Part shown: one piece after another, positions 1 through 64,000 of the stretch
How the letters are laid out: the number at the start of each line of letters is the position of its first letter
How positions within the stretch are numbered: the stretch's first letter is position 1
Origin: Defluviicoccus sp.
GTDB lineage: Bacteria > Pseudomonadota > Alphaproteobacteria > Rhodospirillales > Defluviicoccaceae
Length of the DNA stretch: 64,000 bases
Direction: 5' to 3'
Assembly: GCA_029624735.1 (NCBI GenBank)
Contig: JARSSM010000022.1
Location: forward strand, 62,001 to 126,000
Position numbers and translations under genes: made by a program
Notes under the pieces: generated by a model
Database searches by the model: none
Told to the model about the DNA's origin: nothing
Seen by the model: only the letters and a program-made list of their open reading frames with translations

Positions 1-725
<725 letters not shown>

Positions 726-801
726 GCGCTCGACCACAGACAGGGATGGCTGGGCCGGCGGGCGGAAATCTGCCGGCCGGCGGACAACGGCGGGCCAAAA
801 C

Positions 802-1590
802 ATGGTGCAGAAGGAGGGGATCGTCTATCTCGTCGGAGCCGGCCCTGGCGATCCCGACCTCCTGACGATGCGGGCGTACCGGCTGCTGCGCGAGGCCGAT
901 GTCGTTGTCTACGACCGGCTTGTCTCCGAAGCAATCCTGGCCCTGATCCCACCGGGAACGGCGCGGATCAGCGTCGGCAAGCAACCGCGCAGCCATCCGG
1001 TGCCGCAGCACGAAATCAACAATCTCCTGGTGCGGTTGGCCGCAGGCGGCCGGGCGGTGGTTCGCTTGAAGGGCGGCGATCCGTTCCTGTTCGGCCGCGG
1101 CAGCGAGGAGGCCTCGCACCTCGTCCACCACGGCCTGCGCTACGAGGTCGTCCCCGGCGTCACCTCGGCTTCTGGCTGTGCCGCTGCGCTCGGCCTGCCG
1201 CTCACCCACCGCGGTCGGGCATCGGGCGTGCGCTTCATCACCGGGCATTGCCGCGAGGACAAGGCCTTGGACCTCGACTGGCGCGGTCTCGCCGATCCAG
1301 ACACCACGCTTGTTATCTACATGGGGATGGCCACCATCGCTGAGATCGCGGTGCGGCTGATCTCGAACGGCCTATCGGAACTGACGCCGGTCGCCGCCGT
1401 CTGCAACGGCACCCGCCCCGAGCAGTGCTGCGTCATCTCCACACTCGGCGAGATCTCGGCGGCCGTCGCTGCGCTCGACGGCCCGACGCTGTTCTTCATC
1501 GGCCGGGTCGTCGATCTTGTGCCCACGCTCGCCCCCGGCCGCTCGGTGGCGTCTGGATCCTGGCTGCCGTCCCATGCGCGCCGCGCTTAG
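802..1590 (+). CDS. nirE: Uroporphyrinogen-III C-methyltransferase for heme d1 synthesis
   Basis: 262 aa. The SAM-dependent enzyme methylates uroporphyrinogen III at C2 and C7 to give precorrin-2, the entry point to siroheme and heme d1. Visible family motifs: the N-terminal VYLVGAGPGDPDLLT loop, VRLKGGDPFLFGRG near residue 90, and VVPGVTSASG near 120. Length matches SUMT/CobA enzymes without a CysG fusion. The ATG at 802 is chosen because it sits directly before the conserved N-terminus; the frame extends further upstream but that sequence is not family-like. It lies 76 bp after nirS and overlaps nirC, consistent with one transcript. Confidence 0.93.
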   Translation: MVQKEGIVYLVGAGPGDPDLLTMRAYRLLREADVVVYDRLVSEAILALIPPGTARISVGKQPRSHPVPQHEINNLLVRLAAGGRAVVRLKGGDPFLFGRGSEEASHLVHHGLRYEVVPGVTSASGCAAALGLPLTHRGRASGVRFITGHCREDKALDLDWRGLADPDTTLVIYMGMATIAEIAVRLISNGLSELTPVAAVCNGTRPEQCCVISTLGEISAAVAALDGPTLFFIGRVVDLVPTLAPGRSVASGSWLPSHARRA

Positions 1591-1897
1591 CTTCGGGCTC
1601 GCGGTCGCAGCGTTCGCAGCCGCCCTCCCGGCACACGGCGAGGGGATTGACGTGGCTCGCCAGAGCTACCTGGCCAACCTGCTGACGCAGGATTGCGGGT
1701 CCTGCCACGGTTTGACGATGAAGGGTGGCCTTGGTCCGGCGCTCCTGCCCGCGGCGCTGGCAGAACGGGACGACGCGGTGCTGGTCGAGACCATTCTCGA
1801 CGGCCGGCCGGGCACGCCGATGCCGCCGTGGCGGTTCGAGCTGTCTCAGCAGGAGGCCGCTTGGCTGGTCGCACGTCTGCGCGAAGGTGTCCGATGA
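1574..1897 (+). CDS. nirC: Periplasmic c-type monoheme cytochrome of the nir cluster
   Basis: 107 aa. A signal peptide (MRAALSFGLAVAAFAAALPAHG) precedes one heme c site, CGSCH at residues 41-45, and a likely distal Met in the GTPMPPW segment. NirC proteins are small periplasmic cytochromes that donate electrons to NirS or take part in d1 maturation. The start at 1574 overlaps the end of nirE by 17 bp and is the one that gives a proper signal peptide. The stop overlaps the nirF start (ATGA). Confidence 0.88.
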   Translation: MRAALSFGLAVAAFAAALPAHGEGIDVARQSYLANLLTQDCGSCHGLTMKGGLGPALLPAALAERDDAVLVETILDGRPGTPMPPWRFELSQQEAAWLVARLREGVR

Positions 1898-3096
1898 CCA
1901 GCCGCGCCCGACGCGCTGCCCGGCTTGGCATGAAAAGCCTGTTGGTGCTGTTCTTGTTCTTGGCCGTCGCGGCCAGCGCGATGGCCGGAACGGTCCGCGG
2001 CACCGGCGATCTCGGCATCGTCGTTGAGCGTGCATCGGGCCGGGTGGTGATCATCGAGCACTCGCACCGCAGCCGCATCGGCGCGGTCGACGGCTTGGGC
2101 GATCTCAGTCACGCCTCGGCGGTATTCTCGCGCGACGGCCGCTTCGCTTATGTGTTCGGCCGCGACGGCGGCCTCAGCAAGATCGACCTGATCGAGGCCA
2201 AGCTTGTGCGCAGGATCGTCCAGGCCGGCAATGCGATTGGTGGTGCGATCTCGGCCGACGGCCGGCTGATCGCCGTCTCGAACTATGAACCGGGCGGGGT
2301 CAAGATCTTCGATGCCGAGAGCCTCGACCTCGTTGCCGATCTGCCGGCCGAGAGCAACGGCCAGCGCAGCAAGGTTGTCGGCTTGGTGGAAACGGCGGAC
2401 GGCGCGTTCGTCTACACGCTCTATGACGCGGGCGAGATCTGGATCGCCGATGTGGCTGAGCCCGCGCGGCCGGCGATCCGGAAATTCCCGGGCATAGGCG
2501 CGTTTCCTTATGACGGCGTCACCGTCGACGGCGGCCGGTCCTACGTTGCCGGCCTGTTTGGCGAGGATGGCTTGGCGCTCCTCGATCTGTGGCGGCCAGA
2601 AGCCGGCGTGCGGCGGGTGCTGTCGGGGTATGGCCGCGGCGAGGAGCCCCTGCCCGTCTACAAGATGCCGCACTTGGAAGGCGTGACGGTCGCGGGCGGC
2701 AACGTATTCCTGCCCGCGGTCGGCCGGCATGAACTGCTGGTCGCGGATGTCCGCACCTGGGCCGAGGTCGCGCGCATCCCCGTGCATGGCCAGCCGGTCT
2801 TTGCCGTCGCCCGCCCGGACGGCCGGCAGGTGTGGGTGAACTTCGCCCATCCGCACAATGACACCGTCCAGGTAATCGACGTGCCGTCGCTTAAGGTCGC
2901 CCATACGCTCAGGCCGGGCAAGGCGGTCATGCACCTGGAATTCACGCCCAAGGGCGATCAGGTCTGGATCTCGGCCCGCGATGAGGACCTGGTGCGAATC
3001 TATGATCCGCGGACGCTGGCGGAGCTGGGCGCGATCGCGGCCGAAAAGCCGAGCGGCATCTTCTTCACCGCCCGTGCAACCCGGCTGGGGTACTGA
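1894..3096 (+). CDS. nirF: Heme d1 biosynthesis protein NirF (periplasmic beta-propeller)
   Basis: 400 aa. NirF is a d1-type propeller protein needed for a late step of heme d1 synthesis in the periplasm. After a short basic stretch there is a hydrophobic signal segment (about residues 14-31, ending AASAMAG), then propeller strands with repeats such as GRFAYVFGRDGGLSKIDL and GKAVMHLEFTPKGDQVWIS. No lipobox cysteine follows the signal, so this copy looks soluble rather than a lipoprotein. The start forms an ATGA overlap with nirC; the stop overlaps nirD. Confidence 0.92.
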   Translation: MTSRARRAARLGMKSLLVLFLFLAVAASAMAGTVRGTGDLGIVVERASGRVVIIEHSHRSRIGAVDGLGDLSHASAVFSRDGRFAYVFGRDGGLSKIDLIEAKLVRRIVQAGNAIGGAISADGRLIAVSNYEPGGVKIFDAESLDLVADLPAESNGQRSKVVGLVETADGAFVYTLYDAGEIWIADVAEPARPAIRKFPGIGAFPYDGVTVDGGRSYVAGLFGEDGLALLDLWRPEAGVRRVLSGYGRGEEPLPVYKMPHLEGVTVAGGNVFLPAVGRHELLVADVRTWAEVARIPVHGQPVFAVARPDGRQVWVNFAHPHNDTVQVIDVPSLKVAHTLRPGKAVMHLEFTPKGDQVWISARDEDLVRIYDPRTLAELGAIAAEKPSGIFFTARATRLGY

Positions 3097-3551
3097 TGAT
3101 GATCCCGACCGACGCCCGCACGCACCGCTTGCTCGACGCCTATCAGCGGGATTTCCCGCTGGAATCGCGCCCCTTCGCCCGCATCGCCGCCGATCTTGGC
3201 GCTGCCGAGGCGGAGGTCATTGCGCAGTTCACGGCGCTTAAGGACGCCGGGACGATCAGCCGGATCGGTGCCGTTGTCCGTCCCAACAGCATCGGCGCCA
3301 GCACGCTCGCGGCACTCTGCGTGCCCGCGGAGGACGTCGAACGGATTGCGGCGCTCGTTTGCGCGCACGGACAAGTCAATCACTGTTACGAGCGCGAGCA
3401 CGCGATCAATCTGTGGTTTGTCGTCACCGCCGCCGACCGCGCTGCTGTCAATGGAGTGCTGCGCGCGATCGAGGCCGAAACCGGGCTCGCCTGCCTCAAT
3501 CTGCCGATCGTCGAGGACTATCACATCGACCTTGGATTTCCGCTGTCATGA
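3096..3551 (+). CDS. nirD: Siroheme decarboxylase subunit NirD (Lrp/AsnC fold)
   Basis: 151 aa, the short type in this family. It has an AsnC-like winged helix at the N-terminus followed by an RAM-like domain containing YEREHAINLWFVV, the conserved segment in which His contributes to siroheme decarboxylation. NirD, NirL, NirG and NirH together convert siroheme to 12,18-didecarboxysiroheme. The D assignment uses length and first position, as in Pseudomonas clusters. It is a metabolic enzyme despite its regulator-like fold. Overlaps nirF by 1 bp and nirL by 4 bp. Confidence 0.88.
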   Translation: MMIPTDARTHRLLDAYQRDFPLESRPFARIAADLGAAEAEVIAQFTALKDAGTISRIGAVVRPNSIGASTLAALCVPAEDVERIAALVCAHGQVNHCYEREHAINLWFVVTAADRAAVNGVLRAIEAETGLACLNLPIVEDYHIDLGFPLS

Positions 3552-4045
3552 CCGTCGATGCCACCGATCGGGCGCTCCTGGCGGCGCTGGAACCGGGCCT
3601 GGCGCTGGTGGCAGAGCCATACGCGGCGCTTGGCCAGCGAACCGGGTTGACCGAGCAAGCGGTCATCGATCGGCTGCAACGGCTGTACGCGCGAGGGATC
3701 ATCAAGCGCTTTGGCGTGATCGTCCGCCACCGGGAAGTCGGATACCGCGCCAACGCCATGGTAGTGTGGGACATCCCCGACGCCGACGTGGCTACGGTGG
3801 CGCAGAGCCTCGCCGCGCTGCCGTTTGTGACGCTGTGCTACCGGCGGCCCCGGCGGCCGGGTTGGCCTTACAACCTGTTCTGCATGATCCACGGCGAGGA
3901 CCGCGAAACCGTCTGCAGGCAGATCGCGCGCGCCAACGCCAGTGCCGGCACCACGGCGTTGCCGCAGACCGTGCTGTTCAGTACCCGCGCCTTCAAACAG
4001 CGCGGGGCACGCTATTGGGCGCCGGAAGTGCTGGAGCCGGCCTGA
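3548..4045 (+). CDS. nirL: Siroheme decarboxylase subunit NirL
   Basis: 165 aa, the long type in the family. It starts MTVDATDRALLAALEPG, carries a helix-turn-helix (GLTEQAVIDRLQRLYARGIIKRFG) and the paired motif CYRRPRRPGWPYNLFCMIHG that replaces the YEREHA motif of the short subunits. The ATG at 3548 gives an ATGA overlap with nirD and removes a long spurious upstream frame. It probably pairs with a short subunit to form a heterodimer. The choice between the names NirL and NirH for the two long subunits rests on gene order. Confidence 0.85.
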   Translation: MTVDATDRALLAALEPGLALVAEPYAALGQRTGLTEQAVIDRLQRLYARGIIKRFGVIVRHREVGYRANAMVVWDIPDADVATVAQSLAALPFVTLCYRRPRRPGWPYNLFCMIHGEDRETVCRQIARANASAGTTALPQTVLFSTRAFKQRGARYWAPEVLEPA

Positions 4046-4488
4046 TGGACGCGATTGATCGGCACATCATCAATCATTTGCAAGGCGGTTTCGCCTTAAC
4101 GGAGTTCCCATTTGCCGCTGCCGCGGAGGCGCTGGGCCTGTCGGAGGCGATGTTGATCGAGCGGATCGACCGCTTGCTCAAGGACGGCGTGCTGACGCGT
4201 TTCGGGCCGATGTTTAATGCCGACCGGCTGGGTGGGGCGACAGCGCTCGCAGCGATGGCAGTGCCGGTGGCCGACTTCGAGCGGGTCGCCGCGATCGTCA
4301 ACGGTTTCGCGGAAGTCGCGCACAACTATGCCCGCGAGCATGCGTTGAACATGTGGTTTGTCATCGCCACCGAGACGCCGGTGCGCATCACGGAAGTGAT
4401 CAACGCAATCGAGACGGAGACGGGCCTCAAGGTCTACAGCATGCCGAAGATCGAGGAATTCTTCGTCGAGGCGCGGTTCGTCGCATGA
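4045..4488 (+). CDS. nirG: Siroheme decarboxylase subunit NirG
   Basis: 147 aa, the second short-type subunit. An AsnC-like N-terminal HTH is followed by YAREHALNMWFVIATET, the equivalent of the active-site segment in NirD. The start is a TGATG junction with nirL and the end is an ATGA junction with nirH, so translation of the four subunits appears coupled. The name NirG rests on order (D-L-G-H). Confidence 0.86.
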   Translation: MDAIDRHIINHLQGGFALTEFPFAAAAEALGLSEAMLIERIDRLLKDGVLTRFGPMFNADRLGGATALAAMAVPVADFERVAAIVNGFAEVAHNYAREHALNMWFVIATETPVRITEVINAIETETGLKVYSMPKIEEFFVEARFVA

Positions 4489-4991
4489 CCACCCCGCCGC
4501 CCGCGCTTGACGCCACCGACCGCCGGCTGATCAAGGCGACGCAAGAAGGGCTGCCCTTGACCCGACGGCCCTATCACACCGTCGGTGCGGCCATCGGCCT
4601 TGCGGGCGAGGAGGTGATGGCGCGATTTTGCCAGATGCTGGAAACAGGGGTCATCCGGCGGATTGGTGTCGTGGCGAACCATTACCGCCTGGGCTATGTC
4701 GCCAACGGCATGTCGGTGTGGGACATTGCTGATGACGCCGTTGCCAGCGCTGGCACAGAGGTTGGCGCGCTCGACTTCGTCAGCCACTGCTACCAGCGGC
4801 CGCGCCATCTGCCGCTCTGGCCCTACAACCTGTTCGCCATGGTGCACGGCCGCAGTCGCGACGAGGTCGGCCTCAAGGTCGCCGAGATCGCGCGTCAATT
4901 GGGGCCGCGGGTTTGCCAGTACGACGTCCTCTACTCGTCGCGCATCCTGAAAAAAACCGGCCTGCGCCTTGTCGACCAGGGAGCGCCCTGA
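4485..4991 (+). CDS. nirH: Siroheme decarboxylase subunit NirH
   Basis: 168 aa, the second long-type subunit. It resembles nirL: an N-terminal DATDRRLIKATQEG, then VANGMSVWDIADD and CYQRPRHLPLWPYNLFAMVHGRS. Start and stop overlap the neighbours (ATGA with nirG, TGATG with nirJ). Four separate subunits are present here, in contrast to species where D-L and G-H are fused. Confidence 0.86.
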   Translation: MTTPPPALDATDRRLIKATQEGLPLTRRPYHTVGAAIGLAGEEVMARFCQMLETGVIRRIGVVANHYRLGYVANGMSVWDIADDAVASAGTEVGALDFVSHCYQRPRHLPLWPYNLFAMVHGRSRDEVGLKVAEIARQLGPRVCQYDVLYSSRILKKTGLRLVDQGAP

Positions 4992-6172
4992 TGTTCCGTA
5001 TCAGCGCGTTCATGGCCGAGATCCTGCACCCAACGCCACTGAAGCCGGGCCGACGGCCGAGCGGACCGGTCATCATCTGGAACCTGATCCGCCGCTGCAA
5101 CCTCAAGTGCAAGCATTGCTACTCTTTTTCGGCGGATACCGACTTCGCGGGCGAACTGTCGACGGAGGACGTGTTTGCGGTAATGGCGGATCTGCGGGCG
5201 TTCGGCGTCCCGGTGTTGATCCTCTCCGGCGGCGAGCCGCTGTTGCGCCACGACCTGTTCGCGATCACGACGCGCGCCAAGTCACTCGGCTTCTTCGTTG
5301 CGCTGTCGAGCAACGGCACGCTGATCGACCCGGCGAATATCGAAGCGATCGCCGCCGCCGGCTATGACTACGTCGGCATCAGCCTCGATGGCATCGGCGC
5401 CGTTCACGACGCGTTTCGCCGCAAGGAGGGAGCCTTTGCCGCCAGCCTCAATGCCGTCCGCCTGTGCCGGACCAACGGCATCAAGGTGGGCCTACGGTTC
5501 ACGATGACGTTCGACAACGCCCATCATTTGCCGGACCTGCTTGCGCTCGCTGATGCCGAAGGCGTCGACAAGTTCTATCTCTCGCACCTCAACTATGCTG
5601 GCCGCGGCGATCGCAACCGCGGCGCCGACGCCACCTTCGCCGTCACCCGCCGGGCGATGGAGCATCTGTTCGAGGCCGCCCGGCGCAGCGCCGAGAAGGG
5701 CGAGTCCAAGGAATACGTCACCGGCAACAACGACGCCGACGGCGTGTTCCTGCTCCAGTGGGCACGGCGCCGCTTTCCGGACGTGGCCGATCACCTGCGC
5801 GCCAAGCTGGTGCAATGGGGCGGCAACGCATCGGGCGTCAATGTCGCCAACATCGACAATCGCGGCGATGTCCATCCCGATACGTTCTGGGGCCACCATA
5901 CGCTCGGCAACGTCCGCGATCGGCCGTTCTCGGCGATCTGGCAGGATACTTCCGATCCGATCATGGCGGGGCTGAAGCGGGTGCCGCGGCGGATCAAGGG
6001 CCGCTGCGGCACCTGCGCCCACTTCGACATCTGCGGCGGCAACACGCGGATCCGGGCGCTGCGCCTGACGGGGGACCCATGGGAAGCCGATCCGGGCTGT
6101 TACCTCACCGATGCCGAGATTGCAGCCGGGATGCCTCCGGATCAAGAAACCGATGATCCGGCATTCGTTTAG
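4991..6172 (+). CDS. nirJ: Radical SAM heme d1 biosynthesis enzyme NirJ
   Basis: 393 aa. The radical-SAM cluster motif is CNLKCKHC (C36, C40, C43), followed by LSGGEPLLR and SSNGTLI. A C-terminal cysteine group (CGTCAHFDICGG, later PGCY) is typical of the SPASM-like auxiliary cluster region. NirJ acts after siroheme decarboxylation, removing propionate side chains so that the keto groups of heme d1 can be installed, in the cytoplasm. The ATG at 4991 is the TGATG overlap with nirH. The 3' end overlaps nirN by 20 bp. Confidence 0.92.
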   Translation: MFRISAFMAEILHPTPLKPGRRPSGPVIIWNLIRRCNLKCKHCYSFSADTDFAGELSTEDVFAVMADLRAFGVPVLILSGGEPLLRHDLFAITTRAKSLGFFVALSSNGTLIDPANIEAIAAAGYDYVGISLDGIGAVHDAFRRKEGAFAASLNAVRLCRTNGIKVGLRFTMTFDNAHHLPDLLALADAEGVDKFYLSHLNYAGRGDRNRGADATFAVTRRAMEHLFEAARRSAEKGESKEYVTGNNDADGVFLLQWARRRFPDVADHLRAKLVQWGGNASGVNVANIDNRGDVHPDTFWGHHTLGNVRDRPFSAIWQDTSDPIMAGLKRVPRRIKGRCGTCAHFDICGGNTRIRALRLTGDPWEADPGCYLTDAEIAAGMPPDQETDDPAFV

Positions 6173-7724
6173 TTTCCTCGTCATGGCGGCCGTGGCACTG
6201 CCCTCCGCCGCCGGGGCCGCGGACGTTGCGCCCGCTGCGGCCGTGACCCTGTACCAGCAGCACTGCGCGTCGTGTCACGGTGCCGATCGCCTGGGCGGCA
6301 CCGGACCGGCCTTGCTGCCCGAAAGTCTGCAGCGCCTGCGGCGCGATGCCGCGGCCACGACGATCACCTTGGGCCGGTCGGCGACGCAGATGCCAGGCTT
6401 CGGAGACCTCCTCTCGCCCGCGGAGACGACCGCTCTCGTCGAACTGATCTACCAGCCGTTGGCCGAGCCGCCGAGTTGGTCGCTCGAACAGATGCTGGCG
6501 AGCCGGATCATCCATACCCCCACGGCGGAGCTTCCCGCCAGGCCGGCGCATGACGCCGATCCCTTAAACCTGTTCACCGTCGTCGAAGCGGGAGATCAGC
6601 ACGTCACCATCCTCGATGGCGACCGCTTCACGCCCCTGTGGCGCTTCCCCTCTCACTATGCCTTGCACGGCGGCGCGAAATATTCTCCGGACGGTCGCTT
6701 CGTCTATCTCGGCTCGCGCGATGGCTGGGTCAGCAAGTACGATCTCTACTCCCTGCAACCGGTGGCCGAAATCCGCGCCGGCATCAATCTGCGCAACATC
6801 GCCGTCTCGGCCGATGGCGGAAGCGTCGCCGTCGGCAACTACCTGCCCCCTTCCCTGGTGATCCTTGATGCCCACGATCTGGCGCCGCTAAAGGTCGTCG
6901 CGGCCGCCGACCGGCAGGGGAAGCCGTCGCGCATCAGCGCCGTCTACACCGCTCCGCCGCGGCAGAGCTTTATCGTCGCGCTCAAGGATGCCGCGGAGAT
7001 GTGGGAAGTCTCCTACCGGGCGAAGCCGGATCCGGTTGCGCGCGCTCTTGTGCACACCTACGAGCCGGGGATGGAAGAAGGCGCGTTCGATTTCGGGCCG
7101 TTCCCCGTTCGCCGCATCGCGCTCGATGACGTGCTGGACGATTTCTTCTTCGATCCTGGGTACCGGAGCGCAATCGGTGCCGCTCGCAATGCCCGCAACG
7201 CCCAGGTGATCAACCTCAACGTCGGTCGCAAGGTCGCCGACGTTGCAATGCAGGGTATGCCGCATCTCGCGTCGGGCATTACCTTTGAACACGAGGGCAG
7301 AACGGTGCTGGCGACGCCACTCCTGAACGAGCCGGTGATTGCGGTCTTCGATATCGAGACGTGGGCGCCGGTGGGAAGGATCGCGACCGGTGGACCGGGC
7401 TTCTTCCTGCGCAGCCACGAGAACACGCCCTATGCGTGGTCGGATACCTCCCTTGGCACGGCGCGTGATCAGATCCAGATCATTGACAAGCGAACGCTCG
7501 AAATCGTGCGCACGCTGCGCCCGGCGCCGGGCCGATTGACCTCGCACGTCGAGTTCAGCCGCGACGGCCGCCATGCGCTCGTCAGCGTCTCGGAAATGGA
7601 CGGCGAACTGGTCGTTTACGATGCCGAGCGGTTCGTTGAAGTGCAGCGCCTGCCGATGCGAAAACCGTCGGGGAAATACAATGTTTACAACAAGATCACG
7701 CTGTCCGCCGGCACCAGTCACTGA
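6153..7724 (+). CDS. nirN: Dihydro-heme d1 dehydrogenase NirN (cytochrome cd1-like)
   Basis: 523 aa. A signal peptide (cleavage near AAGAADV) leads into a cytochrome c domain with CASCH at C38-H42, then a d1-type propeller ending KPSGKYNVYNK. NirN oxidises dihydro-heme d1 to heme d1 in the periplasm, the last step before transfer to NirS. It differs from NirS in the tail and in its shorter heme c domain. The start overlaps nirJ by 20 bp and was chosen for the clean signal peptide. Confidence 0.9.
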   Translation: MIRHSFSFLVMAAVALPSAAGAADVAPAAAVTLYQQHCASCHGADRLGGTGPALLPESLQRLRRDAAATTITLGRSATQMPGFGDLLSPAETTALVELIYQPLAEPPSWSLEQMLASRIIHTPTAELPARPAHDADPLNLFTVVEAGDQHVTILDGDRFTPLWRFPSHYALHGGAKYSPDGRFVYLGSRDGWVSKYDLYSLQPVAEIRAGINLRNIAVSADGGSVAVGNYLPPSLVILDAHDLAPLKVVAAADRQGKPSRISAVYTAPPRQSFIVALKDAAEMWEVSYRAKPDPVARALVHTYEPGMEEGAFDFGPFPVRRIALDDVLDDFFFDPGYRSAIGAARNARNAQVINLNVGRKVADVAMQGMPHLASGITFEHEGRTVLATPLLNEPVIAVFDIETWAPVGRIATGGPGFFLRSHENTPYAWSDTSLGTARDQIQIIDKRTLEIVRTLRPAPGRLTSHVEFSRDGRHALVSVSEMDGELVVYDAERFVEVQRLPMRKPSGKYNVYNKITLSAGTSH

Positions 7725-8472
7725 CGCGCCTGACCTTGCGCCGGGCGATGCGGCCGACGCGGCCGTCATCCTGGTTGCTCACGGCTCGTCGCGGGTTGCC
7801 GAAGCAGTCCTCGGTCTCGATCGTCTGGCGTCCGCCCTGCGCGAGCGCGAGGGGTATGCCGAGGTCGCCGTGGCGACCCTGCACGGATCGGGCCACCGAC
7901 CCGCCGATGTCGTCGCCGCGCTCGCCCTCACGCGTGCGTTCGTCGTGCCGGTGATGATGTGCGATGGCCTGACGGTGCAGCGCGATCTTCCGGCTGCGTT
8001 CAGCGGCTGTGGATCCCTGCGGCTCCGCTTCTGCCAGCCGGTTGGGACGCACCCTGGACTGGCCGCACTGATCGCCGAGCGCGCCGCCCAGGAAGCGAAG
8101 CGGCGAAACCTGCATCCGGCGCAGACCCGGCTGCTCTTGATCGCGCATGGTTCGACAAAGAACACCAGATCGGAACAGGCGACGCTGCTCCAGGCCGGCC
8201 GGCTGGCCGCCATGGACCTTTTTCGCGAAGTGGCTGCCGCCTATCTCGAACAGCCGCCCAGCGTCGTCGCCGCCATTCGGCGCTTGCGGCCGCCGGTCAT
8301 CGCCGTCGGCCTGTTCGCCGCCGAGGGGCGGCATGCGACCGTCGATGTCGAGGCCGCCTTGGCCGCGGCTGGCCGGCCCGACGTTGCCTACCTTGGTGCG
8401 ATCGGCACCGATCCCGGCATGGCGCAGCTGGTCGCCGCCGTCATCCGCTCAGCGGCGCGCACGGGCCGGTAG
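7681..8472 (+). CDS. Two-domain CbiX/SirB-type sirohydrochlorin chelatase
   Basis: 263 aa with two CbiX-like halves: LVAHGSSRVAEAVLGL near residue 30 and LLIAHGSTKNTRSEQA near 155, both keeping the HGS metal-binding motif. The length matches SirB-type class II chelatases rather than the short single-domain CbiX-S. It overlaps nirN by 44 bp and is the last gene of the nir run, so it likely inserts Fe2+ into sirohydrochlorin to supply siroheme for heme d1. No precorrin-2 dehydrogenase is visible in the cluster. The metal (Fe or Co) cannot be told from sequence. The start is the only good ATG but lies inside nirN. Confidence 0.8.
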   Translation: MFTTRSRCPPAPVTDAPDLAPGDAADAAVILVAHGSSRVAEAVLGLDRLASALREREGYAEVAVATLHGSGHRPADVVAALALTRAFVVPVMMCDGLTVQRDLPAAFSGCGSLRLRFCQPVGTHPGLAALIAERAAQEAKRRNLHPAQTRLLLIAHGSTKNTRSEQATLLQAGRLAAMDLFREVAAAYLEQPPSVVAAIRRLRPPVIAVGLFAAEGRHATVDVEAALAAAGRPDVAYLGAIGTDPGMAQLVAAVIRSAARTGR

Positions 8473-8509
8473 CGCTGACGCGCACTGACGTGGGCTGACC
8501 GTGTACGTC

Positions 8510-8813
8510 GGGCAGTGCCGCCGGCCGCGGGCCGCCGTTGCTGGAAGAAGAAGCGCTGGAGATTGTAGGCAAGGTTGGCGGGGCCGGTTGTGGCTTCCAT
8601 CCTGCCTGCCCATCGCCAGGTATCCAGCCCGGCGGCGCTGGCGGTCGAAGTTCTCGAACAACTGCCGGATCATAGGCCGGGCGACCGCCCGTCGCGCCGG
8701 CCGAATAGGCGAACGCTTCCTCAAGCAGCGGCCTGAATGCCTCGAAATCGATGACTCGCCTCGGAGAGCCCCTTCAAGTGACCCGGCAGATCCAAGAATC
8801 CAAGCTGCTTCAT
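8510..8813 (-). pseudogene. IS5-family transposase relic with internal deletions and frameshifts
   Basis: Reading the minus strand gives three transposase pieces in the correct order but in different frames. An N-terminal MKQLGFLDLPGHLKGLSE begins at 8813. Next comes VIDFEAFRPLLEEAFAY and GGRPAYDP (about 8750-8675). A middle piece LFENFDRQRRRAGYLAMG (about 8660-8600) and a C-terminal ANLAYNLQRFFFQQRR (about 8580-8530) follow. The catalytic DDE centre is missing, so the element is dead. This explains most of the ~490-bp gap between the nir operon and the antiporter. Terminal inverted repeats were not identified. Confidence 0.75.
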
Positions 8814-8966
8814 GGCCCCTCCTCAACGGAGCCATCGAATCACAAATTGGCCCGAACGGCGCGGTAAATGGCGGCGTCCAGCTGTCGCTCGGGTGAAACG
8901 GGCGGGCTTTTTCGCCATATCAGGATCAGCCAGGCCCTCCTCGATCGTCGCCAGAAAGATCAGCCG

Positions 8967-10808
8967 ATGCCGCATGAAACGGTCCTAATCACCACGATCG
9001 TCGTCGGTCTGGTGCTCGCTTTCGCACTCGGTTTTGTGGCCCATCGTCTGCGGTTGCCGCCGCTCGTCGGCTATCTCCTTGCCGGGGTAGCCGTCGGTCC
9101 CCACACTCCTGGTTTTGTCGCGGATACGGAGCTTGCGCTCCAGCTTGCCGAAATCGGGGTAATCCTCTTGATGTTCGGCGTCGGTCTGCATTTTTCGATC
9201 AAGGATCTGTGGGTCGTGCGCGGCATTGCGGTGCCGGGCGCAGTCGCGCAAATCGCGACAGCGACGGCTATCGGCGCAGTGCTGGCGCACTTTTTCGGTT
9301 GGAGTCTCGGAGCGGGCCTCGTCTTTGGCCTCGCCCTCTCGGTCGCGAGCACTGTCGTCCTGCTGCGCGCGCTTGCCGAGCGACGCGCGCTTGACACTGC
9401 CAACGGCCAGATCGCAGTCGGCTGGCTGATCGTCGAGGACCTCGCCATGGTGCTGACGCTCGTGCTGCTGCCCTCGCTGTCGTCAGTTCTTGCCGACGGC
9501 ACCGCAGCATCGGGATCCCCGACCGCCTGGAATGACATTGCCCTCTCCCTCGCCGTTACCCTTGGCAAGGTTGCGATCTTCGTCCTCTTGGTATTGGTGG
9601 TCGGGAGGCGGCTGATCCCCCGCCTTCTCGCGATGGTTGCCCGCGCCGGTTCACGTGAACTGTTCACCCTTTCGGTGCTGGCAATCGCACTCGGAATCGC
9701 TTACGTCGCGGTCGATTTGTTCGGCGTCTCGTTCGCCCTCGGCGCCTTCTTTGCCGGCATCGTGCTTAGCGAGTCCGACCTCAGCCATCAGGCCGCGGCC
9801 GATATGCTGCCGCTGCAGGACGCATTCGCGGTATTGTTCTTCATTTCCGTCGGCATGCTGTTCGATCCCTCGATCCTGTTGCAGTTTCCATGGTCGGTCG
9901 CGGCAGTGGTGCTGGTCATCATCTTTGGCAAGTCGATTGCCGCCTTTGCCATCGTCCTTGCACTCGGGCGCCCCGTGGCCACGGCGTCGACCGTATCGGC
10001 GAGCCTTGCACAAATTGGTGAGTTCTCGTTCATCCTCGCCGCGCTTGGCGTGGCACTCGGTTTGCTCCCGGAGGCGGGCAAGGACTTAATCATCGCCGGC
10101 GCATTGCTGTCGATTACGCTCAATCCTTTCGTTTTTTCGACCTTCGACAGACTGACAGCGTGGCTGCAGCGGCGGCCCGGATTGCTGCGGCGTCTGGAAC
10201 GGCGGGATCTTGGTGCGAATGTAGCGACGAGCGAGGGCAGGACGCTCGGCCAGATGCGAGATCACGCCGTCATCATCGGCTGCGGCCGGGTTGGCGAGGC
10301 GATTGCTCGGGCGCTGAACGTCTGGGAGTTGCCGTTTGTCGTCGTCGAGCGTGACCGCCAGCTCGTCGAGCACCTGCGCACGCACGGTATGCACGTCGTT
10401 TTCGGCGACGCAACAGCACCTGGGATTCTGACGGTCGCCGGCATCGATCGCGCGCGTTTGCTGATCATTGCGACCGCCGAAGCCAGCGCCGCCCGGCAGA
10501 TGCTCAACCTCGCCCGCAAGGCTAACCCCGAGATCGACACTGTCGTTCGCACCCACAGCGAGGTCGAACTCGCTCACTTGGAACAAGAGGGGATCGGCCT
10601 TGCCGTGCTGGCGGAGCGGGAGCTGGCCCTGGGCATGATGGGATACGCACTGAGAAGCCTGGGCCTGAGCGAAGGCGAGGCGCGTCTCTTCGTGCAAAGC
10701 TCACGGCGCTTCGATGACGCCGGGATGATCCCGCAGCCGAAGGCTACCGAAGGAGCGCCAGAACTGCGTCCGCGCCGAGAAAGCGCTGGCGAGGCTGGGA
10801 ACTCCTGA
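8967..10808 (+). CDS. CPA2 monovalent cation:proton antiporter with TrkA-N domain (KefB/YbaL-like)
   Basis: 613 aa. The first ~390 residues form the Na+/H+ exchanger membrane domain, with about 12 hydrophobic helices and conserved segments such as LPPLVGYLLAGVAVGP and ALGAFFAGIVLSESD. A cytoplasmic TrkA-N NAD-binding domain follows (HAVIIGCGRVGEAIARAL near residue 430), then a C-terminal tail. Such proteins expel K+ or Na+ in exchange for H+. The ATG at 8967 precedes MPHETVLITTIVVG, the usual YbaL-like N-terminus; upstream codons encode no family sequence. It is not obviously in an operon. It may relate to the K+ uptake genes further on, but this is only an inference. Confidence 0.88.
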   Translation: MPHETVLITTIVVGLVLAFALGFVAHRLRLPPLVGYLLAGVAVGPHTPGFVADTELALQLAEIGVILLMFGVGLHFSIKDLWVVRGIAVPGAVAQIATATAIGAVLAHFFGWSLGAGLVFGLALSVASTVVLLRALAERRALDTANGQIAVGWLIVEDLAMVLTLVLLPSLSSVLADGTAASGSPTAWNDIALSLAVTLGKVAIFVLLVLVVGRRLIPRLLAMVARAGSRELFTLSVLAIALGIAYVAVDLFGVSFALGAFFAGIVLSESDLSHQAAADMLPLQDAFAVLFFISVGMLFDPSILLQFPWSVAAVVLVIIFGKSIAAFAIVLALGRPVATASTVSASLAQIGEFSFILAALGVALGLLPEAGKDLIIAGALLSITLNPFVFSTFDRLTAWLQRRPGLLRRLERRDLGANVATSEGRTLGQMRDHAVIIGCGRVGEAIARALNVWELPFVVVERDRQLVEHLRTHGMHVVFGDATAPGILTVAGIDRARLLIIATAEASAARQMLNLARKANPEIDTVVRTHSEVELAHLEQEGIGLAVLAERELALGMMGYALRSLGLSEGEARLFVQSSRRFDDAGMIPQPKATEGAPELRPRRESAGEAGNS

Positions 10809-11009
10809 TGATCCGGGTTTGTTCAGTTTTCCGATTCATGCGCAGCCAAAGCAAAGCAGAGCGCTCCGCCTCGCTGTTGGCTGTTGGTCACGGCACTGTC
10901 TGGAAGGTTCTGCAAAGGGAGATCGGCACGACGGTCATGGGAGGCGGAGGAGTGAGACGGCTCCGTATCGGAGCGCCGTTTCGCGTGATGGTGATTGAAG
11001 GATCGCGGC

Positions 11010-11459
11010 TCAAATGTCGTAGAGCAACACGACCTCGGCCGATGCCGTTCGTCCCCGCAGGTCGGCAAGAGTGGTCCTGTCAAGGATCTCGGCGATCGCG
11101 TCGCGGACGTCGAGCATGAGGCTGCGGATGCGGCAGATCGATGTATCGCGGCAGTCGTCGCAGCGCCGGTACGCAGTCCGGCTCGCGCACGGAATGGGAG
11201 CCAGCGGACCGTCAAGGACGCGGATGACGTCACCGATAAAGATGCGGTTTGCCGGGCGGGCGAGCGAATAGCCGCCGCCGCGGCCTTTCTTACTGGAAAG
11301 AAAGCCGGCGTTCTTCAGATCCAAGAGAATGGCATCGAGGAACTTCTTGGGGATGTTGTTGTTCGCGGCGATCTCGGCGATCAGTGACGATCCTTGCCCT
11401 TCGTGTTCCGCCAGATGCACCAGCGCCTTGAGGCCGTACTTCCCCTTGCTCGTCAACAT
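11010..11459 (-). CDS. Rrf2-family transcriptional regulator with four C-terminal-half cysteines
   Basis: 149 aa. An N-terminal winged helix (MLTSKGKYGLKALVHLAEHEG, then NNIPKKFLDAILLDLKNAGFL and SKKGRGGGYSLAR) is typical of Rrf2/IscR/CymR proteins. The dimerisation region carries C91, C100, C103 and C109 in a C-X8-C-X2-C-X5-C array. That spacing differs from the C-X5-C-X5-C of IscR/NsrR. The array could hold an Fe-S cluster or sense cysteine or redox state. The gene lies at the edge of a large sulfur-metabolism block, so it is inferred to regulate sulfur genes. It is divergent from the esterase at 11619. Confidence 0.88.
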   Translation of the reverse strand: MLTSKGKYGLKALVHLAEHEGQGSSLIAEIAANNNIPKKFLDAILLDLKNAGFLSSKKGRGGGYSLARPANRIFIGDVIRVLDGPLAPIPCASRTAYRRCDDCRDTSICRIRSLMLDVRDAIAEILDRTTLADLRGRTASAEVVLLYDI

Positions 11460-11484
11460 TAAGCACCTTTTCGATCGGGTTTGT

Positions 11485-11514
11485 CTAATATCTTGTTGGC
11501 ATGAAAGGCGTCAA
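11485..11514 (-). promoter_or_regulatory. Predicted sigma70-type promoter of the Rrf2 gene
   Basis: On the minus strand a TTGACG (-35, 11514-11509) is followed after 18 bp by TATTAG (-10, 11490-11485), 26 bp upstream of the rrf2 ATG. An AAGGTG ribosome site lies just before the start. This is a pattern match by eye only. Confidence 0.45.
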
Positions 11515-11542
11515 GATCCTCCGCCATTCTGGCGCAATCAGC

Positions 11543-11575
11543 TTGACATAAAATCTATCTTTCTATAGAATTTAT
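11543..11575 (+). promoter_or_regulatory. Promoter with overlapping AT-rich palindrome (candidate Rrf2 operator)
   Basis: TTGACA (11543-11548) is followed by a TATAGA -10 at 11564-11569. Across the spacer and -10 lies an imperfect inverted repeat, ATAAAATCTAT / TATAGAATTTAT (11548-11575), very AT-rich against a ~65% GC background. It sits between the Rrf2 gene and the esterase, in a position to block the esterase promoter. A related TCTAT/ATAGAT arrangement lies in the spacer of the promoter at 14308-14335. Binding by the Rrf2 protein is inference. Confidence 0.5.
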
Positions 11576-11618
11576 GATGTTAATATCAGCCTGACGCGCA
11601 GAATGAGGTCGCAACCCG

Positions 11619-12671
11619 ATGGACAGCGCCGGAACAACATTGCAGACGCGACCCCAGCCAAGCCTGGCTTCTTCGTCTGAGCAGCGGTTCCTCCCGTTGC
11701 GACCCGAAGGGATCTCTTGCGATTGTCCGCACGATCTGCACGATGAATACAGATTGATCTTCGCCCGGATGGCGGCTCTCCATCTTGCTCCGGGCGATCC
11801 GACACGCATGCCGCTTGCGGAGGCACGCCAAGCGTCGCTGCGTTATCATGCCTATTGGAACGCCGCCCCCCCTGAGGTCGAGGAGATTTTCGAGCGAACG
11901 GCCCCATGGTCCGGCGGCGTGCTTCGATTGCGATTCTATCGTCATCGTGCGGGATCGACCTCACCGATCGCCATCTACTTCCACGGTGGCGGCTTTGCCC
12001 TCAACTCCGTCGATACGCACGACCGGTTGCTGCGGCTGCTGGCCATCGAGGCGAAGGTGACGATTTGCGCGCTAAGCTACTCGCTCGCTCCGGAGCGGCG
12101 CTTCCCGCACCAGCTCGGCGAAGCGGTGGCAGCCGTCCGTTGGCTGGTCGATGCCGCCTCAGATCTTGATATCGACCCCGGTGCCGTTGCGCTCGCCGGC
12201 GACTCTGCAGGAGCCAACCTTGCGCTCGCCGCTGCGCTGGCGCTGCGCGACCAAGGCGACAGCCCCGTCGTCAGGCTGCTGCTGTTTTACGGAATGTATG
12301 TTCCGGAGTTCCACTCCGAAGCCCACCACCGCTACGGCGGTGGGGCGTACGGGCTTACGACCGAGCGCATGCGGTGGTTCTGGAACGCGTATCTCGGTCA
12401 GGAGAGCCGGAAGTCTGATCCGTATGCGGCACCCCTTTGCGCCGATTTGCACGGTCTCCCGCCAGCCCTGATCATCGCCGCCGGCCGCGATTGCCTGCGC
12501 GATGACAGTCTGCGCCTCGCGGAGCGTTTGCATGCGGCTGCCGTACCAAACGTGTTATCCTTCTACCAGGACGTGCCGCACGCGTTCATGCAGCTGTCCC
12601 GGTCATTGTCAGCGGCCACGGCCGCTATCAGCGAAGCGGCCGCCGTTTTGCGGGCTCTGCGCTCATCGTAA
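11619..12671 (+). CDS. Alpha/beta hydrolase, hormone-sensitive-lipase-type esterase
   Basis: 350 aa. It has the HSL-family oxyanion motif HGGG (residues 122-125), the nucleophile elbow GDSAG (S196), a candidate acid in GRDCLRDD near 291-296, and the His in DVPHAF (H321). The family hydrolyses short-chain carboxyl esters in the cytoplasm; no signal peptide is visible. The substrate is unknown. Divergent from the Rrf2 regulator and preceded by the AT-rich palindrome at 11548, so it is a candidate member of that regulon. Confidence 0.85.
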   Translation: MDSAGTTLQTRPQPSLASSSEQRFLPLRPEGISCDCPHDLHDEYRLIFARMAALHLAPGDPTRMPLAEARQASLRYHAYWNAAPPEVEEIFERTAPWSGGVLRLRFYRHRAGSTSPIAIYFHGGGFALNSVDTHDRLLRLLAIEAKVTICALSYSLAPERRFPHQLGEAVAAVRWLVDAASDLDIDPGAVALAGDSAGANLALAAALALRDQGDSPVVRLLLFYGMYVPEFHSEAHHRYGGGAYGLTTERMRWFWNAYLGQESRKSDPYAAPLCADLHGLPPALIIAAGRDCLRDDSLRLAERLHAAAVPNVLSFYQDVPHAFMQLSRSLSAATAAISEAAAVLRALRSS

Positions 12672-12818
12672 GGGTCTAGCAAACTCAGCCAAGGGGTTGG
12701 ATCTCATCGGCGCGCGCGGTTCCCTAAGGTCCTGCGCCGAGTTCGGTTGTATCCCCACGTCTGGCGCCGAGGCCACGGCACATGAATGCCGCTGCCGGGA
12801 GTCTTCGGAAATGAACGG

Positions 12819-14261
12819 CTATCGGGCGCCGGCAGCTGTTGTTGAATCCGCCGCCTCAGCTCCACCGGCGCTGGCCAGCCGCTTGCCGACGACCGCACAC
12901 AGGCAGCGCAGTTCCGGCACGGCCGTCATCTCCCAGAAGTTGCCGCGCGCGATCGGCCCGAGCGCCAACAGATTTTCGAGCCGCGTGCCATCCGCGGCGA
13001 TGACTTCGCTCTCCAGCGTCGTCTCTATTCCCAAACCCAGTGGGTCGGGTCGGATCAGGCCTCGATCGAGCAGCGCGCGGACCAGTGGATCCTTGATCAG
13101 CGCGAAGTTGGACTCAGGACCGGCGCAGTTGATCAGGATGTCGGTCTCAATGCGCGCACGGCTATCCGTGCCCCGCGGACTGTATGTCGTCAGCACCCTG
13201 CTGCCATCCCGGGCGACCGTCTTCAGCCGTCCAGCATGGAAGGTCAGCTGACCGCGCTCGCGCGCTGCGGTAATCCGCCCAGCGACGTTGGGGGCCATGC
13301 GGTGGCGGTGGATCTCCCAGTATGGGCGAGCGTGCCGGAGGAACCGTCGTCGTTCGGCCAACGGCAGTCCGCCCCACAGGTGTGGCAGATACGGCCGCAC
13401 CGCGTCGACAACACTCCGCCAGTCGTGGCCTTGGACGGTCGCGCCCCGCACCTCCGCCCGCAGCACGCGGAGAATCCCGAGCGTTGTCGCCGGCAGAATT
13501 CGCCGGTGCGCCAGGAAGTCTTCGTAAGGGCGCACCTCGGCGTGCCGTTGCGGCAACAGGCCACGGCGCGAAAGCGCGGTGATCTGACCGCTGTGGCCCT
13601 GGTCTAGAAGGCTGAGGACGACATCCACCATCGTCAGACCCGTCCCCAGGATGAGTACCGAAGCCGCTCTTGGCACCTTCGCCAAGATGTCGCCGGCCCA
13701 TGGATCGGCGATGAATTGAGGTGGCTCCGCATCCGCTGATAACTCGACACCGGGCAGTTGCGGCGGGAAATTTCCCAGGCAGAGCGCGACCCGGTTGACG
13801 GCCATCGTCTCTCCCGTTTCAAGGCGGAGCACGAAGCCATGTCCGTCACGGGTAAGGTCGATAGCTGTATCGTCTCGCATCCGGCACGTGACTCCGGGCG
13901 ATGCCCGATTGATCGCATCGTCGAGTTGTTCGGCGAGGTAGGTGCCATAGAGCCCGCGCGGCACGAAAGCGTGCCCACTTGGCGGGATCAGGCCGACGGG
14001 GGCTCGCGAATCCTCGCGTCGTGACAGCCAGTCGACGAAGTGGCGTGGTTCGTCGGGAAAGGCGCTCATGTTCATGGCCCGCACGTTCAGCAGGTGCGAG
14101 GCATTGCCGGTAGAATAGGCCAAGCCACCACCGAAACCGCCGCGCTTTTCGATAAGATCGATCGCCAGTGGCGTTCTTGCCTGGCGCAGCAGGTGCACCG
14201 CGAGCAGTGTGCCGGTGAAGCCAGCGCCGATGATGGCGATCGTGGACGCAGCAGAACGCAT
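12819..14261 (-). CDS. FAD/NAD(P)-binding protein (YdhS-like, NAD_binding_9 type)
   Basis: 480 aa. It begins MRSAASTIAIIGAGFTGTLLAV, a dinucleotide-binding Rossmann motif, then GGGLAYSTGNASHLLNVRA and a second Rossmann-like motif LILGTGLTMVDVVLSL near residue 210. This matches the FAD-dependent oxidoreductase-like family often called hydroxyacylglutathione-hydrolase-associated or YdhS-like; the substrate is unknown. The ATG at 14261 is chosen because a GAGG ribosome site lies 7 bp upstream, and because the ATG at 14312 falls inside the predicted -10 element. It may be co-regulated with the sulfur genes through the AT-rich site upstream. Confidence 0.8.
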   Translation of the reverse strand: MRSAASTIAIIGAGFTGTLLAVHLLRQARTPLAIDLIEKRGGFGGGLAYSTGNASHLLNVRAMNMSAFPDEPRHFVDWLSRREDSRAPVGLIPPSGHAFVPRGLYGTYLAEQLDDAINRASPGVTCRMRDDTAIDLTRDGHGFVLRLETGETMAVNRVALCLGNFPPQLPGVELSADAEPPQFIADPWAGDILAKVPRAASVLILGTGLTMVDVVLSLLDQGHSGQITALSRRGLLPQRHAEVRPYEDFLAHRRILPATTLGILRVLRAEVRGATVQGHDWRSVVDAVRPYLPHLWGGLPLAERRRFLRHARPYWEIHRHRMAPNVAGRITAARERGQLTFHAGRLKTVARDGSRVLTTYSPRGTDSRARIETDILINCAGPESNFALIKDPLVRALLDRGLIRPDPLGLGIETTLESEVIAADGTRLENLLALGPIARGNFWEMTAVPELRCLCAVVGKRLASAGGAEAADSTTAAGAR

Positions 14262-14307
14262 TTGGAACCTCAGGTTGATGATCTCTGTCATCGCTTCGTT
14301 CACCTGG

Positions 14308-14335
14308 AACATAACATCTATAAATCTATTGACAA
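14308..14335 (-). promoter_or_regulatory. Predicted promoter with ATAGAT repeats in the spacer
   Basis: Minus strand TTGTCA (14335-14330), a 16-bp spacer containing two ATAGAT-like units separated by 2 bp, then TATGTT (14313-14308). The transcript would begin near 14300, which supports the 14261 start of the FAD protein. The repeats resemble the half-sites at 11548-11575. Assignment to Rrf2 is inference. Confidence 0.4.
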
Positions 14336-14434
14336 TATATTTTTATCAGCTACCCTAAATTCGGTTGCTGGCGATCAGCAACCCGCGGGGATTTGACGGA
14401 AGCAGCTTGCGCCGCGTCACCAAACGCTAAAGCG

Positions 14435-14454
14435 CCACGAAGCGTGCTTCGTGG
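14435..14454. other. 20-bp near-perfect palindrome upstream of a tiny ORF
   Basis: Arms CCACGAAGC and GCTTCGTGG pair perfectly around a 2-bp centre. It lies 34 bp before a 31-aa ORF with a strong ribosome site. It could be an operator or an RNA hairpin; no T-tract follows, so it is not a terminator. Confidence 0.5.
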
Positions 14455-14488
14455 TTCCGACACTGAAACCGGTGTAAGGAGACCTACG

Positions 14489-14584
14489 ATGCTGAAACGT
14501 TCGACATTCTGGCCCCTTGGCTCCTTGGCCAGTCCGCTGTCCCTCGCCGCGGTGCGATGTCGGCGCTGTCGCATGGCCCGCTAA
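14489..14584 (+). CDS. Possible 31-aa leader peptide with closely spaced Cys codons
   Basis: A 31-codon ORF (starts MLKRSTFWPL, ends CRRCRMAR) is preceded by TAAGGAG seven bases before the ATG, one of the best ribosome sites in the region. Two Cys codons lie within the last nine codons. Together with the palindrome upstream and GC hairpins downstream (near 14640-14658), it could be a translated attenuator for the small gene at 14673. It could equally be a chance ORF; no homologue is recognised. Confidence 0.35.
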   Translation: MLKRSTFWPLGSLASPLSLAAVRCRRCRMAR

Positions 14585-14672
14585 TCGGGTCTGCGAAGCA
14601 GCCACACAAACTCTCGGTTCCGGTTGAATGCCAGACAGCAGCTGCCCCGATGGGGCGGCGAAAAGGAGCACT

Positions 14673-14882
14673 ATGTTCAACGCCTACGTCATCGAAGCCG
14701 GCAACGAAGCCGCCGGTATTGTCATCCGCGAAGGTCACCGCTTTCGCTTCCACAGTTCGTCCCGGCGTTATTGGGATCTCGAAGGGCGCTATTTCCGCAA
14801 GCCCCACGATGCTCAACGGGCGGCGCTCGACCTGATCGCCTTGCGCCCGGCGCGCGCCAGCCGTGCTCTTGTGAGGCCATAA
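14673..14882 (+). CDS. Small conserved-looking protein of unknown function
   Basis: 69 aa, starting MFNAYVIEAGNEAAGIVIREG and continuing with FRFHSSSRRYWDLEGRYFRKP. An AAGGAG ribosome site lies 7 bp before this ATG; an in-frame ATG further upstream (14628) lacks one. Soluble, basic, no cysteines, no signal or membrane segment. It looks like a small family of single-domain proteins found near sulfur-source uptake genes, but the function is unknown. A strong intrinsic terminator follows directly, so it ends a transcription unit. Confidence 0.65.
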   Translation: MFNAYVIEAGNEAAGIVIREGHRFRFHSSSRRYWDLEGRYFRKPHDAQRAALDLIALRPARASRALVRP

Positions 14883-14903
14883 GTCCCCCTGACCCGAAGC
14901 CTG

Positions 14904-14958
14904 CCGGCGGTCTTGTTTTCGCGATGGTGCGCCGTCGCAAGACCGCCGGATTTTTTTT
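14904..14958 (+). terminator. Intrinsic terminator
   Basis: A 12-bp perfect stem (CCGGCGGTCTTG at 14904-14915 with its complement at 14938-14949), a 22-nt loop, then an uninterrupted T8 (14951-14958). It ends the small gene at 14673. The T-tract runs straight into the AGGAG ribosome site of the next reading frame. Confidence 0.9.
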
Positions 14959-14970
14959 AGGAGCCTCACA

Positions 14971-15423
14971 TTGGGACAGCCCGTCATTTACGAAGTGCTC
15001 ACCCTTGAAGCCGCCCTCGGACTGGCAGAGCGCCGCGGCATCGTCATCGTACCAGCGGCGACAACCGAGGCGCACGGCAACCACCTGCCGCACGGCACCG
15101 ATACCTTTGCCGCCGAGTGGATCGCGCGCGAGTTGAGTGCGCGGACCGGGGTGCCGACCCTGGTTCCGACACCGTTCCACGCAGGGGACGCTGTCCAGCG
15201 CATCCCCACACCGCCCAGGGGGCGGCGCAGCGCCGGCGGATTGGGGACGGTGGAGGCAATCCGCAGTGCCGCCGCCGACAAGGGGCACAAAGTGCCGGAG
15301 CGGGCGACGGAGCGATCCTTCGCCTTCATCCGCAACATCGACACGCACAATGCCCCGCATGAAGGCCCGGCGATCGACGTCCGCGAACGTCCCCGGCAGC
15401 CTCAATGCACGGTCGCATACTGA
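14971..15423 (+). pseudogene. Truncated creatininase-family protein
   Basis: 150 codons from a TTG with an AGGAGCC ribosome site. Residues ~25-60 match the creatininase amidohydrolase N-terminus, including the metal motif TEAHGNHLPHGTDT. The family is normally ~240-260 aa, and the central part with the catalytic loop and NGHGGN motif is absent. The remainder (GLGTVEAIRSAAADKG) vaguely resembles the family's C-terminal end. An internal deletion followed by drift is the simplest reading, so it is probably not functional. It directly precedes the CoA ligase. Confidence 0.6.
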
Positions 15424-15458
15424 TGCCGCACTGAATCAAACAGAACAAAGAGACTTCG

Positions 15459-16811
15459 ATGGACACGCAACTAAACGGGACAACGAATGCTCGACGGGAA
15501 TACTGGCAGCCCGCATTAGAAATGCAGAGCCGTGCCGACTGGTACGACCTGAAACTTCAGTTGCTACGTCGCCACCTTGAGCACGCCTACCGCGGTTCTC
15601 CCTACTACCGTGCTGCGTTCAACCGCGCCGGAGTCGCCCCGCAACGGCTGCGAACCCTTGATGACATCCGTCATTTCCCGTTCATCGACAAGCGGATCGT
15701 TCGCGAGCGGCAGGAGGCCGCGCCGCCGTTCGGCGACCTGCTTGCCGTTCCCGAACAAGATATCGTCTATATCTCGGCGTCGAGCGGTTCGACCGGTGTT
15801 CCGACGGCATCACCGTTCACCGCCGCCGATTTCGATGACTGGATCGACTTTGAAGCACGCCTGTTCTGGTCGAGCGGGTTGCGTGCGACCGACCGGTACT
15901 GCCATGCGCTGAATTTCTCGCTGTTCGTCGGCGGACCCTGTGTTCTTGGCGCACAGAAGCTCGGCGCTCTCTGCATTCATGCCGGCACCGTTCCATCGGA
16001 GCGGCTGCTCGCCATCTTGCGCCAGTTCGGCGCGACGGCCTTCTGGACCACGCCATCCTACGCTTGGCACCTCGGCGAGACAGCCGCGCGGGAGGGCCTC
16101 GACCCTCGCTCCGACTTTGCCGTGCGCCGCATTTTTGTTGCCGGCGAGCCAGGCGGCTCGATCCCCGAGACCCGTTCCCGTATCGAGGCGCTGTGGGGCG
16201 CCGAGGTGTTCGACTACTATGGGCTGTCCGACATTTTCGGAGCGTGCGCCGGCATGTGCACGGCCCAAGACGGCCTGCACTGGGCAGAAGATCACATTCT
16301 CGTCGAGGTGCTGGATCCGAAGACCGGCGAGCCGGCCGCAGAGGGTGAGCGCGGTGAACTGGTGCTGACGACGCTGCGAAAGGCAGCGCGGCCGATGATC
16401 CGTTTCCGCACCGGTGACATTGTTTCGGTCACCAGCGAACCGTGCCAGTGCGGGCGAACGTCGCTTCGACTTCGCGGCATCCACGGCCGCCTCGACGACA
16501 TGCTGATCATCAAGGGCGTCAACATCTTTCCAAGCGATGTTGAAGCCATCGCCCGCAATGACCCAGCGTTGACCGGCGAGTACCGCCTTGTCGTCGAGCG
16601 GTTCAACCATCTCGACCATCTTACCGTCGAGATCGAGCGCGCCCTTGGCCACAATGGTCCGGACCTGGACCTGGCGCATCGATTTGGCCGGCAGCTCAAG
16701 TCGATCACCGGCGTGTCAGCTGAGATCAGAATTCTTGCAGCGAACGCCCTGCCGCGCGCCACACACAAAGCAAAGCGCGTCGACGACCGCCGCACAGGCG
16801 TTTGGAGCTAG
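15459..16811 (+). CDS. PaaK-like AMP-forming acyl/aryl-CoA ligase
   Basis: 450 aa. It has the adenylate-forming P-loop ISASSGSTGVPT (near residues 108-119), YYGLSDIFG near 250, RTGD near 318 and the hinge GRLDDMLIIKG near 348, then the small C-terminal PaaK domain. The family joins an aromatic or short acyl acid to CoA via an acyl-AMP. The substrate is not evident. With a crotonase (18873) it could form part of a CoA-dependent catabolic route; the surrounding methionine transporter makes a thio-acid conceivable, but this is speculative. Confidence 0.82.
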   Translation: MDTQLNGTTNARREYWQPALEMQSRADWYDLKLQLLRRHLEHAYRGSPYYRAAFNRAGVAPQRLRTLDDIRHFPFIDKRIVRERQEAAPPFGDLLAVPEQDIVYISASSGSTGVPTASPFTAADFDDWIDFEARLFWSSGLRATDRYCHALNFSLFVGGPCVLGAQKLGALCIHAGTVPSERLLAILRQFGATAFWTTPSYAWHLGETAAREGLDPRSDFAVRRIFVAGEPGGSIPETRSRIEALWGAEVFDYYGLSDIFGACAGMCTAQDGLHWAEDHILVEVLDPKTGEPAAEGERGELVLTTLRKAARPMIRFRTGDIVSVTSEPCQCGRTSLRLRGIHGRLDDMLIIKGVNIFPSDVEAIARNDPALTGEYRLVVERFNHLDHLTVEIERALGHNGPDLDLAHRFGRQLKSITGVSAEIRILAANALPRATHKAKRVDDRRTGVWS

Positions 16812-16829
16812 GACGCGGCCGGAGGCGAC

Positions 16830-17132
16830 ATGAACGATCCTGCGCTCCCCCTCGCGATCAATAGCGACGTCAGGATTTCCGCCGAGGAGTCGTTGCGGAA
16901 CTCTCTGGCGGCGATCCGTGCGGCGGCCGAGATTCTGCACGACTACAATGACCTGTCGCGCGACGAATGCATGGCATTCACCGAGGCAGTGCTTGTCGAG
17001 AGTGAGCGGCTGGACGGTCTTATCGGCTGCTTGTTGGACAAGCGCAGGACAATCGGCTTAATGCCTGCACACCCTGTTGCTGGGCGGGTTGGGGCCGTCT
17101 TCAGCGGGCCTTCGATTCCTCCCTGTCGATGA
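16830..17132 (+). CDS. Small protein resembling a histidine-kinase dimerisation helix pair without the His
   Basis: 100 aa. Residues ~18-70 read like a HisKA two-helix domain (SLRNSLAAIRAAAEIL, then AVLVESERLDGLIGCLLDKR), but the phospho-acceptor His of the usual SHELRTPL box is absent (EESLRNSL). No ATPase domain follows. The final ~30 residues are not family-like and their codons overlap the 3' end of metI on the opposite strand by 32 bp. It may be a stand-alone scaffold or a decayed kinase. It lies 18 bp after the CoA ligase. Confidence 0.5.
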   Translation: MNDPALPLAINSDVRISAEESLRNSLAAIRAAAEILHDYNDLSRDECMAFTEAVLVESERLDGLIGCLLDKRRTIGLMPAHPVAGRVGAVFSGPSIPPCR

Positions 17133-17784
17133 TGCGCTTGTTCAGGCGCCGTGCGAGCACGTCGCCGGCGGACTGAACGCCCTGCACCAGCAGAATGAGG
17201 ATGATGACGACAGCGGCCATCACGTCGCCTTGAAACCGCTGGTAGCCGTACCGAATACCGAGGTCACCGAGCCCGCCGCCGCCGACGAATCCTGCCATCG
17301 CTGAAAATCCGGTAAGACTCACGAGGGTAATGGTCAGGCCGGCAACGATGCCTGGGAGCGCTTCGGGGAGCAGCACTTTGCGGACGATCTGCAGCGGACT
17401 CGCTCCCATCGCCTGTACCGCTTCGATCAGACCATGGTCGACCTCGCGCAGCGATGCCTCAACGAGCCGGGCGATAAAAGGTGTCGCGGCAATCGTCAGT
17501 GGGACGATCGCCGCTGCCGTACCAATCGAAGTGCCGACAACGAGACGGGTAAACGGGATGATCGCCACCATCAGGATGATGAACGGTGTTGAGCGCACGG
17601 CGTTGACGATCGTGCCGAGGACGCGATTCAGCGCCCGCCGTTCGAGGATGTGTCCCGGCCCGGTGACGACCAGAATGACGCCAAGCGGGATGCCGAGGAC
17701 GCTGGCGACGGTGCCCGAAACCGCCACCATGTGCAGGGTTTCGAGCAACGCCTCAAGCAGCTGAAAGATCACGTGCTGCGACAT
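17101..17784 (-). CDS. metI: D-methionine ABC transporter permease
   Basis: 227 aa from the ATG at 17784 (MSQHVIFQLLEALLETLHM). There are about five transmembrane helices and the EAA-type loop (EAVQAMGASPLQIVRKVLLPEALPGI) that contacts the ATPase. It forms the channel of the MetNIQ methionine importer. The start overlaps the metN 3' end by 32 bp; a longer frame to 17844 is possible but lies deeper inside metN. Confidence 0.92.
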   Translation of the reverse strand: MSQHVIFQLLEALLETLHMVAVSGTVASVLGIPLGVILVVTGPGHILERRALNRVLGTIVNAVRSTPFIILMVAIIPFTRLVVGTSIGTAAAIVPLTIAATPFIARLVEASLREVDHGLIEAVQAMGASPLQIVRKVLLPEALPGIVAGLTITLVSLTGFSAMAGFVGGGGLGDLGIRYGYQRFQGDVMAAVVIILILLVQGVQSAGDVLARRLNKRIIDREESKAR

Positions 17785-18871
17785 AACCGAGAAACTCCCC
17801 TCGCAAGCCATACCCATTGAGACGCGAAATGATCGCTGCAGCATGAGAGGCTCCGCCGCCGACGGCGACGGTCAATATCCCAAGTGGCTTGCCCTGAATG
17901 TAATCGATGTGGCCGTGAAGGATGTTGAGTGGCGCGGCAAATTCCCGAACGAGCTCAAACAAAACTGGATTATTAGCCGCAGGCCCGCGGAATGTGATGC
18001 GCAATACGGGCTGCCCGTCCGGCTCTTGCTCTGCAGTCACTCGCTCGCGGATTGCTTCCGGAAGCTCGCGACTCGCGATATCGCGGAGGAGAGTGCAGGT
18101 GACATCTGTCTTTGCGCCTGCGAACAGGTCATAAACCGTTCCTTCCTCGACGATCTCTCCCCGGTCGAGAACAGCGACATTGTTGGCGAGCTCCTTGATC
18201 ACTTGCATCTCGTGGCTCACTATCACAATGGTAATATTTAGCCTCTTGTTAATGTCAGCGAGCAGAGCAAGTATGGACTTGGTTGTCTCCGGATCGAGCG
18301 CGGATGTCGCTTCGTCGCAAATCAGCACCGAAGGATCTGAAGCGAGTGCGCGGGCGATTCCGACCCGTTGCTTCTGACCGCCGCTCAGTTGTGCGGGGTA
18401 TTGGTCGCGCTTGTCGGCAAGTCCGACGAGGTCAAGCAAGGGCGTTACCCGCCGCCTGATCTCGTGCCGGCCGATGCCACCGATCACTTCCAGTGGCAGC
18501 GCGACGTTGTCGAACACCGTGCGTGACGACAGCAGGTTGAAGTGCTGAAAGATCATGCCGATGCGACGGCGCGATCGCCGCAAGTCGGCCGGCGGGAGGC
18601 TGGTGAGATCCTCGCCGCCGACAATCACCCAGCCGCTTGTTGGCCGTTCCAGCATGTTGATGCAGCGGACCAGCGTGCTCTTGCCGGCACCGCTGCGGCC
18701 GATAATGCCGAAGATGTCGCCCTTCTCGACGGTGAGCGACAGGTTGCGCAACACATCCACCGGCCCGTCGGCTCCGGCGAACGCCTTGGAGACGCCGATC
18801 ATCCGTATCATCGGCATTGGCGTTTTCGGATTGTTCAGATCGCCGTCGATCACTTCCAATGCGCCGTCCAT
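17753..18871 (-). CDS. metN: Methionine ABC transporter ATP-binding protein with NIL domain
   Basis: 372 aa. Walker A GRSGAGKST (near 58-66), signature LSGGQKQRVGIARAL, Walker B VLICDEATSALD, and a C-terminal NIL (ferredoxin-like) domain from ~290 that senses methionine and inhibits transport. It begins 1 bp after the crotonase stop and overlaps metI, forming the minus-strand unit crotonase-metN-metI. The periplasmic partner metQ is divergent at 19859. Confidence 0.93.
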   Translation of the reverse strand: MDGALEVIDGDLNNPKTPMPMIRMIGVSKAFAGADGPVDVLRNLSLTVEKGDIFGIIGRSGAGKSTLVRCINMLERPTSGWVIVGGEDLTSLPPADLRRSRRRIGMIFQHFNLLSSRTVFDNVALPLEVIGGIGRHEIRRRVTPLLDLVGLADKRDQYPAQLSGGQKQRVGIARALASDPSVLICDEATSALDPETTKSILALLADINKRLNITIVIVSHEMQVIKELANNVAVLDRGEIVEEGTVYDLFAGAKTDVTCTLLRDIASRELPEAIRERVTAEQEPDGQPVLRITFRGPAANNPVLFELVREFAAPLNILHGHIDYIQGKPLGILTVAVGGGASHAAAIISRLNGYGLRGEFLGYVAARDLSAA

Positions 18872-18872
18872 C

Positions 18873-19721
18873 TCAGGGTTCCGCTATGTTGTGTGGTGGG
18901 TCGAACCGCGCGTCGCGCCACCGCAAGGCGGCTGCAAGTCCCGCACTGCGGACGATGTCGAGAAACTGCGCCTTGTCGGGCGTTCCAGCGGCTTCGATCG
19001 CGACATCATCGCGCAGTGCATCGCGCAAAGCCCGCTCGATGCCCATGATTTCGTATGTCCGATTGATTGATCGCTTCGTTGCGGTGACGAGTCCGGGGTC
19101 AATGGCGGCGATTTGACCGGCGACCGTCTTCGCTGCCGACAACGCCTGGTCGGTTGGCACGACGCGGCTGACGAGGCCGATCGCCAGCGCCTCCGCCGCA
19201 TCGATGCCGTGGCGGCCGGTGAGGATGATGTCCTTCGCGCGCTTGGCGCCGACCAGCCAGGGCAAGAGCATCACGACGATGCCGGCACCGAACCGCAGTT
19301 CGGGTTCTCCGAAAACGGCGTCGTCGCCGGCGATGGTGATGTCACAGGCCAGCGCGAGTTCGCATGCCCCGGCAAGGCACGGCCCCTGCACGGCGGCGAT
19401 CGTTGGCTTGCCCAGCCGCCAGCAGCGCATCACCGTCGAGAAGGCCCTTTCCAGGATCTCCCGCCACCGCGCTTCGCCGTGCGGCCGCAACTCCGCCTGC
19501 TCCTTGAGATCGAACCCCGCCGAGAAAATGCCGCCAGCACCGGTGATGATGATCGCCCGCACCCCCGGATCTCGGTCCAAAGCATCGAGGCGTTCCCGTA
19601 GAGCCTCGAGCATTTGCCGGTTCATCGCATTGCGCTGACGCGGCCGGTTCAGCGTGATGGTGGCGATCGCGCCGTCGCGATCGAGCAGGATGCCACCGTT
19701 GTCGTCCGCGGAGGTGTGCAT
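18873..19721 (-). CDS. Enoyl-CoA hydratase/isomerase (crotonase) family protein
   Basis: 282 aa. Crotonase-fold motifs: ATITLNRPRQRNAMN, the oxyanion segment AGFDLKEQA, and VQGPCLAGACELALACDI near residue 110, followed by FGEPELRFG with a Glu at the usual catalytic position. The family hydrates or isomerises enoyl-CoA thioesters. It is the first gene of an operon with metN and metI, an unusual partner for a methionine importer. The substrate is unknown. Confidence 0.85.
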   Translation of the reverse strand: MHTSADDNGGILLDRDGAIATITLNRPRQRNAMNRQMLEALRERLDALDRDPGVRAIIITGAGGIFSAGFDLKEQAELRPHGEARWREILERAFSTVMRCWRLGKPTIAAVQGPCLAGACELALACDITIAGDDAVFGEPELRFGAGIVVMLLPWLVGAKRAKDIILTGRHGIDAAEALAIGLVSRVVPTDQALSAAKTVAGQIAAIDPGLVTATKRSINRTYEIMGIERALRDALRDDVAIEAAGTPDKAQFLDIVRSAGLAAALRWRDARFDPPHNIAEP

Positions 19722-19858
19722 TTATTGGCTAACAGTCGATCGATTTAGTTGACTGATGCTTCCCTTCTAACCTAGGCTTGAGGACGATGCAAGCGTGATC
19801 GAGGTGCCTTGGTGCCGGCGCGAACCGGCCCGCGGCCCCCTGACTGGAGGAAGTGAGA

Positions 19859-20644
19859 ATGCTGAAGGCAGTGAAGTGGGGAATGGTTGGTTTGTTGCTG
19901 CTGGCGACGGGGACACACGCTGGTGCAGCGGCGCCGCTGAAGGTCGGTGTGTCCGCCGGACCGTACGCAGAAATCCTGAGTTATGCCGCCGAAATCGCCA
20001 AGAAGGACGGCATTGAAGTTAAGGTCGTCGAGTTCTCCGACTACACCATGCCGAACGCGGCATTGGCGCAGGGCGACATCGATTTCAACAACTTCCAGCA
20101 CCTCCCGTACCTGCAAAATCAAGTCAAGCAACGCGGCTACGATATCATCGCACTCGAAAAGAGCATCATCGTGCCGCTCGGACTGTACTCGAAGAAGTTC
20201 ACCGCACTCAGCGAGATCCCGGTCGGCGCAACCGTCGCCATTCCGAATGATCCTAGTAACGAGGCACGTTCTTTGATGCTGCTGGAGAAGTCAGGCTTGC
20301 TGAAGCTCAAACCCGATGCCGGCACCTCGGCAACAATCGCCGACATCGTCGAGAATCCGAAAAAGCTCATAATCAAGCAGCTCGATGCCGCGCAGCTGCC
20401 GCGTTCGCTGGAAGATGTCGATCTTGCGGCGGCGACGCTGAACTACGCCCTCAGTTCGGGCCTTGATCCGAAGAAAGCACTCCTTCTTGAGGGTGCGGAC
20501 ACGCCATGGAATCTGTGGTTTGCGGCATCGCCGAGCCGCAAGGACGATCCTCAAATCCGTCGTTACATCGAGATTTACCGATCGCCGGCCGTCAAAGATT
20601 TCATTCTCAGCCGGTTCCAGGGAACGATCATTCCAACGTGGTAG
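19859..20644 (+). CDS. metQ: Methionine-binding protein of the MetNIQ importer
   Basis: 261 aa. A signal peptide (LLLLATGTHAGAAAP) precedes an NlpA-type binding domain (LKVGVSAGPYAEILSYAA, then FNNFQHLPYLQNQ and VAIPNDPSNEARSLMLLEKSGL). There is no lipobox cysteine, so it appears soluble in the periplasm rather than lipid-anchored. The ATG at 19859 lies 8 bp after GGAGG; a GTG at 19853 is less well placed. Divergent from crotonase-metN-metI across 137 bp, so both arms may share control. Confidence 0.92.
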   Translation: MLKAVKWGMVGLLLLATGTHAGAAAPLKVGVSAGPYAEILSYAAEIAKKDGIEVKVVEFSDYTMPNAALAQGDIDFNNFQHLPYLQNQVKQRGYDIIALEKSIIVPLGLYSKKFTALSEIPVGATVAIPNDPSNEARSLMLLEKSGLLKLKPDAGTSATIADIVENPKKLIIKQLDAAQLPRSLEDVDLAAATLNYALSSGLDPKKALLLEGADTPWNLWFAASPSRKDDPQIRRYIEIYRSPAVKDFILSRFQGTIIPTW

Positions 20645-20659
20645 AACAGACCACGTTGG
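20633..20659 (+). other. RNA hairpin across the metQ stop codon
   Basis: CCAACGTGG and CCACGTTGG form a perfect 9-bp stem around a 9-nt loop that includes the metQ TAG. No T-tract follows. Hairpins in this position commonly stabilise the message of an abundant binding protein and dampen expression of downstream genes. Confidence 0.6.
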
Positions 20660-20703
20660 ACTGCGACCGAACTTCCTCACCGACTGCAGTAGGGATGCGT
20701 GCA

Positions 20704-22110
20704 ATGCCCGCAGAGATCGCGGTCCACCCGTCGCCGACGAAGGCGTTTCCGGCGACGGATGTACTGGACCTTATTGGCAACACCCCGATGGTGCCGGTTA
20801 CGAGCATGGATACCGGACCGTGCCAGCTGTTCCTGAAGCTGGAAAGCCAAAATCCCGGCGGTTCGATCAAGGACCGGATCGCCTTGTCGATGATCGAGGC
20901 GGCGGAGCGGGAAGGCCGTCTCCGTCCCGGCGGCACGCTGGTCGAAGCCACGGCCGGCAACACCGGCCTCGGCCTTGCACTTGTCTCGGCGCGCAAGGGC
21001 TATCGTCTGGTCCTCGTCATTCCTGACAAGATGAGTCGGGAGAAAATCTTTCATCTGAGGGCGCTCGGGGCGGACGTCGTTATGACACGCTCCGATGTCG
21101 CAAAGGGCCACCCCGACTATTACCAGGACAAGGCGGAACAGCTTGCTCGCGAGACACCGGGGGCGGTCTACGTCAACCAGTTCGAAAACACGGCCAATCC
21201 GCACGCGCACGAAAGAGGAACAGGCCCCGAAATTCTGAAGCAGATGGGGGGCGATCTCGATGCGATCGTCTGCGGCGTCGGCTCCGGCGGCACCATCACT
21301 GGCCTCAGCCGCTTCTTCGCCGCAGCGCTGCCGCACGTGGCGTTCGTCCTTGCGGATCCAAAGGGCTCCATCCTTCGGGAGTACGTGGAGACGGGTCACT
21401 GGGGCGCGGCTGGAAGCTGGCTGGTCGAGGGCATCGGCGAGGACTTCGTGCCCCCGATCGCCGATCTCAGCGGCGTAAGCGAAGCCTACACCATCGACGA
21501 CACGGAGAGTTTCGCCACCGCCCGCGAGGTGCTGCGGCGGGAAGGGATTCTGTGCGGCTCATCGAGCGGAACGCTGATCGCCGCCGCTCTGCGCTACTGC
21601 CGGGCACAGACAACGCCAAAGCGCGTCGTCACCTTCGTCTGCGACAGCGGCAATAAGTATCTCTCCAAGATGTTCAATGATTTCTGGATGCTCGATCACG
21701 GTTTCCTCGCCCGCGAACGGCACAACGATCTGCGCGACATCATCCCCCGCCGGCACGACGACGGCGCAACGATCACCGTCAGTCCCGACGACACACTGAA
21801 GGTCGCCTACGCCCGAATGAAACTCTATGACGTCTCGCAACTCCCGGTCCTGGACGGCGGGCGGGTCGTCGGCATCCTTGACGAAACCGATCTTCTCGTC
21901 GCCGTCTACGGCGATCAGCGCCGGTTTGCCGAGCCGGTGCGGTCGGCAATGACCTCTGCGGTCCACACTTTGCCCCCATCGGCACCGGTCGGGGACTTGG
22001 TGCCGATCTTCGAGCGAGGGTGGGTCGCCGTTGTCGCTGAGGGCGACCGCCTCCTGGGAGTGATCACCCGGATCGATCTTATCAATCACCTCCGGCAGAA
22101 GGTCGACTGA
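20704..22110 (+). CDS. Cystathionine beta-synthase/cysteine synthase with tandem CBS domains
   Basis: 468 aa. A fold-type II PLP domain (residues ~20-330) has the lysine motif GGSIKDRI (K56), TAGNTGLGLA, and GVGSGGTITGL for phosphate binding. Two CBS modules follow (~340-468: ISPDDTLKVAYARMKLYDVSQLPVL and a second repeat). This matches bacterial cystathionine beta-synthases that condense serine or O-acetylserine with homocysteine. The gamma-lyase gene begins 4 bp downstream, which supports a reverse transsulfuration role. The ATG at 20704 has AGGG 9 bp upstream; the ATG at 20695 has none. Confidence 0.87.
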   Translation: MPAEIAVHPSPTKAFPATDVLDLIGNTPMVPVTSMDTGPCQLFLKLESQNPGGSIKDRIALSMIEAAEREGRLRPGGTLVEATAGNTGLGLALVSARKGYRLVLVIPDKMSREKIFHLRALGADVVMTRSDVAKGHPDYYQDKAEQLARETPGAVYVNQFENTANPHAHERGTGPEILKQMGGDLDAIVCGVGSGGTITGLSRFFAAALPHVAFVLADPKGSILREYVETGHWGAAGSWLVEGIGEDFVPPIADLSGVSEAYTIDDTESFATAREVLRREGILCGSSSGTLIAAALRYCRAQTTPKRVVTFVCDSGNKYLSKMFNDFWMLDHGFLARERHNDLRDIIPRRHDDGATITVSPDDTLKVAYARMKLYDVSQLPVLDGGRVVGILDETDLLVAVYGDQRRFAEPVRSAMTSAVHTLPPSAPVGDLVPIFERGWVAVVAEGDRLLGVITRIDLINHLRQKVD

Positions 22111-22114
22111 TCAC

Positions 22115-23296
22115 ATGCCAAAGCGTTTCGCCCGTTCTCTCGGGTTTGCAACGAGAAGTGTGCACGCGGGGCAGGCGCCCGACCCGTCAACGGGCGCGGT
22201 CATGCAGCCGATCTACGCGAACTCGACTTACGTCCAATCGTCACCGGGAGTGAACAAGGGTTTCGACTACGGCCGTAGCCAAAACCCCACCCGCTTCGCA
22301 TTCGAGCGCTGCGTTGCCGACCTTGAGGGCGGCAGCCAGGGATTTGCTTTTGCATCGGGTCTGGCGGCCGAAGCGGCCATTCTCGAGCTGCTTGACCACG
22401 GCAGCACGATTATTGCGGCCAACGATCTTTACGGCGGAACGTATCGCCTTTTCGAGGCTGTGCGCAGACGGTCGGCGAACCTGACGGTCGTTTATGTTGA
22501 TGGATCAGATCCGTCCGCCATCGAAGCCGCGATTACCCCGGCGACCCGTATGATCTGGATCGAGTCGCCCAGCAACCCGCTGTTGCGGCTTGTCGATCTG
22601 GCGGCGGTGGCGCGAATCGGCCAGCACCACAATCTGATCACCGTTGCCGATAACACGTTTGCCTCCCCGTACGTGCAGCGGCCGCTGGAAGTTGGCTTCG
22701 ACATTGTCGTTCACTCTGCCACCAAGTACTTGAACGGCCATTCCGACGTGATCGCCGGTGTCGCCATAGTTGGCGGCGACGAGGCGCTGCGCGATCAGCT
22801 CGGCTTTCTGCAGAACGCTACCGGTGCGATTCTTGGACCGTTCGACAGCTTTCTCGCGCTGCGCGGCCTCAAGACATTGCCGCTGCGGATGAGTCGCCAT
22901 TGCGACAATGCGATGACGATTGCGCAGTTCCTCGAGGGTCATGCGGCGGTACGGCGGGTTCACTATCCGGGCCTCCCCAGCCACCCGCAGCACGACTTGG
23001 CACGCTGGCAGATGCGCGGGTTCGGCGGGATCGTCACCGCCGAGTTGAACGGCGATGAGCCGGGAACCGTGCGCTTTTTGGAAAGCTGCCGGCTGTTTGC
23101 CCTCGCCGAAAGCTTAGGGGGTGTCGAAAGCCTGATTAGCCATCCGGCAACCATGACGCACGCCTCGGTACCGCGGGAGCTCCGTCTCCGGCTCGGCATT
23201 TCAGACTCTCTCGTTCGGCTGTCGGTCGGCGTCGAGGACCCGGAAGACCTGATCACCGACCTCGATCAGGCGCTCAAGGCCGCTCGACTTGGCTGA
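22115..23296 (+). CDS. Cystathionine gamma-lyase / trans-sulfuration PLP enzyme
   Basis: 393 aa. Cys/Met-metabolism PLP family: FATRSVHAGQ near the N-terminus, DYGRSQNPTR, the PLP loop ASGLAAEAAI, SPSNPLL, and the lysine in HSATKYLNGHSD (K204). Such enzymes act as cystathionine gamma-lyase or gamma-synthase. Pairing with the upstream CBS-type synthase favours the gamma-lyase role, giving cysteine from homocysteine. Sequence alone does not separate the two activities with certainty. Confidence 0.88.
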   Translation: MPKRFARSLGFATRSVHAGQAPDPSTGAVMQPIYANSTYVQSSPGVNKGFDYGRSQNPTRFAFERCVADLEGGSQGFAFASGLAAEAAILELLDHGSTIIAANDLYGGTYRLFEAVRRRSANLTVVYVDGSDPSAIEAAITPATRMIWIESPSNPLLRLVDLAAVARIGQHHNLITVADNTFASPYVQRPLEVGFDIVVHSATKYLNGHSDVIAGVAIVGGDEALRDQLGFLQNATGAILGPFDSFLALRGLKTLPLRMSRHCDNAMTIAQFLEGHAAVRRVHYPGLPSHPQHDLARWQMRGFGGIVTAELNGDEPGTVRFLESCRLFALAESLGGVESLISHPATMTHASVPRELRLRLGISDSLVRLSVGVEDPEDLITDLDQALKAARLG

Positions 23297-23440
23297 CACA
23301 ACCGGCCTGAGCCGATCGACCTGAGCGCTGGGCAAGGGCGGCGCGAGCGCCAGCAGACGGCCGCGCACGCAGCATCTCCTTATCCCGACCATTCCTCTGC
23401 AGCAGCGGAAAATTACTCTACTATATCGATGGAGTGAACG

Positions 23441-23605
23441 ATGACATTAGCCAGCAGAGCGACCGTCGTCGATCTGGACGCGTATCGGCGGCATCGCGAA
23501 GCCAGACTCGCCGCACATGGACCCGTCGTTCAGCCACGCCCGTCGGTCATGTGGTGCCGGGTCTGGGTATTCATGCCATTCGGACACGCCTCGGCTGAGG
23601 GCTAG
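23441..23605 (+). CDS. Small 54-aa protein, 3' end altered by a palindromic element
   Basis: Begins MTLASRATVVDLDAYRRHRE with GGAG 6 bp upstream of the ATG. The V-D-L-x-x-Y-R-R pattern is common at the start of small basic alphaproteobacterial proteins of unknown function. The stop codon TAG is supplied by the first bases (CTAG) of the palindromic element beginning at 23602, so the native C-terminus was probably lost. Upstream, TTACTC and GAGTGA bracket an AT-rich stretch (23413-23437). No function is known. Confidence 0.5.
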   Translation: MTLASRATVVDLDAYRRHREARLAAHGPVVQPRPSVMWCRVWVFMPFGHASAEG

Positions 23606-23722
23606 TGGTTCGATGCCAACGGATGAATCCCATCCATTGGCTGAATCGAACCACCAGATCAATGGGTTAGTGGATCGACCGATCTGACGTTTGGGATGCA
23701 AGCGTCAGATCCGATCCACTAG
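23602..23722. mobile_element. 121-bp palindromic MITE-like element with CTAG ends
   Basis: Two hairpins lie in tandem. The first pairs GTGGTTCGAT (23605-23614) with ATCGAACCAC (23645-23654), with further imperfect pairing inside. The second pairs TAGTGGATCG-ACC-GATCTGACG (23668-23689) with CGTCAGATC-CGATCCACTA (23703-23721) around a 13-nt loop. The outer ends match as CTAGTGG...CCACTAG. CTAG is the preferred target of IS630/Tc1-mariner transposases, so a non-autonomous element of that type is likely. No transposase is present here. Confidence 0.6.
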
Positions 23723-23741
23723 TGCACTGGCGCATCATGAC

Positions 23742-23849
23742 TCACGGCATGCCGCACTTCATCGTTGCGGGCATCCGCTCACAGATTTCCCTCGTCATTT
23801 CAATCGACATGCAGTCCATCGGCGTTGGCATGCCCATCATGCCGGGCAT
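23742..23849 (-). CDS. Possible 35-aa Met/Cys-rich microprotein
   Basis: The minus-strand ORF starts MPGMMGMPTPMDCMSIEM and ends TMKCGMP. It contains 10 Met and 3 Cys in 35 residues, with an AGGG 5 bp before the ATG. The composition resembles small Met/Cys-rich metal-binding or sulfur-sink peptides and is striking within a sulfur gene block. It could be the remnant of a longer gene or a chance ORF; there is no recognised homologue. The rest of 23723-24000 shows no other gene. Confidence 0.35.
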   Translation of the reverse strand: MPGMMGMPTPMDCMSIEMTREICERMPATMKCGMP

Positions 23850-24027
23850 CGCCCTGCGCCGGCGTCACCAGCCCGTCCCGCGTCTCCGTAACGAGGCATG
23901 CGCCTCCGCTCCGTCGCGGCAGCGGACCGCACAATAATCCCATTCTGTCGTGCGAAACGGACTTGACGCCGCCTCCGCGGTCTGTAGTCTATAACTCTAG
24001 TAGATTGGTTAACAAAGGACATGGCTG

Positions 24028-24633
24028 ATGCGCCACATCGACGCGACCCAAACCCCGCTCTGGTCTCTGGTCAGTGGCCTGAACCTGCTGTTGTCGCAAG
24101 ACATCGACGATGACGCCGTCTGCTGCGCCGTCGTTGCGAAGCGCTTGAGGCGCGCCCTCCGTGCCGATTGGCTGCCGCCAGAGGCGCGGCGAAGCGCTGA
24201 CGACACCTACCAGCGCCATCTTCTCTATGAAGACGAGGCCGGACGGTTCAGTGTCGGCAGCTTTGTCTGGAAGCCGGGCCAGGCGACACCGGTGCACGAT
24301 CACACGGGCTGGGGCGTCGTCGGCGTCGTCGATGGTGAGCTTGTTTCCGAGAATTTTGCCCCCGATCCGGAAGGCCGGCTGGCACAGACATCGGTCGTGG
24401 CCCTGAAGCCGGGCGCGACGACATGGCTGTTCCCCGCAGCTGGCGACATCCACAGGATCGTCAACCCGTCCACCCGGAATACCGCAATCAGCATTCACGT
24501 CTACGGCGCTCCATTCGCAGCCGTATGCCGCAACCGATACGGTCTCGAGACCAACATGGCACCGGCAGCAGCTTTACCGAGCGCAGCCGATGGTATCCGT
24601 GCGGCGCCCGCGCGATCTCTCAGCCGTGGATGA
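24028..24633 (+). CDS. Cysteine dioxygenase family protein (cupin)
   Basis: 201 aa. The cupin metal site is visible as PVHDHTGWG (H90, H92) and DIHRIVN (H142), the 3-His facial arrangement of thiol dioxygenases. The family oxidises cysteine to cysteine sulfinate with O2; 3-mercaptopropionate is an alternative substrate in bacterial relatives. It is 12 bp ahead of cysK, so synthesis and disposal of cysteine are encoded together. A promoter-like TTGACG at 23963 and an AT-rich TCTATAACTCTAGTAGATT (23988-24006) lie upstream. Confidence 0.85.
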   Translation: MRHIDATQTPLWSLVSGLNLLLSQDIDDDAVCCAVVAKRLRRALRADWLPPEARRSADDTYQRHLLYEDEAGRFSVGSFVWKPGQATPVHDHTGWGVVGVVDGELVSENFAPDPEGRLAQTSVVALKPGATTWLFPAAGDIHRIVNPSTRNTAISIHVYGAPFAAVCRNRYGLETNMAPAAALPSAADGIRAAPARSLSRG

Positions 24634-24645
24634 GGAGGGGGACCT

Positions 24646-25653
24646 ATGGACGACATCAGGACCGACACGCTACCCGGTAAGACCCAGATCTATGACGGGA
24701 TTCTCGAGACCATCGGCAACACGCCGCTGGTCCGCTTGCGAAAACTCGCCGAAGACACCGGCTGTTTGGCCGACATCTTAGGCAAGTGCGAATTCTTTAA
24801 TCCGCTAAGTTCCGTGAAGGATCGCATCGGCCTGGCCATGGTGCGCGCAGCCGAACGTGACGGGCGCATCGGCGAAGGAACAGTGCTGGTGGAGCCGACC
24901 TCTGGCAACACCGGTATTGCTCTCGCGTTCGTCGCTGCCGTGCGTGGCTATCGGCTGATCCTGACCATGCCGGAAAGCATGTCTCTGGAGCGCCGTAAGA
25001 TGCTCTTGCTGCTCGGCGCCGAGATCGTGCTGACGCCGGCCGCCAAGGGAATGCCAGGTGCCGTCGCCAAGGCCGAAGAAGTCATGCGGTCCACGCCTGG
25101 TGCGGTCATGTTGCAGCAGTTCGCCAATCCAGCGAACCCCGAGATCCATCGCCACACCACCGCCGAGGAGATCTGGTGCGACACCGGTGGGCAGGTTGAC
25201 GTGATCGTATCCGGTGTTGGCACCGGGGGGACAATCACCGGCTGCGGCGAGGTCTTGAAGCAAAGACGGCCGAGCCTTCGCATCGTCGCTGTCGAACCTG
25301 AGGACAGCGCGGTGCTCTCTGGCGGGACACCGGGCCCGCACAAGATTCAAGGGATCGGTGCCGGATTCGTCCCCGCCGTCCTGAACACCGGCATCATCGA
25401 CGAGATCATTCGCATCGGCAATGCAACGGCGGTCAAGACGGCCCGGTACGCCGCGCGGACCGAGGGGTTGCCCGTAGGGATCTCTTCCGGTGCGGCGCTG
25501 GCGGCAGCAATCGAGGTCGGCCGCCGGCCGGAGATGAAGGGCAAGTCGATCGTCGTCATCCTGCCATCGTTCGCCGAACGCTACCTGTCAACGGTGCTGT
25601 TTGAAGGAATTGGCACCGACTTAGACCCTCCAAAGAACACATCCGCTATCTAG
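24646..25653 (+). CDS. cysK: Cysteine synthase (O-acetylserine sulfhydrylase)
   Basis: 335 aa. Fold-type II PLP enzyme: [11 protein letters not shown], the PLP lysine in [11 protein letters not shown] (K58), [12 protein letters not shown], and [15 protein letters not shown]. It makes cysteine from O-acetylserine and sulfide. GGAGG lies a few bases before the ATG. It follows the cysteine dioxygenase by 12 bp and precedes the encapsulin gene; the serine acetyltransferase partner is encoded at 28439. Confidence 0.93.
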
Positions 25654-25746
25654 TTCAACAAAACATGCCTGTGCCCAGCGGGAACATCTGCGCGTTCGCG
25701 TCAGTCTCGCTGTCCAATAATGTTGAAATCAGCAGAGGAAGAACTC

Positions 25747-26664
25747 GTGGCAAGTGATCCCACCACTTATTCGGCCCTAGGAGATGTCGCCGCACGGCAA
25801 CTCGCTAACGCGACCAAGACCGTTCCGCAGCTCTCATCGATTACCCCGCGCTGGCTGGTGCATTGTCTGCAGTGGGTCCCCGTGGAGGCTGGCATTTACC
25901 GCCGCAACCGCGTCAAGGACGCCACCAGTGTTGCCGTCGATTGCTCCGGCAGGGATGAGCGAAGCCTACCGGAAACGTTCGTCGACTACGAAGAAAATCC
26001 GCGCGAGTACATGTTGAGCTCGGTGAACACTGTGCTCGAAGTCCACACCCGCGTCTCAGATCTTTATAGCTCTCCTTATAGTCAGACTGGCGAGCAACTT
26101 CGCCTGACAATTGAGACCATCAAAGAGCGGCAGGAAAGCGAGCTCGTTAACAACGCCGAATATGGCCTGCTCCACAATGTCGCGCCCTCGCAACGGATCG
26201 ATACTCGCAGTGGCCCACCCGCCCCAGATGATTTGGACGAGTTGATCGCGCTCGTCTGGAAGGAGCCGGCATTCTTCCTTGCGCACCCGCGCGCCATCGC
26301 AGCGTTTGGGCGCGAGGCCACCTATCGCGGCGTGCCCCCGCCAACCGTCACCCTGTTTGGATCGCCGTTTCTCACTTGGCGCGGGATCCCGCTGATCCCG
26401 ACCGACAAGCTGCAGATCGTCGATGGCAAGACCGATATCTTGCTCCTGCGAACGGGGGAGGCAAAGCAGGGCGTTGTTGGCCTCTATCAGCCCAATTTGC
26501 CCGGCGAGCAGAGCATGGGCCTTTCGGTCCGCTTCATGGGGATCAACCAGAAGGCGATCGCTGCCTACCTCGTCTCCCTCTACTGCTCCCTCGCAGTCCT
26601 GACCGAAGACGCGCTCGGAGTTCTCACGGATGTCGAGGTGGACAAGTATCATGATTACACCTGA
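25747..26664 (+). CDS. Family 2A encapsulin shell protein (SrpI-like)
   Basis: 305 aa from a GTG with AGAGGAA six bases upstream. It opens with the family 2A signature ALGDVAARQLANATKTVPQL, then ITPRWLVHCLQWVPVEAGIYR. These HK97-fold shell proteins assemble into icosahedral cytoplasmic nanocompartments and correspond to SrpI of cyanobacteria and the mycobacterial major membrane protein I. A cyclic-nucleotide-binding insertion, which marks family 2B, is absent. Its 3' end overlaps the cysteine desulfurase gene by 14 bp, the known cargo pairing for family 2A. A start at 25720 is possible but lacks a ribosome site. Confidence 0.92.
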   Translation: MASDPTTYSALGDVAARQLANATKTVPQLSSITPRWLVHCLQWVPVEAGIYRRNRVKDATSVAVDCSGRDERSLPETFVDYEENPREYMLSSVNTVLEVHTRVSDLYSSPYSQTGEQLRLTIETIKERQESELVNNAEYGLLHNVAPSQRIDTRSGPPAPDDLDELIALVWKEPAFFLAHPRAIAAFGREATYRGVPPPTVTLFGSPFLTWRGIPLIPTDKLQIVDGKTDILLLRTGEAKQGVVGLYQPNLPGEQSMGLSVRFMGINQKAIAAYLVSLYCSLAVLTEDALGVLTDVEVDKYHDYT

Positions 26665-28408
26665 TTTCCTGCGGCCCGCTGCGCCGTCACAGGCAACGTC
26701 TCCCGAAGGCGATGTTGCGGCGGCCGTCGAGGCAGCTGCCAGCGCGCTCGCGTCGTTGCCGGATCCGCAGCTCCTGACGCGCATGGCGAACGCAATGTTT
26801 GCCGCCTCGCCGGGTGCGGGGCTGGTAAGCAACGCCTCACCGGAAGCGGCGGCCGATGCCGCCGCCGCACCGGCACCTCTGCCTGGGTCTGTAGCGCCAT
26901 TGTCGCTGGACGGCATTGCGCACGGAACAGGTGCACCGTACCCATCCCTCGGCGGGGCATCGATCGCCCCGCCCTTCCCCGGCGCCATTCCGGTGCCGGG
27001 TGAAGCCGAGCTCCAAGCGCTCGTGGCCAAGCTCGCAAATCCAAGGCTTCCGGCAGCGTCTGGCGCGATCGACTCTTCCTATTATTTCCTGGCCAGTGCC
27101 CTGCCGGTGCCATCGGGGGGCCGGCCATCCGGGACCGGGGCATTCGCCGATGTTCCAGCCCTCGCCACGACTCCGCATCCCCCCTTCGATGTCATGGCGG
27201 TCAGACGGGATTTCCCAATCCTTCACGAGCATGTGCACGGCCGACCGCTGATCTGGTTTGACAACGCCGCCACCACTCAGAAACCGCGTGCGGTCATCGA
27301 GCGCTTGGAACATTTCTACCAGCACGAGAACTCAAACATTCATCGTGGGGCACATCAACTCGCAGCCCGAGCCACCGACGCCTATGAGAATGCCCGAGAG
27401 AAGGTCCGCCGCTTCCTGAACGCATCCTCGGCCGAGGAGATCGTCTTCGTTCGCGGTGCGACCGAAGCAATCAACCTCGTAGCGCAGAGTTGGGGCCGAC
27501 AGAATATCGGTGAGGGCGATGAGATCGTCATCACCTGGCTGGAGCATCACGCCAACATCGTGCCGTGGCAGCAGTTGTGCGCGGAGAAGGGTGCGCGGCT
27601 CAGGGTCGTTCCCGTTGATGATCACGGCCAAGTGCTGCTCGATCGCTACGAGCGGCTCCTTGGGCCGCGCACGCGGCTTGTGGCACTGACCCAGGTCTCA
27701 AATGCGCTCGGCACCATCACGCCGGCACGACAGATGGTCGAGATGGCTCGCCGGTACGGGGCGCGTGTCCTCGTCGATGGTGCCCAGGCGGTGCCACACA
27801 TGGCGATCGACGTGCAGAGCCTGGACTGCGACTGGTACGCTTTCTCCGGTCATAAGATCTTCGGACCAACGGGGATCGGCGGCCTCTACGGCAAGGCGCC
27901 TGTGCTCGAGGCCATGCCGCCCTGGCAGGGCGGCGGCAACATGATCCGCGACGTGACTTTCGAGAAAACCGACTATCAACCGGCGCCGGCCCGCTTTGAG
28001 GCCGGAACGGGAAATATTGCCGACGCTGCCGGCCTCGCCGCTGCGATCGACTATCTCCAGCAGGTTGGCCTGGAGACCATCAGCCGTTACGAGCACGAAC
28101 TGCTCCTCCATGCGACGCGGTTGCTCACCAACGTCCCCGGCTTGCGCCTGATCGGAACCGCAAGCGAGAAGGCGGCCGTTCTTTCCTTCGTGCTTGCCGG
28201 CTTCCGCAGCGAAGACGTCGGCGAGGCGCTTGACCGCGAAGGCATCGCGGTCCGGGCTGGCCACCACTGCGCCCAGCCCACCCTGCGGCGCTTTGGCGTC
28301 GAGAGCACCGTTCGCGTATCGCTCGCGTTCTACAACACCTTCGCCGAAATCGACACGCTGGCCGCGGCATTGTGGCGCATTCGCAGCCAAACCCCGCGGA
28401 TCGGATGA
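26651..28408 (+). CDS. SufS-type cysteine desulfurase with N-terminal encapsulin cargo domain
   Basis: 585 aa. Residues ~1-178 are Ala/Pro/Gly-rich and probably disordered, with short amphipathic segments (LASLPDPQLLTRMANAMF and AELQALVAKLANPRLP), as in cargo enzymes of family 2A encapsulins. Residues 179-585 form a group II cysteine desulfurase: FDNAATTQKP, PLP lysine K402 in AFSGHKIFGP, and catalytic C540 in RAGHHCAQP. It frees sulfur from cysteine as persulfide, here most likely within the shell. Unlike a housekeeping SufS there are no suf scaffold genes nearby. Confidence 0.93.
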   Translation: MITPDFLRPAAPSQATSPEGDVAAAVEAAASALASLPDPQLLTRMANAMFAASPGAGLVSNASPEAAADAAAAPAPLPGSVAPLSLDGIAHGTGAPYPSLGGASIAPPFPGAIPVPGEAELQALVAKLANPRLPAASGAIDSSYYFLASALPVPSGGRPSGTGAFADVPALATTPHPPFDVMAVRRDFPILHEHVHGRPLIWFDNAATTQKPRAVIERLEHFYQHENSNIHRGAHQLAARATDAYENAREKVRRFLNASSAEEIVFVRGATEAINLVAQSWGRQNIGEGDEIVITWLEHHANIVPWQQLCAEKGARLRVVPVDDHGQVLLDRYERLLGPRTRLVALTQVSNALGTITPARQMVEMARRYGARVLVDGAQAVPHMAIDVQSLDCDWYAFSGHKIFGPTGIGGLYGKAPVLEAMPPWQGGGNMIRDVTFEKTDYQPAPARFEAGTGNIADAAGLAAAIDYLQQVGLETISRYEHELLLHATRLLTNVPGLRLIGTASEKAAVLSFVLAGFRSEDVGEALDREGIAVRAGHHCAQPTLRRFGVESTVRVSLAFYNTFAEIDTLAAALWRIRSQTPRIG

Positions 28409-28438
28409 CTCAGGTCCTTGTCAGGAAACGAAACGCCA

Positions 28439-29320
28439 ATGCTGCGCTCCACCCTTGGCCATCTGGCGCTCGTCTCCGGACGTGCCCCAGGCTATCGCCC
28501 GCAAGAAGACGGGCAGAACGAAAAGCTCTGGACGCGGCTGCGCCAGGAAGCCGAAGACGCCGTCGCCCGCGAACCAAGGCTGGCACGGTTGTTCTTTGAT
28601 TCAATTCTCAACCAGTCATCGTTTGAACATGCGGTCTTTCATCGCATCGCGGCCCGGCTCCACAATGATGTCGCCCCCCTCGCGCAACTGACCGAGGTCT
28701 TTCGCAAGGCGCTCTCCGCCGATGCCGCGATCGGTGAGGCCTTGAGCGCCGACATCGCGGCGGTGGTGGAGCGGGATCCCGCCTGCGACCGCTTCATCGA
28801 ACCCTTCCTTTACTTCAAGGGATTCCACGCCATCCAGACCCATCGCGTGGCGCACTGGCTGTGGCACAACAACCATCGCGACTTCGCGCTCTACCTGCAG
28901 AGCCGATCGTCCGACGTCTTCCAGACCGACATCCACCCCGAAGCGCGTTTCGGACGCGGCATCTTCCTCGATCATGCGACCGGTCTGGTCGTCGGCGCCA
29001 CCGCCGTCATCGAGGACGAGGTGTCTCTGTTGCAGAACGTCACCTTGGGCGGCACCGGCAAGGAAAGCGGCGAGCGGCACCCGAAAATCAGGCGCGGGGC
29101 GATGATCGGTGCCGGCGCGAAAATCCTCGGCAACATCGAGGTCGGCAGCTGCGCCCGGGTCGCTGCAGGATCGGTGGTGCTTCGCCCCGTCCCAGCGAAC
29201 GCGACGGTCGCGGGCGTACCGGCGCGGGTCGTCGGCACTGCTGGCTGCTCTGAGCCCGCCCGAACGATGGACCAGATCCTGAACGATCTGTCCTACGACT
29301 CCTTCAACTACACGATTTGA
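28439..29320 (+). CDS. cysE: Serine O-acetyltransferase
   Basis: 293 aa. The N-terminal helical domain is followed by the left-handed beta-helix of hexapeptide repeats (FGRGIFLDHATGLVVGATAVIED, then GAMIGAGAKILGNIEVG). The active-site motif is DIHPEARFG...DHATG. It makes O-acetylserine, the substrate of CysK and of sulfhydrylases. The long C-terminal tail ends SYDSFNYTI; its terminal Ile is the kind used by CysE to dock CysK. ATG 28439 has AGGAA upstream. It lies 30 bp after the desulfurase, in the same operon. Confidence 0.92.
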   Translation: MLRSTLGHLALVSGRAPGYRPQEDGQNEKLWTRLRQEAEDAVAREPRLARLFFDSILNQSSFEHAVFHRIAARLHNDVAPLAQLTEVFRKALSADAAIGEALSADIAAVVERDPACDRFIEPFLYFKGFHAIQTHRVAHWLWHNNHRDFALYLQSRSSDVFQTDIHPEARFGRGIFLDHATGLVVGATAVIEDEVSLLQNVTLGGTGKESGERHPKIRRGAMIGAGAKILGNIEVGSCARVAAGSVVLRPVPANATVAGVPARVVGTAGCSEPARTMDQILNDLSYDSFNYTI

Positions 29321-29331
29321 GGAGGCAAGCC

Positions 29332-30663
29332 GTGAGCTTCACAAACGCGCATCCAGAAACCCTGGCCTTGCACGCTGGCTACCGCGCTGACCCGGCAACC
29401 GGCGCCGTCGCGGTGCCGATCTATCAGACGACGTCTTATCAGTTTCAGCATACCGAGCATGCCGCCAATCTGTTTGCGTTGAAGGAACTCGGGAACATCT
29501 ACACACGGATCATGAATCCCACGACCGACGTCCTCGAAAAGCGAATTGCAGCGCTGGAGGGTGGCGTTGCGGCACTTGGCGTCGCGTCGGGTCAGGCAGC
29601 TTCGGCAGTGGCCATTCAGAACCTCGCCGTTGCCGGCGACAACATCGTGAGTTCGACCGATCTCTACGGCGGCACCTGGAACCTCTTCGCCAACACGCTG
29701 AAGCAGCAAGGCATTGAGGTGCGGTTTGTCGATCCTGTGGACCCTGAAAACTTCCGCCGCGCCACCGATGCCCGCACCCGTGCCTACTACGCCGAGACGC
29801 TGCCCAATCCCAAGCTAACGGTCTTTCCGATCGCCGAAGTCGCGGCGATCGGGCGCCCGCTCGGCATTCCGCTGATTGTCGACAACACGGCAGCGCCAAT
29901 TCTGGCCCGGCCGTTCGATCACGGCGCAGCGATCATCGTCTACTCCACAACCAAGTATCTCGGCGGCCACGGCACGTCGATCGGCGGGGTTATTGTCGAT
30001 GGCGGCAACTTCGACTGGGCAGCGCACCCTGAACGCCAGCCGCTCCTGAACACCCCCGATCCCAGCTATCATGGTGCGGTGTGGGTCGAAGCAGTCAAGC
30101 CATTGGGTCCCATCGCCTACATCATCAAGGCACGGGTCACCCTGCTGCGCGACCTTGGGCCGGCGCTCAGTCCGTTCAATGCCTTCCAGGTCATCCAGGG
30201 CATCGAGACGTTGGCGCTGCGCATTCAACGCCACAGCGAAAACGCTCAAGCAGTTGCCGAGTTTCTGACGGCCCAACCGCAGGTGAAGCGGGTTGTCTAT
30301 CCAAGCCTGCACAAGGGCGAGCAGCGGCGGCGGGCGGAGACGTACCTCAAAGGCGGTTTCGGCGGCCTCATCGTCTTCGAGTTGGAAGGGGGGCGCGAAG
30401 CGGGCCGCCGATTCATCGACGCGCTGCAGCTCTTCTACCACGTCGCCAACATCGGCGATGCGCGTTCCCTCGCCATTCACCCGGCGACGACGACGCACTC
30501 ACAGCTCGACGAAACTGAACAGTTGAAAAGCGGTGTTGGCGAAGGTGACGTGCGGCTGTCGATCGGCATCGAGCACATCGACGACATCATCGCCGATCTC
30601 GACCATGCCCTCGCCGCCGTCGCGGTAGTTACGGCCGCCGCGCCAAGCCGATGGCCTATGTCA
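29332..30663 (+). CDS. metY: O-acetylhomoserine/O-acetylserine sulfhydrylase
   Basis: About 443 aa from a GTG preceded by GGAGG. Cys/Met PLP family with ETLALHAGYRADPATGAVAVPIYQTTSYQF, GVASGQAASAVA and the PLP lysine in YSTTKYLGGHGT (K208). Length and the internal insertion (ERQPLLNTPDPSYHG) match the MetY subfamily, which makes homocysteine (or cysteine) directly from sulfide. It follows cysE by 11 bp and is the last intact gene of the island. The frame closes at the TGA just after 30660. Confidence 0.9.
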
Positions 30664-30815
30664 TGAACGGCCCGCGCCAGCGCGACTAGAGCCCGGCGTC
30701 GGACGGCTATCTCGCTTCGATCGCCGACGGCTACCGCGACTTCGGCTTCGAGGATCTGGCTCCCTTGCGCGCGGCGCAGGCCGATGCGATTACCCTGGCT
30801 CGCCGCGACGGTTGA
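30651..30815 (+). pseudogene. Remnant of a gamma-glutamylcyclotransferase-like (AIG2/ChaC-type) gene
   Basis: One frame reads MAYVMNGPRQRD, an in-frame TAG (30687-30689), then SPASDGYLASIADGYRDFGFEDL up to TGA at 30813. The pattern Y-L-A-x-I-x-x-G-Y-R-D-F-G-F is characteristic of the C-terminal end of gamma-glutamylcyclotransferase-like proteins. The catalytic N-terminal part is missing, so this is a 3' fragment with a nonsense codon. Confidence 0.55.
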
Positions 30816-30829
30816 TTGGCAGGCATCGT

Positions 30830-31005
30830 TCACGATACTGCGAACTCGCCCGCCACCGCATCCGGCGCCACCTTCGCCTTGAAATCCGCCGTGAACCGAC
30901 GCCGCGTTCTCATCGCGTATCCCTCCGTCATCCGGCGGAATACACCTCAACCCCCTGTCCGATTTCCCGGGGCCACCTCAGAGCGCCACCGCCCAATTGG
31001 GCCGA
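30830..31005 (-). pseudogene. IS3-family element relic: terminal repeat and start of orfA
   Basis: On the minus strand a TGAGGTGGCCCCGGGAAATC-type terminus (near 30980-30961) is followed by an ORF from 30913: MRTRRRFTADFKAKVAPDAV, stopping at 30830. R-R-R-F-T-x-D-F-K-A-K-V-A is the N-terminus of IS3-family OrfA (HTH) proteins. Everything downstream, including OrfB, is gone. It abuts the degenerate kdp-leader copy, suggesting this spot has repeatedly been a rearrangement junction. Confidence 0.6.
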
Positions 31006-31226
31006 CGCTGTATATGAGATTCCTATGCGATGGGGCTCCCTTCCGCATCGTTTCCTTACGCGGGCTCATGCCATCGTCGGGTGAAACGAAGGCGGGCTCG
31101 TGATGCTCGATGTCCTTGCTCTGGCTGCTATCGCCGCGGCGTTCACGGCCACTTAAGCCTACGCGTACCGGTGCGAAGGGCTGTGAGCGATCCCATGCTG
31201 ATCGATTACGTGCTAGGCGGCGGGGC
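31001..31226 (+). repeat. Degenerate upstream copy of the kdp leader
   Basis: This 226-bp stretch matches 33169-33394 base for base at a constant offset of 2168 bp without indels, with only a scatter of substitutions. In this copy the ribosome site AAGGAGGG has become AAGGCGGG and the 27-aa ORF is cut short by TAA after 17 codons; the kdpF homology ends after ~15 codons. The non-coding part (31011-31080) is almost unchanged. It now lies ~100 bp upstream of the CorA-like gene. Confidence 0.9.
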
Positions 31227-31325
31227 ACGGGGATTGGGGTAAGCGATTTGCCGACGTTACGGCTGCTGAGCCTGCGGTTCGCGAGTTAAGCTGCGTGGAG
31301 ACGGGTGTCGGGAGTATGAGGACGC

Positions 31326-33023
31326 ATGGACGCCGCAGATGAACAAAAGGCCGTAGCCGACCAAAAGATTGTCGATTGCTTCCGCCAGATCCTGTTCTGG
31401 CCCCTGCAACTGATGCAGATCCGGCCAAGCCCCCTGAGCCCCGAGCGCTGGACACTGCTTGAAAACGCCCGGCCGTCTTGCCCCTGGCAGCCTGAGCCCG
31501 AGGCGTTTAGCCCCAACCCTGAGCAGTTTCGCGAACGCCATTACATCGAGTTCATCACCTTCCTGCCCTACGTGCAGCGGTTGCTCTACGGCGAAGGCGG
31601 AGGGCCACAGGCGACGCTACATGGTCGCTCGCCGATTCGCGTCTTCCGCCGGCGTGACGTTACCCATGCCCAACTCGTTTTCCCGGGCGATGATGCGGTG
31701 CTGCGCCTCGAAGTCGCCCGGTGTGAACTTCTCTTTTTCTACGATCTCGACATCGTCATTCTGGTCGTGGAAACCCGCGGCGACGGTCTCACTCTGCAGC
31801 GTGCCCAGGAGGTGATGTTCCGGTTCGGCCGCGCCTACCCCCATTTCTGGCACGCCGACGGCCGGCCATCAAACTGCATGAAGCGCGTCGCTTGGCTCGC
31901 AGCCGACGGGTCGGAATTGGCGGCCTCCGATTATGAATGCCGGGAACGCTACTTGAGGTTCGTCTCCTCGCACCGCGCGCCCTGCATCGCCTCTCACTGG
32001 GAGTTCCTGCTCGATCCGCTGGTTCCGCACTACTCAGATAAGCAGGGGCCACTGCGCGTGCGGCAGCTCGAATACCATCGGATGCCGCTCATGGCCTATC
32101 TTGCCGTCGACGACATGCAAAAGCTTACCCGCGCTGACTTTATTCGCCTCGGCCTGGTGACACATCCTGGCGATTCCACGGCATTGCCCTTTGCCAGCGG
32201 CTACCTCGACGACTTCGAGCGCCGCTTCTGTTATGACCGCTTCCATGACAGCCGCGCGAGCCGGCTGGCGAGCGACACCCGCCTCATGTGCTGCGGTCAC
32301 GCCTTCGTCATGGTCGGCAATAACGGCTACCCCTTCTTTGGCGATACGGAAACCGGTCTCGCCGCGCAATTCGACCATCCCTACTTTGTGCTCGGCCTGG
32401 TCGCGCACATGCACAAGGCGACGCTGCTAATGCTGCGCGACCGCTTGAACGGCGCGGTCAATCAGCTTGACCTGGGCAATGTCAACTCGATCAAGGCCTT
32501 CAAGCGCAGCATTCGCAACACCATGGAGGTCTTTCTGCGCTTCACCCATCGCTACTGGTTCCGGGAGATCTCGATACAGGTGCAAGCACGCGACCTGTTT
32601 CATCTTTGGCGCAATCACCTCAGCACAGAGGAGTTGTACACGGAGGTGCGTCAGGAAGTTCACGACATGAGCACCTACTTGGACAGCGACGGACTCAGAC
32701 GTCAGGCCGATACGGTTCTCAGGCTGACCGTTGTCACCGTGTTCGGCCTGATCGGGACATTCGCGTCGGGCATCCTGGGAATGAACATCTTCGACGAAAC
32801 CGGCCATCCGCCTCTCGTCAAGTTACTCATTTTCTTGGTGGTGGCCGTCCCGGCAACGCTGCTGATACTGTACACTGTGACCAAGTCTAAGCCGCTATCC
32901 GACTTCCTTGACGCGTTGTCCGACGAGCGCATCGGCCTTCCTGCAAAGTTTGCCGCTTTGGCCGATGTCTGGCGACGCAGGGTGCGGGCCTCGCCTGGAG
33001 CGGGAGACCGGGACGGCGCTTGA
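31326..33023 (+). CDS. CorA-like membrane transporter protein
   Basis: 565 aa. A long cytoplasmic N-terminal region (~450 residues) is followed by two C-terminal transmembrane helices (about 460-490 and 500-522). The CorA signature GMN (GILGMNIFDE, near residue 485) sits at the end of the first helix. CorA proteins are pentameric Mg2+ channels, normally ~320 aa; this one is much longer and its N-terminal domain is divergent, so the transported ion is uncertain. It lies between two copies of the kdp leader, which suggests a link to K+ or cation homeostasis. Confidence 0.75.
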   Translation: MDAADEQKAVADQKIVDCFRQILFWPLQLMQIRPSPLSPERWTLLENARPSCPWQPEPEAFSPNPEQFRERHYIEFITFLPYVQRLLYGEGGGPQATLHGRSPIRVFRRRDVTHAQLVFPGDDAVLRLEVARCELLFFYDLDIVILVVETRGDGLTLQRAQEVMFRFGRAYPHFWHADGRPSNCMKRVAWLAADGSELAASDYECRERYLRFVSSHRAPCIASHWEFLLDPLVPHYSDKQGPLRVRQLEYHRMPLMAYLAVDDMQKLTRADFIRLGLVTHPGDSTALPFASGYLDDFERRFCYDRFHDSRASRLASDTRLMCCGHAFVMVGNNGYPFFGDTETGLAAQFDHPYFVLGLVAHMHKATLLMLRDRLNGAVNQLDLGNVNSIKAFKRSIRNTMEVFLRFTHRYWFREISIQVQARDLFHLWRNHLSTEELYTEVRQEVHDMSTYLDSDGLRRQADTVLRLTVVTVFGLIGTFASGILGMNIFDETGHPPLVKLLIFLVVAVPATLLILYTVTKSKPLSDFLDALSDERIGLPAKFAALADVWRRRVRASPGAGDRDGA

Positions 33024-33168
33024 TGGGCGGGCTGTGCGACGACCATCGACACTGCGGTGGCGGACCGCGTGTCAAGCACAACCGTTTTTGTCTTTCTTGA
33101 GCGATCGCGGACGCAGCGGCGGCCGGAAATGAGGCTGCCTTCAGCATAGGCCGTCCTCATCCCATTGG

Positions 33169-33394
33169 CGCGACGCCGTATATGAGATTCCTATGCGATG
33201 GGGCTCCTTTCCGCATCGTTTCCTTACGCGGGCTCATGCCATCGTCGGGTGAAACAAAGGAGGGCTCGTGATGCTCGATGTCCTTGCTCTGGCTGCTATC
33301 GCCGCGGCATTCGCGGCAACCGCAGCCTATGCGTACCTGTGTGAACGGCTGTGAGCGATCCCATGCTGATCGATTACGTGCTTGGCGGCGGGGT
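33169..33394 (+). repeat. Intact kdp leader (downstream copy of the direct repeat)
   Basis: Counterpart of 31001-31226. It contains a conserved untranslated segment (33179-33250), with possible pairing of ATGCG/CGCAT and of GCGATGG with CCATCG. The intact ribosome site AAAGGAGGG, the 27-aa ORF and the start of kdpF follow. The conservation of the untranslated part between copies hints at a regulatory role (promoter, KdpE site or RNA element), which is not proven. Confidence 0.85.
33271..33354 (+). CDS. 27-aa hydrophobic small protein ahead of kdpF
   Basis: Starts MLDVLALAAIAAAFAATAAY and ends AYLCERL: a single membrane-spanning segment with a short charged tail. The ribosome site AAAGGAGGG is strong, 6 bp before the ATG. 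Its stop overlaps the possible GTG start of kdpF. Similar tiny membrane proteins are found at the head of kdp operons in other Proteobacteria. The function is unknown; an accessory role at the Kdp complex is plausible. Confidence 0.6.
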   Translation: MLDVLALAAIAAAFAATAAYAYLCERL

Positions 33395-33452
33395 GGCGCT
33401 GATCCTTCTCGCCTATCTCGTCTTTGCTCTCGTTCGGCCTGAGCGGTTCTGA
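33363..33452 (+). CDS. kdpF: K+-transporting ATPase subunit F
   Basis: 29 aa, MLIDYVLGGGVALILLAYLV followed by FALVRPERF. This is the single-helix KdpF peptide that stabilises the KdpFABC complex, with the typical C-terminal RPERF. A GTG at 33351 would add four residues and overlap the preceding ORF. kdpA begins 12 bp downstream. Confidence 0.85.
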   Translation: MLIDYVLGGGVALILLAYLVFALVRPERF

Positions 33453-33464
33453 GGGAGTTGGGTC

Positions 33465-35168
33465 ATGACCATTGTGGGCTGGGTGCAGATCGCCCTTTAC
33501 GTGGCACTGGTCCTTGTGCTGGCGCGCCCGTTCGGCGGCTATATCACCCGCGTCGTGACCGGCGAGCGGACGATACTGTCGCCGGCGCTGGTTCCGATCG
33601 AGCGCCTCCTTTATCGCGCCGCTGGCGTCGATCCGCGCGTCGAGCAGCACTGGCTGACCTACGCGGTGGCGATGCTTCTGTTCAATCTCGCCGGCCTGGT
33701 CGTCCTTTACGCACTGATGCGCCTGCAGGCGGTCCTGCCTCTCAACCCGCAAGGAATGGCGGCGGTGCCGGCGGACCTCGCGCTGAACACCGCCACCAGC
33801 TTCGTCACCAACACCAACTGGCAGAACTACGGTGGCGAAGCGACGATGAGCTACCTGACCCAGATGGCCGGGCTCACGGTGCAGAATTTCCTTTCCGCCG
33901 CCACCGGCATTGCCCTCGCGGTGGCGCTGATCCGCGGCTTTGCCCGCAAGTCGGCGGCAACGATCGGCAATTTCTGGGTCGATCTCACCCGGATCACGCT
34001 CTACATCCTGCTCCCGCTGTCGTTCGCCATTGCGCTCGTGCTGGTGTGGCAGGGCATGCCGCAGAACCTTGATGCCTACGTTCAGGCTGCGGCTCTCGAT
34101 GGCGGGTCGCAGACGATCGCACAAGGTCCCGTCGCGAGCCAGGTCGCGATTAAGATGCTGGGCACCAACGGCGGCGGTTTCTTCAATGCCAACGCCGCAC
34201 ACCCTTACGAGAACCCGACGCCGCTCTCCAATCTGATCCAGATGGTTGCGATCTTTGCCATCGGTGCGGCCTTGACCAACGTCTTTGGCCGGATGGTGGG
34301 AGACGAGCGCCAGGGCTGGGCAATCCTCGGCGCAATGATGATCTTGTTCATCGCCGGGGTCGCCGTCACCTACTGGGCGGAAGCGCAGGCCAATCCGGCG
34401 CTGGCGGCGCTCGGCGTCGATCCCGCCGGCGGCAACATGGAAGGCAAGGAGGTCAGGTTCGGCATCACCCTTTCGGCCTTGTTCGCGACCATCACCACCG
34501 CAGCTTCGTGCGGGGCGGTGAACGCCATGCATGACAGCTTCCTGCCATTGGGCGGAATGATCCCGTTGATCAACATGCAGCTCGGCGAGGTGATCGTCGG
34601 CGGCGTCGGTGCGGGTCTTTACGGGATGCTCTTGTTCGCCATTCTTGCCGTGTTCATCGCCGGCCTCATGGTCGGCCGCACACCGGAATACCTCGGCAAG
34701 AAGATCGAGGCGCGCGAGGTAAAATTGGCGATGCTGGCGGTGCTTTGCCTGCCGCTGATGATGCTGGTGTTGACGGCGGTCGCACTCCCTCTCGGCGCTG
34801 CCAGCATCCAGGACCCGGGCCCGCACGGTTTTAGCGAGGTGCTATACGCCTTCACGTCCGCCGCCGCCAACAACGGCAGCGCCTTCGGCGGCCTTTCCGG
34901 AAACACGCCTTTCTATAACGCGACGTTGGCGTTGGCGATGTTCGTCGGCCGCTTCTTCGTCATCCTGCCCATGCTGGCCATTGCCGGCGCGCTCGCGGCA
35001 AAGACGACGCTGCACGCCTCGCACGGCACCTTTCCCACCGACGGACCGCTGTTCGTGGGTTTGCTCACCGGCGTCGTGCTCATCGTGGGCGGGCTCACCT
35101 TCTTCCCCGCTCTCGCCCTCGGACCGGTAGTGGAGCATCTCTCGATGCTCGCCGGGACAACTTTCTGA
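33465..35168 (+). CDS. kdpA: K+-transporting ATPase subunit A (K+ channel-like)
   Basis: 567 aa with ten or so transmembrane helices. K+ selectivity-filter-like loops include [38 protein letters not shown] and [13 protein letters not shown]. KdpA binds and conducts K+ in the P-type ATPase complex of the inner membrane. Length equals the family norm. It is the first large gene in kdpFABC-DE. Confidence 0.95.
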
Positions 35169-35182
35169 AAGATAATGGTGTC

Positions 35183-37303
35183 ATGACCAAGATGGTGTTG
35201 AGCCGCGGCGTCATCGCGACAGGAGACTCCGGTGGCGGCGCCCGTCGTGCGCGGCGGACGAAGAGCTCGATCTTCGACCGCGCGATCCTTGCCGATGCGC
35301 TCGTTGAGTCCATTCACAAGCTCCATCCGCGACGGCTCGCCCGCAATCCGGTGATGTTCGTCGTCGCCGTCGTCGCGGCGCTGGCAACGGTTCTGTTCAT
35401 CCGCGACTTGGCAGGCGGCGGCGCCAACCTGCTCTTCTCGGTGCAGATCATTGCCTGGCTGTGGATCACAGTGCTGTTCGCCAATTTCGCCGAAGCCGTC
35501 GCCGAGGGCCGCGGCCGGGCCCAGGCAGCGAGCCTGCGCAAGAGCCGCACCGAAACATCGGCCAAACTCCTCAACGACGTGGCGAACGGCACCTGGCGGG
35601 AGATCTCGGCGCTCGACCTCAAGCCGGGCGATGTCGTGCTAGTCGAGGCTGGCGACCTCATTCCCGGTGACGGCGAGGTGATCGAGGGCGTTGCCAGCGT
35701 CAACGAGGCGGCAATTACCGGCGAGTCCGCACCTGTCATTCGCGAGAGCGGCGGCGACCGCTCGGCGGTGACCGGCGGCACGCAGGTCATCTCCGACTGG
35801 ATCAAGGTGCGGATCACCGCCGCTGCCGGTTCGACCTTCCTCGACCGGATGATTGCGCTGGTGGAAGGAGCAGTGCGGCAGAAGACTCCGAACGAGATCG
35901 CGCTCAACGTGCTCCTCGCCGGCATGACCCTCATCTTCGTGCTCGCCGTCGTCACCATCCCCAGCTTCGCCACCTACGCCCAGGGAACGGTGCCGGTGAT
36001 CGCGCTGATCGCGCTGTTCGTGACGCTGATCCCGACGACCATCGGCGCGCTCTTGTCCGCGATCGGCATTGCCGGCATGGACCGGCTGGTGCGCTTCAAC
36101 GTGTTGGCGATGTCGGGCCGCGCCGTCGAGGCGGCCGGCGACGTCGATACGCTGCTCCTCGACAAGACCGGCACGATTACGCTCGGCAATCGGCAAGCAA
36201 CCGAGTTCATCCCGTTGCCGGGTGTGGATGCGCGCGATCTCGCCGATGCGGCGCAGTTATCGTCACTTGCCGACGAGACGCCGGAGGGGCGTTCGATCGT
36301 CGTCCTGGCCAAGGAAACGTACGGGATCCGTGGCCGGAAGATGGCGCCGTTGCATGCGCATCTGGTGCCATTTACGGCACAGACGCGGATGAGCGGCATC
36401 GACATCGACGGCCAGGAAATCCGCAAGGGCGCAGCCGACGCGGTGGTCAACTACGTCCGCTCCGCGACCGGTAACCGCCACATGCCGACGCCGCGGCCGC
36501 TGCAGGAAATCGTCGAACGCGTCGCCAAGGCCGGTGGCACCCCGCTCGCGGTTGCCCGTAACGGCCAGATCCTGGGCGTCATCCATTTGAAGGACATCGT
36601 CAAGGGCGGCATCAACGAGCGTTTCGGCGAATTGCGGCGAATGGGGATTCGCACCGTGATGGTCACCGGCGACAATCCTCTGACCGCAGCTGCGATCGCT
36701 GCCGAAGCCGGCGTCGACGACTTCCTCGCCGAAGCGACACCGGAAGCCAAGCTCAAGCTCATTCGCAACGAGCAGGCGCAGGGCAAGCTGGTGGCAATGT
36801 GCGGCGACGGTACCAACGATGCGCCGGCACTCGCCCAGGCCGACGTCGGCGTAGCGATGAACACCGGCACCATGGCGGCGCGCGAAGCCGGGAACATGAT
36901 CGATCTCGACTCCGATCCGACCAAGCTGATCGAGATCGTCGCCATCGGCAAGCAACTGCTGATGACCCGCGGCGCACTCACCACTTTCTCCATCGCCAAT
37001 GACGTCGCCAAGTACTTCGCGATCATCCCGGCGATGTTCGTTGCCTTCTACCCGCAGCTGCAGGCCCTCAACATCATGGGTCTCGCGAGCCCAGAAAGCG
37101 CCATCCTCTCCGCAATCATCTTCAACGCGTTGATCATCATTGCCCTGATCCCCTTGGCGCTACGCGGGGTTCACTATCGGCCGAGCAGCGCCGCCGCGCT
37201 CTTGCGCCGCAATCTCCTGATCTACGGCCTCGGCGGCATTATCGTGCCGTTTGTCGGCATCAAGCTGATCGATCTCTTCGTTTCCGCCGCCGGGCTTGCC
37301 TGA
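35183..37303 (+). CDS. kdpB: K+-transporting P-type ATPase subunit B
   Basis: 706 aa. It has TGES (179-182), the phosphorylation site DKTGT (D327), [14 protein letters not shown] and the hinge [20 protein letters not shown]. Seven predicted membrane helices. KdpB hydrolyses ATP to drive K+ uptake. The N-terminus is longer than in E. coli by about 20 basic residues. It follows kdpA by 14 bp. Confidence 0.95.
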
Positions 37304-37314
37304 AGGATAAGCCA

Positions 37315-37881
37315 ATGTTGAAGCAGCTTCGTCCCGCTCTGGTGCTCATCGTGTTGTTCACCGTCTTGACCGGCTTTCTCTATCCCTTCGCCGTCACCGG
37401 CGCGGCGCAAGCCGTATTTCCCGACCAGGCGCATGGCAGTCTCTTGAAAAAGGGAGACACGGTCGTTGGCTCGCGCCTGATCGGCCAAGCGTTCACGAGC
37501 GAGCGCTACTTCCATGGCCGGCCGTCCGCCGCCGGAACCGACGGCTACGACGCCGCAGCATCCTCCGGCTCCAACCTCGGCCCGACCAGCAAGGCGCTCA
37601 TCGCGCGGGTGCAGGGCGACGTGGCCGCCCTTGGTGTCAAGCCGGGAACGGTCGTACCGGCCGACCTCGCGACCGCATCGGCGAGCGGACTCGATCCACA
37701 CATCTCGCCCGCAGCGGCGGAGCTGCAGCTCACACGGGTCGCCCGCGCGCGCCATCTTGCAGCCGAGAGCGTTCGTGCACTTGTCCAGGCGCACACGAGC
37801 GGCCGGTTGCTTGGCATCATCGGCGAGCCGAGGGTGAACGTCCTCGAACTCAATCTCGCCCTCGACGCCACCAAGTCGTAA
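37315..37881 (+). CDS. kdpC: K+-transporting ATPase subunit C
   Basis: 188 aa. One N-terminal membrane helix ([21 protein letters not shown]), then the periplasmic domain with the family motifs [18 protein letters not shown], and [19 protein letters not shown]. KdpC assists assembly and ATP affinity of KdpB. AAGGATAAG precedes the ATG. Confidence 0.94.
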
Positions 37882-37930
37882 GCTTCTGGTGTGAGCGGCC
37901 TGCCAAGACGGCGCCGCGCTCAGGCAAGCA

Positions 37931-40651
37931 ATGTCCGACATCGAACCCCGTATCGACCAGCGTCCCTCGCCGGATGAACTCCTCAAGACAGCGCAGAAGG
38001 AGGAACGCGGTCGCCTGAAGATCTTCTTGGGCGCCGCGCCAGGCGTCGGCAAGACTTTCGAAATGCTGATGACAGCCCACGCCAGACAGCGCGAGGGCGT
38101 GGACGTTGTCGTCGGTGTCGTGGAAACCCATGGTCGGATCGAGACGGAACAGCTGTTGACTGGGTTGGAGGTCATTCCCCGGCGCGGCGTCGATTACCGA
38201 GGGATTACGCTCGACGAGATGGACCTGGACGCTGTGCTTGCCCGTCGCCCGAAGCTCGTCTTGGTTGACGAACTGGCACATACCAACACGCCGGGCTCGC
38301 GCCATCCCAAGCGCTACCTCGACGTCGAAGAGCTGCTTGCCGCAGGCATCGACGTGTTCACCACCCTCAACATCCAGCACGTCGAAAGCCTGAACGATGT
38401 CGTCGCCCGCATCACCCGCATTCGCGTGCGCGAGACGGTGCCCGACAGCATTCTCGATGCCGCCGACGACATCGAGGTCATCGATATTTCGCCGGACGAC
38501 CTCATTCAGCGGCTGAAGGAAGGCAAGATTTATGTTCCCCATACCGCGCAGCGGGCCATTGATCATTACTTCGCGCCGGGCAATCTGACTGCACTGCGGG
38601 AACTGGCGCTGCGGCGAACGGCGCAGCGGGTCGACGAGCAGTTGCTGTCGCACATGCGCAGCCACGCCATCCACGGTCCGTGGGCGGCCGGCGAGCGCGT
38701 GGTGGTGTGCATCAGTGAAAGCGAGCGCTGTGCCGCCCTGGTTCGCCAAGCGAAGCGGATGGCCGATCGGCTGCACGCGCCTTGGATGGCGCTCTACGTC
38801 GAGACCGCGCGCACCCAGCGCTTGACCGACGTCGAGCGCGACCGTGTCGCCGATTGCCAGCGGCTCGCCGAACGGCTTGGCGGCGAAGCCGTGACCATTC
38901 CCGGGCCGGACATCGCGGAAGAAATCCTTCGCTTCGCGCGCGACAACAACGTGACACAGATTGTCATCGGCAAGTCGAACCGCTCGCGCTGGTTTGAGGT
39001 GCTGCATGGCTCGGTCGTGCACGACCTCGTGCGCAAGGCAGGCGGCATCGGCGTCCACATCAGCGGCGGCGACGTATCCGATGGTGGCGAGGCGGCACCG
39101 CCGACGGCCGTTCCTTCCACGCTTACGAGGCAAGGCCCAGATGTTGTCGCCCATGCCGTCGCCCTTGCCGCGGTTGCCGCCGCCCTCGCGCTGGCACTGC
39201 TGCTGCAGCCGATCATGGGAATCGAGAATGTTGACCTGATCTTCCTCATCGCGGTGATCAGCATCGCCGGCCGCTACGGCCTGTGGCCCGCGATGGCAGC
39301 CTCCGTCACCAGCGTACTCGCGTACAACTTCTTCTTTTTCCCACCGATCTATACGTTCACCATCAACGATCCGAAACATGTCGTTGCCGTTGTGTTTTTC
39401 ATGTTAGCGGCGCTGATTGCGAGCAATCTTGCCGGCCGAACGCGCGACCAGGCGAACGCCATCCGTGTCCGCGCCCGCACATCGGAATCGCTCTACGCGT
39501 TCAGCCGCAAGATCGCGGGCGTGGCGACGCTCGACGACTTGTTGTGGGCGGCCGCGTTTCAGATCGCGTCGATGCTGAAGTTCAATGTCGTCATCCTGGT
39601 GCCGGAGGATGGGCAACTCCTGGTCCGTGTCGGCTACCCGCCGGAAGATCAGCTGGACGGGGCCGACCTCGCCGCCGCGCATTGGAGCTGGAAACACGAC
39701 CGGCCGGCCGGAAGGGGCGCCGAAACCCTGCCCGGCGGCAAACGCCTGTTCATACCCCTGCGCACGAATCGCGGCGCGGTCGGTGTCATCGGCATCGACC
39801 GCGAGCAAGCCGGGCCATTGTTCACTCCCGATGAGCGCCGTCTGCTCGACGCGTTGCTCGATCAGACCGCGGTCGCGATCGAACGGGTCCGGCTTGCGAA
39901 GGAGATCGACGAAGCGCGCATGCTGACCGAGACCGAGCGGCTGCGCTCCGCCCTGCTGGCCTCGATCTCCCATGACTTGTCGACCCCGCTTGCCGCTATC
40001 CTCGGTGCCGCGACATCTCTGCAGAATTACGACGGCTTGTACGACCCCAAGGCACGCCGCGATCTCGTCGACACCATCCGCGACGAGGGCGAGCGGCTGC
40101 ACCGCTTCGTGCGCAACCTCCTCGACATGACGCGGCTGGAGTCGGGCGCTATCGAACCGAGCCGGGAGATGATTGACGTCGGTGAGGCGATCGGCGCCGC
40201 GCTTGAGCGCTGCGGCCGGATGTTGATCCATCACCGGGTCGAACTCGACATCGAACCGGGCTTGCCGATGCTGCCGCTCGACGCGGTACTGCTTGAGCAG
40301 GTGCTGGTCAATCTTCTCGACAACGCCTCGAAGTACACGCCTGCCGGCTCGACCGTCTCGTTGCTGGCGAAACGGCAAGACGATTGCATTGTCGTGCATG
40401 TGCTCGACGAAGGAGCAGGGATCCCCGAGGTCGAGCTGGAGCGGGTATTCACCAAGTTCTATCGCTTGGATGCGGGCGACCTGAAGCAGCCGGGCACGGG
40501 CCTCGGCCTCGCCGTCTGCCGCGGCTTTGCCGAAGCGCTCGGCGGGACGATCACCGCCAGCAACCGTGCCGACCGCAGTGGTGCGGTATTTACGTTGAGC
40601 TTTCCGGAACGGCAGTCGGGCGAAAGCCGGCCCGCCGACGCGACCGCATGA
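37931..40651 (+). CDS. kdpD: Sensor histidine kinase KdpD
   Basis: 906 aa. The N-terminal KdpD domain has Walker A GAAPGVGKT (34-42), followed by a Usp-like domain (~250-370) and four membrane helices (~415-500). A GAF-like region precedes the kinase core with H681 in SISHDLSTPLAAILG, an N box LLDNASKYTP and G boxes. It senses K+ limitation or turgor and phosphorylates KdpE. Starts 49 bp after kdpC and overlaps kdpE by 4 bp. Confidence 0.94.
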   Translation: MSDIEPRIDQRPSPDELLKTAQKEERGRLKIFLGAAPGVGKTFEMLMTAHARQREGVDVVVGVVETHGRIETEQLLTGLEVIPRRGVDYRGITLDEMDLDAVLARRPKLVLVDELAHTNTPGSRHPKRYLDVEELLAAGIDVFTTLNIQHVESLNDVVARITRIRVRETVPDSILDAADDIEVIDISPDDLIQRLKEGKIYVPHTAQRAIDHYFAPGNLTALRELALRRTAQRVDEQLLSHMRSHAIHGPWAAGERVVVCISESERCAALVRQAKRMADRLHAPWMALYVETARTQRLTDVERDRVADCQRLAERLGGEAVTIPGPDIAEEILRFARDNNVTQIVIGKSNRSRWFEVLHGSVVHDLVRKAGGIGVHISGGDVSDGGEAAPPTAVPSTLTRQGPDVVAHAVALAAVAAALALALLLQPIMGIENVDLIFLIAVISIAGRYGLWPAMAASVTSVLAYNFFFFPPIYTFTINDPKHVVAVVFFMLAALIASNLAGRTRDQANAIRVRARTSESLYAFSRKIAGVATLDDLLWAAAFQIASMLKFNVVILVPEDGQLLVRVGYPPEDQLDGADLAAAHWSWKHDRPAGRGAETLPGGKRLFIPLRTNRGAVGVIGIDREQAGPLFTPDERRLLDALLDQTAVAIERVRLAKEIDEARMLTETERLRSALLASISHDLSTPLAAILGAATSLQNYDGLYDPKARRDLVDTIRDEGERLHRFVRNLLDMTRLESGAIEPSREMIDVGEAIGAALERCGRMLIHHRVELDIEPGLPMLPLDAVLLEQVLVNLLDNASKYTPAGSTVSLLAKRQDDCIVVHVLDEGAGIPEVELERVFTKFYRLDAGDLKQPGTGLGLAVCRGFAEALGGTITASNRADRSGAVFTLSFPERQSGESRPADATA

Positions 40652-41337
40652 GCGGCGACGGCCCGCTTATCCTCGTCATCGACGACGAGCCGGCGATTCG
40701 GCGGTTGCTGCGCACGAGCCTTGCGGCCCAGCGTTATCGCATCAGCGAGGCCGAGACCGCCGCAGAAGGGGTTCGCCGCACGCGCGCCGACCGGCCCGAT
40801 GCGGTCATCCTCGACCTGGGCCTGCCCGACCAGGACGGTATTGGCGTCATCCGCACCCTGCGCGGCTTCTCGAAGGTTCCGATCATTGTGCTGTCGAGCC
40901 GTGGTGATGAGCGCGGCAAGATCGAGGCGCTTGATCTCGGAGCCGACGACTACGTCACCAAACCCTTCGGAATGGGCGAATTGATCGCTCGCATTCGGGC
41001 CGCGCTGCGTCACCGCGTCCAGGACGAAGGCGCCGAGCCGCTCTTTACGAGTGGGGACCTGGCCGTCGATCTGGTCCGCCGTTTCGTCACGATCGGCGGT
41101 GAGGAGGTCAAGCTGTCGCCGAAGGAGTACGATATCCTGCGGCTGCTGGTGATCCACGCCGGCAAGGTGTTGACCCATCGCATGATCATGCACGACGTCT
41201 GGGGCGCGGCCGGCGACGTCCAGTACCTCCGCATCTACATCCGCCAGCTCCGCCAGAAGCTGGAACGGAATCCCGAGCGGCCGGCGCACATCGTCACCGA
41301 GACCGGCGTCGGCTACCGCCTGCGCCTGCCGGAATGA
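40648..41337 (+). CDS. kdpE: Response regulator KdpE
   Basis: 229 aa. Receiver domain with DDE at 12-14, phospho-acceptor D56 in VILDLGLPDQDG, and VTKPF. The OmpR/PhoB winged helix follows (KLSPKEYDILRLLVIHAGKVLTH). The ATG overlaps the kdpD stop (ATGA). It activates the kdpFABC promoter. About 250 bp after its stop hold no recognisable gene. Confidence 0.94.
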   Translation: MSGDGPLILVIDDEPAIRRLLRTSLAAQRYRISEAETAAEGVRRTRADRPDAVILDLGLPDQDGIGVIRTLRGFSKVPIIVLSSRGDERGKIEALDLGADDYVTKPFGMGELIARIRAALRHRVQDEGAEPLFTSGDLAVDLVRRFVTIGGEEVKLSPKEYDILRLLVIHAGKVLTHRMIMHDVWGAAGDVQYLRIYIRQLRQKLERNPERPAHIVTETGVGYRLRLPE

Positions 41338-41585
41338 GTCGGGCGCGCAGGCGAGATCCCGTCAACCATGCGCGCCGTTTCGCGCCCCTCCGATGCGATG
41401 GGTGGCCGCGACTGGTACGAACGGGCCAGGGCGATGCACGGTGCGCGAGAAAACCACGAAGCGCGTGGTTGACGCGCCGGCGGTCGGAGGCCGCGCACGC
41501 TCGCGCCAGGCTCACGCGGTACCGGTGAGAGCGTCGCCCCCTGACCTTTCCGTGTGCCGCTCGCCAGAGAAGCCGGAGGATCGTT

Positions 41586-42488
41586 CTACGGCGGAGGCCG
41601 CACTCCAGCCGAGTCGGAGCGCCCGACGGCGTATGCCTGCTCGGCGGCAGCGTCGAGCACAGCGGCGATTAGGTGAGCGGGAGCGTCCGAACGCCAAGCA
41701 AGGCCGATCGAACGCCGCAAGCCGAGATCGGCGACCGGCACCGCGACCACCTCCTCGGTAGCGAGGCTGCCGGGCGCGATGGCGATCCCCACGCCGGCTG
41801 CTACTAAGCGTAGCGCGAGTTCGTCTCGTGCAGCGCGCGCGGCGGCGCGCAACGCAATGCCCGCCGCTCGGAGCTGTCCGCCCCGCAGCTCGCAGGCCGC
41901 GCGCAGCACAATCCGCTCACCATCAAGGTCACGCACGCCAACGCCCGAAGACCGATGCCGCGCCAAACGGTGGCCCGGCGCGACGAGGGCGACGAAGTCC
42001 TCGCGCCACAGGACTCGCGCGTTCGCGGCGTCCTCCTCGACCGTGGTCCAGGCAGCCTCGAGGCGGCCTCGCCGCAGGCGGTCCGCAAGGTCCGCGCGGT
42101 CGGCCTCACGCAGGTGAAGGCTCCAGCCCGGTTCGCCCCGCGCCAGGGCCGCCGTGACCGCGACGACGTCGCGGCCGGCGATGGTCGGCATCACGCCCAG
42201 GCGCAGGCGCGGCAGTTTGTTCCCGCCGTCGGCGCGGAACTCGGCGCGCGCGGCCTCGCATTGCCCCAGGATCTCGGTGGCTCGGCCATGGAAATGAAGC
42301 GCCTTGGCGGTCGGCACCAGCCGCCTTCCGCCGCCGGGCCGATGAAACAGTGGCTCCCCCAGTTCGTCTTCAAGGGCGCGCAGAGCCGCTGAGACCGCCG
42401 GCTGGGAAACGTGCAGATGCTGCGCGGCAGCCACGACGCCCCCACGCTCGACGACCGTGACGAAGACAAGGAGGTGGTGAAGCTTCAT
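41586..42488 (-). CDS. LysR-family transcriptional regulator
   Basis: 300 aa. N-terminal LysR helix-turn-helix (MKLHHLLVFVTVVERGGVVAA, then AQHLHVSQPAVSAALRALEDELG) and a periplasmic-binding-like effector domain. Very Arg/Ala-rich. It is divergent from the EthD gene at 42667 and probably regulates it; the 178-bp gap contains an AT-rich TTATTTATCATGACAATAG stretch (42502-42520) suitable for promoters. The effector is unknown. Confidence 0.87.
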   Translation of the reverse strand: MKLHHLLVFVTVVERGGVVAAAQHLHVSQPAVSAALRALEDELGEPLFHRPGGGRRLVPTAKALHFHGRATEILGQCEAARAEFRADGGNKLPRLRLGVMPTIAGRDVVAVTAALARGEPGWSLHLREADRADLADRLRRGRLEAAWTTVEEDAANARVLWREDFVALVAPGHRLARHRSSGVGVRDLDGERIVLRAACELRGGQLRAAGIALRAAARAARDELALRLVAAGVGIAIAPGSLATEEVVAVPVADLGLRRSIGLAWRSDAPAHLIAAVLDAAAEQAYAVGRSDSAGVRPPP

Positions 42489-42666
42489 CAGTTTTTACGA
42501 TGCTTATTTATCATGACAATAGATTATCCGGATGTTGCGGCGCTTGCTACGCTCTATCCCATGGCTTTGCGGCGGAAGGAGCGACAGTCCCCCGGACGGC
42601 TCGGCATCGCGGGCGGGCCTTCTCGCGGATGGGACGTGAGCGCACGCATGGACCCGGAGACAAGAC

Positions 42667-43080
42667 ATGAAGCTGATCTATTGCCTGAAGCGGCTGCCGA
42701 CGCTTACGCTGGAAGAATTCCGGCGCTATTGGCTCGACGTTCACGGGCCGCTCGTGCGGGCGCACCAGGACGCCCTGCGCATTGTCCGCTACGTCCAAAC
42801 CCACACCGCGACCGGACCGCTGCTCGACAAGCTCCGCGCCTTCCGCGGATCGGCGGATCCTTACGATGGTGTCGCCGAGATCTGGTACGCGAGCGCGGAG
42901 GCTCTGGCGACGCTCGGCCGCGACCCTGAGGCGCGGGCGGCAAGCCGCCGGCTCCTGGAGGACGAGCGGAGGTTCGTCGACTTGGCGCGCTCACCGATCT
43001 GGATCGGCGAGGAGCACCTCATCATCGGTGCCGGCTTGCCGGATCGGTCCGCCTGTTCACCGACGCGAATGGAGACATGA
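42667..43080 (+). CDS. EthD-domain protein
   Basis: 137 aa. The EthD/dimeric alpha-beta-barrel pattern is clear: MKLIYCLKRLPTLTLEEFRRYW, WLDVHGPLV, and a C-terminal VDLARSPIWIGEEHLII. These small proteins accompany catabolic enzymes, for example in ether or dehydratase pathways; the precise reaction is unknown. Divergent from a LysR regulator. Confidence 0.8.
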   Translation: MKLIYCLKRLPTLTLEEFRRYWLDVHGPLVRAHQDALRIVRYVQTHTATGPLLDKLRAFRGSADPYDGVAEIWYASAEALATLGRDPEARAASRRLLEDERRFVDLARSPIWIGEEHLIIGAGLPDRSACSPTRMET

Positions 43081-43104
43081 GCTTCCGTCCGGATCGCTCG
43101 GCCG

Positions 43105-43845
43105 TCATCCGACCGATCTGAATATCAGGTAAGTCCCGAGCACGAGCAGGCCGGCGAAGAACCACCTCCGGAACGCTGCCGGCGACATGCGCAGGCGAAC
43201 CGTCTGCCCAACCCACATTCCGACGCAAGCGAGCGCCAGCGCGGCGATCGTATCAAGGGCCATCGAGGGCTGCAGTCCTCCTTCCACGCCGACATTCACC
43301 GCAAGGGCGAGGGTCGAGACGGTGAAGGACAACCCCAAAGCCTGAACAAGCTCCTCCTTCTCCAATCCGATCGCCTGAAGATAAGGCACAGCGGGTATCA
43401 CGAAGACGCCGGTCGCCGCAGTAATCAGCCCGGTGATTGCCCCGACCATTGGCGAAAGGATCGGCTCCCAACGATTGGGAACGGAGAGCCGGAATGCGGC
43501 CAATCCGGTCATTGCGTACAGCGTCAACGCGACGCCGAGAAGAGCGGTCCCGAACGGCGCGGCCGCACCCGTCATCAGGCCGAGGCCTGACCACGTGCCG
43601 ATACAGACGGCCAGCATCATTGGCCAAAGCCGTCGGAGCACGACAGCGAGTGCGGGGCCAGCCACCATCTGCCACACGTTCGTGACGAGCGAAGGCACGA
43701 GAAGGATGGCCGCCGCGTGGACGGGCGGCATGACGATGGCCAACAGGCCCATTGAGATCGTTGGCAGACCGAGTCCGATCACGCCCTTCACAACACCTGC
43801 GACCGCGAACACGGCGCCCACGAACATGAGAATTGGATCGAACAT
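43105..43845 (-). CDS. TauE/SafE-family membrane permease
   Basis: 246 aa, eight predicted helices in two halves. VGAVFAVAGVVKGVIGLGLP near the N-terminus is the TauE motif, repeated as AITGLITAATGVFVIP. Family members export or import sulfite, sulfoacetate or other organic anions. The ATG at 43845 is the family N-terminus; upstream codons are the shared promoter region. Divergent from the LysR regulator at 43934, with a perfect palindrome between them. Confidence 0.85.
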   Translation of the reverse strand: MFDPILMFVGAVFAVAGVVKGVIGLGLPTISMGLLAIVMPPVHAAAILLVPSLVTNVWQMVAGPALAVVLRRLWPMMLAVCIGTWSGLGLMTGAAAPFGTALLGVALTLYAMTGLAAFRLSVPNRWEPILSPMVGAITGLITAATGVFVIPAVPYLQAIGLEKEELVQALGLSFTVSTLALAVNVGVEGGLQPSMALDTIAALALACVGMWVGQTVRLRMSPAAFRRWFFAGLLVLGTYLIFRSVG

Positions 43846-43900
43846 GGAGCCGACCCTGATCGATCCCTGCGACTCTCGCAATGCGGAGGTTTCGAAGATA

Positions 43901-43921
43901 GACTTCGGATCATCCGAAGTC
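43901..43921. promoter_or_regulatory. Perfect 21-bp palindrome between tauE-like gene and its LysR regulator
   Basis: GACTTCGGAT, a central C, then the exact reverse complement of the first arm. It lies 55 bp upstream of the permease ATG and 12 bp before the lysR ATG, directly ahead of the latter's AGGAGG ribosome site. It is a likely autoregulatory operator. Confidence 0.7.
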
Positions 43922-43933
43922 AGGAGGCGTTGC

Positions 43934-44824
43934 ATGCGTTTCGATCTGGCCGACCTGCGGCTCTTCTTGCATGTCGCCGAGGCGCGCAGCATCACCCATG
44001 GCGCCGAGCGGTCGAACCTGGCCTTGGCCTCTGCAAGCGCGCGCATTCGGGGCATGGAGGCAACGCTCGGCGTTCCGCTCTTGGTGCGCGATCGCCGCGG
44101 AGTGTCGTTATCGCCGGCAGGTCAGAACCTCATCGAGCACGCACGGCTCATCACCCAGCAGGTTGAGCGGATGCGGGGCGATCTCAGCTCTTTCGCGCGC
44201 GGGCTGTCGGGCAGCGTGCGGCTGCTCTCGAATACGGCGGCACTCAGCGAGCATTTGCCGAAAGTGCTCGCCCGCTTCTTGGCCGCCAACCCGACGATTA
44301 GTCTCGACGTGGAGGAGCGCGAGAGCGCCGACATCGCCGCTGCGCTCGGATCAGGGGCAGCCGATGTGGGGATCGCCTCGGCGGCCGCTTTGCCCGACAC
44401 GATCGAGCAGTTCCCCTTTCGGGATGACGTCCTCGTCCTGGTCGTGCCGCAAGCGGATTTCATCGGGCGAAAGCGATCGCTCACGTTGACGGAGCTTATC
44501 GACCGCCCCTTTATCGGTCTGCCTCGCGAGAGCGCGCTTCAGCGGCATATCGCTCGCCATGCCGCACACCTCGGCGCAACCCTGAACGTCCGGGCGCGTG
44601 TGACCAGCTTCGAGGCCATCTGTCGGCTGGTCGAGAGCGGCGCCGGCGTCGGGATTGTTCCCGAAGTTTCGGCGCGGCGCTACCGTCGCAGCATGCGGAT
44701 TGAGGTCGCGAAGTTAAGTGAGCCGTGGGCGAAGCGACGTTTGTCGATCTGTGTCAGACGCCTCAGTACCTTGCCTGTGCCAGCGCAGCGCTTGGTCGAG
44801 CACCTGCGGGCGGCGGCTGAATAG
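43934..44824 (+). CDS. LysR-family transcriptional regulator
   Basis: 296 aa. HTH segment MRFDLADLRLFLHVAEARSI, then ASARIRGMEATLGVPLLVRDRRG, followed by the substrate-binding domain. AGGAGG lies 7 bp before the ATG. Divergently paired with the TauE-like permease, which is its probable target. The ligand is unknown, possibly the transported anion. Confidence 0.9.
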   Translation: MRFDLADLRLFLHVAEARSITHGAERSNLALASASARIRGMEATLGVPLLVRDRRGVSLSPAGQNLIEHARLITQQVERMRGDLSSFARGLSGSVRLLSNTAALSEHLPKVLARFLAANPTISLDVEERESADIAAALGSGAADVGIASAAALPDTIEQFPFRDDVLVLVVPQADFIGRKRSLTLTELIDRPFIGLPRESALQRHIARHAAHLGATLNVRARVTSFEAICRLVESGAGVGIVPEVSARRYRRSMRIEVAKLSEPWAKRRLSICVRRLSTLPVPAQRLVEHLRAAAE

Positions 44825-44953
44825 TCGGGTTAGCGTCAACGGGTTAGTGAGTCGCGCGCCAGCGCGAGCGACAACCTCATCCGCGGGATAGCCATGGGAT
44901 AGCCAAGACCACGCGCGGTATATGGCGTTTCCAGCTAACTCTTTGTTTTTATT

Positions 44954-45029
44954 GGCGCGCCCGAGAGGACTCGAACCCCTAACCTTCTGATCCGTAGTCA
45001 GATGCTCTATCCATTGAGCTACGGGCGCA
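44954..45029 (-). tRNA. tRNA-Arg (ACG anticodon)
   Basis: 76 nt on the minus strand. The acceptor stem GCGCCCG pairs with CGGGCGC, the D-arm is AGCTCAATGGATAGAGC, the anticodon loop is CTACGGA (anticodon ACG, inosine-modified to read CGU/C/A), and the T-loop is GGTTCGAGTCC. The CCA end is encoded (44956-44954). No integrase lies nearby. Confidence 0.95.
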
Positions 45030-45197
45030 TTGGCATGGCCGCAGCATGACCGCTGCGGCGGCAGGAACAACGACACTACTCCAATGCAGGGGCCGCCCGC
45101 AAGCATGAGGCGACAGCGCAAGCGGGCTCGAAGCCGGCCGCGCGGCATGGTAAAGGGGATCGGCAGCGCGGCATTGATCCGATTGGCGGAGGGAAAC

Positions 45198-45674
45198 ATG
45201 GGCGGGCTGGCGGCGGCGAACAAGGTTCACTCCACCTCCTGGCACGAGATGCACCGCGAGGCGACCGACCTCGGGCTGCGTCTGAAGCCGCTCGGGCCCT
45301 GGGCCGGGATCTGCGCCATCAGCCGCGGCGGGTTGGTGCCGGCCGCCGTCATCGCCCGTGTGCTCGACATCCGCAGCGTCGAAACGATCTGCCTTGCCAG
45401 CTACGACGGCCGCGTCAAGGGGCCCATCTCGGTTCTCAAAGCGGCGCCAGCCGCACTTGGTGACGGTGCCGGCTGGCTCCTCATTGACGACGTCGCCGAT
45501 TCCGGCGCCACCGCCGAGGCGGCGCGGCGGATGTTGCCGCAGGCGCACTATGCCACCCTCTACGTCAAGCCGGCGGGCCGGTCTTTCGTCGACAGCTTCG
45601 TGCGTGAGGTCGCCCAGGACGTCTGGATCGACTTCCCCTGGGACCGCGACCCGGCCAAGCCGTCGAGCACGTGA
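45198..45674 (+). CDS. gpt: Xanthine/guanine phosphoribosyltransferase
   Basis: 158 aa. PRPP-binding motif LLIDDVADSGATAEAARR (near 95-112), N-terminal HSTSWHEMHREATDLG, and C-terminal WIDFPWDRDP, matching Gpt enzymes that salvage xanthine and guanine to XMP and GMP. The ATG at 45198 has GGAGGG 7 bp upstream. A broken copy of its 3' half lies at 47226-47382. Confidence 0.87.
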   Translation: MGGLAAANKVHSTSWHEMHREATDLGLRLKPLGPWAGICAISRGGLVPAAVIARVLDIRSVETICLASYDGRVKGPISVLKAAPAALGDGAGWLLIDDVADSGATAEAARRMLPQAHYATLYVKPAGRSFVDSFVREVAQDVWIDFPWDRDPAKPSST

Positions 45675-45794
45675 ACATTCGCCCGGTCGGGCAGCCCCAT
45701 TGCAGGGCCGCCAGGCGCACGCGGTCTTCAGGAGGTTCCAAAGTCCCCCTCCCCCAGGGGGACACGCTGGATTGTTCAGGCGATCGAAGTGCGA

Positions 45795-46259
45795 TCACCC
45801 ATTGCCGAAAGCTTTGAGTGTTCCCGGTTCGCGCAGCATCTTGTCGACCTCGCCGGCATGCTGTTCCTCCTCGGCGATCATCGTCCGCGCGTACTCCTCG
45901 AGCATGATCGAGCGGTCGGCAACGCAGCCAAGGAGTTCCTCGTACAGGCCGCGGGCGTAATCCTCGTGAGCCAGCGATTCCCTCAAGATATCGCCTATGT
46001 CGTGCTTGTGCGTCTCCAGGAGATCGCCGATACCGAGCGACGGATGCCCGCCAAGGTGCGTCACCAGCTCGCCGGCCTGATCGGCGTGAAGGAGCCCTTC
46101 CGCCGCCTGCTCCCGCAGCCACTTGACGATCGGGATCCGTCCAAACCCGAACACCATCAGTGAATAGTGCGTATAGCGGACGACACCTGCGAGCTCGGCC
46201 TCCATGATCTTGTTGAGGATGGCGATCGCCTGGTCTTTTTCGGCGCTGGTTAGCGGCAT
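45795..46259 (-). CDS. Bacterioferritin-family iron storage protein
   Basis: 154 aa. Ferritin-like four-helix protein with EAELAGVVRYTHYSLM in helix A, LLHADQAGELVTHLGGHP in helix B, and IAEEEQHAGEVDKML in helix D supplying the di-iron ligands. The position normally held by the heme-ligating Met appears to be Leu, so it may lack heme, like Dps-like bacterioferritins. Last gene of a minus-strand unit that begins behind a Fur-like box at 47097. Confidence 0.85.
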   Translation of the reverse strand: MPLTSAEKDQAIAILNKIMEAELAGVVRYTHYSLMVFGFGRIPIVKWLREQAAEGLLHADQAGELVTHLGGHPSLGIGDLLETHKHDIGDILRESLAHEDYARGLYEELLGCVADRSIMLEEYARTMIAEEEQHAGEVDKMLREPGTLKAFGNG

Positions 46260-46323
46260 GTCGGCTTCTCCGATTATAGGTTGAGGAAGGAAAGGTGTAA
46301 CGGCTGCGATCCTGGCGCGGGTG

Positions 46324-46521
46324 TCAGGGATGGCTGCGGCGGCGGCAGAGCGGCGCCGGGCCACCAAGAGCGGTGTTGCCACGAAAGGGAAGCCGGACCG
46401 CCGCTTGCTGACGCAGCGAACGGCGCCGCAGGGTGAGCGATTCTGCCGCTGCCACCAGAAGCTGGCCCAGCAGCCGCGGGTCAAGATTGCGCCAGATGAT
46501 CATCGTCTTGATTTCCTCCAT
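46324..46521 (-). CDS. 65-aa hypothetical protein in the bacterioferritin operon
   Basis: Begins MEEIKTMIIWRNLDPRLLGQ and is Arg/Leu-rich (LVAAAESLTLRRRSLRQQ), with a single Cys near the C-terminus. It starts 10 bp after the upstream gene's stop and ends 64 bp before bacterioferritin. No family is recognised. The frame is open and the spacing is operon-like, but it could be translated poorly or not at all. Confidence 0.45.
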   Translation of the reverse strand: MEEIKTMIIWRNLDPRLLGQLLVAAAESLTLRRRSLRQQAAVRLPFRGNTALGGPAPLCRRRSHP

Positions 46522-46531
46522 TGAGCAGGGG

Positions 46532-47071
46532 TCATTCGGCTGCGCGTGGCATCGCTTCCCACGCCCTGGCGCCTTCGAGCCAGGCCAGTTCGGATTCAAG
46601 CCGCAGCAGTTCGCAGCGCGCGTCCTGCAGCGCTGGGCCGGCCACGAGCGGCGACGAGGCATCGAGGCGCTTCAGAGACCGAATGGCCTCCTGGAACAGA
46701 TGCGCAAGGGCCTGAACCTGACCGCGCCGCTCGGGCTGCGGCAAGTAGTTGAGCAGGCAGACCTTGGCGCTCATGCAGGCGCGCGTGAAGCCGCCGTGTG
46801 AGGGTGGGCACGGCTTGCGCAGCAGCCGGCAGATCTGCAACCGGCCGGCTGCCGTCGTCTCCCACGTCGCGAGACCAGCAAGCGTTGGTTCGCCCGGCGC
46901 GAGCAGGCCTTCCTGCTGCGCGCGGTCGACGGCGAGGCGAATGACATCTCCGGTTGGCTGCCAATCCGTCGGCGCGATGTAGCGGGCGATGGCGACGATT
47001 TCCGTGACCGTGGCAGGGCCGCTGTCAGCCGAGCCGAGGACGAGGAGAAGGGAGAGGTCGGAGGGGGTCAT
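46532..47071 (-). CDS. Winged-helix (PadR-like) protein heading the iron-storage operon
   Basis: 179 aa. Residues 1-75 look like a winged helix (SDLSLLLVLGSADSGPATVTE, RLAVDRAQQEGLLAPGE, TWETTAAGRLQICRLL). The C-terminal half (LLNYLPQPERRGQVQALAHLF onward) is helical, like PadR-type dimerisation helices ending LAWLEGARAWEAM. Two or three Cys lie mid-protein (CRLLRKPCPP). It could regulate the operon in response to metal or redox. The family assignment is tentative. A Fur-like box lies 26 bp upstream. Confidence 0.55.
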   Translation of the reverse strand: MTPSDLSLLLVLGSADSGPATVTEIVAIARYIAPTDWQPTGDVIRLAVDRAQQEGLLAPGEPTLAGLATWETTAAGRLQICRLLRKPCPPSHGGFTRACMSAKVCLLNYLPQPERRGQVQALAHLFQEAIRSLKRLDASSPLVAGPALQDARCELLRLESELAWLEGARAWEAMPRAAE

Positions 47072-47096
47072 GAGCAGGGCCGTTCGGTTCAGTGTT

Positions 47097-47115
47097 ACGA
47101 TTGATTATCATTTTC
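47097..47115 (-). promoter_or_regulatory. Fur-box-like site upstream of the bacterioferritin operon
   Basis: On the minus strand the 19 bp starting GAAAATGATAATCAATC match the classical Fur consensus at 14 of 19 positions, within an AT-rich island. It lies 26 bp upstream of the ATG at 47071, so it would overlap the promoter. Control by Fur, or by Irr as in other alphaproteobacteria, is inferred. Confidence 0.6.
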
Positions 47116-47225
47116 ATCTTTGCGCCAGATTCCCCTAGTTGTCAAGCGGGAAATGTCCGACTCTTTTTGTCAGACAATGAGTTAGCGGTCATGAACGCGC
47201 GAGTTGGGGGAGCTGTCGTGTTGGT

Positions 47226-47382
47226 TCGCGCCGCGGATGGTGGCGAAGGCGCGCGCTGGAACGCCCTTGCGTCAAGCCGGCCGGCCGTTCGTCGAAGGCT
47301 TCGCGTGAGCGGGCGCCCAGAGCGTTTGGATCGATTTCCCTGGGACCGCAACCCGACCCAAGCGGACCAGCGCGTGAGCGCC
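47226..47382 (+). pseudogene. Broken duplicate of the gpt 3' half
   Basis: The bases follow gpt 45521-45664 closely: GTCAAGCCGG, CGTTCGTCGA, GGATCGATTTCCCTGGGACC and ACCCGACCCAAGC align in order. Several single-base losses shift the frame, so no full protein is encoded. It lies between the Fur box and panC, about 1.7 kb from the intact gene, separated from it by the iron-storage operon. Confidence 0.65.
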
Positions 47383-47414
47383 AGCCCGAGGGCGGAAGTG
47401 AATCCGCAGATCGC

Positions 47415-48272
47415 CTAAGCCGGCAGGTCCGGCACCGGCACGTTGTCGATCAGCCGCGTCCGTCCCAGCCAAGCCGCCGCCAGCACCCGGCCGCGCCGCC
47501 TGCGGTCGGTCCAAGGCGCAAGCGTTTCGCCGTCGCGGACGGTGACATAATCGACCCGGCTGAAGCCGGCTGCCTTGAGGTCCACCATCGCCGCTTCGGC
47601 CCGCTGGGCGCTATCGGCACCGGCCGCGACATCGGCGGCGAGCCGGCTGATGACGCGATAGAGCGAAGGCGCGATCCGCCGTTCATCGGCCGAGAGGTAG
47701 GCGTTGCGCGAGGAGAGCGCGAGGCCGTCCACCTCCCGGATCGTCCGCCCCGCCTCGATCGTGAGCGGGAGATGCAGATCGGCTGCGAGGCGGCGGATGA
47801 CCAGGAGCTGCTGGTAATCCTTCTCGCCGAACAGGGCGACATCGGGCTGAACGAGGATCAGGAGCTTAGCGACGACGGTGGCAACGCCGGTGAAGAAGCC
47901 GGGGCGGAATTCGCCCTCCAACACATCGCCCAGTTGCGGCACGCTGACGCGGGTCAGGCTCCCGTCCGGATACATCTCCGCCACTTCGGGCGCGAACACG
48001 GCCGCGACGCCGGCGGCTTCCAGCTTGGCCAGGTCGCCTGCCTCGTCGCGTGGGTAGCGATCAAAATCCTCGCCCGGCCCAAACTGGGTCGGGTTGACGA
48101 ACAGCGTGACCAGCGCCACGGTCGAGAACGCGAGGGCGCGCTCGACCAGCGACAGATGGCCGGTGTGCAGGGCGCCCATGGTCGGCACCAGCCCCACCAT
48201 CTCCCCGGCCTTGCGCCAAGCCTGGCGCTGCTCCCGCAGATGGGCGATGGAGCGAATGACGATCATGGCCAT
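47415..48272 (-). CDS. panC: Pantothenate synthetase
   Basis: 285 aa. Signature motifs: GLVPTMGALHTGHLSLV, VTLFVNPTQFGPGEDF, ALFGEKDYQQLLVIR, and DGLALSSRNAYLS. The enzyme joins pantoate and beta-alanine with ATP to make pantothenate. It lies 36 bp downstream of panB on the same strand. Confidence 0.95.
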   Translation of the reverse strand: MAMIVIRSIAHLREQRQAWRKAGEMVGLVPTMGALHTGHLSLVERALAFSTVALVTLFVNPTQFGPGEDFDRYPRDEAGDLAKLEAAGVAAVFAPEVAEMYPDGSLTRVSVPQLGDVLEGEFRPGFFTGVATVVAKLLILVQPDVALFGEKDYQQLLVIRRLAADLHLPLTIEAGRTIREVDGLALSSRNAYLSADERRIAPSLYRVISRLAADVAAGADSAQRAEAAMVDLKAAGFSRVDYVTVRDGETLAPWTDRRRRGRVLAAAWLGRTRLIDNVPVPDLPA

Positions 48273-48308
48273 CCCCGTCCCCTTGTCGTTTGCGCGATAT
48301 GCTGCACC

Positions 48309-49157
48309 TCAGCCGCCGCTGCTCGGCTCCTTCGCCGGCTGCCGGGTCCCGAAGCAGTGTTCGAGCGTGGGAAAGCGCCGCGCGCGCACGTCATCGGCGT
48401 AGGCCTTGCCGGCCTCGGCGATGCCGCGGCCCAACTCGGCATAGCGGCGAACGAACTTCGGCTTAAACTCGGAAAACAGGCCGACCATGTCCTCGGTCAC
48501 CAGGATCTGGCCGTCGCAGGCCGGCGAGGCGCCGATGCCGATGGTCGGGATCGGCAGCGCTGCGGTGATCTGTGCCGCGACCGGCTCGACCGTTCCTTCG
48601 ATGACGGTCGCAAAAGCGCCCGCATCGGCAACGGCCTGACCATCCGCGATGATATCGGCCGCCTCCTTCTCGCCGCGGCCGAGCGAGCGGAAGCCGCCCG
48701 CAGTATTGACGGACTGCGGCAGGAGGCCGATGTGGCCGAGAACGGGAATGCCACGTTCGGCAAGGAAGCGAATGGTGTCTTCCATCTCCGTGCCGCCCTC
48801 GAGCTTGACGCCGGCACAGCCGACCTCCTTCATCACGCGGGCGGCATTGCGGAACGCTTCCTCCTTCGATTCCTGGTAGCTGCCAAACGGCATGTCGACG
48901 ATCACGCAGGCCCTGCGCGAGCCGCGCATGACCGCCTTGCCGTGGGCGATCATCATGTCGAGCGTGACGCCGAGCGTGCTTTCCATGCCGTAAAGCACCA
49001 TTCCGAGCGAGTCCCCGACCAGCAGCAGGTCGACGTTCTCGTCGAGCAGGACCGCGGTCAGCGAGGTGTAGGCGGTCAGGCAGACGACCGGCGTGTTCCC
49101 CTTCATCGCGCGGATCTGGGGACAGGTGATGCGCTTCGGTTTCGTCGCGACACTCAC
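48309..49157 (-). CDS. panB: 3-methyl-2-oxobutanoate hydroxymethyltransferase
   Basis: 282 aa. Family motifs: [66 protein letters not shown] and [14 protein letters not shown]. It makes ketopantoate, the first step of pantothenate synthesis. Upstream, 49158-49364 contains no gene. Confidence 0.95.
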
Positions 49158-49364
49158 AAGCGTGCTTCCTCAAAGGCTGGGGTGGCTGCCGTTCGCAGCG
49201 GCGGACTTTACTCCCTCGCCACCGCCAGGGCCAAGGGCTTCCGCTGCGCAAGCGACGCATGGCGGGTCGCGATTGCCGGCAACGTGGCTTGCTGTTAGGA
49301 CGTTTGGCGGAATCACGGTGCCGGCGGGCCTTGTTTATTGGTTGCTTGCCGGCAGGGAGGATCG

Positions 49365-50549
49365 ATGGGGACGCGCGACGACGCGCAAGCGCCGCAGCCG
49401 ACGGCAGCGGAAGCGGACCGGGGACCATTGGCGGCCCGCAGCAGCGGCCTTCTGCCGTCGCAGGAGATCCGGGCCCTGGTGACGGCCGGCGCGATTGCCG
49501 GCGTCGAGCCCATTGGCGAGGACCAGATCCAGCCGGCAAGCCTTGACCTTCGCCTCGATGCAGTCGCGCACCGGGTGCGCGCGAGCTTCCTGCCGGGAAG
49601 CGGGGCCACCGTCCTGCAACGCATCGACGAATTCGGGATGCATCGCTTCGAACTCGGCAGCGGCGCAGTGCTGGAGAAGGGCTGCGTTTACATCGTACCG
49701 TTGATGGAGAGCCTGAACCTCAAGGGCCGGCTCTCGGGCTTTGCCAATCCCAAGAGCTCGACCGGACGCCTTGATGTCTTTACCCGCTTGATCGCCGATC
49801 ACGGCGCGGTGTTCGACCAGGTCCCCGCCGGCTACCACGGTCCGCTTTACGCCGAAATCAGCCCGCGCACCTTTTCCATCGTCGTCCGCCGCGGCAGCCG
49901 GCTCAGCCAGCTGCGGTTGCGGCGGGGTTCGGCCGAAACGGGCGATAGCATGCTGAAACGGCTGCAGCGGGAGGTTCGCGTCGTCGATGCCGCCGAGGGC
50001 GCGGCCGACATCGACCAGGGGATCGCAGTCACGGTCGATCTCTCGAACGGGATCGGCGGCGGCATCGTCGGCTGGCGAGCCCGGCACCATACCGGCCTGA
50101 TCGACTTGAACCTCATCGACCATTACGAGGTGCGCGACTTTTGGGAGCCCGTTCGCGCCGACACCGATGGCGCCGTTGTGCTGAACCCCGGCGACTTCTA
50201 CATTCTCGCGTCCAAGGAAGCGGTGACCGTGCCGCCCGATCACGCCGCCGAGATGCGCGCCTACGATACCCGCGTCGGCGAGTTTCGCGTCCACTACGCG
50301 GGCTTCTTCGATCCTGGCTTTGGCTTCGCTGCGACCGGCGGCACAGGTTCACGCGCCGTCCTAGAGATCCGGTCGTTCGAGGTGCCGTTCGTCTTGCGCG
50401 ACGGGCAGCTGGTGGGACGGCTCGTCTACGAGCGGATGACAGAAACGCCTGATAAGCTCTACGGTACGCCTATCGGCTCGTCCTATCAGCGGCAGAGCCT
50501 GGCGCTTGCGAAGCAGTTCCGCCGTCCCGACATCGGCTCCTGTTCTTGA
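49365..50549 (+). CDS. dcd: Long-form 2'-deoxycytidine 5'-triphosphate deaminase
   Basis: 394 aa, about twice the length of E. coli Dcd, as is common in Alphaproteobacteria. It appears to be two fused dUTPase-fold halves: SLDLRLDAVAHRVRASFLPG and FANPKSSTGRLDVFTRLI in the first, and a second half with TGLIDLNLIDHYEVRDFWEP. It produces dUTP from dCTP for thymidylate synthesis. The ATG at 49365 has AGGGAGG upstream; an earlier ATG (49338) does not. Confidence 0.85.
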   Translation: MGTRDDAQAPQPTAAEADRGPLAARSSGLLPSQEIRALVTAGAIAGVEPIGEDQIQPASLDLRLDAVAHRVRASFLPGSGATVLQRIDEFGMHRFELGSGAVLEKGCVYIVPLMESLNLKGRLSGFANPKSSTGRLDVFTRLIADHGAVFDQVPAGYHGPLYAEISPRTFSIVVRRGSRLSQLRLRRGSAETGDSMLKRLQREVRVVDAAEGAADIDQGIAVTVDLSNGIGGGIVGWRARHHTGLIDLNLIDHYEVRDFWEPVRADTDGAVVLNPGDFYILASKEAVTVPPDHAAEMRAYDTRVGEFRVHYAGFFDPGFGFAATGGTGSRAVLEIRSFEVPFVLRDGQLVGRLVYERMTETPDKLYGTPIGSSYQRQSLALAKQFRRPDIGSCS

Positions 50550-50559
50550 AGGGGGGTCG

Positions 50560-50628
50560 ATGGCCGGTTACAGCGATAGCGACTCCGGTTACGATTACGG
50601 CAAGGCTGCCAAGGGCTATACGTTGTAA
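50560..50628 (+). CDS. Possible 22-aa Gly/Tyr-rich peptide
   Basis: Begins MAGYSDSDSGYDYGKAAKGY and ends TL. A very strong AAGGGGGG ribosome site lies 6 bp before the ATG, 10 bp after the dcd stop. The repeated GYxxS/GYxYG pattern is non-random in composition. There is no known homologue; it may be a chance ORF. Confidence 0.3.
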   Translation: MAGYSDSDSGYDYGKAAKGYTL

Positions 50629-50741
50629 GGGCTCGATTGCGGCCCGCGGGGGCATTGGACTCTCCTGTCTTCTGCGCGCATCTGCGAGGCACCAACCTGT
50701 CGGTGCGTATTAGACGCCTTGTGGTCGACTGAGCATTCGCG

Positions 50742-52199
50742 ATGGAACCTGTTTTTCTCTGTTTTGCGGTGGCGAGCGTAGTGTTGGGCCTCTTTCAGCC
50801 CGCCCTCATCTGCGCGCTCTCTCTCCACTCCTACAACTACGAGTCATACTTCGGCGGCAACGAGTGGATTGGCGCTCTTCTGATCACGCTGACGCCGGCA
50901 ATCGCGGTCATCCACCTGGTACTCAAGCAACGTCTACGCCTGCATGCAGTTGATATCTTGTTCGCGCTGTTCTCCGTCTGCTTCGTGATAATGGTCCTGC
51001 GCTCGTCGGATCCGGCGATCGGTGCGCCCCAAGTGTCGACGTTCGTGGTCGCAATTGCCGGTTTGTACTTGGCACCACGCGCGTTCTTCGGTCGGACGGA
51101 ATCGTACAAGAAGTTTATGATCCTGTTCGTCATCTCTTTTGTCGTCCAGGCGCTTTTGTTCTCGACCGTCGCCGAGCCGACGATCGAGGGTCACCTGGAA
51201 CGGACGTCGATCGGCGACGGCAATCCCGTCGGCTTCGGCCTGACGTTGAGCACCGCCTTGTGCCTCACGGTGTTTTGGATGCTATCGGAAAGGCCATGGT
51301 CGTTGCGGATACTGCGCATCCTCGACTGGCTGCTCGCAGCCGCCGCCTTTGCTGGCCTGATCTACGCTGCCAACCTGAACGGGACACGCGGCATCTTTGT
51401 CTCGGTGATCGGAGCGACGGTCCTGTTTCTGGCCTACCGGGTCTGGCGGCGGGTGGCCAGCCGATCATTGATGCTCGGATTTGGGGGCGCACTCGCCGTG
51501 CTGGTCCTTGTCGGTGGAACGATCGTCGGCATCGGCGAGATCGTCGCATCCCTTGAGCCGGAAACGATTAACGACCGCCTGCGCCATTTTGTGCTCTCGA
51601 TCGCCAACAACATCTGGCCGACGGAGGCCAATGAGGTCACAGGCGAACTGTCGGAGAGCCGAGAACACATCTTGGGCGTGGTGTGGGACCTCATCCGCGA
51701 GCAACCCATCCTGGGCGTCGGCCTGAACGGCGTTAAGATGGCGACAGTGGAGCGCGTCAATGAGGAGGCCTTCGCCCACAATCTGATCCTGGAGATGTGG
51801 GCGGAAGGCGGCGTCGTAACGCTCGCCGTCTTTCTAGCGATGGTGGGCTCGATCCTTCTATTTGGCCTTCGCCAAGTCACCGAACCGCGCACGGCGATGC
51901 CGTCAACGGTGTTTCTCGGCATGGCGACGGGCGCACTTCTGCATCAACAGGTCAGCGCAACGCTCCTGTTCGGCAAGGCTGCCTTTCTGGCACTGGGAGT
52001 TTTGGCGGCTGCAGAAGCCGTCCGCGCGCATCGGCTGAGCCACCACGAGCGCAATCGCACAGGTCGGCGGCGGCACAAGGGGCGCCATCGGAGCAGGCAA
52101 CCGCAGGTGGCAGTGGCAACGGCGGCGGCCGTTGCGCCGGAGCGCCCCGCCGCGGGCCCGGACGATCCTGCCAGCTCGCCCGGGGTCCCTTCGCGATAG
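50742..52199 (+). CDS. O-antigen ligase-like polymerase (WaaL/Wzy type)
   Basis: 485 aa. About ten to twelve membrane helices, with the large periplasmic loop (from roughly residue 265) containing LSESREHILGVVWDLIREQPILGVGLN, the O-antigen ligase signature region. The last ~60 residues are basic then Ala/Pro-rich and probably disordered in the cytoplasm. It is predicted to ligate or polymerise surface polysaccharide. No other polysaccharide genes are adjacent, so the substrate is unknown. Confidence 0.78.
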   Translation: MEPVFLCFAVASVVLGLFQPALICALSLHSYNYESYFGGNEWIGALLITLTPAIAVIHLVLKQRLRLHAVDILFALFSVCFVIMVLRSSDPAIGAPQVSTFVVAIAGLYLAPRAFFGRTESYKKFMILFVISFVVQALLFSTVAEPTIEGHLERTSIGDGNPVGFGLTLSTALCLTVFWMLSERPWSLRILRILDWLLAAAAFAGLIYAANLNGTRGIFVSVIGATVLFLAYRVWRRVASRSLMLGFGGALAVLVLVGGTIVGIGEIVASLEPETINDRLRHFVLSIANNIWPTEANEVTGELSESREHILGVVWDLIREQPILGVGLNGVKMATVERVNEEAFAHNLILEMWAEGGVVTLAVFLAMVGSILLFGLRQVTEPRTAMPSTVFLGMATGALLHQQVSATLLFGKAAFLALGVLAAAEAVRAHRLSHHERNRTGRRRHKGRHRSRQPQVAVATAAAVAPERPAAGPDDPASSPGVPSR

Positions 52200-52368
52200 A
52201 AGCTGTGCGAAGCCGGCGTCGCCCACGCCCTGGCGCGCCATCGTCGCCGCCATTGCTGCGTGACGGCAAGCGCACTGCCCCAGGGCCGAACGGCGACGCC
52301 CGCCGATCCGGCCGCCCGATCAAGCCGCAAGCGCTCCGCCTGCGGCGCCTGGGTTTGGAATTACTCCG

Positions 52369-52620
52369 TCAGCGCGTGATGGCGCCTGGTTCGCTGAGGC
52401 CGGCGCCGATTGTGGGAGCGCCGCCGGCAAGGGCCCGGTCCTCTTTCGCGCCCGTGGGACGCTTCACGTCCTGCTTGGTCTCCGGCGCCGTCTTGGTTGC
52501 CGCCGTCGGTTCGGTAAACCAGTCGAACGGCCACGCTGCGGCCACGCCGAAAAAGAGACTTATGAACACGACCGGCAACACGAATTCCGTCAACAGCTGT
52601 TTGCAAGAGGCCTTATTCAC
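52369..52620 (-). CDS. Small single-pass membrane protein of unknown function
   Basis: 83 aa from a GTG with AGAGGTGA upstream. One hydrophobic segment (LLTEFVLPVVFISLFFGVAA, about residues 9-28) is followed by WPFDWF and a Thr/Pro/Lys-rich tail. No family recognised. It is about 180 bp downstream of the M16 gene on the same strand. Confidence 0.45.
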   Translation of the reverse strand: MNKASCKQLLTEFVLPVVFISLFFGVAAAWPFDWFTEPTAATKTAPETKQDVKRPTGAKEDRALAGGAPTIGAGLSEPGAITR

Positions 52621-52801
52621 GGCTCACCTCTACCACCCGCAAGACGGCGCAACGCCGACCATCCTCACCCTTGATACGCGACCGCGCGCGGCCACGCTGT
52701 GATTGGCGTTACACTCGATAAGAAATAGCAGCAAAGTCGAGCATTGCGCAGTCCCCAACAGGGCCGCACCCACATCCATGCATCGCTGTTGCGGAAAAAG
52801 C

Positions 52802-54103
52802 TCAGAGACCGCCGGCGATGACCACACTCAGCCGATCGGGATCGAACAGGCGGGTAGCCACCCGGTTCGCATCCGCCAGCGTCACGGCCTCGATCAAGCT
52901 ATTGCGCCGGCTGATGTAATCGACACCCAAGCGCTCGAGCTGAATCGCAACCAGCATCTCCGCGATTGAGCCGCTGGCGGTAAAGCGCAACGGGTAGGAT
53001 CCGGTCAGGTAGCGTTTTGCATCTGCGAGCTCGGTCTCGGTCAGGCCCTCGCGAGCGAGCCGCCGCCATTCGTCACGAATCACCGCGACCGTTTCGCCGA
53101 CCCGCTCGTTCGCGGTACCGGCCGCGCCGAGGATCAGCGCGCTATGATCGAATGGCAGCGGCGTTGTGTAGATGCCGTAGGCGAGGCCTCGTTTCTCACG
53201 CACTTCTTCGAACAGGCGCGCGGTGAGGCCAGAGCCGCCGAGAACCTGGTTGACCACCGTGAGAGCGATGAAATCGGGATCGTTCCGCTTGAGGCCCGGC
53301 TGCGCAAAGACGACAGCGGCTTGGCGGGCCGGCATCGTCACAACGGTCTCCGGCACCACAGCAGCGGTAATATCGGCGATCGCGGGCCGGGTTCCCGCCA
53401 CCGGCAGATCGCGCGCCAAAGCATCGAGCAGCGCCTTGACGTCGGCGGCTGTGATATCGCCGACAACACCGAGCACGAGCGCATCGCCGCTCAAGTGCCG
53501 CGCCGCGAAGCCGCGCAGGTCGTCGGCTGTGACCGCTGCAAGGCTGTCGTGCGTCCCTTCGACCGGCCGGCCATAGGGATGTTCGGGGAATACCGCGGCG
53601 AACAGGCGGCGCTGGGCGCGTGTGCGCGGGTCTTCTTCGGCGCGACGAAGGCCTGCCTGGAGCTGGTTGCGCATGCGCTCCATCGGCTCAGCATCGAAGC
53701 GCGGGCGGCTTAGCGCCAAGCGCAAGAGGCTGAAGGCCTCGTCACGGTTCTCGGCGAGCGTTCGCAGGTGGCCGTAGAAGGCATCGCGATCAACCTCGAA
53801 ACCGAGCTCAACGGCAAGATCATCGAGCCGGCGCTGAAAGGCCTGCGAGTCGAGATCGCCCGCCCCTTCGTCGAGCATGCTGCTCGCGAGCTGGGCCAAG
53901 CCCTCCTTGCCCGGCGGATCGAGGGCCGCGCCACCGCGGAACGCGAGGCTCAACGAGATCACCGGCGTCGCGTGGTCCTCCACCAGCCACGCCTCCAGGC
54001 CACCGCTGACAATGCGCTGAATGTCGGTTGCAGCGGCTGCCGGCCCCGCGCCGATGAAGAGGAGACCAATCAGCAGCGAAAGCGTTCGGAGCAGCCCGCT
54101 CAT
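52802..54103 (-). CDS. M16-family peptidase, non-catalytic subunit
   Basis: 433 aa with a signal peptide (LLRTLSLLIGLLFIGAGPAAAA). The M16 fold is clear (LSLAFRGGAALDPPGKEGLAQL, LFEEVREKRGLAYGIY), but the zinc-binding HXXEH is replaced (QLASSMLDEGAGD). It should be the inactive partner of the catalytic M16 protein encoded immediately upstream; their ORFs overlap as ATGA. Periplasmic. Confidence 0.85.
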   Translation of the reverse strand: MSGLLRTLSLLIGLLFIGAGPAAAATDIQRIVSGGLEAWLVEDHATPVISLSLAFRGGAALDPPGKEGLAQLASSMLDEGAGDLDSQAFQRRLDDLAVELGFEVDRDAFYGHLRTLAENRDEAFSLLRLALSRPRFDAEPMERMRNQLQAGLRRAEEDPRTRAQRRLFAAVFPEHPYGRPVEGTHDSLAAVTADDLRGFAARHLSGDALVLGVVGDITAADVKALLDALARDLPVAGTRPAIADITAAVVPETVVTMPARQAAVVFAQPGLKRNDPDFIALTVVNQVLGGSGLTARLFEEVREKRGLAYGIYTTPLPFDHSALILGAAGTANERVGETVAVIRDEWRRLAREGLTETELADAKRYLTGSYPLRFTASGSIAEMLVAIQLERLGVDYISRRNSLIEAVTLADANRVATRLFDPDRLSVVIAGGL

Positions 54104-55524
54104 TGCACCGCTCCCGTGGTCCGCGCCGCCTGATCCCGTTCGCCGTCTTCACGCCCGGATGCCGGCAGAAGCGCGGTAACCGCGTGCGCGTCATCAAGGA
54201 CGGCGCGGGCAGCGGCAATGACTTCGTCCCGGCTGACAGCCGCGATCGCCTGCGGCCATTCCTCGACGTACGCAATCGGCAGGCCGACGCTGAGCGCTTC
54301 GCCCAGCGCCTGCGCGCCATGCGAGAGCGAGTCCCGCGCGTAAACGGCCTCGGCGATCAAGCGCCTCTTAGCCCGCTCGATGTCTTCCGCAGCGAGATCG
54401 CCGTCACGCGCCGAGCGGACGACCGCCTCGACCGCGGCCTCGATTGTGCTCAGCGCTACGTCCGGCCGCGGGCTGGCGCTGATCGTGAAGCGCGACGGAC
54501 CGCGCAGGGTTGGATCATACATGGCAGCGGCGGAGACCGCTGGTCCACCGTCGACGACAAGCGAACGGTAGAGCCGGCTCGTTGCGCCGTCGCCAAGCAC
54601 GGCCGCGAGGACCTCCAGCGCTGCGACCTGCCGCCCGTCGCCCGAGCGCGCGCTGGGGGCCAGATAATGGCGGCTCCAGGCCGGCTGGGCGACGCGGGGA
54701 TCCTCCAAGCGCAGCCGCCGCGCCGTAAGCGGCGACGGTTCGTCAATCAGCGGGCGTTCCGCCGCTACGGCGGCGGGAATTACTCCGTAAATGCGCTCGG
54801 CCAGCGGCCGAACCTCGTCAACGCTGACGTCTCCGGCAACAACCACAATCGCGTTCCCCGGTTGATACCAGTGCCGGTAAAAGGCCAAAACCTGCGAACG
54901 CGTCAGTCCACGGACTTCATGCTCCCAGCCAATCACCGGCCGCCGGTAGGGACTGTTGAGGAACAGCAGCGCGGAGGTCCGTTCGCCCAGCAGCGCCGCG
55001 GGGTTGTTGTCCACCCGTTGGTGCCGCTCCTCCAGAACGACGTTGATCTCGCCCGCGACCTGGGCGTCGGAGAGCGTCAAGTTGCGCATGCGGTCGGCCT
55101 CCAGTTCCATCACCAAGCCTAAGCGATCCTTGGCGATGTTCTGAAAATAGGCCGTGTAATCGTAGCTCGTGAACGCGTTGTCCTCGCCGCCGTTGCGGGC
55201 CACCTGTTGCGAAAACGCGCCGTCGGGGACGGTGGGCGTGCCCTTGAACATCAGGTGTTCGAGCAGATGGGCAAGGCCGGACTGGCCGGCCGGCTCATCG
55301 GCGGCACCGACCTTGTACCACACCATGTGGCTCACGACCGGCGCGCGCCGGTTCGGAATCACGACCACCTGCAGGCCGTTGGCAAGCGTGAAGGTTTCCG
55401 GGCTGAACACGGCGGCATGCGCCGCGGGCGGCCGCACAAGCGGCCAAAGCAGCGCCACGGCGAACATCAGCGCATAGCCGGCGCGCAAGCCAACGGGCGC
55501 GCCGTGCGAACTGTTTGCTGTCAC
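54100..55524 (-). CDS. M16-family zinc metallopeptidase, catalytic subunit
   Basis: 474 aa from a GTG with GAGGGAC upstream. A signal segment (ALMFAVALLWPLV...AAHA) is followed by the inverted zinc motif HLLEH (86-90) in GLAHLLEHLMFKGT, with the downstream Glu in EADRM. PqqL/processing-peptidase-like, periplasmic. It probably forms a heterodimer with the inactive paralogue downstream. Confidence 0.9.
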   Translation of the reverse strand: MTANSSHGAPVGLRAGYALMFAVALLWPLVRPPAAHAAVFSPETFTLANGLQVVVIPNRRAPVVSHMVWYKVGAADEPAGQSGLAHLLEHLMFKGTPTVPDGAFSQQVARNGGEDNAFTSYDYTAYFQNIAKDRLGLVMELEADRMRNLTLSDAQVAGEINVVLEERHQRVDNNPAALLGERTSALLFLNSPYRRPVIGWEHEVRGLTRSQVLAFYRHWYQPGNAIVVVAGDVSVDEVRPLAERIYGVIPAAVAAERPLIDEPSPLTARRLRLEDPRVAQPAWSRHYLAPSARSGDGRQVAALEVLAAVLGDGATSRLYRSLVVDGGPAVSAAAMYDPTLRGPSRFTISASPRPDVALSTIEAAVEAVVRSARDGDLAAEDIERAKRRLIAEAVYARDSLSHGAQALGEALSVGLPIAYVEEWPQAIAAVSRDEVIAAARAVLDDAHAVTALLPASGREDGERDQAARTTGAVQ

Positions 55525-55630
55525 GAGCGGTCCCTCGAACCGATGAAGAGCCCCCTCAACACGTAAGGCTGCAGCGCTCGACGTACCAGAGGCCGCGGTC
55601 AGCTGATGAAGGGCGCGCGGCGACTTTCAG

Positions 55631-56215
55631 TCAGTTGAAAATGCCCTCGAGCAGCGCCCGCTTGCGCCGTGCAATCGTCGGCGTCCGCCCTTCGGTAACC
55701 GGCTTGCCAAGAGCCTGATTCTCGCGGATGCGCTTCGCCTCCTCGTTCGGATCGACGACCGTCCCGTACTCCGAGGGCGTGCGCCAGAACATCAGGCGGT
55801 CGGTAAAGCTCTGATCGACTTCGGCGAGGACCGTCGTTTCGCGATTGATCCGGGTGCGAATGGCCGGGTCGGCGTTGAGACCACCGGTACGCTCGAGCAG
55901 CGCCATCGTGCCGCCCGAAAATCCCTCAGGCCCCGCCGATGGCGCCGCCGCGACGCGCCGGCCCGGCTCGCGCCCGAGCAGGACGTCCTTCGCCTCACTG
56001 GTAGGCGATCCCGGCTGGCCGGCAACGGGCCCGGCTGCCCCCGGCGGCCGCATGCCGTATTCGGGCGGCATGCTCAGCGGCACCCGGGAATAGACAGCGT
56101 ACTCATCCGGGGATCGTTTGCCCTGACCCAGCAAGCTCTTGGTGTTTTCACACGCAGTGAGAGTTGCCGCAATAGCGATACCAAGCAAGAGACGCATTCC
56201 GCGCACCGTGTTCAT
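55631..56215 (-). CDS. DUF3035 lipoprotein (BamF-like)
   Basis: 194 aa. The signal peptide ends with a lipobox LTAC (C22), so it is a lipoprotein. The mid region is Pro/Gly-rich; the conserved C-terminal part contains FTDRLMFWRTP and NEEAKRIRENQALGKPVTEG. In Alphaproteobacteria this family is associated with the BAM outer-membrane assembly machinery. The start overlaps the lspA stop (ATGA), an apt partnership since LspA matures lipoproteins. Confidence 0.8.
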   Translation of the reverse strand: MNTVRGMRLLLGIAIAATLTACENTKSLLGQGKRSPDEYAVYSRVPLSMPPEYGMRPPGAAGPVAGQPGSPTSEAKDVLLGREPGRRVAAAPSAGPEGFSGGTMALLERTGGLNADPAIRTRINRETTVLAEVDQSFTDRLMFWRTPSEYGTVVDPNEEAKRIRENQALGKPVTEGRTPTIARRKRALLEGIFN

Positions 56216-56745
56216 TCCTTTCTTTCTGCTCGTTCGGCGCTTTTCTTGATTCTTGTACGCTGCTCATTGTCGCCGAACAAGGAGCTCATGATCATCAACG
56301 CGGCTCCGATGGTAATGCCGGAGTCGGCGACGTTGAACGCCGGCCAGTGGAAGCCAAAGGCGTGGAAATCAAGGAAATCCACGACCGCACCCAGCCGCAG
56401 CCGGTCGGTAATATTGCCGATGGCGCCGCCGATGATCAGGCCGAGGCTGAGGCCAATCACAGGCGTGCGCGCCCGCAGGAGCCAGTACGTCACCAGCATG
56501 ACGACGGCAGCCGCCAGCACAGGCAACACCCAGGCATTGAGCGCGCCGTCGCCACCGAACAGGCCAAAGCTGATGCCCCTGTTCCAGCCCAGGACGAGGT
56601 TGAAGAACGGGGTGATCTCGATCACCCGTGGCGGCTGCATGACGATGGCAAGGATCCACCACTTGGTCAGCTGATCGAGAACCAGGACGGCCAGCGCGCT
56701 CAGAAATCCCAGCCGCGCCGGCCCGATCAAGGCCCGCTCCACCAC
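56212..56745 (-). CDS. lspA: Lipoprotein signal peptidase
   Basis: 177 aa from a GTG (56745 or 56742). Four membrane helices; catalytic Asp regions GAIGNITDRLRLGAVVDFLD and FNVADSGITIG. Cleaves prolipoproteins below the lipid-modified Cys. No ATG is available in the right place; an ATG much further upstream lies deep within ileS. It begins 11 bp after the ileS stop. Confidence 0.88.
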   Translation of the reverse strand: MVERALIGPARLGFLSALAVLVLDQLTKWWILAIVMQPPRVIEITPFFNLVLGWNRGISFGLFGGDGALNAWVLPVLAAAVVMLVTYWLLRARTPVIGLSLGLIIGGAIGNITDRLRLGAVVDFLDFHAFGFHWPAFNVADSGITIGAALMIMSSLFGDNEQRTRIKKSAERAERKE

Positions 56746-56756
56746 CGCCGCCGCCC

Positions 56757-59594
56757 CTATTCGGCCGCAGCACGGTGGCGCCGGACGGCGTCCGCGCACC
56801 GCCCACAGAGGCCGGGCGCTTCCGCAATCGTGCCGACCTCGGGCAGAACCTGCCAGCAGCGCTCGCATTTCTCCCCCGGCGCGCGCTGGACGACGACGGC
56901 CACGCCCTCCACATCGGGGAGCCGATAGGCGGTCTCCGGAGCCGGCGCGTCCGTCAGTTCGGCCGCCGAGGTGATGCACAGTTCGGCCAGATCGGTGCCC
57001 TGGGCGGCTTGTCTGAACTCCTCATTGGCGTAGATCACCGGGTGCGCCTGCAGGCTGGCGCCCAGACGGTTGGCGGCTCGCTCAACCTCGATCGCCCCGG
57101 TCACCACCCGGCGCAGGCGCCTGACGATCTCCCATTTGGCGGCCAGCGCATCGTCGCGCCAATCCTGCGGCAGAACCGGGAACAGGCGTTCATGCACACT
57201 GGCGCCGTCACCGCCGCCCGGCCGCGCCAGCCAGGCCTCCTCGGCGGTAAAGCAGAGGAACGGCGCCAACCACGCGGTCAGGCAGTCAAAGATGCGTTCG
57301 AGGACCGTGCGGGCCGCGCGTCGGCGCAACGAGTCGGCCGGGTCGCAATAGAGGCTGTCCTTGCGGACATCGAAGTAGAGGGCGGACAGGTCGACCGTGC
57401 AAAAGGCATGCAGTTCGGCGAACAGCGGGTGAAACAGCAAGTCATTGCACGCTTGGCGCAGCGCGGCATCGAGCTCGGTCAGCCGGTGCAGAACCCAGCG
57501 CTCAAGCTCCGGCAACTCCGCGTAGGGGAGCCGTTCCCATTCCTCGAAACCGTCCAGGTTACCGAGCAGAAACCGCAAGGTGTTGCGGATACGGCGGTAG
57601 ATGTCAGCCTGCTGCTTCAGGATTTCCGGGCCGATCCGCAAATCGGAGGAATAGTCGGACGCCAGCACCCACAGCCGCAGCACGTCGGCACCATGGCTCT
57701 CGATCACGTCCTGCGGCGAGACGACATTGCCGAGCGATTTCGACATCTTCTGGCCGTCTTCGGCCATCACGAAGCCATGCGTCAAAACCGCATCGTAGGG
57801 TGCACGGCCGCGCGTGCCGCACGATTCCAGGAGCGAGGAGTGGAACCAGCCCCGGTGCTGGTCGCTGCCCTCCAGGTAAAGGCTGGCCGGCCAGGCGAGA
57901 TCGCCCCGCTGTTCAAGGACGAAGCTATGGGTGCAGCCAGAATCGAACCAGACGTCGAGGATGTCGGTGACCTGCTCGTAGTCGGCCGGATCGTACGCAG
58001 GCCCTAAGAAACGGGAGGGATCCGACGCAAACCACGCGTCGGCGCCTTCCGCCGCGAAGGCGGCGACGATGCGCTCCATGACGGCGGCATCGCGCAGCGG
58101 CGCACCGGTCTTCTTCTCGACAAAGACGGCGATCGGCACCCCCCAGGCGCGCTGGCGCGAAATGCACCAGTCGGGCCGGGTCTCGATCATCCCGCGCAGG
58201 CGGTTCTGTCCCGTTTTCGGCACGAAACGGGTGGCGTCGACCGCCGCCAGCGCGCTCTCGCGCAGGCCGGTCCGCTCCATGCTGATGAACCACTGCGGCG
58301 TGTTGCGGAAGATCAGCGGCGCCTTCGAGCGCCAGGAGTGCGGATAGCTGTGGACGAGCTTGCCGGCGGCGAGCAGGGCCTTCGCCTCGCCGAGCGCTGC
58401 CAGCACGGCGCCGTTCGCATCCCCGTCCTTGCCCGCCGGCGTCAATACCGTGCGGCCGGCGAACAGCGGAACGTGTTCGAGGAACACGCCGTCGCCGCCG
58501 ACCAGGTCGGGAACGGGCAGGCCGTGCCGCTGGCCAAGTTCCCAGTCGTCGGCGCCGTGGCTGGGGGCGATATGGACGAAACCCGATCCGGTCTCGATGT
58601 CGACGAAATGAGCCGGCAGCAACGGCACTTCGAAATCGTAGCCGCGGCCGGCCAGGGGATGGCGGCAGACCGTGCCGGCAAGCGCGCTGCCCGGAAGCGT
58701 GCCGAGGCACGACCATGCGCCGATGCGCGCCTCCGCCTGCAGCCGCGCCGCCAGCGCCTCGGCAACGACCAGGCGGGTGCCGGCCACAGCCGCGGCGCAC
58801 GCACCGGGGTCGGTCACCTCGAATACGGCATAGGGAACGTCGTCGCCGTAGGCGATCGCCCGGTTGCCGGGAATCGTCCAGGGTGTCGTCGTCCAGATCA
58901 CGACCGAGGCGTCGGCGAGCAGCGCGCACGCCGGCGTGACGACCGGAAAGGCGACGAAGATAGTGGTCGAGGTGTGGTCGTGGTACTCGACTTCCGCTTC
59001 CGCCAGCGCGGTCCGCTCGACCACCGACCACAAGACCGGCTTGGCGCCGCGGAACAGCGCGCCGCTCATCAGGAAGCGGCCGAGTTCGCGCACGATCGCA
59101 GCCTCAGCCGCGAACGTCATCGTCGAATACGGTTGCGCCCAGTCGCCCTCGATCCCTAAACGCCGGAACTCCTCGCGCTGGATATCGATCCAGGTTTGCG
59201 CAAACTCGCGGCATTCGCGCCGGAACTCGACGACCGGGACGGCGTCCTTGTTGCGCCCGCCCTCGCGGTAGCGTTCCTCGATCTTCCACTCGATCGGCAG
59301 CCCGTGGCAGTCCCAGCCGGGCACGTAAGGCGCGTCCTTGCCCAGCATCTGCTGCGAGCGGTTGATGACATCCTTGAGGATTTTGTTCAGCGCGTGGCCG
59401 ATGTGGAGGTGGCCGTTGGCGTACGGCGGCCCGTCGTGCAGGATGAACTTGTCCCGGCCGGCGGACTGCCGTCGCAGCCGCCCATAGAGGTCCGAGGCCT
59501 GCCAGCGGGCGAGGATTTCGGGCTCGCGCTTGGGCAGGTTCGCCTTCATCGGGAAGTCGGTCCGGGGCAGGAAGATCGTCGATTTGTAGTTCAC
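56757..59594 (-). CDS. ileS: Isoleucyl-tRNA synthetase
   Basis: 945 aa. Class I motifs HIGH (64-67, in NGHLHIGHALN) and KMSKS (616-620), an editing domain between them, an anticodon-binding domain, and a C-terminal zinc finger (CERCW...CGRC). The GTG at 59594 is chosen because it gives VNYKSTIFLPRTDFPMKANL, the standard alphaproteobacterial N-terminus. It lies 22 bp after ribF; a TTG at 59615 is possible. Confidence 0.94.
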   Translation of the reverse strand: MNYKSTIFLPRTDFPMKANLPKREPEILARWQASDLYGRLRRQSAGRDKFILHDGPPYANGHLHIGHALNKILKDVINRSQQMLGKDAPYVPGWDCHGLPIEWKIEERYREGGRNKDAVPVVEFRRECREFAQTWIDIQREEFRRLGIEGDWAQPYSTMTFAAEAAIVRELGRFLMSGALFRGAKPVLWSVVERTALAEAEVEYHDHTSTTIFVAFPVVTPACALLADASVVIWTTTPWTIPGNRAIAYGDDVPYAVFEVTDPGACAAAVAGTRLVVAEALAARLQAEARIGAWSCLGTLPGSALAGTVCRHPLAGRGYDFEVPLLPAHFVDIETGSGFVHIAPSHGADDWELGQRHGLPVPDLVGGDGVFLEHVPLFAGRTVLTPAGKDGDANGAVLAALGEAKALLAAGKLVHSYPHSWRSKAPLIFRNTPQWFISMERTGLRESALAAVDATRFVPKTGQNRLRGMIETRPDWCISRQRAWGVPIAVFVEKKTGAPLRDAAVMERIVAAFAAEGADAWFASDPSRFLGPAYDPADYEQVTDILDVWFDSGCTHSFVLEQRGDLAWPASLYLEGSDQHRGWFHSSLLESCGTRGRAPYDAVLTHGFVMAEDGQKMSKSLGNVVSPQDVIESHGADVLRLWVLASDYSSDLRIGPEILKQQADIYRRIRNTLRFLLGNLDGFEEWERLPYAELPELERWVLHRLTELDAALRQACNDLLFHPLFAELHAFCTVDLSALYFDVRKDSLYCDPADSLRRRAARTVLERIFDCLTAWLAPFLCFTAEEAWLARPGGGDGASVHERLFPVLPQDWRDDALAAKWEIVRRLRRVVTGAIEVERAANRLGASLQAHPVIYANEEFRQAAQGTDLAELCITSAAELTDAPAPETAYRLPDVEGVAVVVQRAPGEKCERCWQVLPEVGTIAEAPGLCGRCADAVRRHRAAAE

Positions 59595-59616
59595 GGGGAT
59601 TTGCTTCTGTTTCAAG

Positions 59617-60594
59617 TCATGTGCTGCCGGTCCGCGCCGGCGCAAAGTCCACCGCCGCAACGGTCAGCACCCGCCGGGCGGCGACGACGTCGGTCTCGAT
59701 CTGGCGCTTGAGGGCCTCGATGCCCTCGAACTTGCGCTCGTGGCGGAGGAAGGCGATCAGCTGGACCCTGAGCGTGCAGCCATAGAGATCCGGCTGGCAA
59801 TCGAACAGGTGCACCTCGAGCAAGACTTCATCGCCGTCGAACGTCGGCCGCCGGCCGATATTGGCAATGCCGTCGATCCAAGCCGGCACTGGCGCATCGG
59901 CGCGGGCCGCGCGGACGGCATAGACGCCTTTCGCCGGCCGCACATAGCTGCCGAGGCCAATGTTGGCGGTGGGGAAGCCGATGCTGCGGCCGCGCTGGTC
60001 GCCGGTCTCAACCACCCCTTCGATTTCGAACGGCCGGCCCATCAGGCGGGTACAGGTGGCGATATCGCCCGCCCGCAGCGCGGCGCGGATCCGAGTCGAG
60101 GAATACGTTTCGCCGTCGCCGTCACGCACTTCCTGCACGCAAGTGAAGCCGAAGCCAAGCTCGTCACCAAGCCAGAGCAAGAGTTCGGGCGTCCCCTTGC
60201 GGTGGTGGCCGAAGGCGAAGTCGTGGCCGCAGATCACGTGCCGGGCGGCGAGGCCGCGGACGATGACCGCTTCCACGAACGCACGCGCGCTCAACTGCGA
60301 GAAGGCCCGGTCGAACGGAACGATGACAAGCGCATCCGGCCCGACCGTCGAGATGACACGCGCCTTGACGTCCGCCGGTGTCAAACGAAACGGGGCATCA
60401 TCGGGGCAGAACAGCGTGCGCGGGTGCGGCTCGAAGGTAAGCACGACCCACGGTACGCCGTTGGCGCGCGCGATCCGGCCTGCCTCGCCGATCACAGCCC
60501 GGTGGCCAAGGTGGACGCCGTCGAAATTGCCGACCGCCACCGCCGCGCCGCGCACGTCGGACGGCAGGTTTTCGTAGTGACGGAACAAGCGCAT
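59617..60594 (-). CDS. ribF: Bifunctional riboflavin kinase/FAD synthetase
   Basis: 325 aa from the ATG at 60594 (MRLFRHYENLPSDVRG). The N-terminal FAD synthetase domain has GNFDGVHLGHRAVI, a nucleotidyltransferase motif, and YSSTRIRAAL; the C-terminal riboflavin kinase domain has GRSIGFPTANIGL and GVYAVRA. Converts riboflavin to FMN and FAD. An ATG at 60639 adds 15 residues without family similarity. First gene of the ribF-ileS-lspA-DUF3035-M16-M16 run. Confidence 0.93.
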   Translation of the reverse strand: MRLFRHYENLPSDVRGAAVAVGNFDGVHLGHRAVIGEAGRIARANGVPWVVLTFEPHPRTLFCPDDAPFRLTPADVKARVISTVGPDALVIVPFDRAFSQLSARAFVEAVIVRGLAARHVICGHDFAFGHHRKGTPELLLWLGDELGFGFTCVQEVRDGDGETYSSTRIRAALRAGDIATCTRLMGRPFEIEGVVETGDQRGRSIGFPTANIGLGSYVRPAKGVYAVRAARADAPVPAWIDGIANIGRRPTFDGDEVLLEVHLFDCQPDLYGCTLRVQLIAFLRHERKFEGIEALKRQIETDVVAARRVLTVAAVDFAPARTGST

Positions 60595-60768
60595 GGCCGG
60601 CATGGCAGATAGGTGCGGCAAGCCGTTCCCCGTGGTCAAGAGCTTTCTCCCGGACGCACGGCACCGGCCCGATCGCGCGATTGCCCTGCTTGCCGCAGGG
60701 CATGCCGCGCGACCGGCTGCCGGTAATGGCGGTCCTGACCGGGAAAGCCGGCCGGCTCCGAACGCGGC

Positions 60769-61197
60769 CTAGCCGCGCGAGGGCACCATTACGATCGCTT
60801 CGCCCTCGATCACCTTCTTGTCGCCGATTGTGCAGACCGTTTCGCACTCAGCGAACTTCTTGTCGGCAATCAGGCGCTTGATGGTGACCCGCGCCATCAG
60901 GGTATCGCCGATCCGCACCGGCGCCCGAAACTTGAGCGATTGCGAAACGTAGATGCAGCCCGGTCCCGGCAGCTTGGTGCCGAGAACTGCGGAAATGAAC
61001 GATGCGCCGATCATTCCATGCGCGATCCGGCCCTTGAACATCGTCGACTTGGCGTATTCCTCGTTCAAGTGGACCGGGTTGGTATCACCGGAGACACCCG
61101 CGAAGGTGTAGATGTCGGACTCAGTGATGGTCTTGCCGAAAATGGCGGTCATGCCTTCCTTGAGGTCTTCGAAGCAGTAGCCTTGCAGCTCTTTCAT
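60769..61197 (-). CDS. MaoC-like (R)-specific enoyl-CoA hydratase
   Basis: 142 aa, single hot-dog fold. The catalytic pair D38 and H43 lies in VSGDTNPVHLNEEYA. PhaJ-type enzymes of this length supply (R)-3-hydroxyacyl-CoA to PHA synthase. The divergent phaR gene, a PHA regulator, fits this role, though other acyl-CoA substrates are possible. Confidence 0.85.
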   Translation of the reverse strand: MKELQGYCFEDLKEGMTAIFGKTITESDIYTFAGVSGDTNPVHLNEEYAKSTMFKGRIAHGMIGASFISAVLGTKLPGPGCIYVSQSLKFRAPVRIGDTLMARVTIKRLIADKKFAECETVCTIGDKKVIEGEAIVMVPSRG

Positions 61198-61335
61198 CCC
61201 TTTTTCTCCCCTGCGCGATGGTCCGGTGATTGGTGCGCCGGCGCAATCGGTCGCACGCCGATTGCGCGAGTGTAGTCTCCCCTCCGTCGACCGGCAAGGC
61301 CAAGCCCCGGTTCCTGCTCGGTAACACAGCGCCGA

Positions 61336-61350
61336 TATTGCAATGCAATA
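61336..61350. promoter_or_regulatory. Candidate PhaR operator (TTGCA-type palindrome)
   Basis: TATTGCA, a central A, then TGCAATA form a perfect 15-bp palindrome, with another TTTTGCA half-site 2 bp downstream (61353). PhaR repressors bind TGC-rich palindromes in their own promoters. It lies 42 bp upstream of the phaR ATG and 138 bp from the MaoC start, so it could control both. Confidence 0.6.
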
Positions 61351-61392
61351 AGTTTTGCAGGATACTGTCCGGCGAAATCATGTTCCAGTTAT

Positions 61393-62043
61393 ATGGCCCA
61401 GAGACAACAAGCGATGGACCAACCGTCCGAGAGCGAGCAGCGGCGAGGCGCCAAGGCGGGCGCAATCACGATCAAGAAGTATGCTAACCGGAGGTTGTAT
61501 AATACCGCCACCAGTTGCTACGTGACGCTCGATTATCTTTCTCAATTGGTCAAGACGGGGGCGGAATTTATCGTTTACGACGCAAAAACCGGCGAAGACA
61601 TCACCCGTTCGGTTCTTACGCACATTATTGTCGAGGAAGAAGCGAAGGGGCACAGCCTGCTTCCGGTCAGCTTTCTGCGCCACCTCATCAGTTTTTACGG
61701 GGATAGCCTGCAAGTTCTCGTCCCCCGCTACCTCGAGCAGGTCATGCATGCCTTCGCCATCAATCAGCAGAACATGCGCGATGGGATGCGGGATACGTTT
61801 GACGGCCTTTTGCCGTTCGGGCGCTTCGAGGACATGAGCAAACAGCAGATGGCGCTTTTCGAGCGCGCCATGCGGATGTTCAACCCATTCTTCGGGGAAG
61901 AAGCGCCGGCGTCGGGAAAGAGCGAGACGATCGACACCCCGACAGCAGAAACCCAGATCGAAGAACTTCGCGGACGGCTCAAGAACATCCAGAAAGAGCT
62001 GGATGAGTTGGCGGTTCAACGGGCGCAGAAGTCCGAGCACTGA
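61393..62043 (+). CDS. phaR: Polyhydroxyalkanoate synthesis repressor PhaR
   Basis: 216 aa. The conserved N-terminal DNA-binding domain reads ITIKKYANRRLYNTATSCYV, followed by the PHB accumulation regulatory domain (ISFYGDSLQVLVPRYLEQVM) and a coiled-coil C-terminus. It represses phasin and its own gene and is released by binding PHA granules. ATG 61393 or 61414 are both possible starts. Confidence 0.92.
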   Translation: MAQRQQAMDQPSESEQRRGAKAGAITIKKYANRRLYNTATSCYVTLDYLSQLVKTGAEFIVYDAKTGEDITRSVLTHIIVEEEAKGHSLLPVSFLRHLISFYGDSLQVLVPRYLEQVMHAFAINQQNMRDGMRDTFDGLLPFGRFEDMSKQQMALFERAMRMFNPFFGEEAPASGKSETIDTPTAETQIEELRGRLKNIQKELDELAVQRAQKSEH

Positions 62044-62093
62044 GCGCCGCCTTCACGTTGGGCGGCACAGGCGGTGTGAAAATCCGGTGCGGT

Positions 62094-62588
62094 TCAGTTC
62101 AGCGTCAACAGCCGTTGCACGTCGAGTGTGACCAGCAGCCCGTCGTCCTGGCGGTAGATGCCGGTCGCAACCTCGGCCCACGCCGCGGAGAGGCTTGACG
62201 GCTTCTCCTGGAAGCGGCTGGCCGGCAGCGACAGGACATCACCGACACGATCGACGAGCAGCGCATAGAGTTCGCCCTGGTTTTCGACCGTGACCCCCAT
62301 GCGGCGCTCGCCGCTTTCGCCGGCCGGCAACCCCAGCCGGGCACGCACATCAACGACGGTCACGATCTTGCCCCGCACATTGATCGAGCCGCGCACCGCC
62401 GGGTGGGCCAGCGGGATCGGCGCGATACGATCGGGCAAGAGAATATCTTGAACCACGAGCACCGGCACGCCGAAAGCCTGGCCGGCGATCATGAACGTCA
62501 CGAAGGTCGCGGCTCCCGCCACGCCTGTTCCCCCGCCGCTGCCGGCCTGCTCGCAGCCAGTGTGCCCGTCGACCCTGCTCGCCTGCAT
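62094..62588 (-). CDS. CheW-like chemotaxis coupling protein
   Basis: 164 aa. CheW domain from ~residue 28: FVTFMIAGQAFGVPVLVVQDIL, IPLAHPAVRGSINVRGKIVTVVD, and LYALLVDRVGDVLSLP. It would link chemoreceptors to CheA. The first ~25 residues (Cys and Gly-rich) may not be native; no other che genes are in the window. Confidence 0.85.
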   Translation of the reverse strand: MQASRVDGHTGCEQAGSGGGTGVAGAATFVTFMIAGQAFGVPVLVVQDILLPDRIAPIPLAHPAVRGSINVRGKIVTVVDVRARLGLPAGESGERRMGVTVENQGELYALLVDRVGDVLSLPASRFQEKPSSLSAAWAEVATGIYRQDDGLLVTLDVQRLLTLN

Positions 62589-62682
62589 TCCTGCCTCCGT
62601 TGCGCCTGCGCGAAGCTCAGCTTGGTGGCGGCGAGGCTACCGCACGGGGAATGGAGGAACCGTTAACCAGGTCCACCATGGC

Positions 62683-62750
62683 GGACGCCGAGCAACGGTG
62701 GACGCCGAGCAACGGTGGACGCTGGACAACGGTGGACGCCGGGCAACCGG
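62683..62750. repeat. 17-bp tandem repeat, four copies
   Basis: The unit GGACGCCGAGCAACGGT occurs at 62683, 62700, 62717 and 62734, the third and fourth with substitutions, followed by a partial fifth (GGACGCC at 62749). It fills the gap between the divergent cheW and pirin genes. It could vary in copy number and alter promoter spacing. Confidence 0.85.
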
Positions 62751-62819
62751 GACGCCACATCTCCAAGATGTGCGAACGACGCGCCGCCGGCTTGTTTGGC
62801 GCCGACACGGGAAGGTGAA

Positions 62820-63734
62820 ATGGCAGCCACCGATGCGACGGACAAAGCAACCCTCCCTGGCGATGCGCAGGCGATCAAGACGGTCATCCGCCCGCGGCCC
62901 AGCGACTTGGGCGGCCTCGTGGTCCGCCGCGCCCTGCCCAACCGCGCGCTGAAGGCGGTTGGCCCGTTCATTTTTCTCGATGAGATGGGGCCGGTGGCGT
63001 TTCCGCCTGGCCAAGGCATCGACGTCCGCCCGCATCCGCACATTGGCCTGTCGACGCTGACCTGGCTGATCGCGGGCGAGATCCTCCACCGCGACAGCTT
63101 GGGCTCGGTCGAGCGCATCCGTCCCGGCGCGGTCAACTGGATGACGGCCGGCGCCGGCGTCGCCCATTCCGAGCGCACGCCGCCAGACGTGCGCGCCGCC
63201 GGTTCCACCCTGCACGGCATCCAGATGTGGCTGGCGCTTCCCCGCCCGCACGAGGAAGTACCGGCGTCGTTCCAGCACGTCCCCGCCCACGACCTGCCGG
63301 CATGGAGCCGGGGCGGTTGTCGAGTCGTGCTGATCGCCGGCACCGGCTGGGGCGAGCGCTCGCCGGTCCGCGTCTACTCCCCGACGCTGTGCGCCGATGC
63401 GACGCTTGAAGCCGGCGCCACGCTCACGATCGAGGCCGAGCACGAAGACCGCGCGCTCTACCCCGTCGCCGGCACGGTCACGATCGCCGGCACCCGCTTC
63501 GGCACCGGCCAGTTGATCGCCCTGCAGGCGGGCGTGCTGCTCGAGCTCCAAGCCGAGAGCGAGGCACGGGTCATCGTTATTGGCGGCGCGCCGCTCGACG
63601 GGCCGCGGCACCTTTGGTGGAATTTCGTCTCCAGCCGTTTGGAACGGATCGAACAGGCGAAGGCCGATTGGGCCGCCGGCCGCTTCGCCAAGGTCGCCGG
63701 CGATGACGCCTTCATCCCGCTGCCGGAGGCTTGA
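62820..63734 (+). CDS. Pirin family protein
   Basis: 304 aa bicupin. The metal ligands of pirin are conserved: H72 and H74 in RPHPHIGLSTLTWL, then H116 and E118 in AGAGVAHSERTP. The C-terminal pirin domain follows (YSPTLCADATLEAGATLTIEAE). Bacterial pirins act as quercetinase-like or regulatory proteins; the role here is unknown. The ATG at 62820 starts immediately before family sequence. Confidence 0.88.
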   Translation: MAATDATDKATLPGDAQAIKTVIRPRPSDLGGLVVRRALPNRALKAVGPFIFLDEMGPVAFPPGQGIDVRPHPHIGLSTLTWLIAGEILHRDSLGSVERIRPGAVNWMTAGAGVAHSERTPPDVRAAGSTLHGIQMWLALPRPHEEVPASFQHVPAHDLPAWSRGGCRVVLIAGTGWGERSPVRVYSPTLCADATLEAGATLTIEAEHEDRALYPVAGTVTIAGTRFGTGQLIALQAGVLLELQAESEARVIVIGGAPLDGPRHLWWNFVSSRLERIEQAKADWAAGRFAKVAGDDAFIPLPEA

Positions 63735-63761
63735 GCCTGATGCCCCGTACGGGCTGCGCCT

Positions 63762-64000
63762 TCAGGCGAGCAGCCACGAGCGGACGGCCTCGATCTGCAG
63801 GCTGTCCATCAACATCGGCGCGTGGCCGATGCCGGGAAACTCGATCAGTTCGGCTTCGGGTCCGCGGGTCAGCATCTCCTCCGCCGTCTCTTTGAGCAGG
63901 AGGTCCGACTCGGCACCGCGCAGGACCAGGACCGGGCAACCGACCCGCTCCCAGACCGACCAGAGATCGAAATCGGCCTGTTCGCCCTCACGCAGCGGGT
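63762..64000 (-). CDS. Alpha/beta hydrolase, C-terminal part (cut by window edge)
   Basis: The last ~79 residues of a minus-strand protein: WERVGCPVLVLRGAESDLL supplies the catalytic Asp region and FPGIGHAPMLMD the catalytic His. It ends SWLLA, 27 bp from the pirin stop (convergent). The nucleophile region lies beyond the window, so the subfamily cannot be stated. Confidence 0.78.
   Translation of the reverse strand, partial: PLREGEQADFDLWSVWERVGCPVLVLRGAESDLLLKETAEEMLTRGPEAELIEFPGIGHAPMLMDSLQIEAVRSWLLA

Follow-up and report, generated by a model that had tools for sequence, protein, structure and literature searches.

A patchily distributed, CymR-like family of Rrf2 proteins with four conserved cysteines, a frequent C-terminal isoleucine and a predicted operator, associated with sulfur acquisition genes

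CymR of Bacillus and Staphylococcus is described as the master repressor of cysteine metabolism, acting together with CysK, and such action of CysK on a transcription factor has been described for CymR of Firmicutes (PMC4961446, PMC12895370, PMC2940859). In the accounts available to us, CysK stabilises CymR on DNA, with O-acetylserine as the signal (PMC4961446, PMC2940859), the C-terminal Ile provides about 80% of the CysE-CysK binding energy, and CymR is named among the other CysK partners with Ile motifs (PMC12895370). A role in sulfur metabolism has already been proposed for an Rrf2 protein outside Firmicutes (PMC8557817), a likeness to the family reported here; that protein is set apart by its description alone, the available part of which has neither a four-cysteine array nor an Ile tail. 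In the open-access literature searched, we recognised no paper with either feature on a Gram-negative Rrf2 protein. Given that earlier proposal, what is new here is the family as the array defines it, together with its tail and operator.

The starting point was an Rrf2 gene in a 64-kb stretch of Defluviicoccus sp. DNA (hereafter the window; Table 1). Its open reading frame begins with ATG, and the product matches the Rrf2 domain PF02082 with 130.1 bits (cut-off, 30) and the Rrf2 superfamily model TIGR00738 with 109.7 bits (curated cut-off, 73.3). Translation confirmed the array C91-X8-C100-X2-C103-X5-C109 noted in a preliminary description of this DNA, and these four are all the cysteines of the protein. 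The array had been said to differ from a C-X5-C-X5-C pattern in both IscR and NsrR, which holds for E. coli IscR, but E. coli NsrR has C-X4-C-X5-C (Cys 91, 96 and 102). The same genome has seven Rrf2 matches above the family cut-off; an array paralogue 79% identical to the window protein (G000:C22:267883) lies beside sbp-cysU-cysW-cysA, and the array and Ile tail are common to both paralogues. The AlphaFold model of the window protein (mean pLDDT 88.7, with 59 for the last block) has as its top fold match the CymR structure 2y75 (TM 0.89 by target length), and the best named equivalog is also CymR (NF047409), although at 92.3 bits of the 195 needed. CymR-type regulators had earlier been set aside for lacking such an array; CymR nonetheless turned out to be nearest by fold and by equivalog, and the C-terminal Ile tail of CysK-docking type, present in the window protein, is shared with an Alkalihalobacillus CymR (L205, ending ...YYMFYI), as are, by published accounts of CymR, sulfur-metabolism targets. 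This CymR has no cysteine at all, whereas the array family has four invariant cysteines with an insert.

A genome scan with six search peptides retrieved 61 relatives from many phyla, and in an alignment of 34 of them only 15 columns were invariant, the four cysteines among them. Together with the presence of all four cysteines in each of 91 deduplicated family rows, this indicates that the array is not a chance pattern. The spacing C-X8-C-X2-C-X5-C occurred in 75 of these rows and near variants in 16, comprising a last gap of X4 in 11, C-X8-C-X1-C-X5-C in three from Verrucomicrobiota, and two others found once each. Complete cysteine conservation is partly a product of selection, as one of the six peptides covers C100-C103 and the search profile contains the array columns, so that independent support for the array comes from a gap in scores: when the 34-member profile was run on 289 genomes of the window's class, 29 had matches of at least 159 bits and the rest, among the matches listed and with up to 14 candidates scored in each genome, reached at most 98 bits. 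The family was found in 10 of 60 related genomes and, in a phylum sample, in 42 of 398, every one of these 42 from the window's class (the classes of the match-free genomes being only partly known). Distant array-less relatives (L066, L068 and L069) and fragments were set aside, as was L067, which ends before the array. A 105-row tree placed the main array clade apart from CymR, IscR and NsrR, with support 95/85 and an unsettled bootstrap; because some outgroup rows are very long-branched, only this split was used. The three Verrucomicrobiota variants fell outside the main clade, and several long-branched rows were unsurely placed. The score gap, the tree split and the 91 complete rows bear out the suggestion that the array defines an Rrf2 subgroup, which is, as judged from sequence, a CymR-like family spanning several phyla and patchy in distribution. 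One of the relatives set aside, an Alkalihalobacillus Rrf2 protein (L066, 6001-6438) encoded beside sbp-cysUWA, has only C-X8-C-X5-C and no Ile tail, and may represent a three-cysteine sister group.

The second feature of the family lies at the extreme C-terminus. Of the 97 array proteins for which a stop was seen, 55 have Ile as the last residue; how far it lies from the array varies, and it occurs in forms such as ...MYYI and ...GDGI besides that of the window protein. Among the deduplicated rows 49 of 91 end in Ile; of these, 42 carry Y, F or W at -3, compared to 1 of the 42 other tails. Only one of 23 non-array Rrf2 controls ends in Ile, although 21 of the 23 belong to a single IscR-like type with E or Q at the end and so are not independent. 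This lone control (L007; locus L244 8857-10375, G000:C1), from the window's own genome, ends in ...AIDFVI, and its gene precedes a cysK-like gene by 80 bases, which makes it a candidate second CysK-docking regulator. The same C-terminal pattern is seen in serine acetyltransferases, both that of the window and E. coli CysE, whose GDGI end is identical to that of three related family members; in the array family it sits, in contrast, on a protein predicted to be of the DNA-binding type.

Array regulators with an Ile-type tail occur in Alphaproteobacteria, Acidobacteriota, Planctomycetota, Omnitrophota and some Bacteroidota. The tail is nonetheless far from universal, being absent from 42 of the 97 proteins, including 13 of the 19 rows from Bacteroidota and many alphaproteobacterial members linked to sbp, and present in only 8 of a further 25 loci from the phylum sample. 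With 42 of 97 and 17 of 25 members lacking Ile, CysK docking cannot be the common mechanism of the family. On the tree the Ile state changes at least 14 times and Ile is present in each of the two deep parts of the family, a pattern suggestive of an old trait that has often been lost; given these losses, the tail accounts for only some members, the two copies in this genome among them. For these members, the tail and the likeness to CymR point by analogy to gating by CysK, and the sulfur signal may enter through CysK rather than, or alongside, the cysteine array.

As to what the array could hold, the window protein was aligned to E. coli IscR and NsrR, the two proteins covered by the ligand-column comparison. 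Three of its cysteines, C91, C103 and C109, fall in ligand columns (IscR 92, 98 and 104; NsrR 91, 96 and 102), as in Fe-S Rrf2 proteins, whereas C100 sits within an insert absent from both. IscR H107, which we take to be its fourth cluster ligand, corresponds to R in 78 of 91 family rows (R112 in the window protein) and to H in six. NsrR ligands are described as three Cys plus Asp8, and the D8 column holds K in 67 of 91 rows (K7 in the window protein) and E in three. The family thus shares three ligand positions and, as modelled, an overall fold with Fe-S regulators (the fold also with RirA and RsrR), but has a fourth cysteine, in the insert, and neither known fourth ligand, and the window protein scores below the curated cut-offs for IscR (74.1 of 207.55 bits), NsrR (NF008240, 61.8 of 182) and RirA (NF008886, 57.7 of 193). 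An all-cysteine cluster is the natural guess for the array, with Zn or a thiol switch as alternatives.

The matching ligand columns would also fit a purely Fe-S sensor resembling IscR or RirA, in which a four-cysteine cluster reports iron, redox or cluster supply, sulfur targets serve to feed clusters and the Ile tail is incidental or accessory; retention of the cysteines in rows that have lost the tail agrees with this. We nevertheless hold it unlikely in view of the replaced fourth ligands, the IscR and RirA scores far below cut-off and an Ile tail with an aromatic residue at -3 that is far from random. Moreover, iscS/iscU matches were near two non-array loci (L068 and L069) and one control (L182), and the iscS match in the window is the desulfurase of an encapsulin. 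Alternatively, reactive sulfur or oxidants could be sensed directly by the four cysteines, acting as a thiol, persulfide or Zn-thiolate switch, as might be expected from four invariant cysteines with a C-X2-C pair in a family adjoining sulfur genes, and an oxidation-sensing thiol has been described, in the available account, for S. aureus CymR. Two cysteines are, however, usually enough for such a switch, and strict retention of all four across several phyla would be better explained by a metal or cluster site, so that we give direct thiol sensing a low probability as well.

Gene neighbourhoods were probed with E. coli and window proteins, counting listed genes within 6 kb at loci flanked by 3 kb or more on each side; 21 loci with shorter flanks and three duplicates were dropped and the window copy was left out. 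A listed gene was present at 46 of 87 family loci but at only 1 of 20 control regions elsewhere on the same contigs, and counting classic sulfur genes alone leaves 43 of 87, the difference being three loci with just a FAD/NAD(P)-binding gene. By sample, the counts were 17 of 42 (named), 20 of 31 (class), 8 of 13 (phylum; 14 of at least 51 matches were taken, one being dropped for a short flank) and 1 of 1 (own). Sulfate transport genes were found at 29 loci, sulfate reduction genes at 10, cysteine/methionine enzymes at 10, the FAD/NAD(P)-binding gene at six and organosulfur genes at three, the main neighbours of the array being sbp-cysUWA for sulfate transport or cysHDN for reduction. IscR, NsrR and RirA differ from the family in this setting beside sulfur-uptake genes. 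For ten loci without listed sulfur genes, one neighbour each was compared to Pfam, which identified a sulfate/citrate-type transporter (L046) and a family 3 solute-binding protein (L018), five matches without evident sulfur link, and three neighbours with no match. Across the 289 class genomes, sbp was present in 25 of 29 with the array and in 18 of 260 without; the sampled genomes are related, so Fisher values overstate this evidence, and neither relatedness nor genome size was corrected for. Array homologues were therefore not found to lie consistently away from sulfur genes, though 41 of the 87 loci have no listed gene within 6 kb. The several lines of evidence give good support to the conclusion that the array family regulates sulfur acquisition.

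Table 1. Genes, operator matches and other features around the Rrf2 gene, in window coordinates
Feature	Position	Strand	Remarks
Rrf2 regulator, 149 aa	11010..11459	-	array at residues 91-109; tail ...LLYDI
Weaker operator match, 14.5 bits	11463..11486	.	between promoter-like site 11514-11487 (-) and Rrf2 start
Inverted repeat, 10 of 11 arm pairs	11548..11575	.	overlaps operator match 11554-11577, 18.8 bits, P 0.006
Alpha/beta hydrolase (Abhydrolase_3), esterase-like	11619..12671	+	divergent from Rrf2 gene; predicted target
FAD-NAD(P)-binding protein (PF13454)	12819..14312	-	predicted target
Best operator match of the window, 19.1 bits, P 0.002	14317..14340	.	upstream of FAD/NAD(P)-binding gene
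Methionine importer metI (-), metN (-), enoyl-CoA hydratase-like gene (-), metQ (+)	17101..20644		possible targets
Weak operator match, 11.0 bits, P 0.016	19728..19751	.	between metQ and divergent echA-metN-metI
PALP+CBS-domain protein (cystathionine beta-synthase-like) and Cys/Met PLP enzyme (cystathionine gamma-lyase-like)	20698..23296	+	
Weak operator match, not significant, 8.9 bits, P 0.07	23989..24012	.	16 bases before cysteine dioxygenase-cysK-encapsulin genes
CysK-like protein	24646..25653	+	PTSGNTGI loop (also in E. coli CysK) and QFxN motif; proposed docking partner
Serine acetyltransferase	28418..29320	+	C-terminus ...FNYTI, like the regulator's ...LLYDI

From 76 alphaproteobacterial upstream regions, expectation maximisation derived a palindrome of width 24 (log-likelihood 234, compared to 38 for shuffled regions), and retraining on the 64 regions from outside the window's genus gave ctAtaaa.tctATaga.tttaTag. 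An operator of two 11-bp arms 6 bp apart was dropped in favour of this AT-centred 24-bp palindrome, two frames of which overlap the inverted repeat at 11548-11575. The retrained operator has its two best matches in the 64 kb within 14305-14340 and 11540-11580, the two sites proposed in the preliminary description, both above the maxima of a Markov null (mean 12.2 and highest 16.5 bits in 30 runs); their P values in Table 1 refer to shuffles of their own AT-rich regions. A further match, at 23418-23441 after the cystathionine gamma-lyase-like gene, had a P of 0.024. Among the training regions 36 of 64 reached 11 bits, compared to 3.9 on average for shuffles, a figure that reflects fit to the training set. 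For untrained upstream regions of the window's own genus, 9 of 12 were at P<0.05, as were 5 of 9 sbp promoters unlinked to the array gene, which were outside the training set though other promoters of their genomes were in it, compared to 1 of 11 sbp promoters from array-less genomes. Of sbp promoters in linked loci only 2 of 10 reached this level, perhaps because the site there lies before the Rrf2 gene. Searches of the window's own genome with the consensus (up to three mismatches) gave matches no more numerous than a reversed control, and a sequence-only profile search of it (R1, 27 sites) recovered nothing at E<=10, the two window sites included. Being short and variable, the motif does not support a genome-wide call, and we limit the regulon claim to the named promoters.

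Both strong sites coincide with promoter-like sequences. The repeat at 11548-11575 lies on TTGACA-17-TAGAAT (11543-11571, +; 11 of 12 consensus matches), facing the hydrolase gene, and the match at 14317-14340 lies on a 9-of-12 site (14335-14308, -), a position that would put the true start of the FAD protein at a later ATG. Such overlap of operator and promoter suggests repression, and the match at 11463-11486 makes Rrf2 autoregulation possible. The association with sulfur genes that had been proposed thus holds for the family, by neighbourhood and by sbp co-occurrence, but the direct neighbours of the window sites are the hydrolase and FAD/NAD(P)-binding genes, with metNIQ, the cystathionine beta-synthase- and gamma-lyase-like genes and cysK about 5.6-14 kb away. 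(The enoyl-CoA hydratase-like gene, echA, was named by reading its sequence, with no family search.) Because the strong sites face no classic sulfur gene and the paralogue adjoins sbp-cysUWA, the window protein could regulate just the hydrolase and FAD enzyme genes, as an ordinary local regulator, the sulfur role in this genome falling to the paralogue alone. We regard this as improbable, because the tail and array are common to both paralogues, the window itself carries metNIQ, CBS, CGL, CysK and CysE, and the FAD enzyme gene recurs by array regulators elsewhere: a homologue is within about 2 kb on the same strand at L160, L250, L252, L255 and L257, at L252 and L255 together with taurine/sulfonate uptake and CBS/CGL-like genes, and about 5 kb away at L022.

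Other parts of the window were also read. Between 24028 and 30666, one run of genes encodes a cysteine dioxygenase, CysK, the shell of a family 2A encapsulin (NF041162, 527 bits) with its cargo, a cysteine desulfurase (NF041166), and also CysE and a MetY-like enzyme; this run is by its predicted products a sulfur nanocompartment operon. Family 2A encapsulin was above cut-off in 3 of the 289 class genomes, two of them with the array (this genome, G000, and G323), numbers that are small, and the best operator site in the vicinity of the encapsulin gene of G323 (L259) scored 9.4 bits. A creatininase-like frame at 14968-15420 matches positions 10-59 of a 238-position profile and looks truncated. 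At 649-8472, genes for a tetrapyrrole methylase, a radical SAM protein, cytochrome c plus a heme d1-type propeller protein, and CbiX look like heme d1 or corrin genes.

The family with its array and tail, the gene neighbourhoods, the co-occurrence and the operator statistics were established here; from them we infer DNA binding, repression, CysK docking and a cofactor. With moderate confidence, we favour a CymR-like protein that represses sulfur acquisition and docks CysK, by which O-acetylserine would report the need for sulfur; the four cysteines would supply another input, metal or thiol. A dimer would bind the palindrome, roughly CTATAAAnTCTATAGAnTTTATAG, over target promoters. The targets here would be the hydrolase and FAD/NAD(P)-binding genes; the regulator's own gene is a probable target, metQ and more distant sulfur genes are possible ones, and the sbp-cysUWA operon beside the paralogue would be bound in trans. 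With sulfur plentiful, CysK would stabilise repression; when sulfide or cysteine is short, O-acetylserine would accumulate, displace the tail and lift repression. The four cysteines would constitute a separate site, most likely for an Fe-S cluster with cysteine ligands only (or Zn), through which iron, redox state or reactive sulfur would also be read.

More tentatively, and with doubt outweighing confidence, the family might act in several phyla as a two-input sulfur switch, combining O-acetylserine sensed via tail-docked CysK with iron, redox or cluster status sensed via the all-cysteine site, and so coupling sulfate and organosulfur uptake, and here perhaps a sulfur store of family 2A encapsulin and cysteine desulfurase, to Fe-S demand. 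If the tails seen in the several phyla do dock CysK, CysK-gated transcription would be a common logic of sulfur control, extended by a four-cysteine site absent from the IscR, NsrR and CymR sequences compared here. The family yields a candidate sulfur regulator and a defined predicted operator for many bacteria, with the last Ile as the single residue at issue.

Follow-up and report, generated by a model that had tools for sequence, protein, structure and literature searches.

A second copy of the predicted KdpE-controlled kdp promoter stands ahead of a CorA-superfamily gene located directly before the kdp operon

The promoter and leader of the kdp operon are present twice in the stretch of 64,000 nucleotides analysed here (the window), once before kdpF and once ahead of a CorA-superfamily gene that itself lies directly before kdp. 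We lean towards the view, as the more probable one, that the upstream copy functions as a promoter which depends on KdpE and drives the CorA-like gene, and that its transcript may run on into kdp. The second copy of the KdpE-controlled promoter would now be standing ahead of an acquired gene, and under K+ limitation KdpD/KdpE, the products of the operon's own genes at 37931-41337, would bind each copy at its 11-bp direct repeat. The upstream copy would then start transcription of the CorA-like gene and the downstream copy that of kdpFABCDE, and since the stretch from the CorA-like gene to kdp contains no predicted terminator, the upstream transcript may continue into the operon. KdpE binding, the K+ response and the read-through are all inferred from sequence.

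The duplication comprises 233 bp aligned without gaps (30993-31225 with 33161-33393) at an offset of 2168 bp, with 18 mismatches. An earlier note had described an indel-free repeat at this offset flanking the CorA-like gene, and the present comparison bears this out, the extent being 233 bp in place of the 226 bp then given. The core (31010-31223) contains 14 of the mismatches, and the outermost 17 bp on the left are weak. The repeat takes in the kdp promoter, an upstream ORF of 27 aa and the beginning of the kdpF coding sequence; the features of the two copies are as follows.

30993-31225 (core 31010-31223), + strand: upstream copy of the kdp promoter/leader, ungapped, 92% identity to 33161-33393
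31012-31029, + strand: predicted KdpE operator of the upstream copy, ATATGAG (31012-31018) and CTATGCG (31023-31029), 11 bp apart, same as in the kdp copy
31048-31062, + strand: predicted core promoter box of the upstream copy (TCGTTTCCTTACGCG), the box lying 32-34 bp past the second half-site in a comparison of 12 promoters
31103-31156, + strand: broken small ORF (MLDVLALAAIAAAFTAT, then stop) with a damaged Shine-Dalgarno at 31093, from translation and comparison
31195-31242, + strand: truncated kdpF remnant joined to foreign sequence (MLIDYVLGGGARGLG, then stop), from translation
33161-33393, + strand: kdp copy of the promoter/leader, from comparison with the upstream copy
33180-33197, + strand: predicted KdpE operator of the kdp copy, ATATGAG (33180-33186) and CTATGCG (33191-33197), kept upstream of kdp in relatives
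33216-33230, + strand: predicted core promoter box of the kdp copy (TCGTTTCCTTACGCG), same 12-promoter comparison
33271-33354, + strand: intact 27-aa membrane-peptide ORF upstream of kdpF, kept in relatives, without a family model

A whole-genome search with the repeat returned matches at these two places only. Four relatives, congeneric or from the same family (G002, G003, G004 and G008), each have a single leader copy, preceding kdp, and the two-copy arrangement is unique to the present genome among those compared. An assembly artefact is ruled out, since the copies differ at 18 sites and both lie inside a 299-kb contig. The repeat is also not the target-site duplication of a transposon. Such duplications are short (a few to about 14 bp) and flank an element with a transposase and terminal inverted repeats, whereas here the repeat is about 220-233 bp and encloses nothing but the CorA-like gene. 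When a sequence-only model of the leader was run with strict filters against 385 genomes of the class, only four genomes matched, which is put down to rapid divergence of the leader and to the strictness of the filters. A weak leader-like match was also seen in G336 (L139:1501-1573), up to about 400 bp from where kdpE ends and before an unrelated-looking gene; it is possibly another KdpE target.

The best-conserved piece of the repeat is TATATGAGATTCCTATGCG, found at 31011-31029 and 33179-33197, and the right part of the TCGTTTCCTTACGCG box begins 33 bp past the second half-site. Half-sites and core box are unchanged between the two copies. The same layout stands before kdp in G002, G003, G004, G008 and G124; three Azospirillum species, Rhizobium acidisoli and Acetobacter pasteurianus have it too, though with a less similar sequence. 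The spacing is always 32-34 bp, the half-sites of this cross-species comparison having been placed by eye. In G003 the half-sites are identical to each other (CTATGCG-N4-CTATGCG), and R. acidisoli has TTTATA-N5-TTTATA at the operator position, which is essentially the E. coli KdpE site. The E. coli sites are two 6-bp direct repeats, TTTATA and TTTACA, with 5 bp between them (PMC3264566), while the half-site here is NTATGNG. In Sinorhizobium fredii, KdpE binds its own kdpF promoter region (PMC9239096). Since the layout recurs at kdp promoters of other Alphaproteobacteria, the spacing is E. coli-like and the S. fredii KdpE binds its kdpF promoter region, we read the first element as a predicted KdpE operator and the second as a predicted core promoter. 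The operator pattern has only two matches with up to three mismatches in the 3.4 Mb genome. In each of G002, G003, G004, G008 and G124 the site before kdp matches it best, and in G001 and G058 there was no match with three or fewer mismatches. The KdpE-controlled kdpFABC promoters of E. coli and S. fredii have in common with this locus an 11-bp-period direct repeat before kdpF, with KdpD/KdpE encoded in the same locus; what sets the present genome apart from both is that a second complete promoter copy precedes a CorA-like gene.

The CorA-like gene has the same orientation as the upstream core box and starts about 265 bp past it (the repeat lies about 0.3 kb upstream of the gene), with a plausible ribosome site, GAGGA, ahead of 31326, and no terminator is predicted on the + strand between the upstream promoter and the gene (31010-31326).

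The translated parts of the upstream copy have fared differently from its promoter elements. The Shine-Dalgarno is altered from AGGAGG to AGGCGG at 31093, the small ORF is stopped by an in-frame TAA at 31154-31156 and the kdpF fragment passes into foreign sequence after about 10 codons. These ORFs are, to judge from their translation, dead and non-functional, as the earlier note had stated for the coding parts of this copy. The damage is also what would be expected under the main rival explanation, namely that the rearrangement joining the CorA-like gene to kdp left the upstream copy as a decaying by-product without function, and that the gene has its own promoter in 31226-31325. We regard this as unlikely, yet as the strongest competitor. 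In its favour, the upstream copy carries more changes (about 9 polarised changes against about 2 on the kdp copy, read from alignments with G002 and G004 as outgroups), and this faster change, which fits decay too, must be counted against a working upstream promoter. The mismatches are moreover clustered and are not sorted by coding and non-coding sequence: 10 of the 14 core mismatches fall within 38 bp (31141-31178; p = 0.0002 for clustering), and there are none in 31094-31140, which is coding (the first half of the small ORF), or in 31179-31214. Against decay, every promoter element is unchanged and the family of the downstream gene is found repeatedly in kdp operons (see below). In addition, a sigma-70 consensus scan of 30600-33600 found no promoter, a weak test that is uninformative for activator-dependent promoters.

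The earlier note had also taken preservation of the non-coding part of the upstream copy to suggest that this part still works. Preservation itself is seen, with 1 mismatch in the 78-bp regulatory block against 13 in the remaining 136 bp of the core (Fisher p = 0.02), a contrast that is driven by the single 38-bp mismatch cluster. The first half of the small ORF (31094-31140) and the start of kdpF are preserved as well as the untranslated part. Since the mismatches concentrate in one 38-bp stretch, non-coding preservation is weak evidence of selection on the upstream copy, and a mismatch pattern without a clear sign of selection likewise counts against a working promoter. The regulatory block differs at 1 site between the copies and at 7 between the kdp copy and G002. 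Over the core the copies diverge by 6.5% as compared with 9.8% (21 of 214) between the kdp copy and G002; the duplication is therefore probably younger than the split from G002.

The earlier note had further proposed an RNA structure in 33179-33260, and this finds no support. A search of the leader against Rfam at gathering and permissive thresholds gave no match, the kdp copy folds no better than its shuffles (z = -0.55), the predicted folds differ between the copies and among relatives, and in the consensus fold of the leader alignment the covariation term is a penalty (+2.47). That the leader is a structured regulatory RNA, a riboswitch or attenuator of which the CorA-like gene received a copy, is the least probable of the explanations considered here: single leaders can be folded on paper and the upstream copy reaches z = -1.4, but the pattern of conservation is in keeping with an operator in the DNA whose half-sites are 11 bp apart. 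On this evidence the conserved part of the leader is promoter DNA and not an RNA element. The sole Rfam match in the window is a tRNA gene at 44956-45028 (- strand), about 3.6 kb past kdpE.

The genes of the kdp operon are placed as follows.

33363-33452, + strand: kdpF (Pfam PF09604, TIGR02115)
33465-35168, + strand: kdpA (Pfam PF03814)
35183-37303, + strand: kdpB (ORF list, tblastn to other kdp operons)
37315-37881, + strand: kdpC (ORF list, tblastn)
37931-40651, + strand: kdpD, sensor kinase (Pfam PF02702 and others)
40648-41337, + strand: kdpE, response regulator of OmpR type (translation, tblastn)

The neighbours of the kdp block (33174-41355) differ in each relative (L027, L028, L029, L030), and the kdp neighbourhood of G002 is found on another contig in the present genome, so that kdp has, by this comparison, often been relocated within the group. 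Rearrangement being common here also suits the view that the upstream copy is a by-product. The limits of the block are the leader and a point just past kdpE, as if it moved as a unit. The present structure would result either from integration of a DNA circle carrying the leader and the gene, through homologous recombination within the leader, or from a tandem duplication followed by deletion. The membrane peptide of about 27 aa (33271-33354), usually ending in CERL or CDRL, stands directly before kdpF across the Alphaproteobacteria examined and is also present in L152, L153, L154, L155, L156, L157, L027, L028, L030, L031 and L138; it is mostly without annotation and no Pfam or NCBIfam model matched it. 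ORFs of similar size precede kdpF in gammaproteobacterial loci.

The gene between the two copies is the following.

31326-33023, + strand: CorA-superfamily gene, 565 aa, GMN at residues 485-487, two C-terminal membrane helices (ORF list, Pfam, alignment, structure model)

With the CorA / MRS2 / ZntB superfamily of divalent-cation channels its product shares the C-terminal two-helix membrane part, the GMN motif and a long stalk helix; it differs in its length of 565 aa, in a longer N-terminal region and in a Pfam CorA score below the cut-off (19.3 bits against a gathering threshold of 27). An NCBIfam search with the window protein gave no match, and all 27 aligned family members match Pfam CorA at E<=0.01 (best 7.7e-11). 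G485-M486-N487 is invariant across the 27 aligned sequences and ends the first of the two C-terminal membrane helices, both of which are present in the AlphaFold model (mean pLDDT 81.5). CorA structures are the top Foldseek matches of this model (probability 0.97, E 2e-3), and in the VIA structure comparison CorA reaches a middling Z of about 8 (157 residues), a score that unrelated helical proteins equal. The transported ion would, as the superfamily default, be Mg2+ or another divalent cation. The protein keeps 68 of the 74 columns that are invariant in all others, and the gene is, by this alignment, intact. In the tree it stands on a long branch without close relatives, consistent with acquisition of the gene from outside the genus. 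There is no CorA-like gene at the kdp locus of G002, G003, G004 and G008 and none anywhere in the genomes of four congeners, and the flanks of the gene (31226-31325 and 33024-33173) had no match to anything when searched.

A search for this CorA-like family across 84,980 species, made without reference to kdp, yielded 80 loci, of which 11 carry kdp genes on the fetched piece with the CorA-like gene in or beside the kdp operon (L095, L097, L101, L102, L105, L108, L113, L115, L130, L131 and L132). A rough chance expectation is about 0.5 of 80 loci, taking kdp as about 10 kb, a genome as about 4 Mb and the loci as up to 15 kb. Several of the linked loci have the order kdpA-kdpB-kdpC-CorA-like, and there is a 4-bp overlap of the CorA-like gene with kdpC in L097, L105, L113 and L115 and with kdpD in L130. 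In the tree the kdp-linked members form three separate groups, namely Competibacteraceae, Thiobacillus/Hydrogenophilales and the Nitrospira locus L108, in which kdp is divergent from the CorA-like gene; the window protein is a fourth. The link is not obligatory, since in 69 of the 80 loci the gene was not seen near kdp, and this too speaks against shared control. RA.bin98, UBA3908 and SCELSE-2-Con have two CorA-like genes, one in kdp and one elsewhere, and the plasmid copies in Azospirillum and Vitreoscilla do not adjoin kdp. The literature searched gave no report of a kdp operon with a CorA-like member; the S. fredii paper has a corA label in a promoter figure (PMC9239096).

In L097, L101, L130 and others the gene of this family lies between kdpC and kdpD and is tied to kdp expression by position, whereas here it lies upstream of kdp with its own promoter copy. 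The earlier proposal that the CorA-like gene shares the K+ control of kdp gains mainly from the intact KdpE-type promoter in both copies and from the CorA-like genes in kdp operons elsewhere, while the preservation argument originally offered for it is weak. It could be that the upstream copy serves chiefly as an additional, distal promoter for the entire operon, the CorA-like gene just happening to lie within the transcript, and the lack of a predicted terminator between that gene and kdp would allow this. Since the kdp copy is complete by itself, and since the CorA-like gene has stayed intact and is conserved, we consider it very improbable.

If the upstream copy is indeed a promoter for the CorA-like gene, this would be a case of regulatory recruitment observed as it happens, in which a whole promoter responsive to a two-component system has been copied before an acquired gene. 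It would also mean that a channel family has separately been tied to potassium starvation in several lineages, and the K+/Mg2+ balance under K+ limitation would be directly testable. More tentatively, and at a little short of even confidence, we propose that this large CorA-like channel family is a recurrent partner of Kdp that was brought independently under KdpE control in several lineages, by a place inside the operon in Competibacteraceae and relatives of Thiobacillus, by a divergent position next to kdp in one Nitrospira and by promoter duplication here. Such a partnership would couple divalent-cation flux to potassium starvation.

In two of the linked loci, kdpC and the CorA-like gene are separated by a gene whose sequence looks, by eye, PtsN-like (EIIA) (L130:5860-6342 and L131:5714-6262); EIIA-Ntr is known to bind KdpD (PMC9239096). 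In L105 an ORF resembling an ordinary CorA (8766-9785) directly follows the kdp-linked CorA-like gene.
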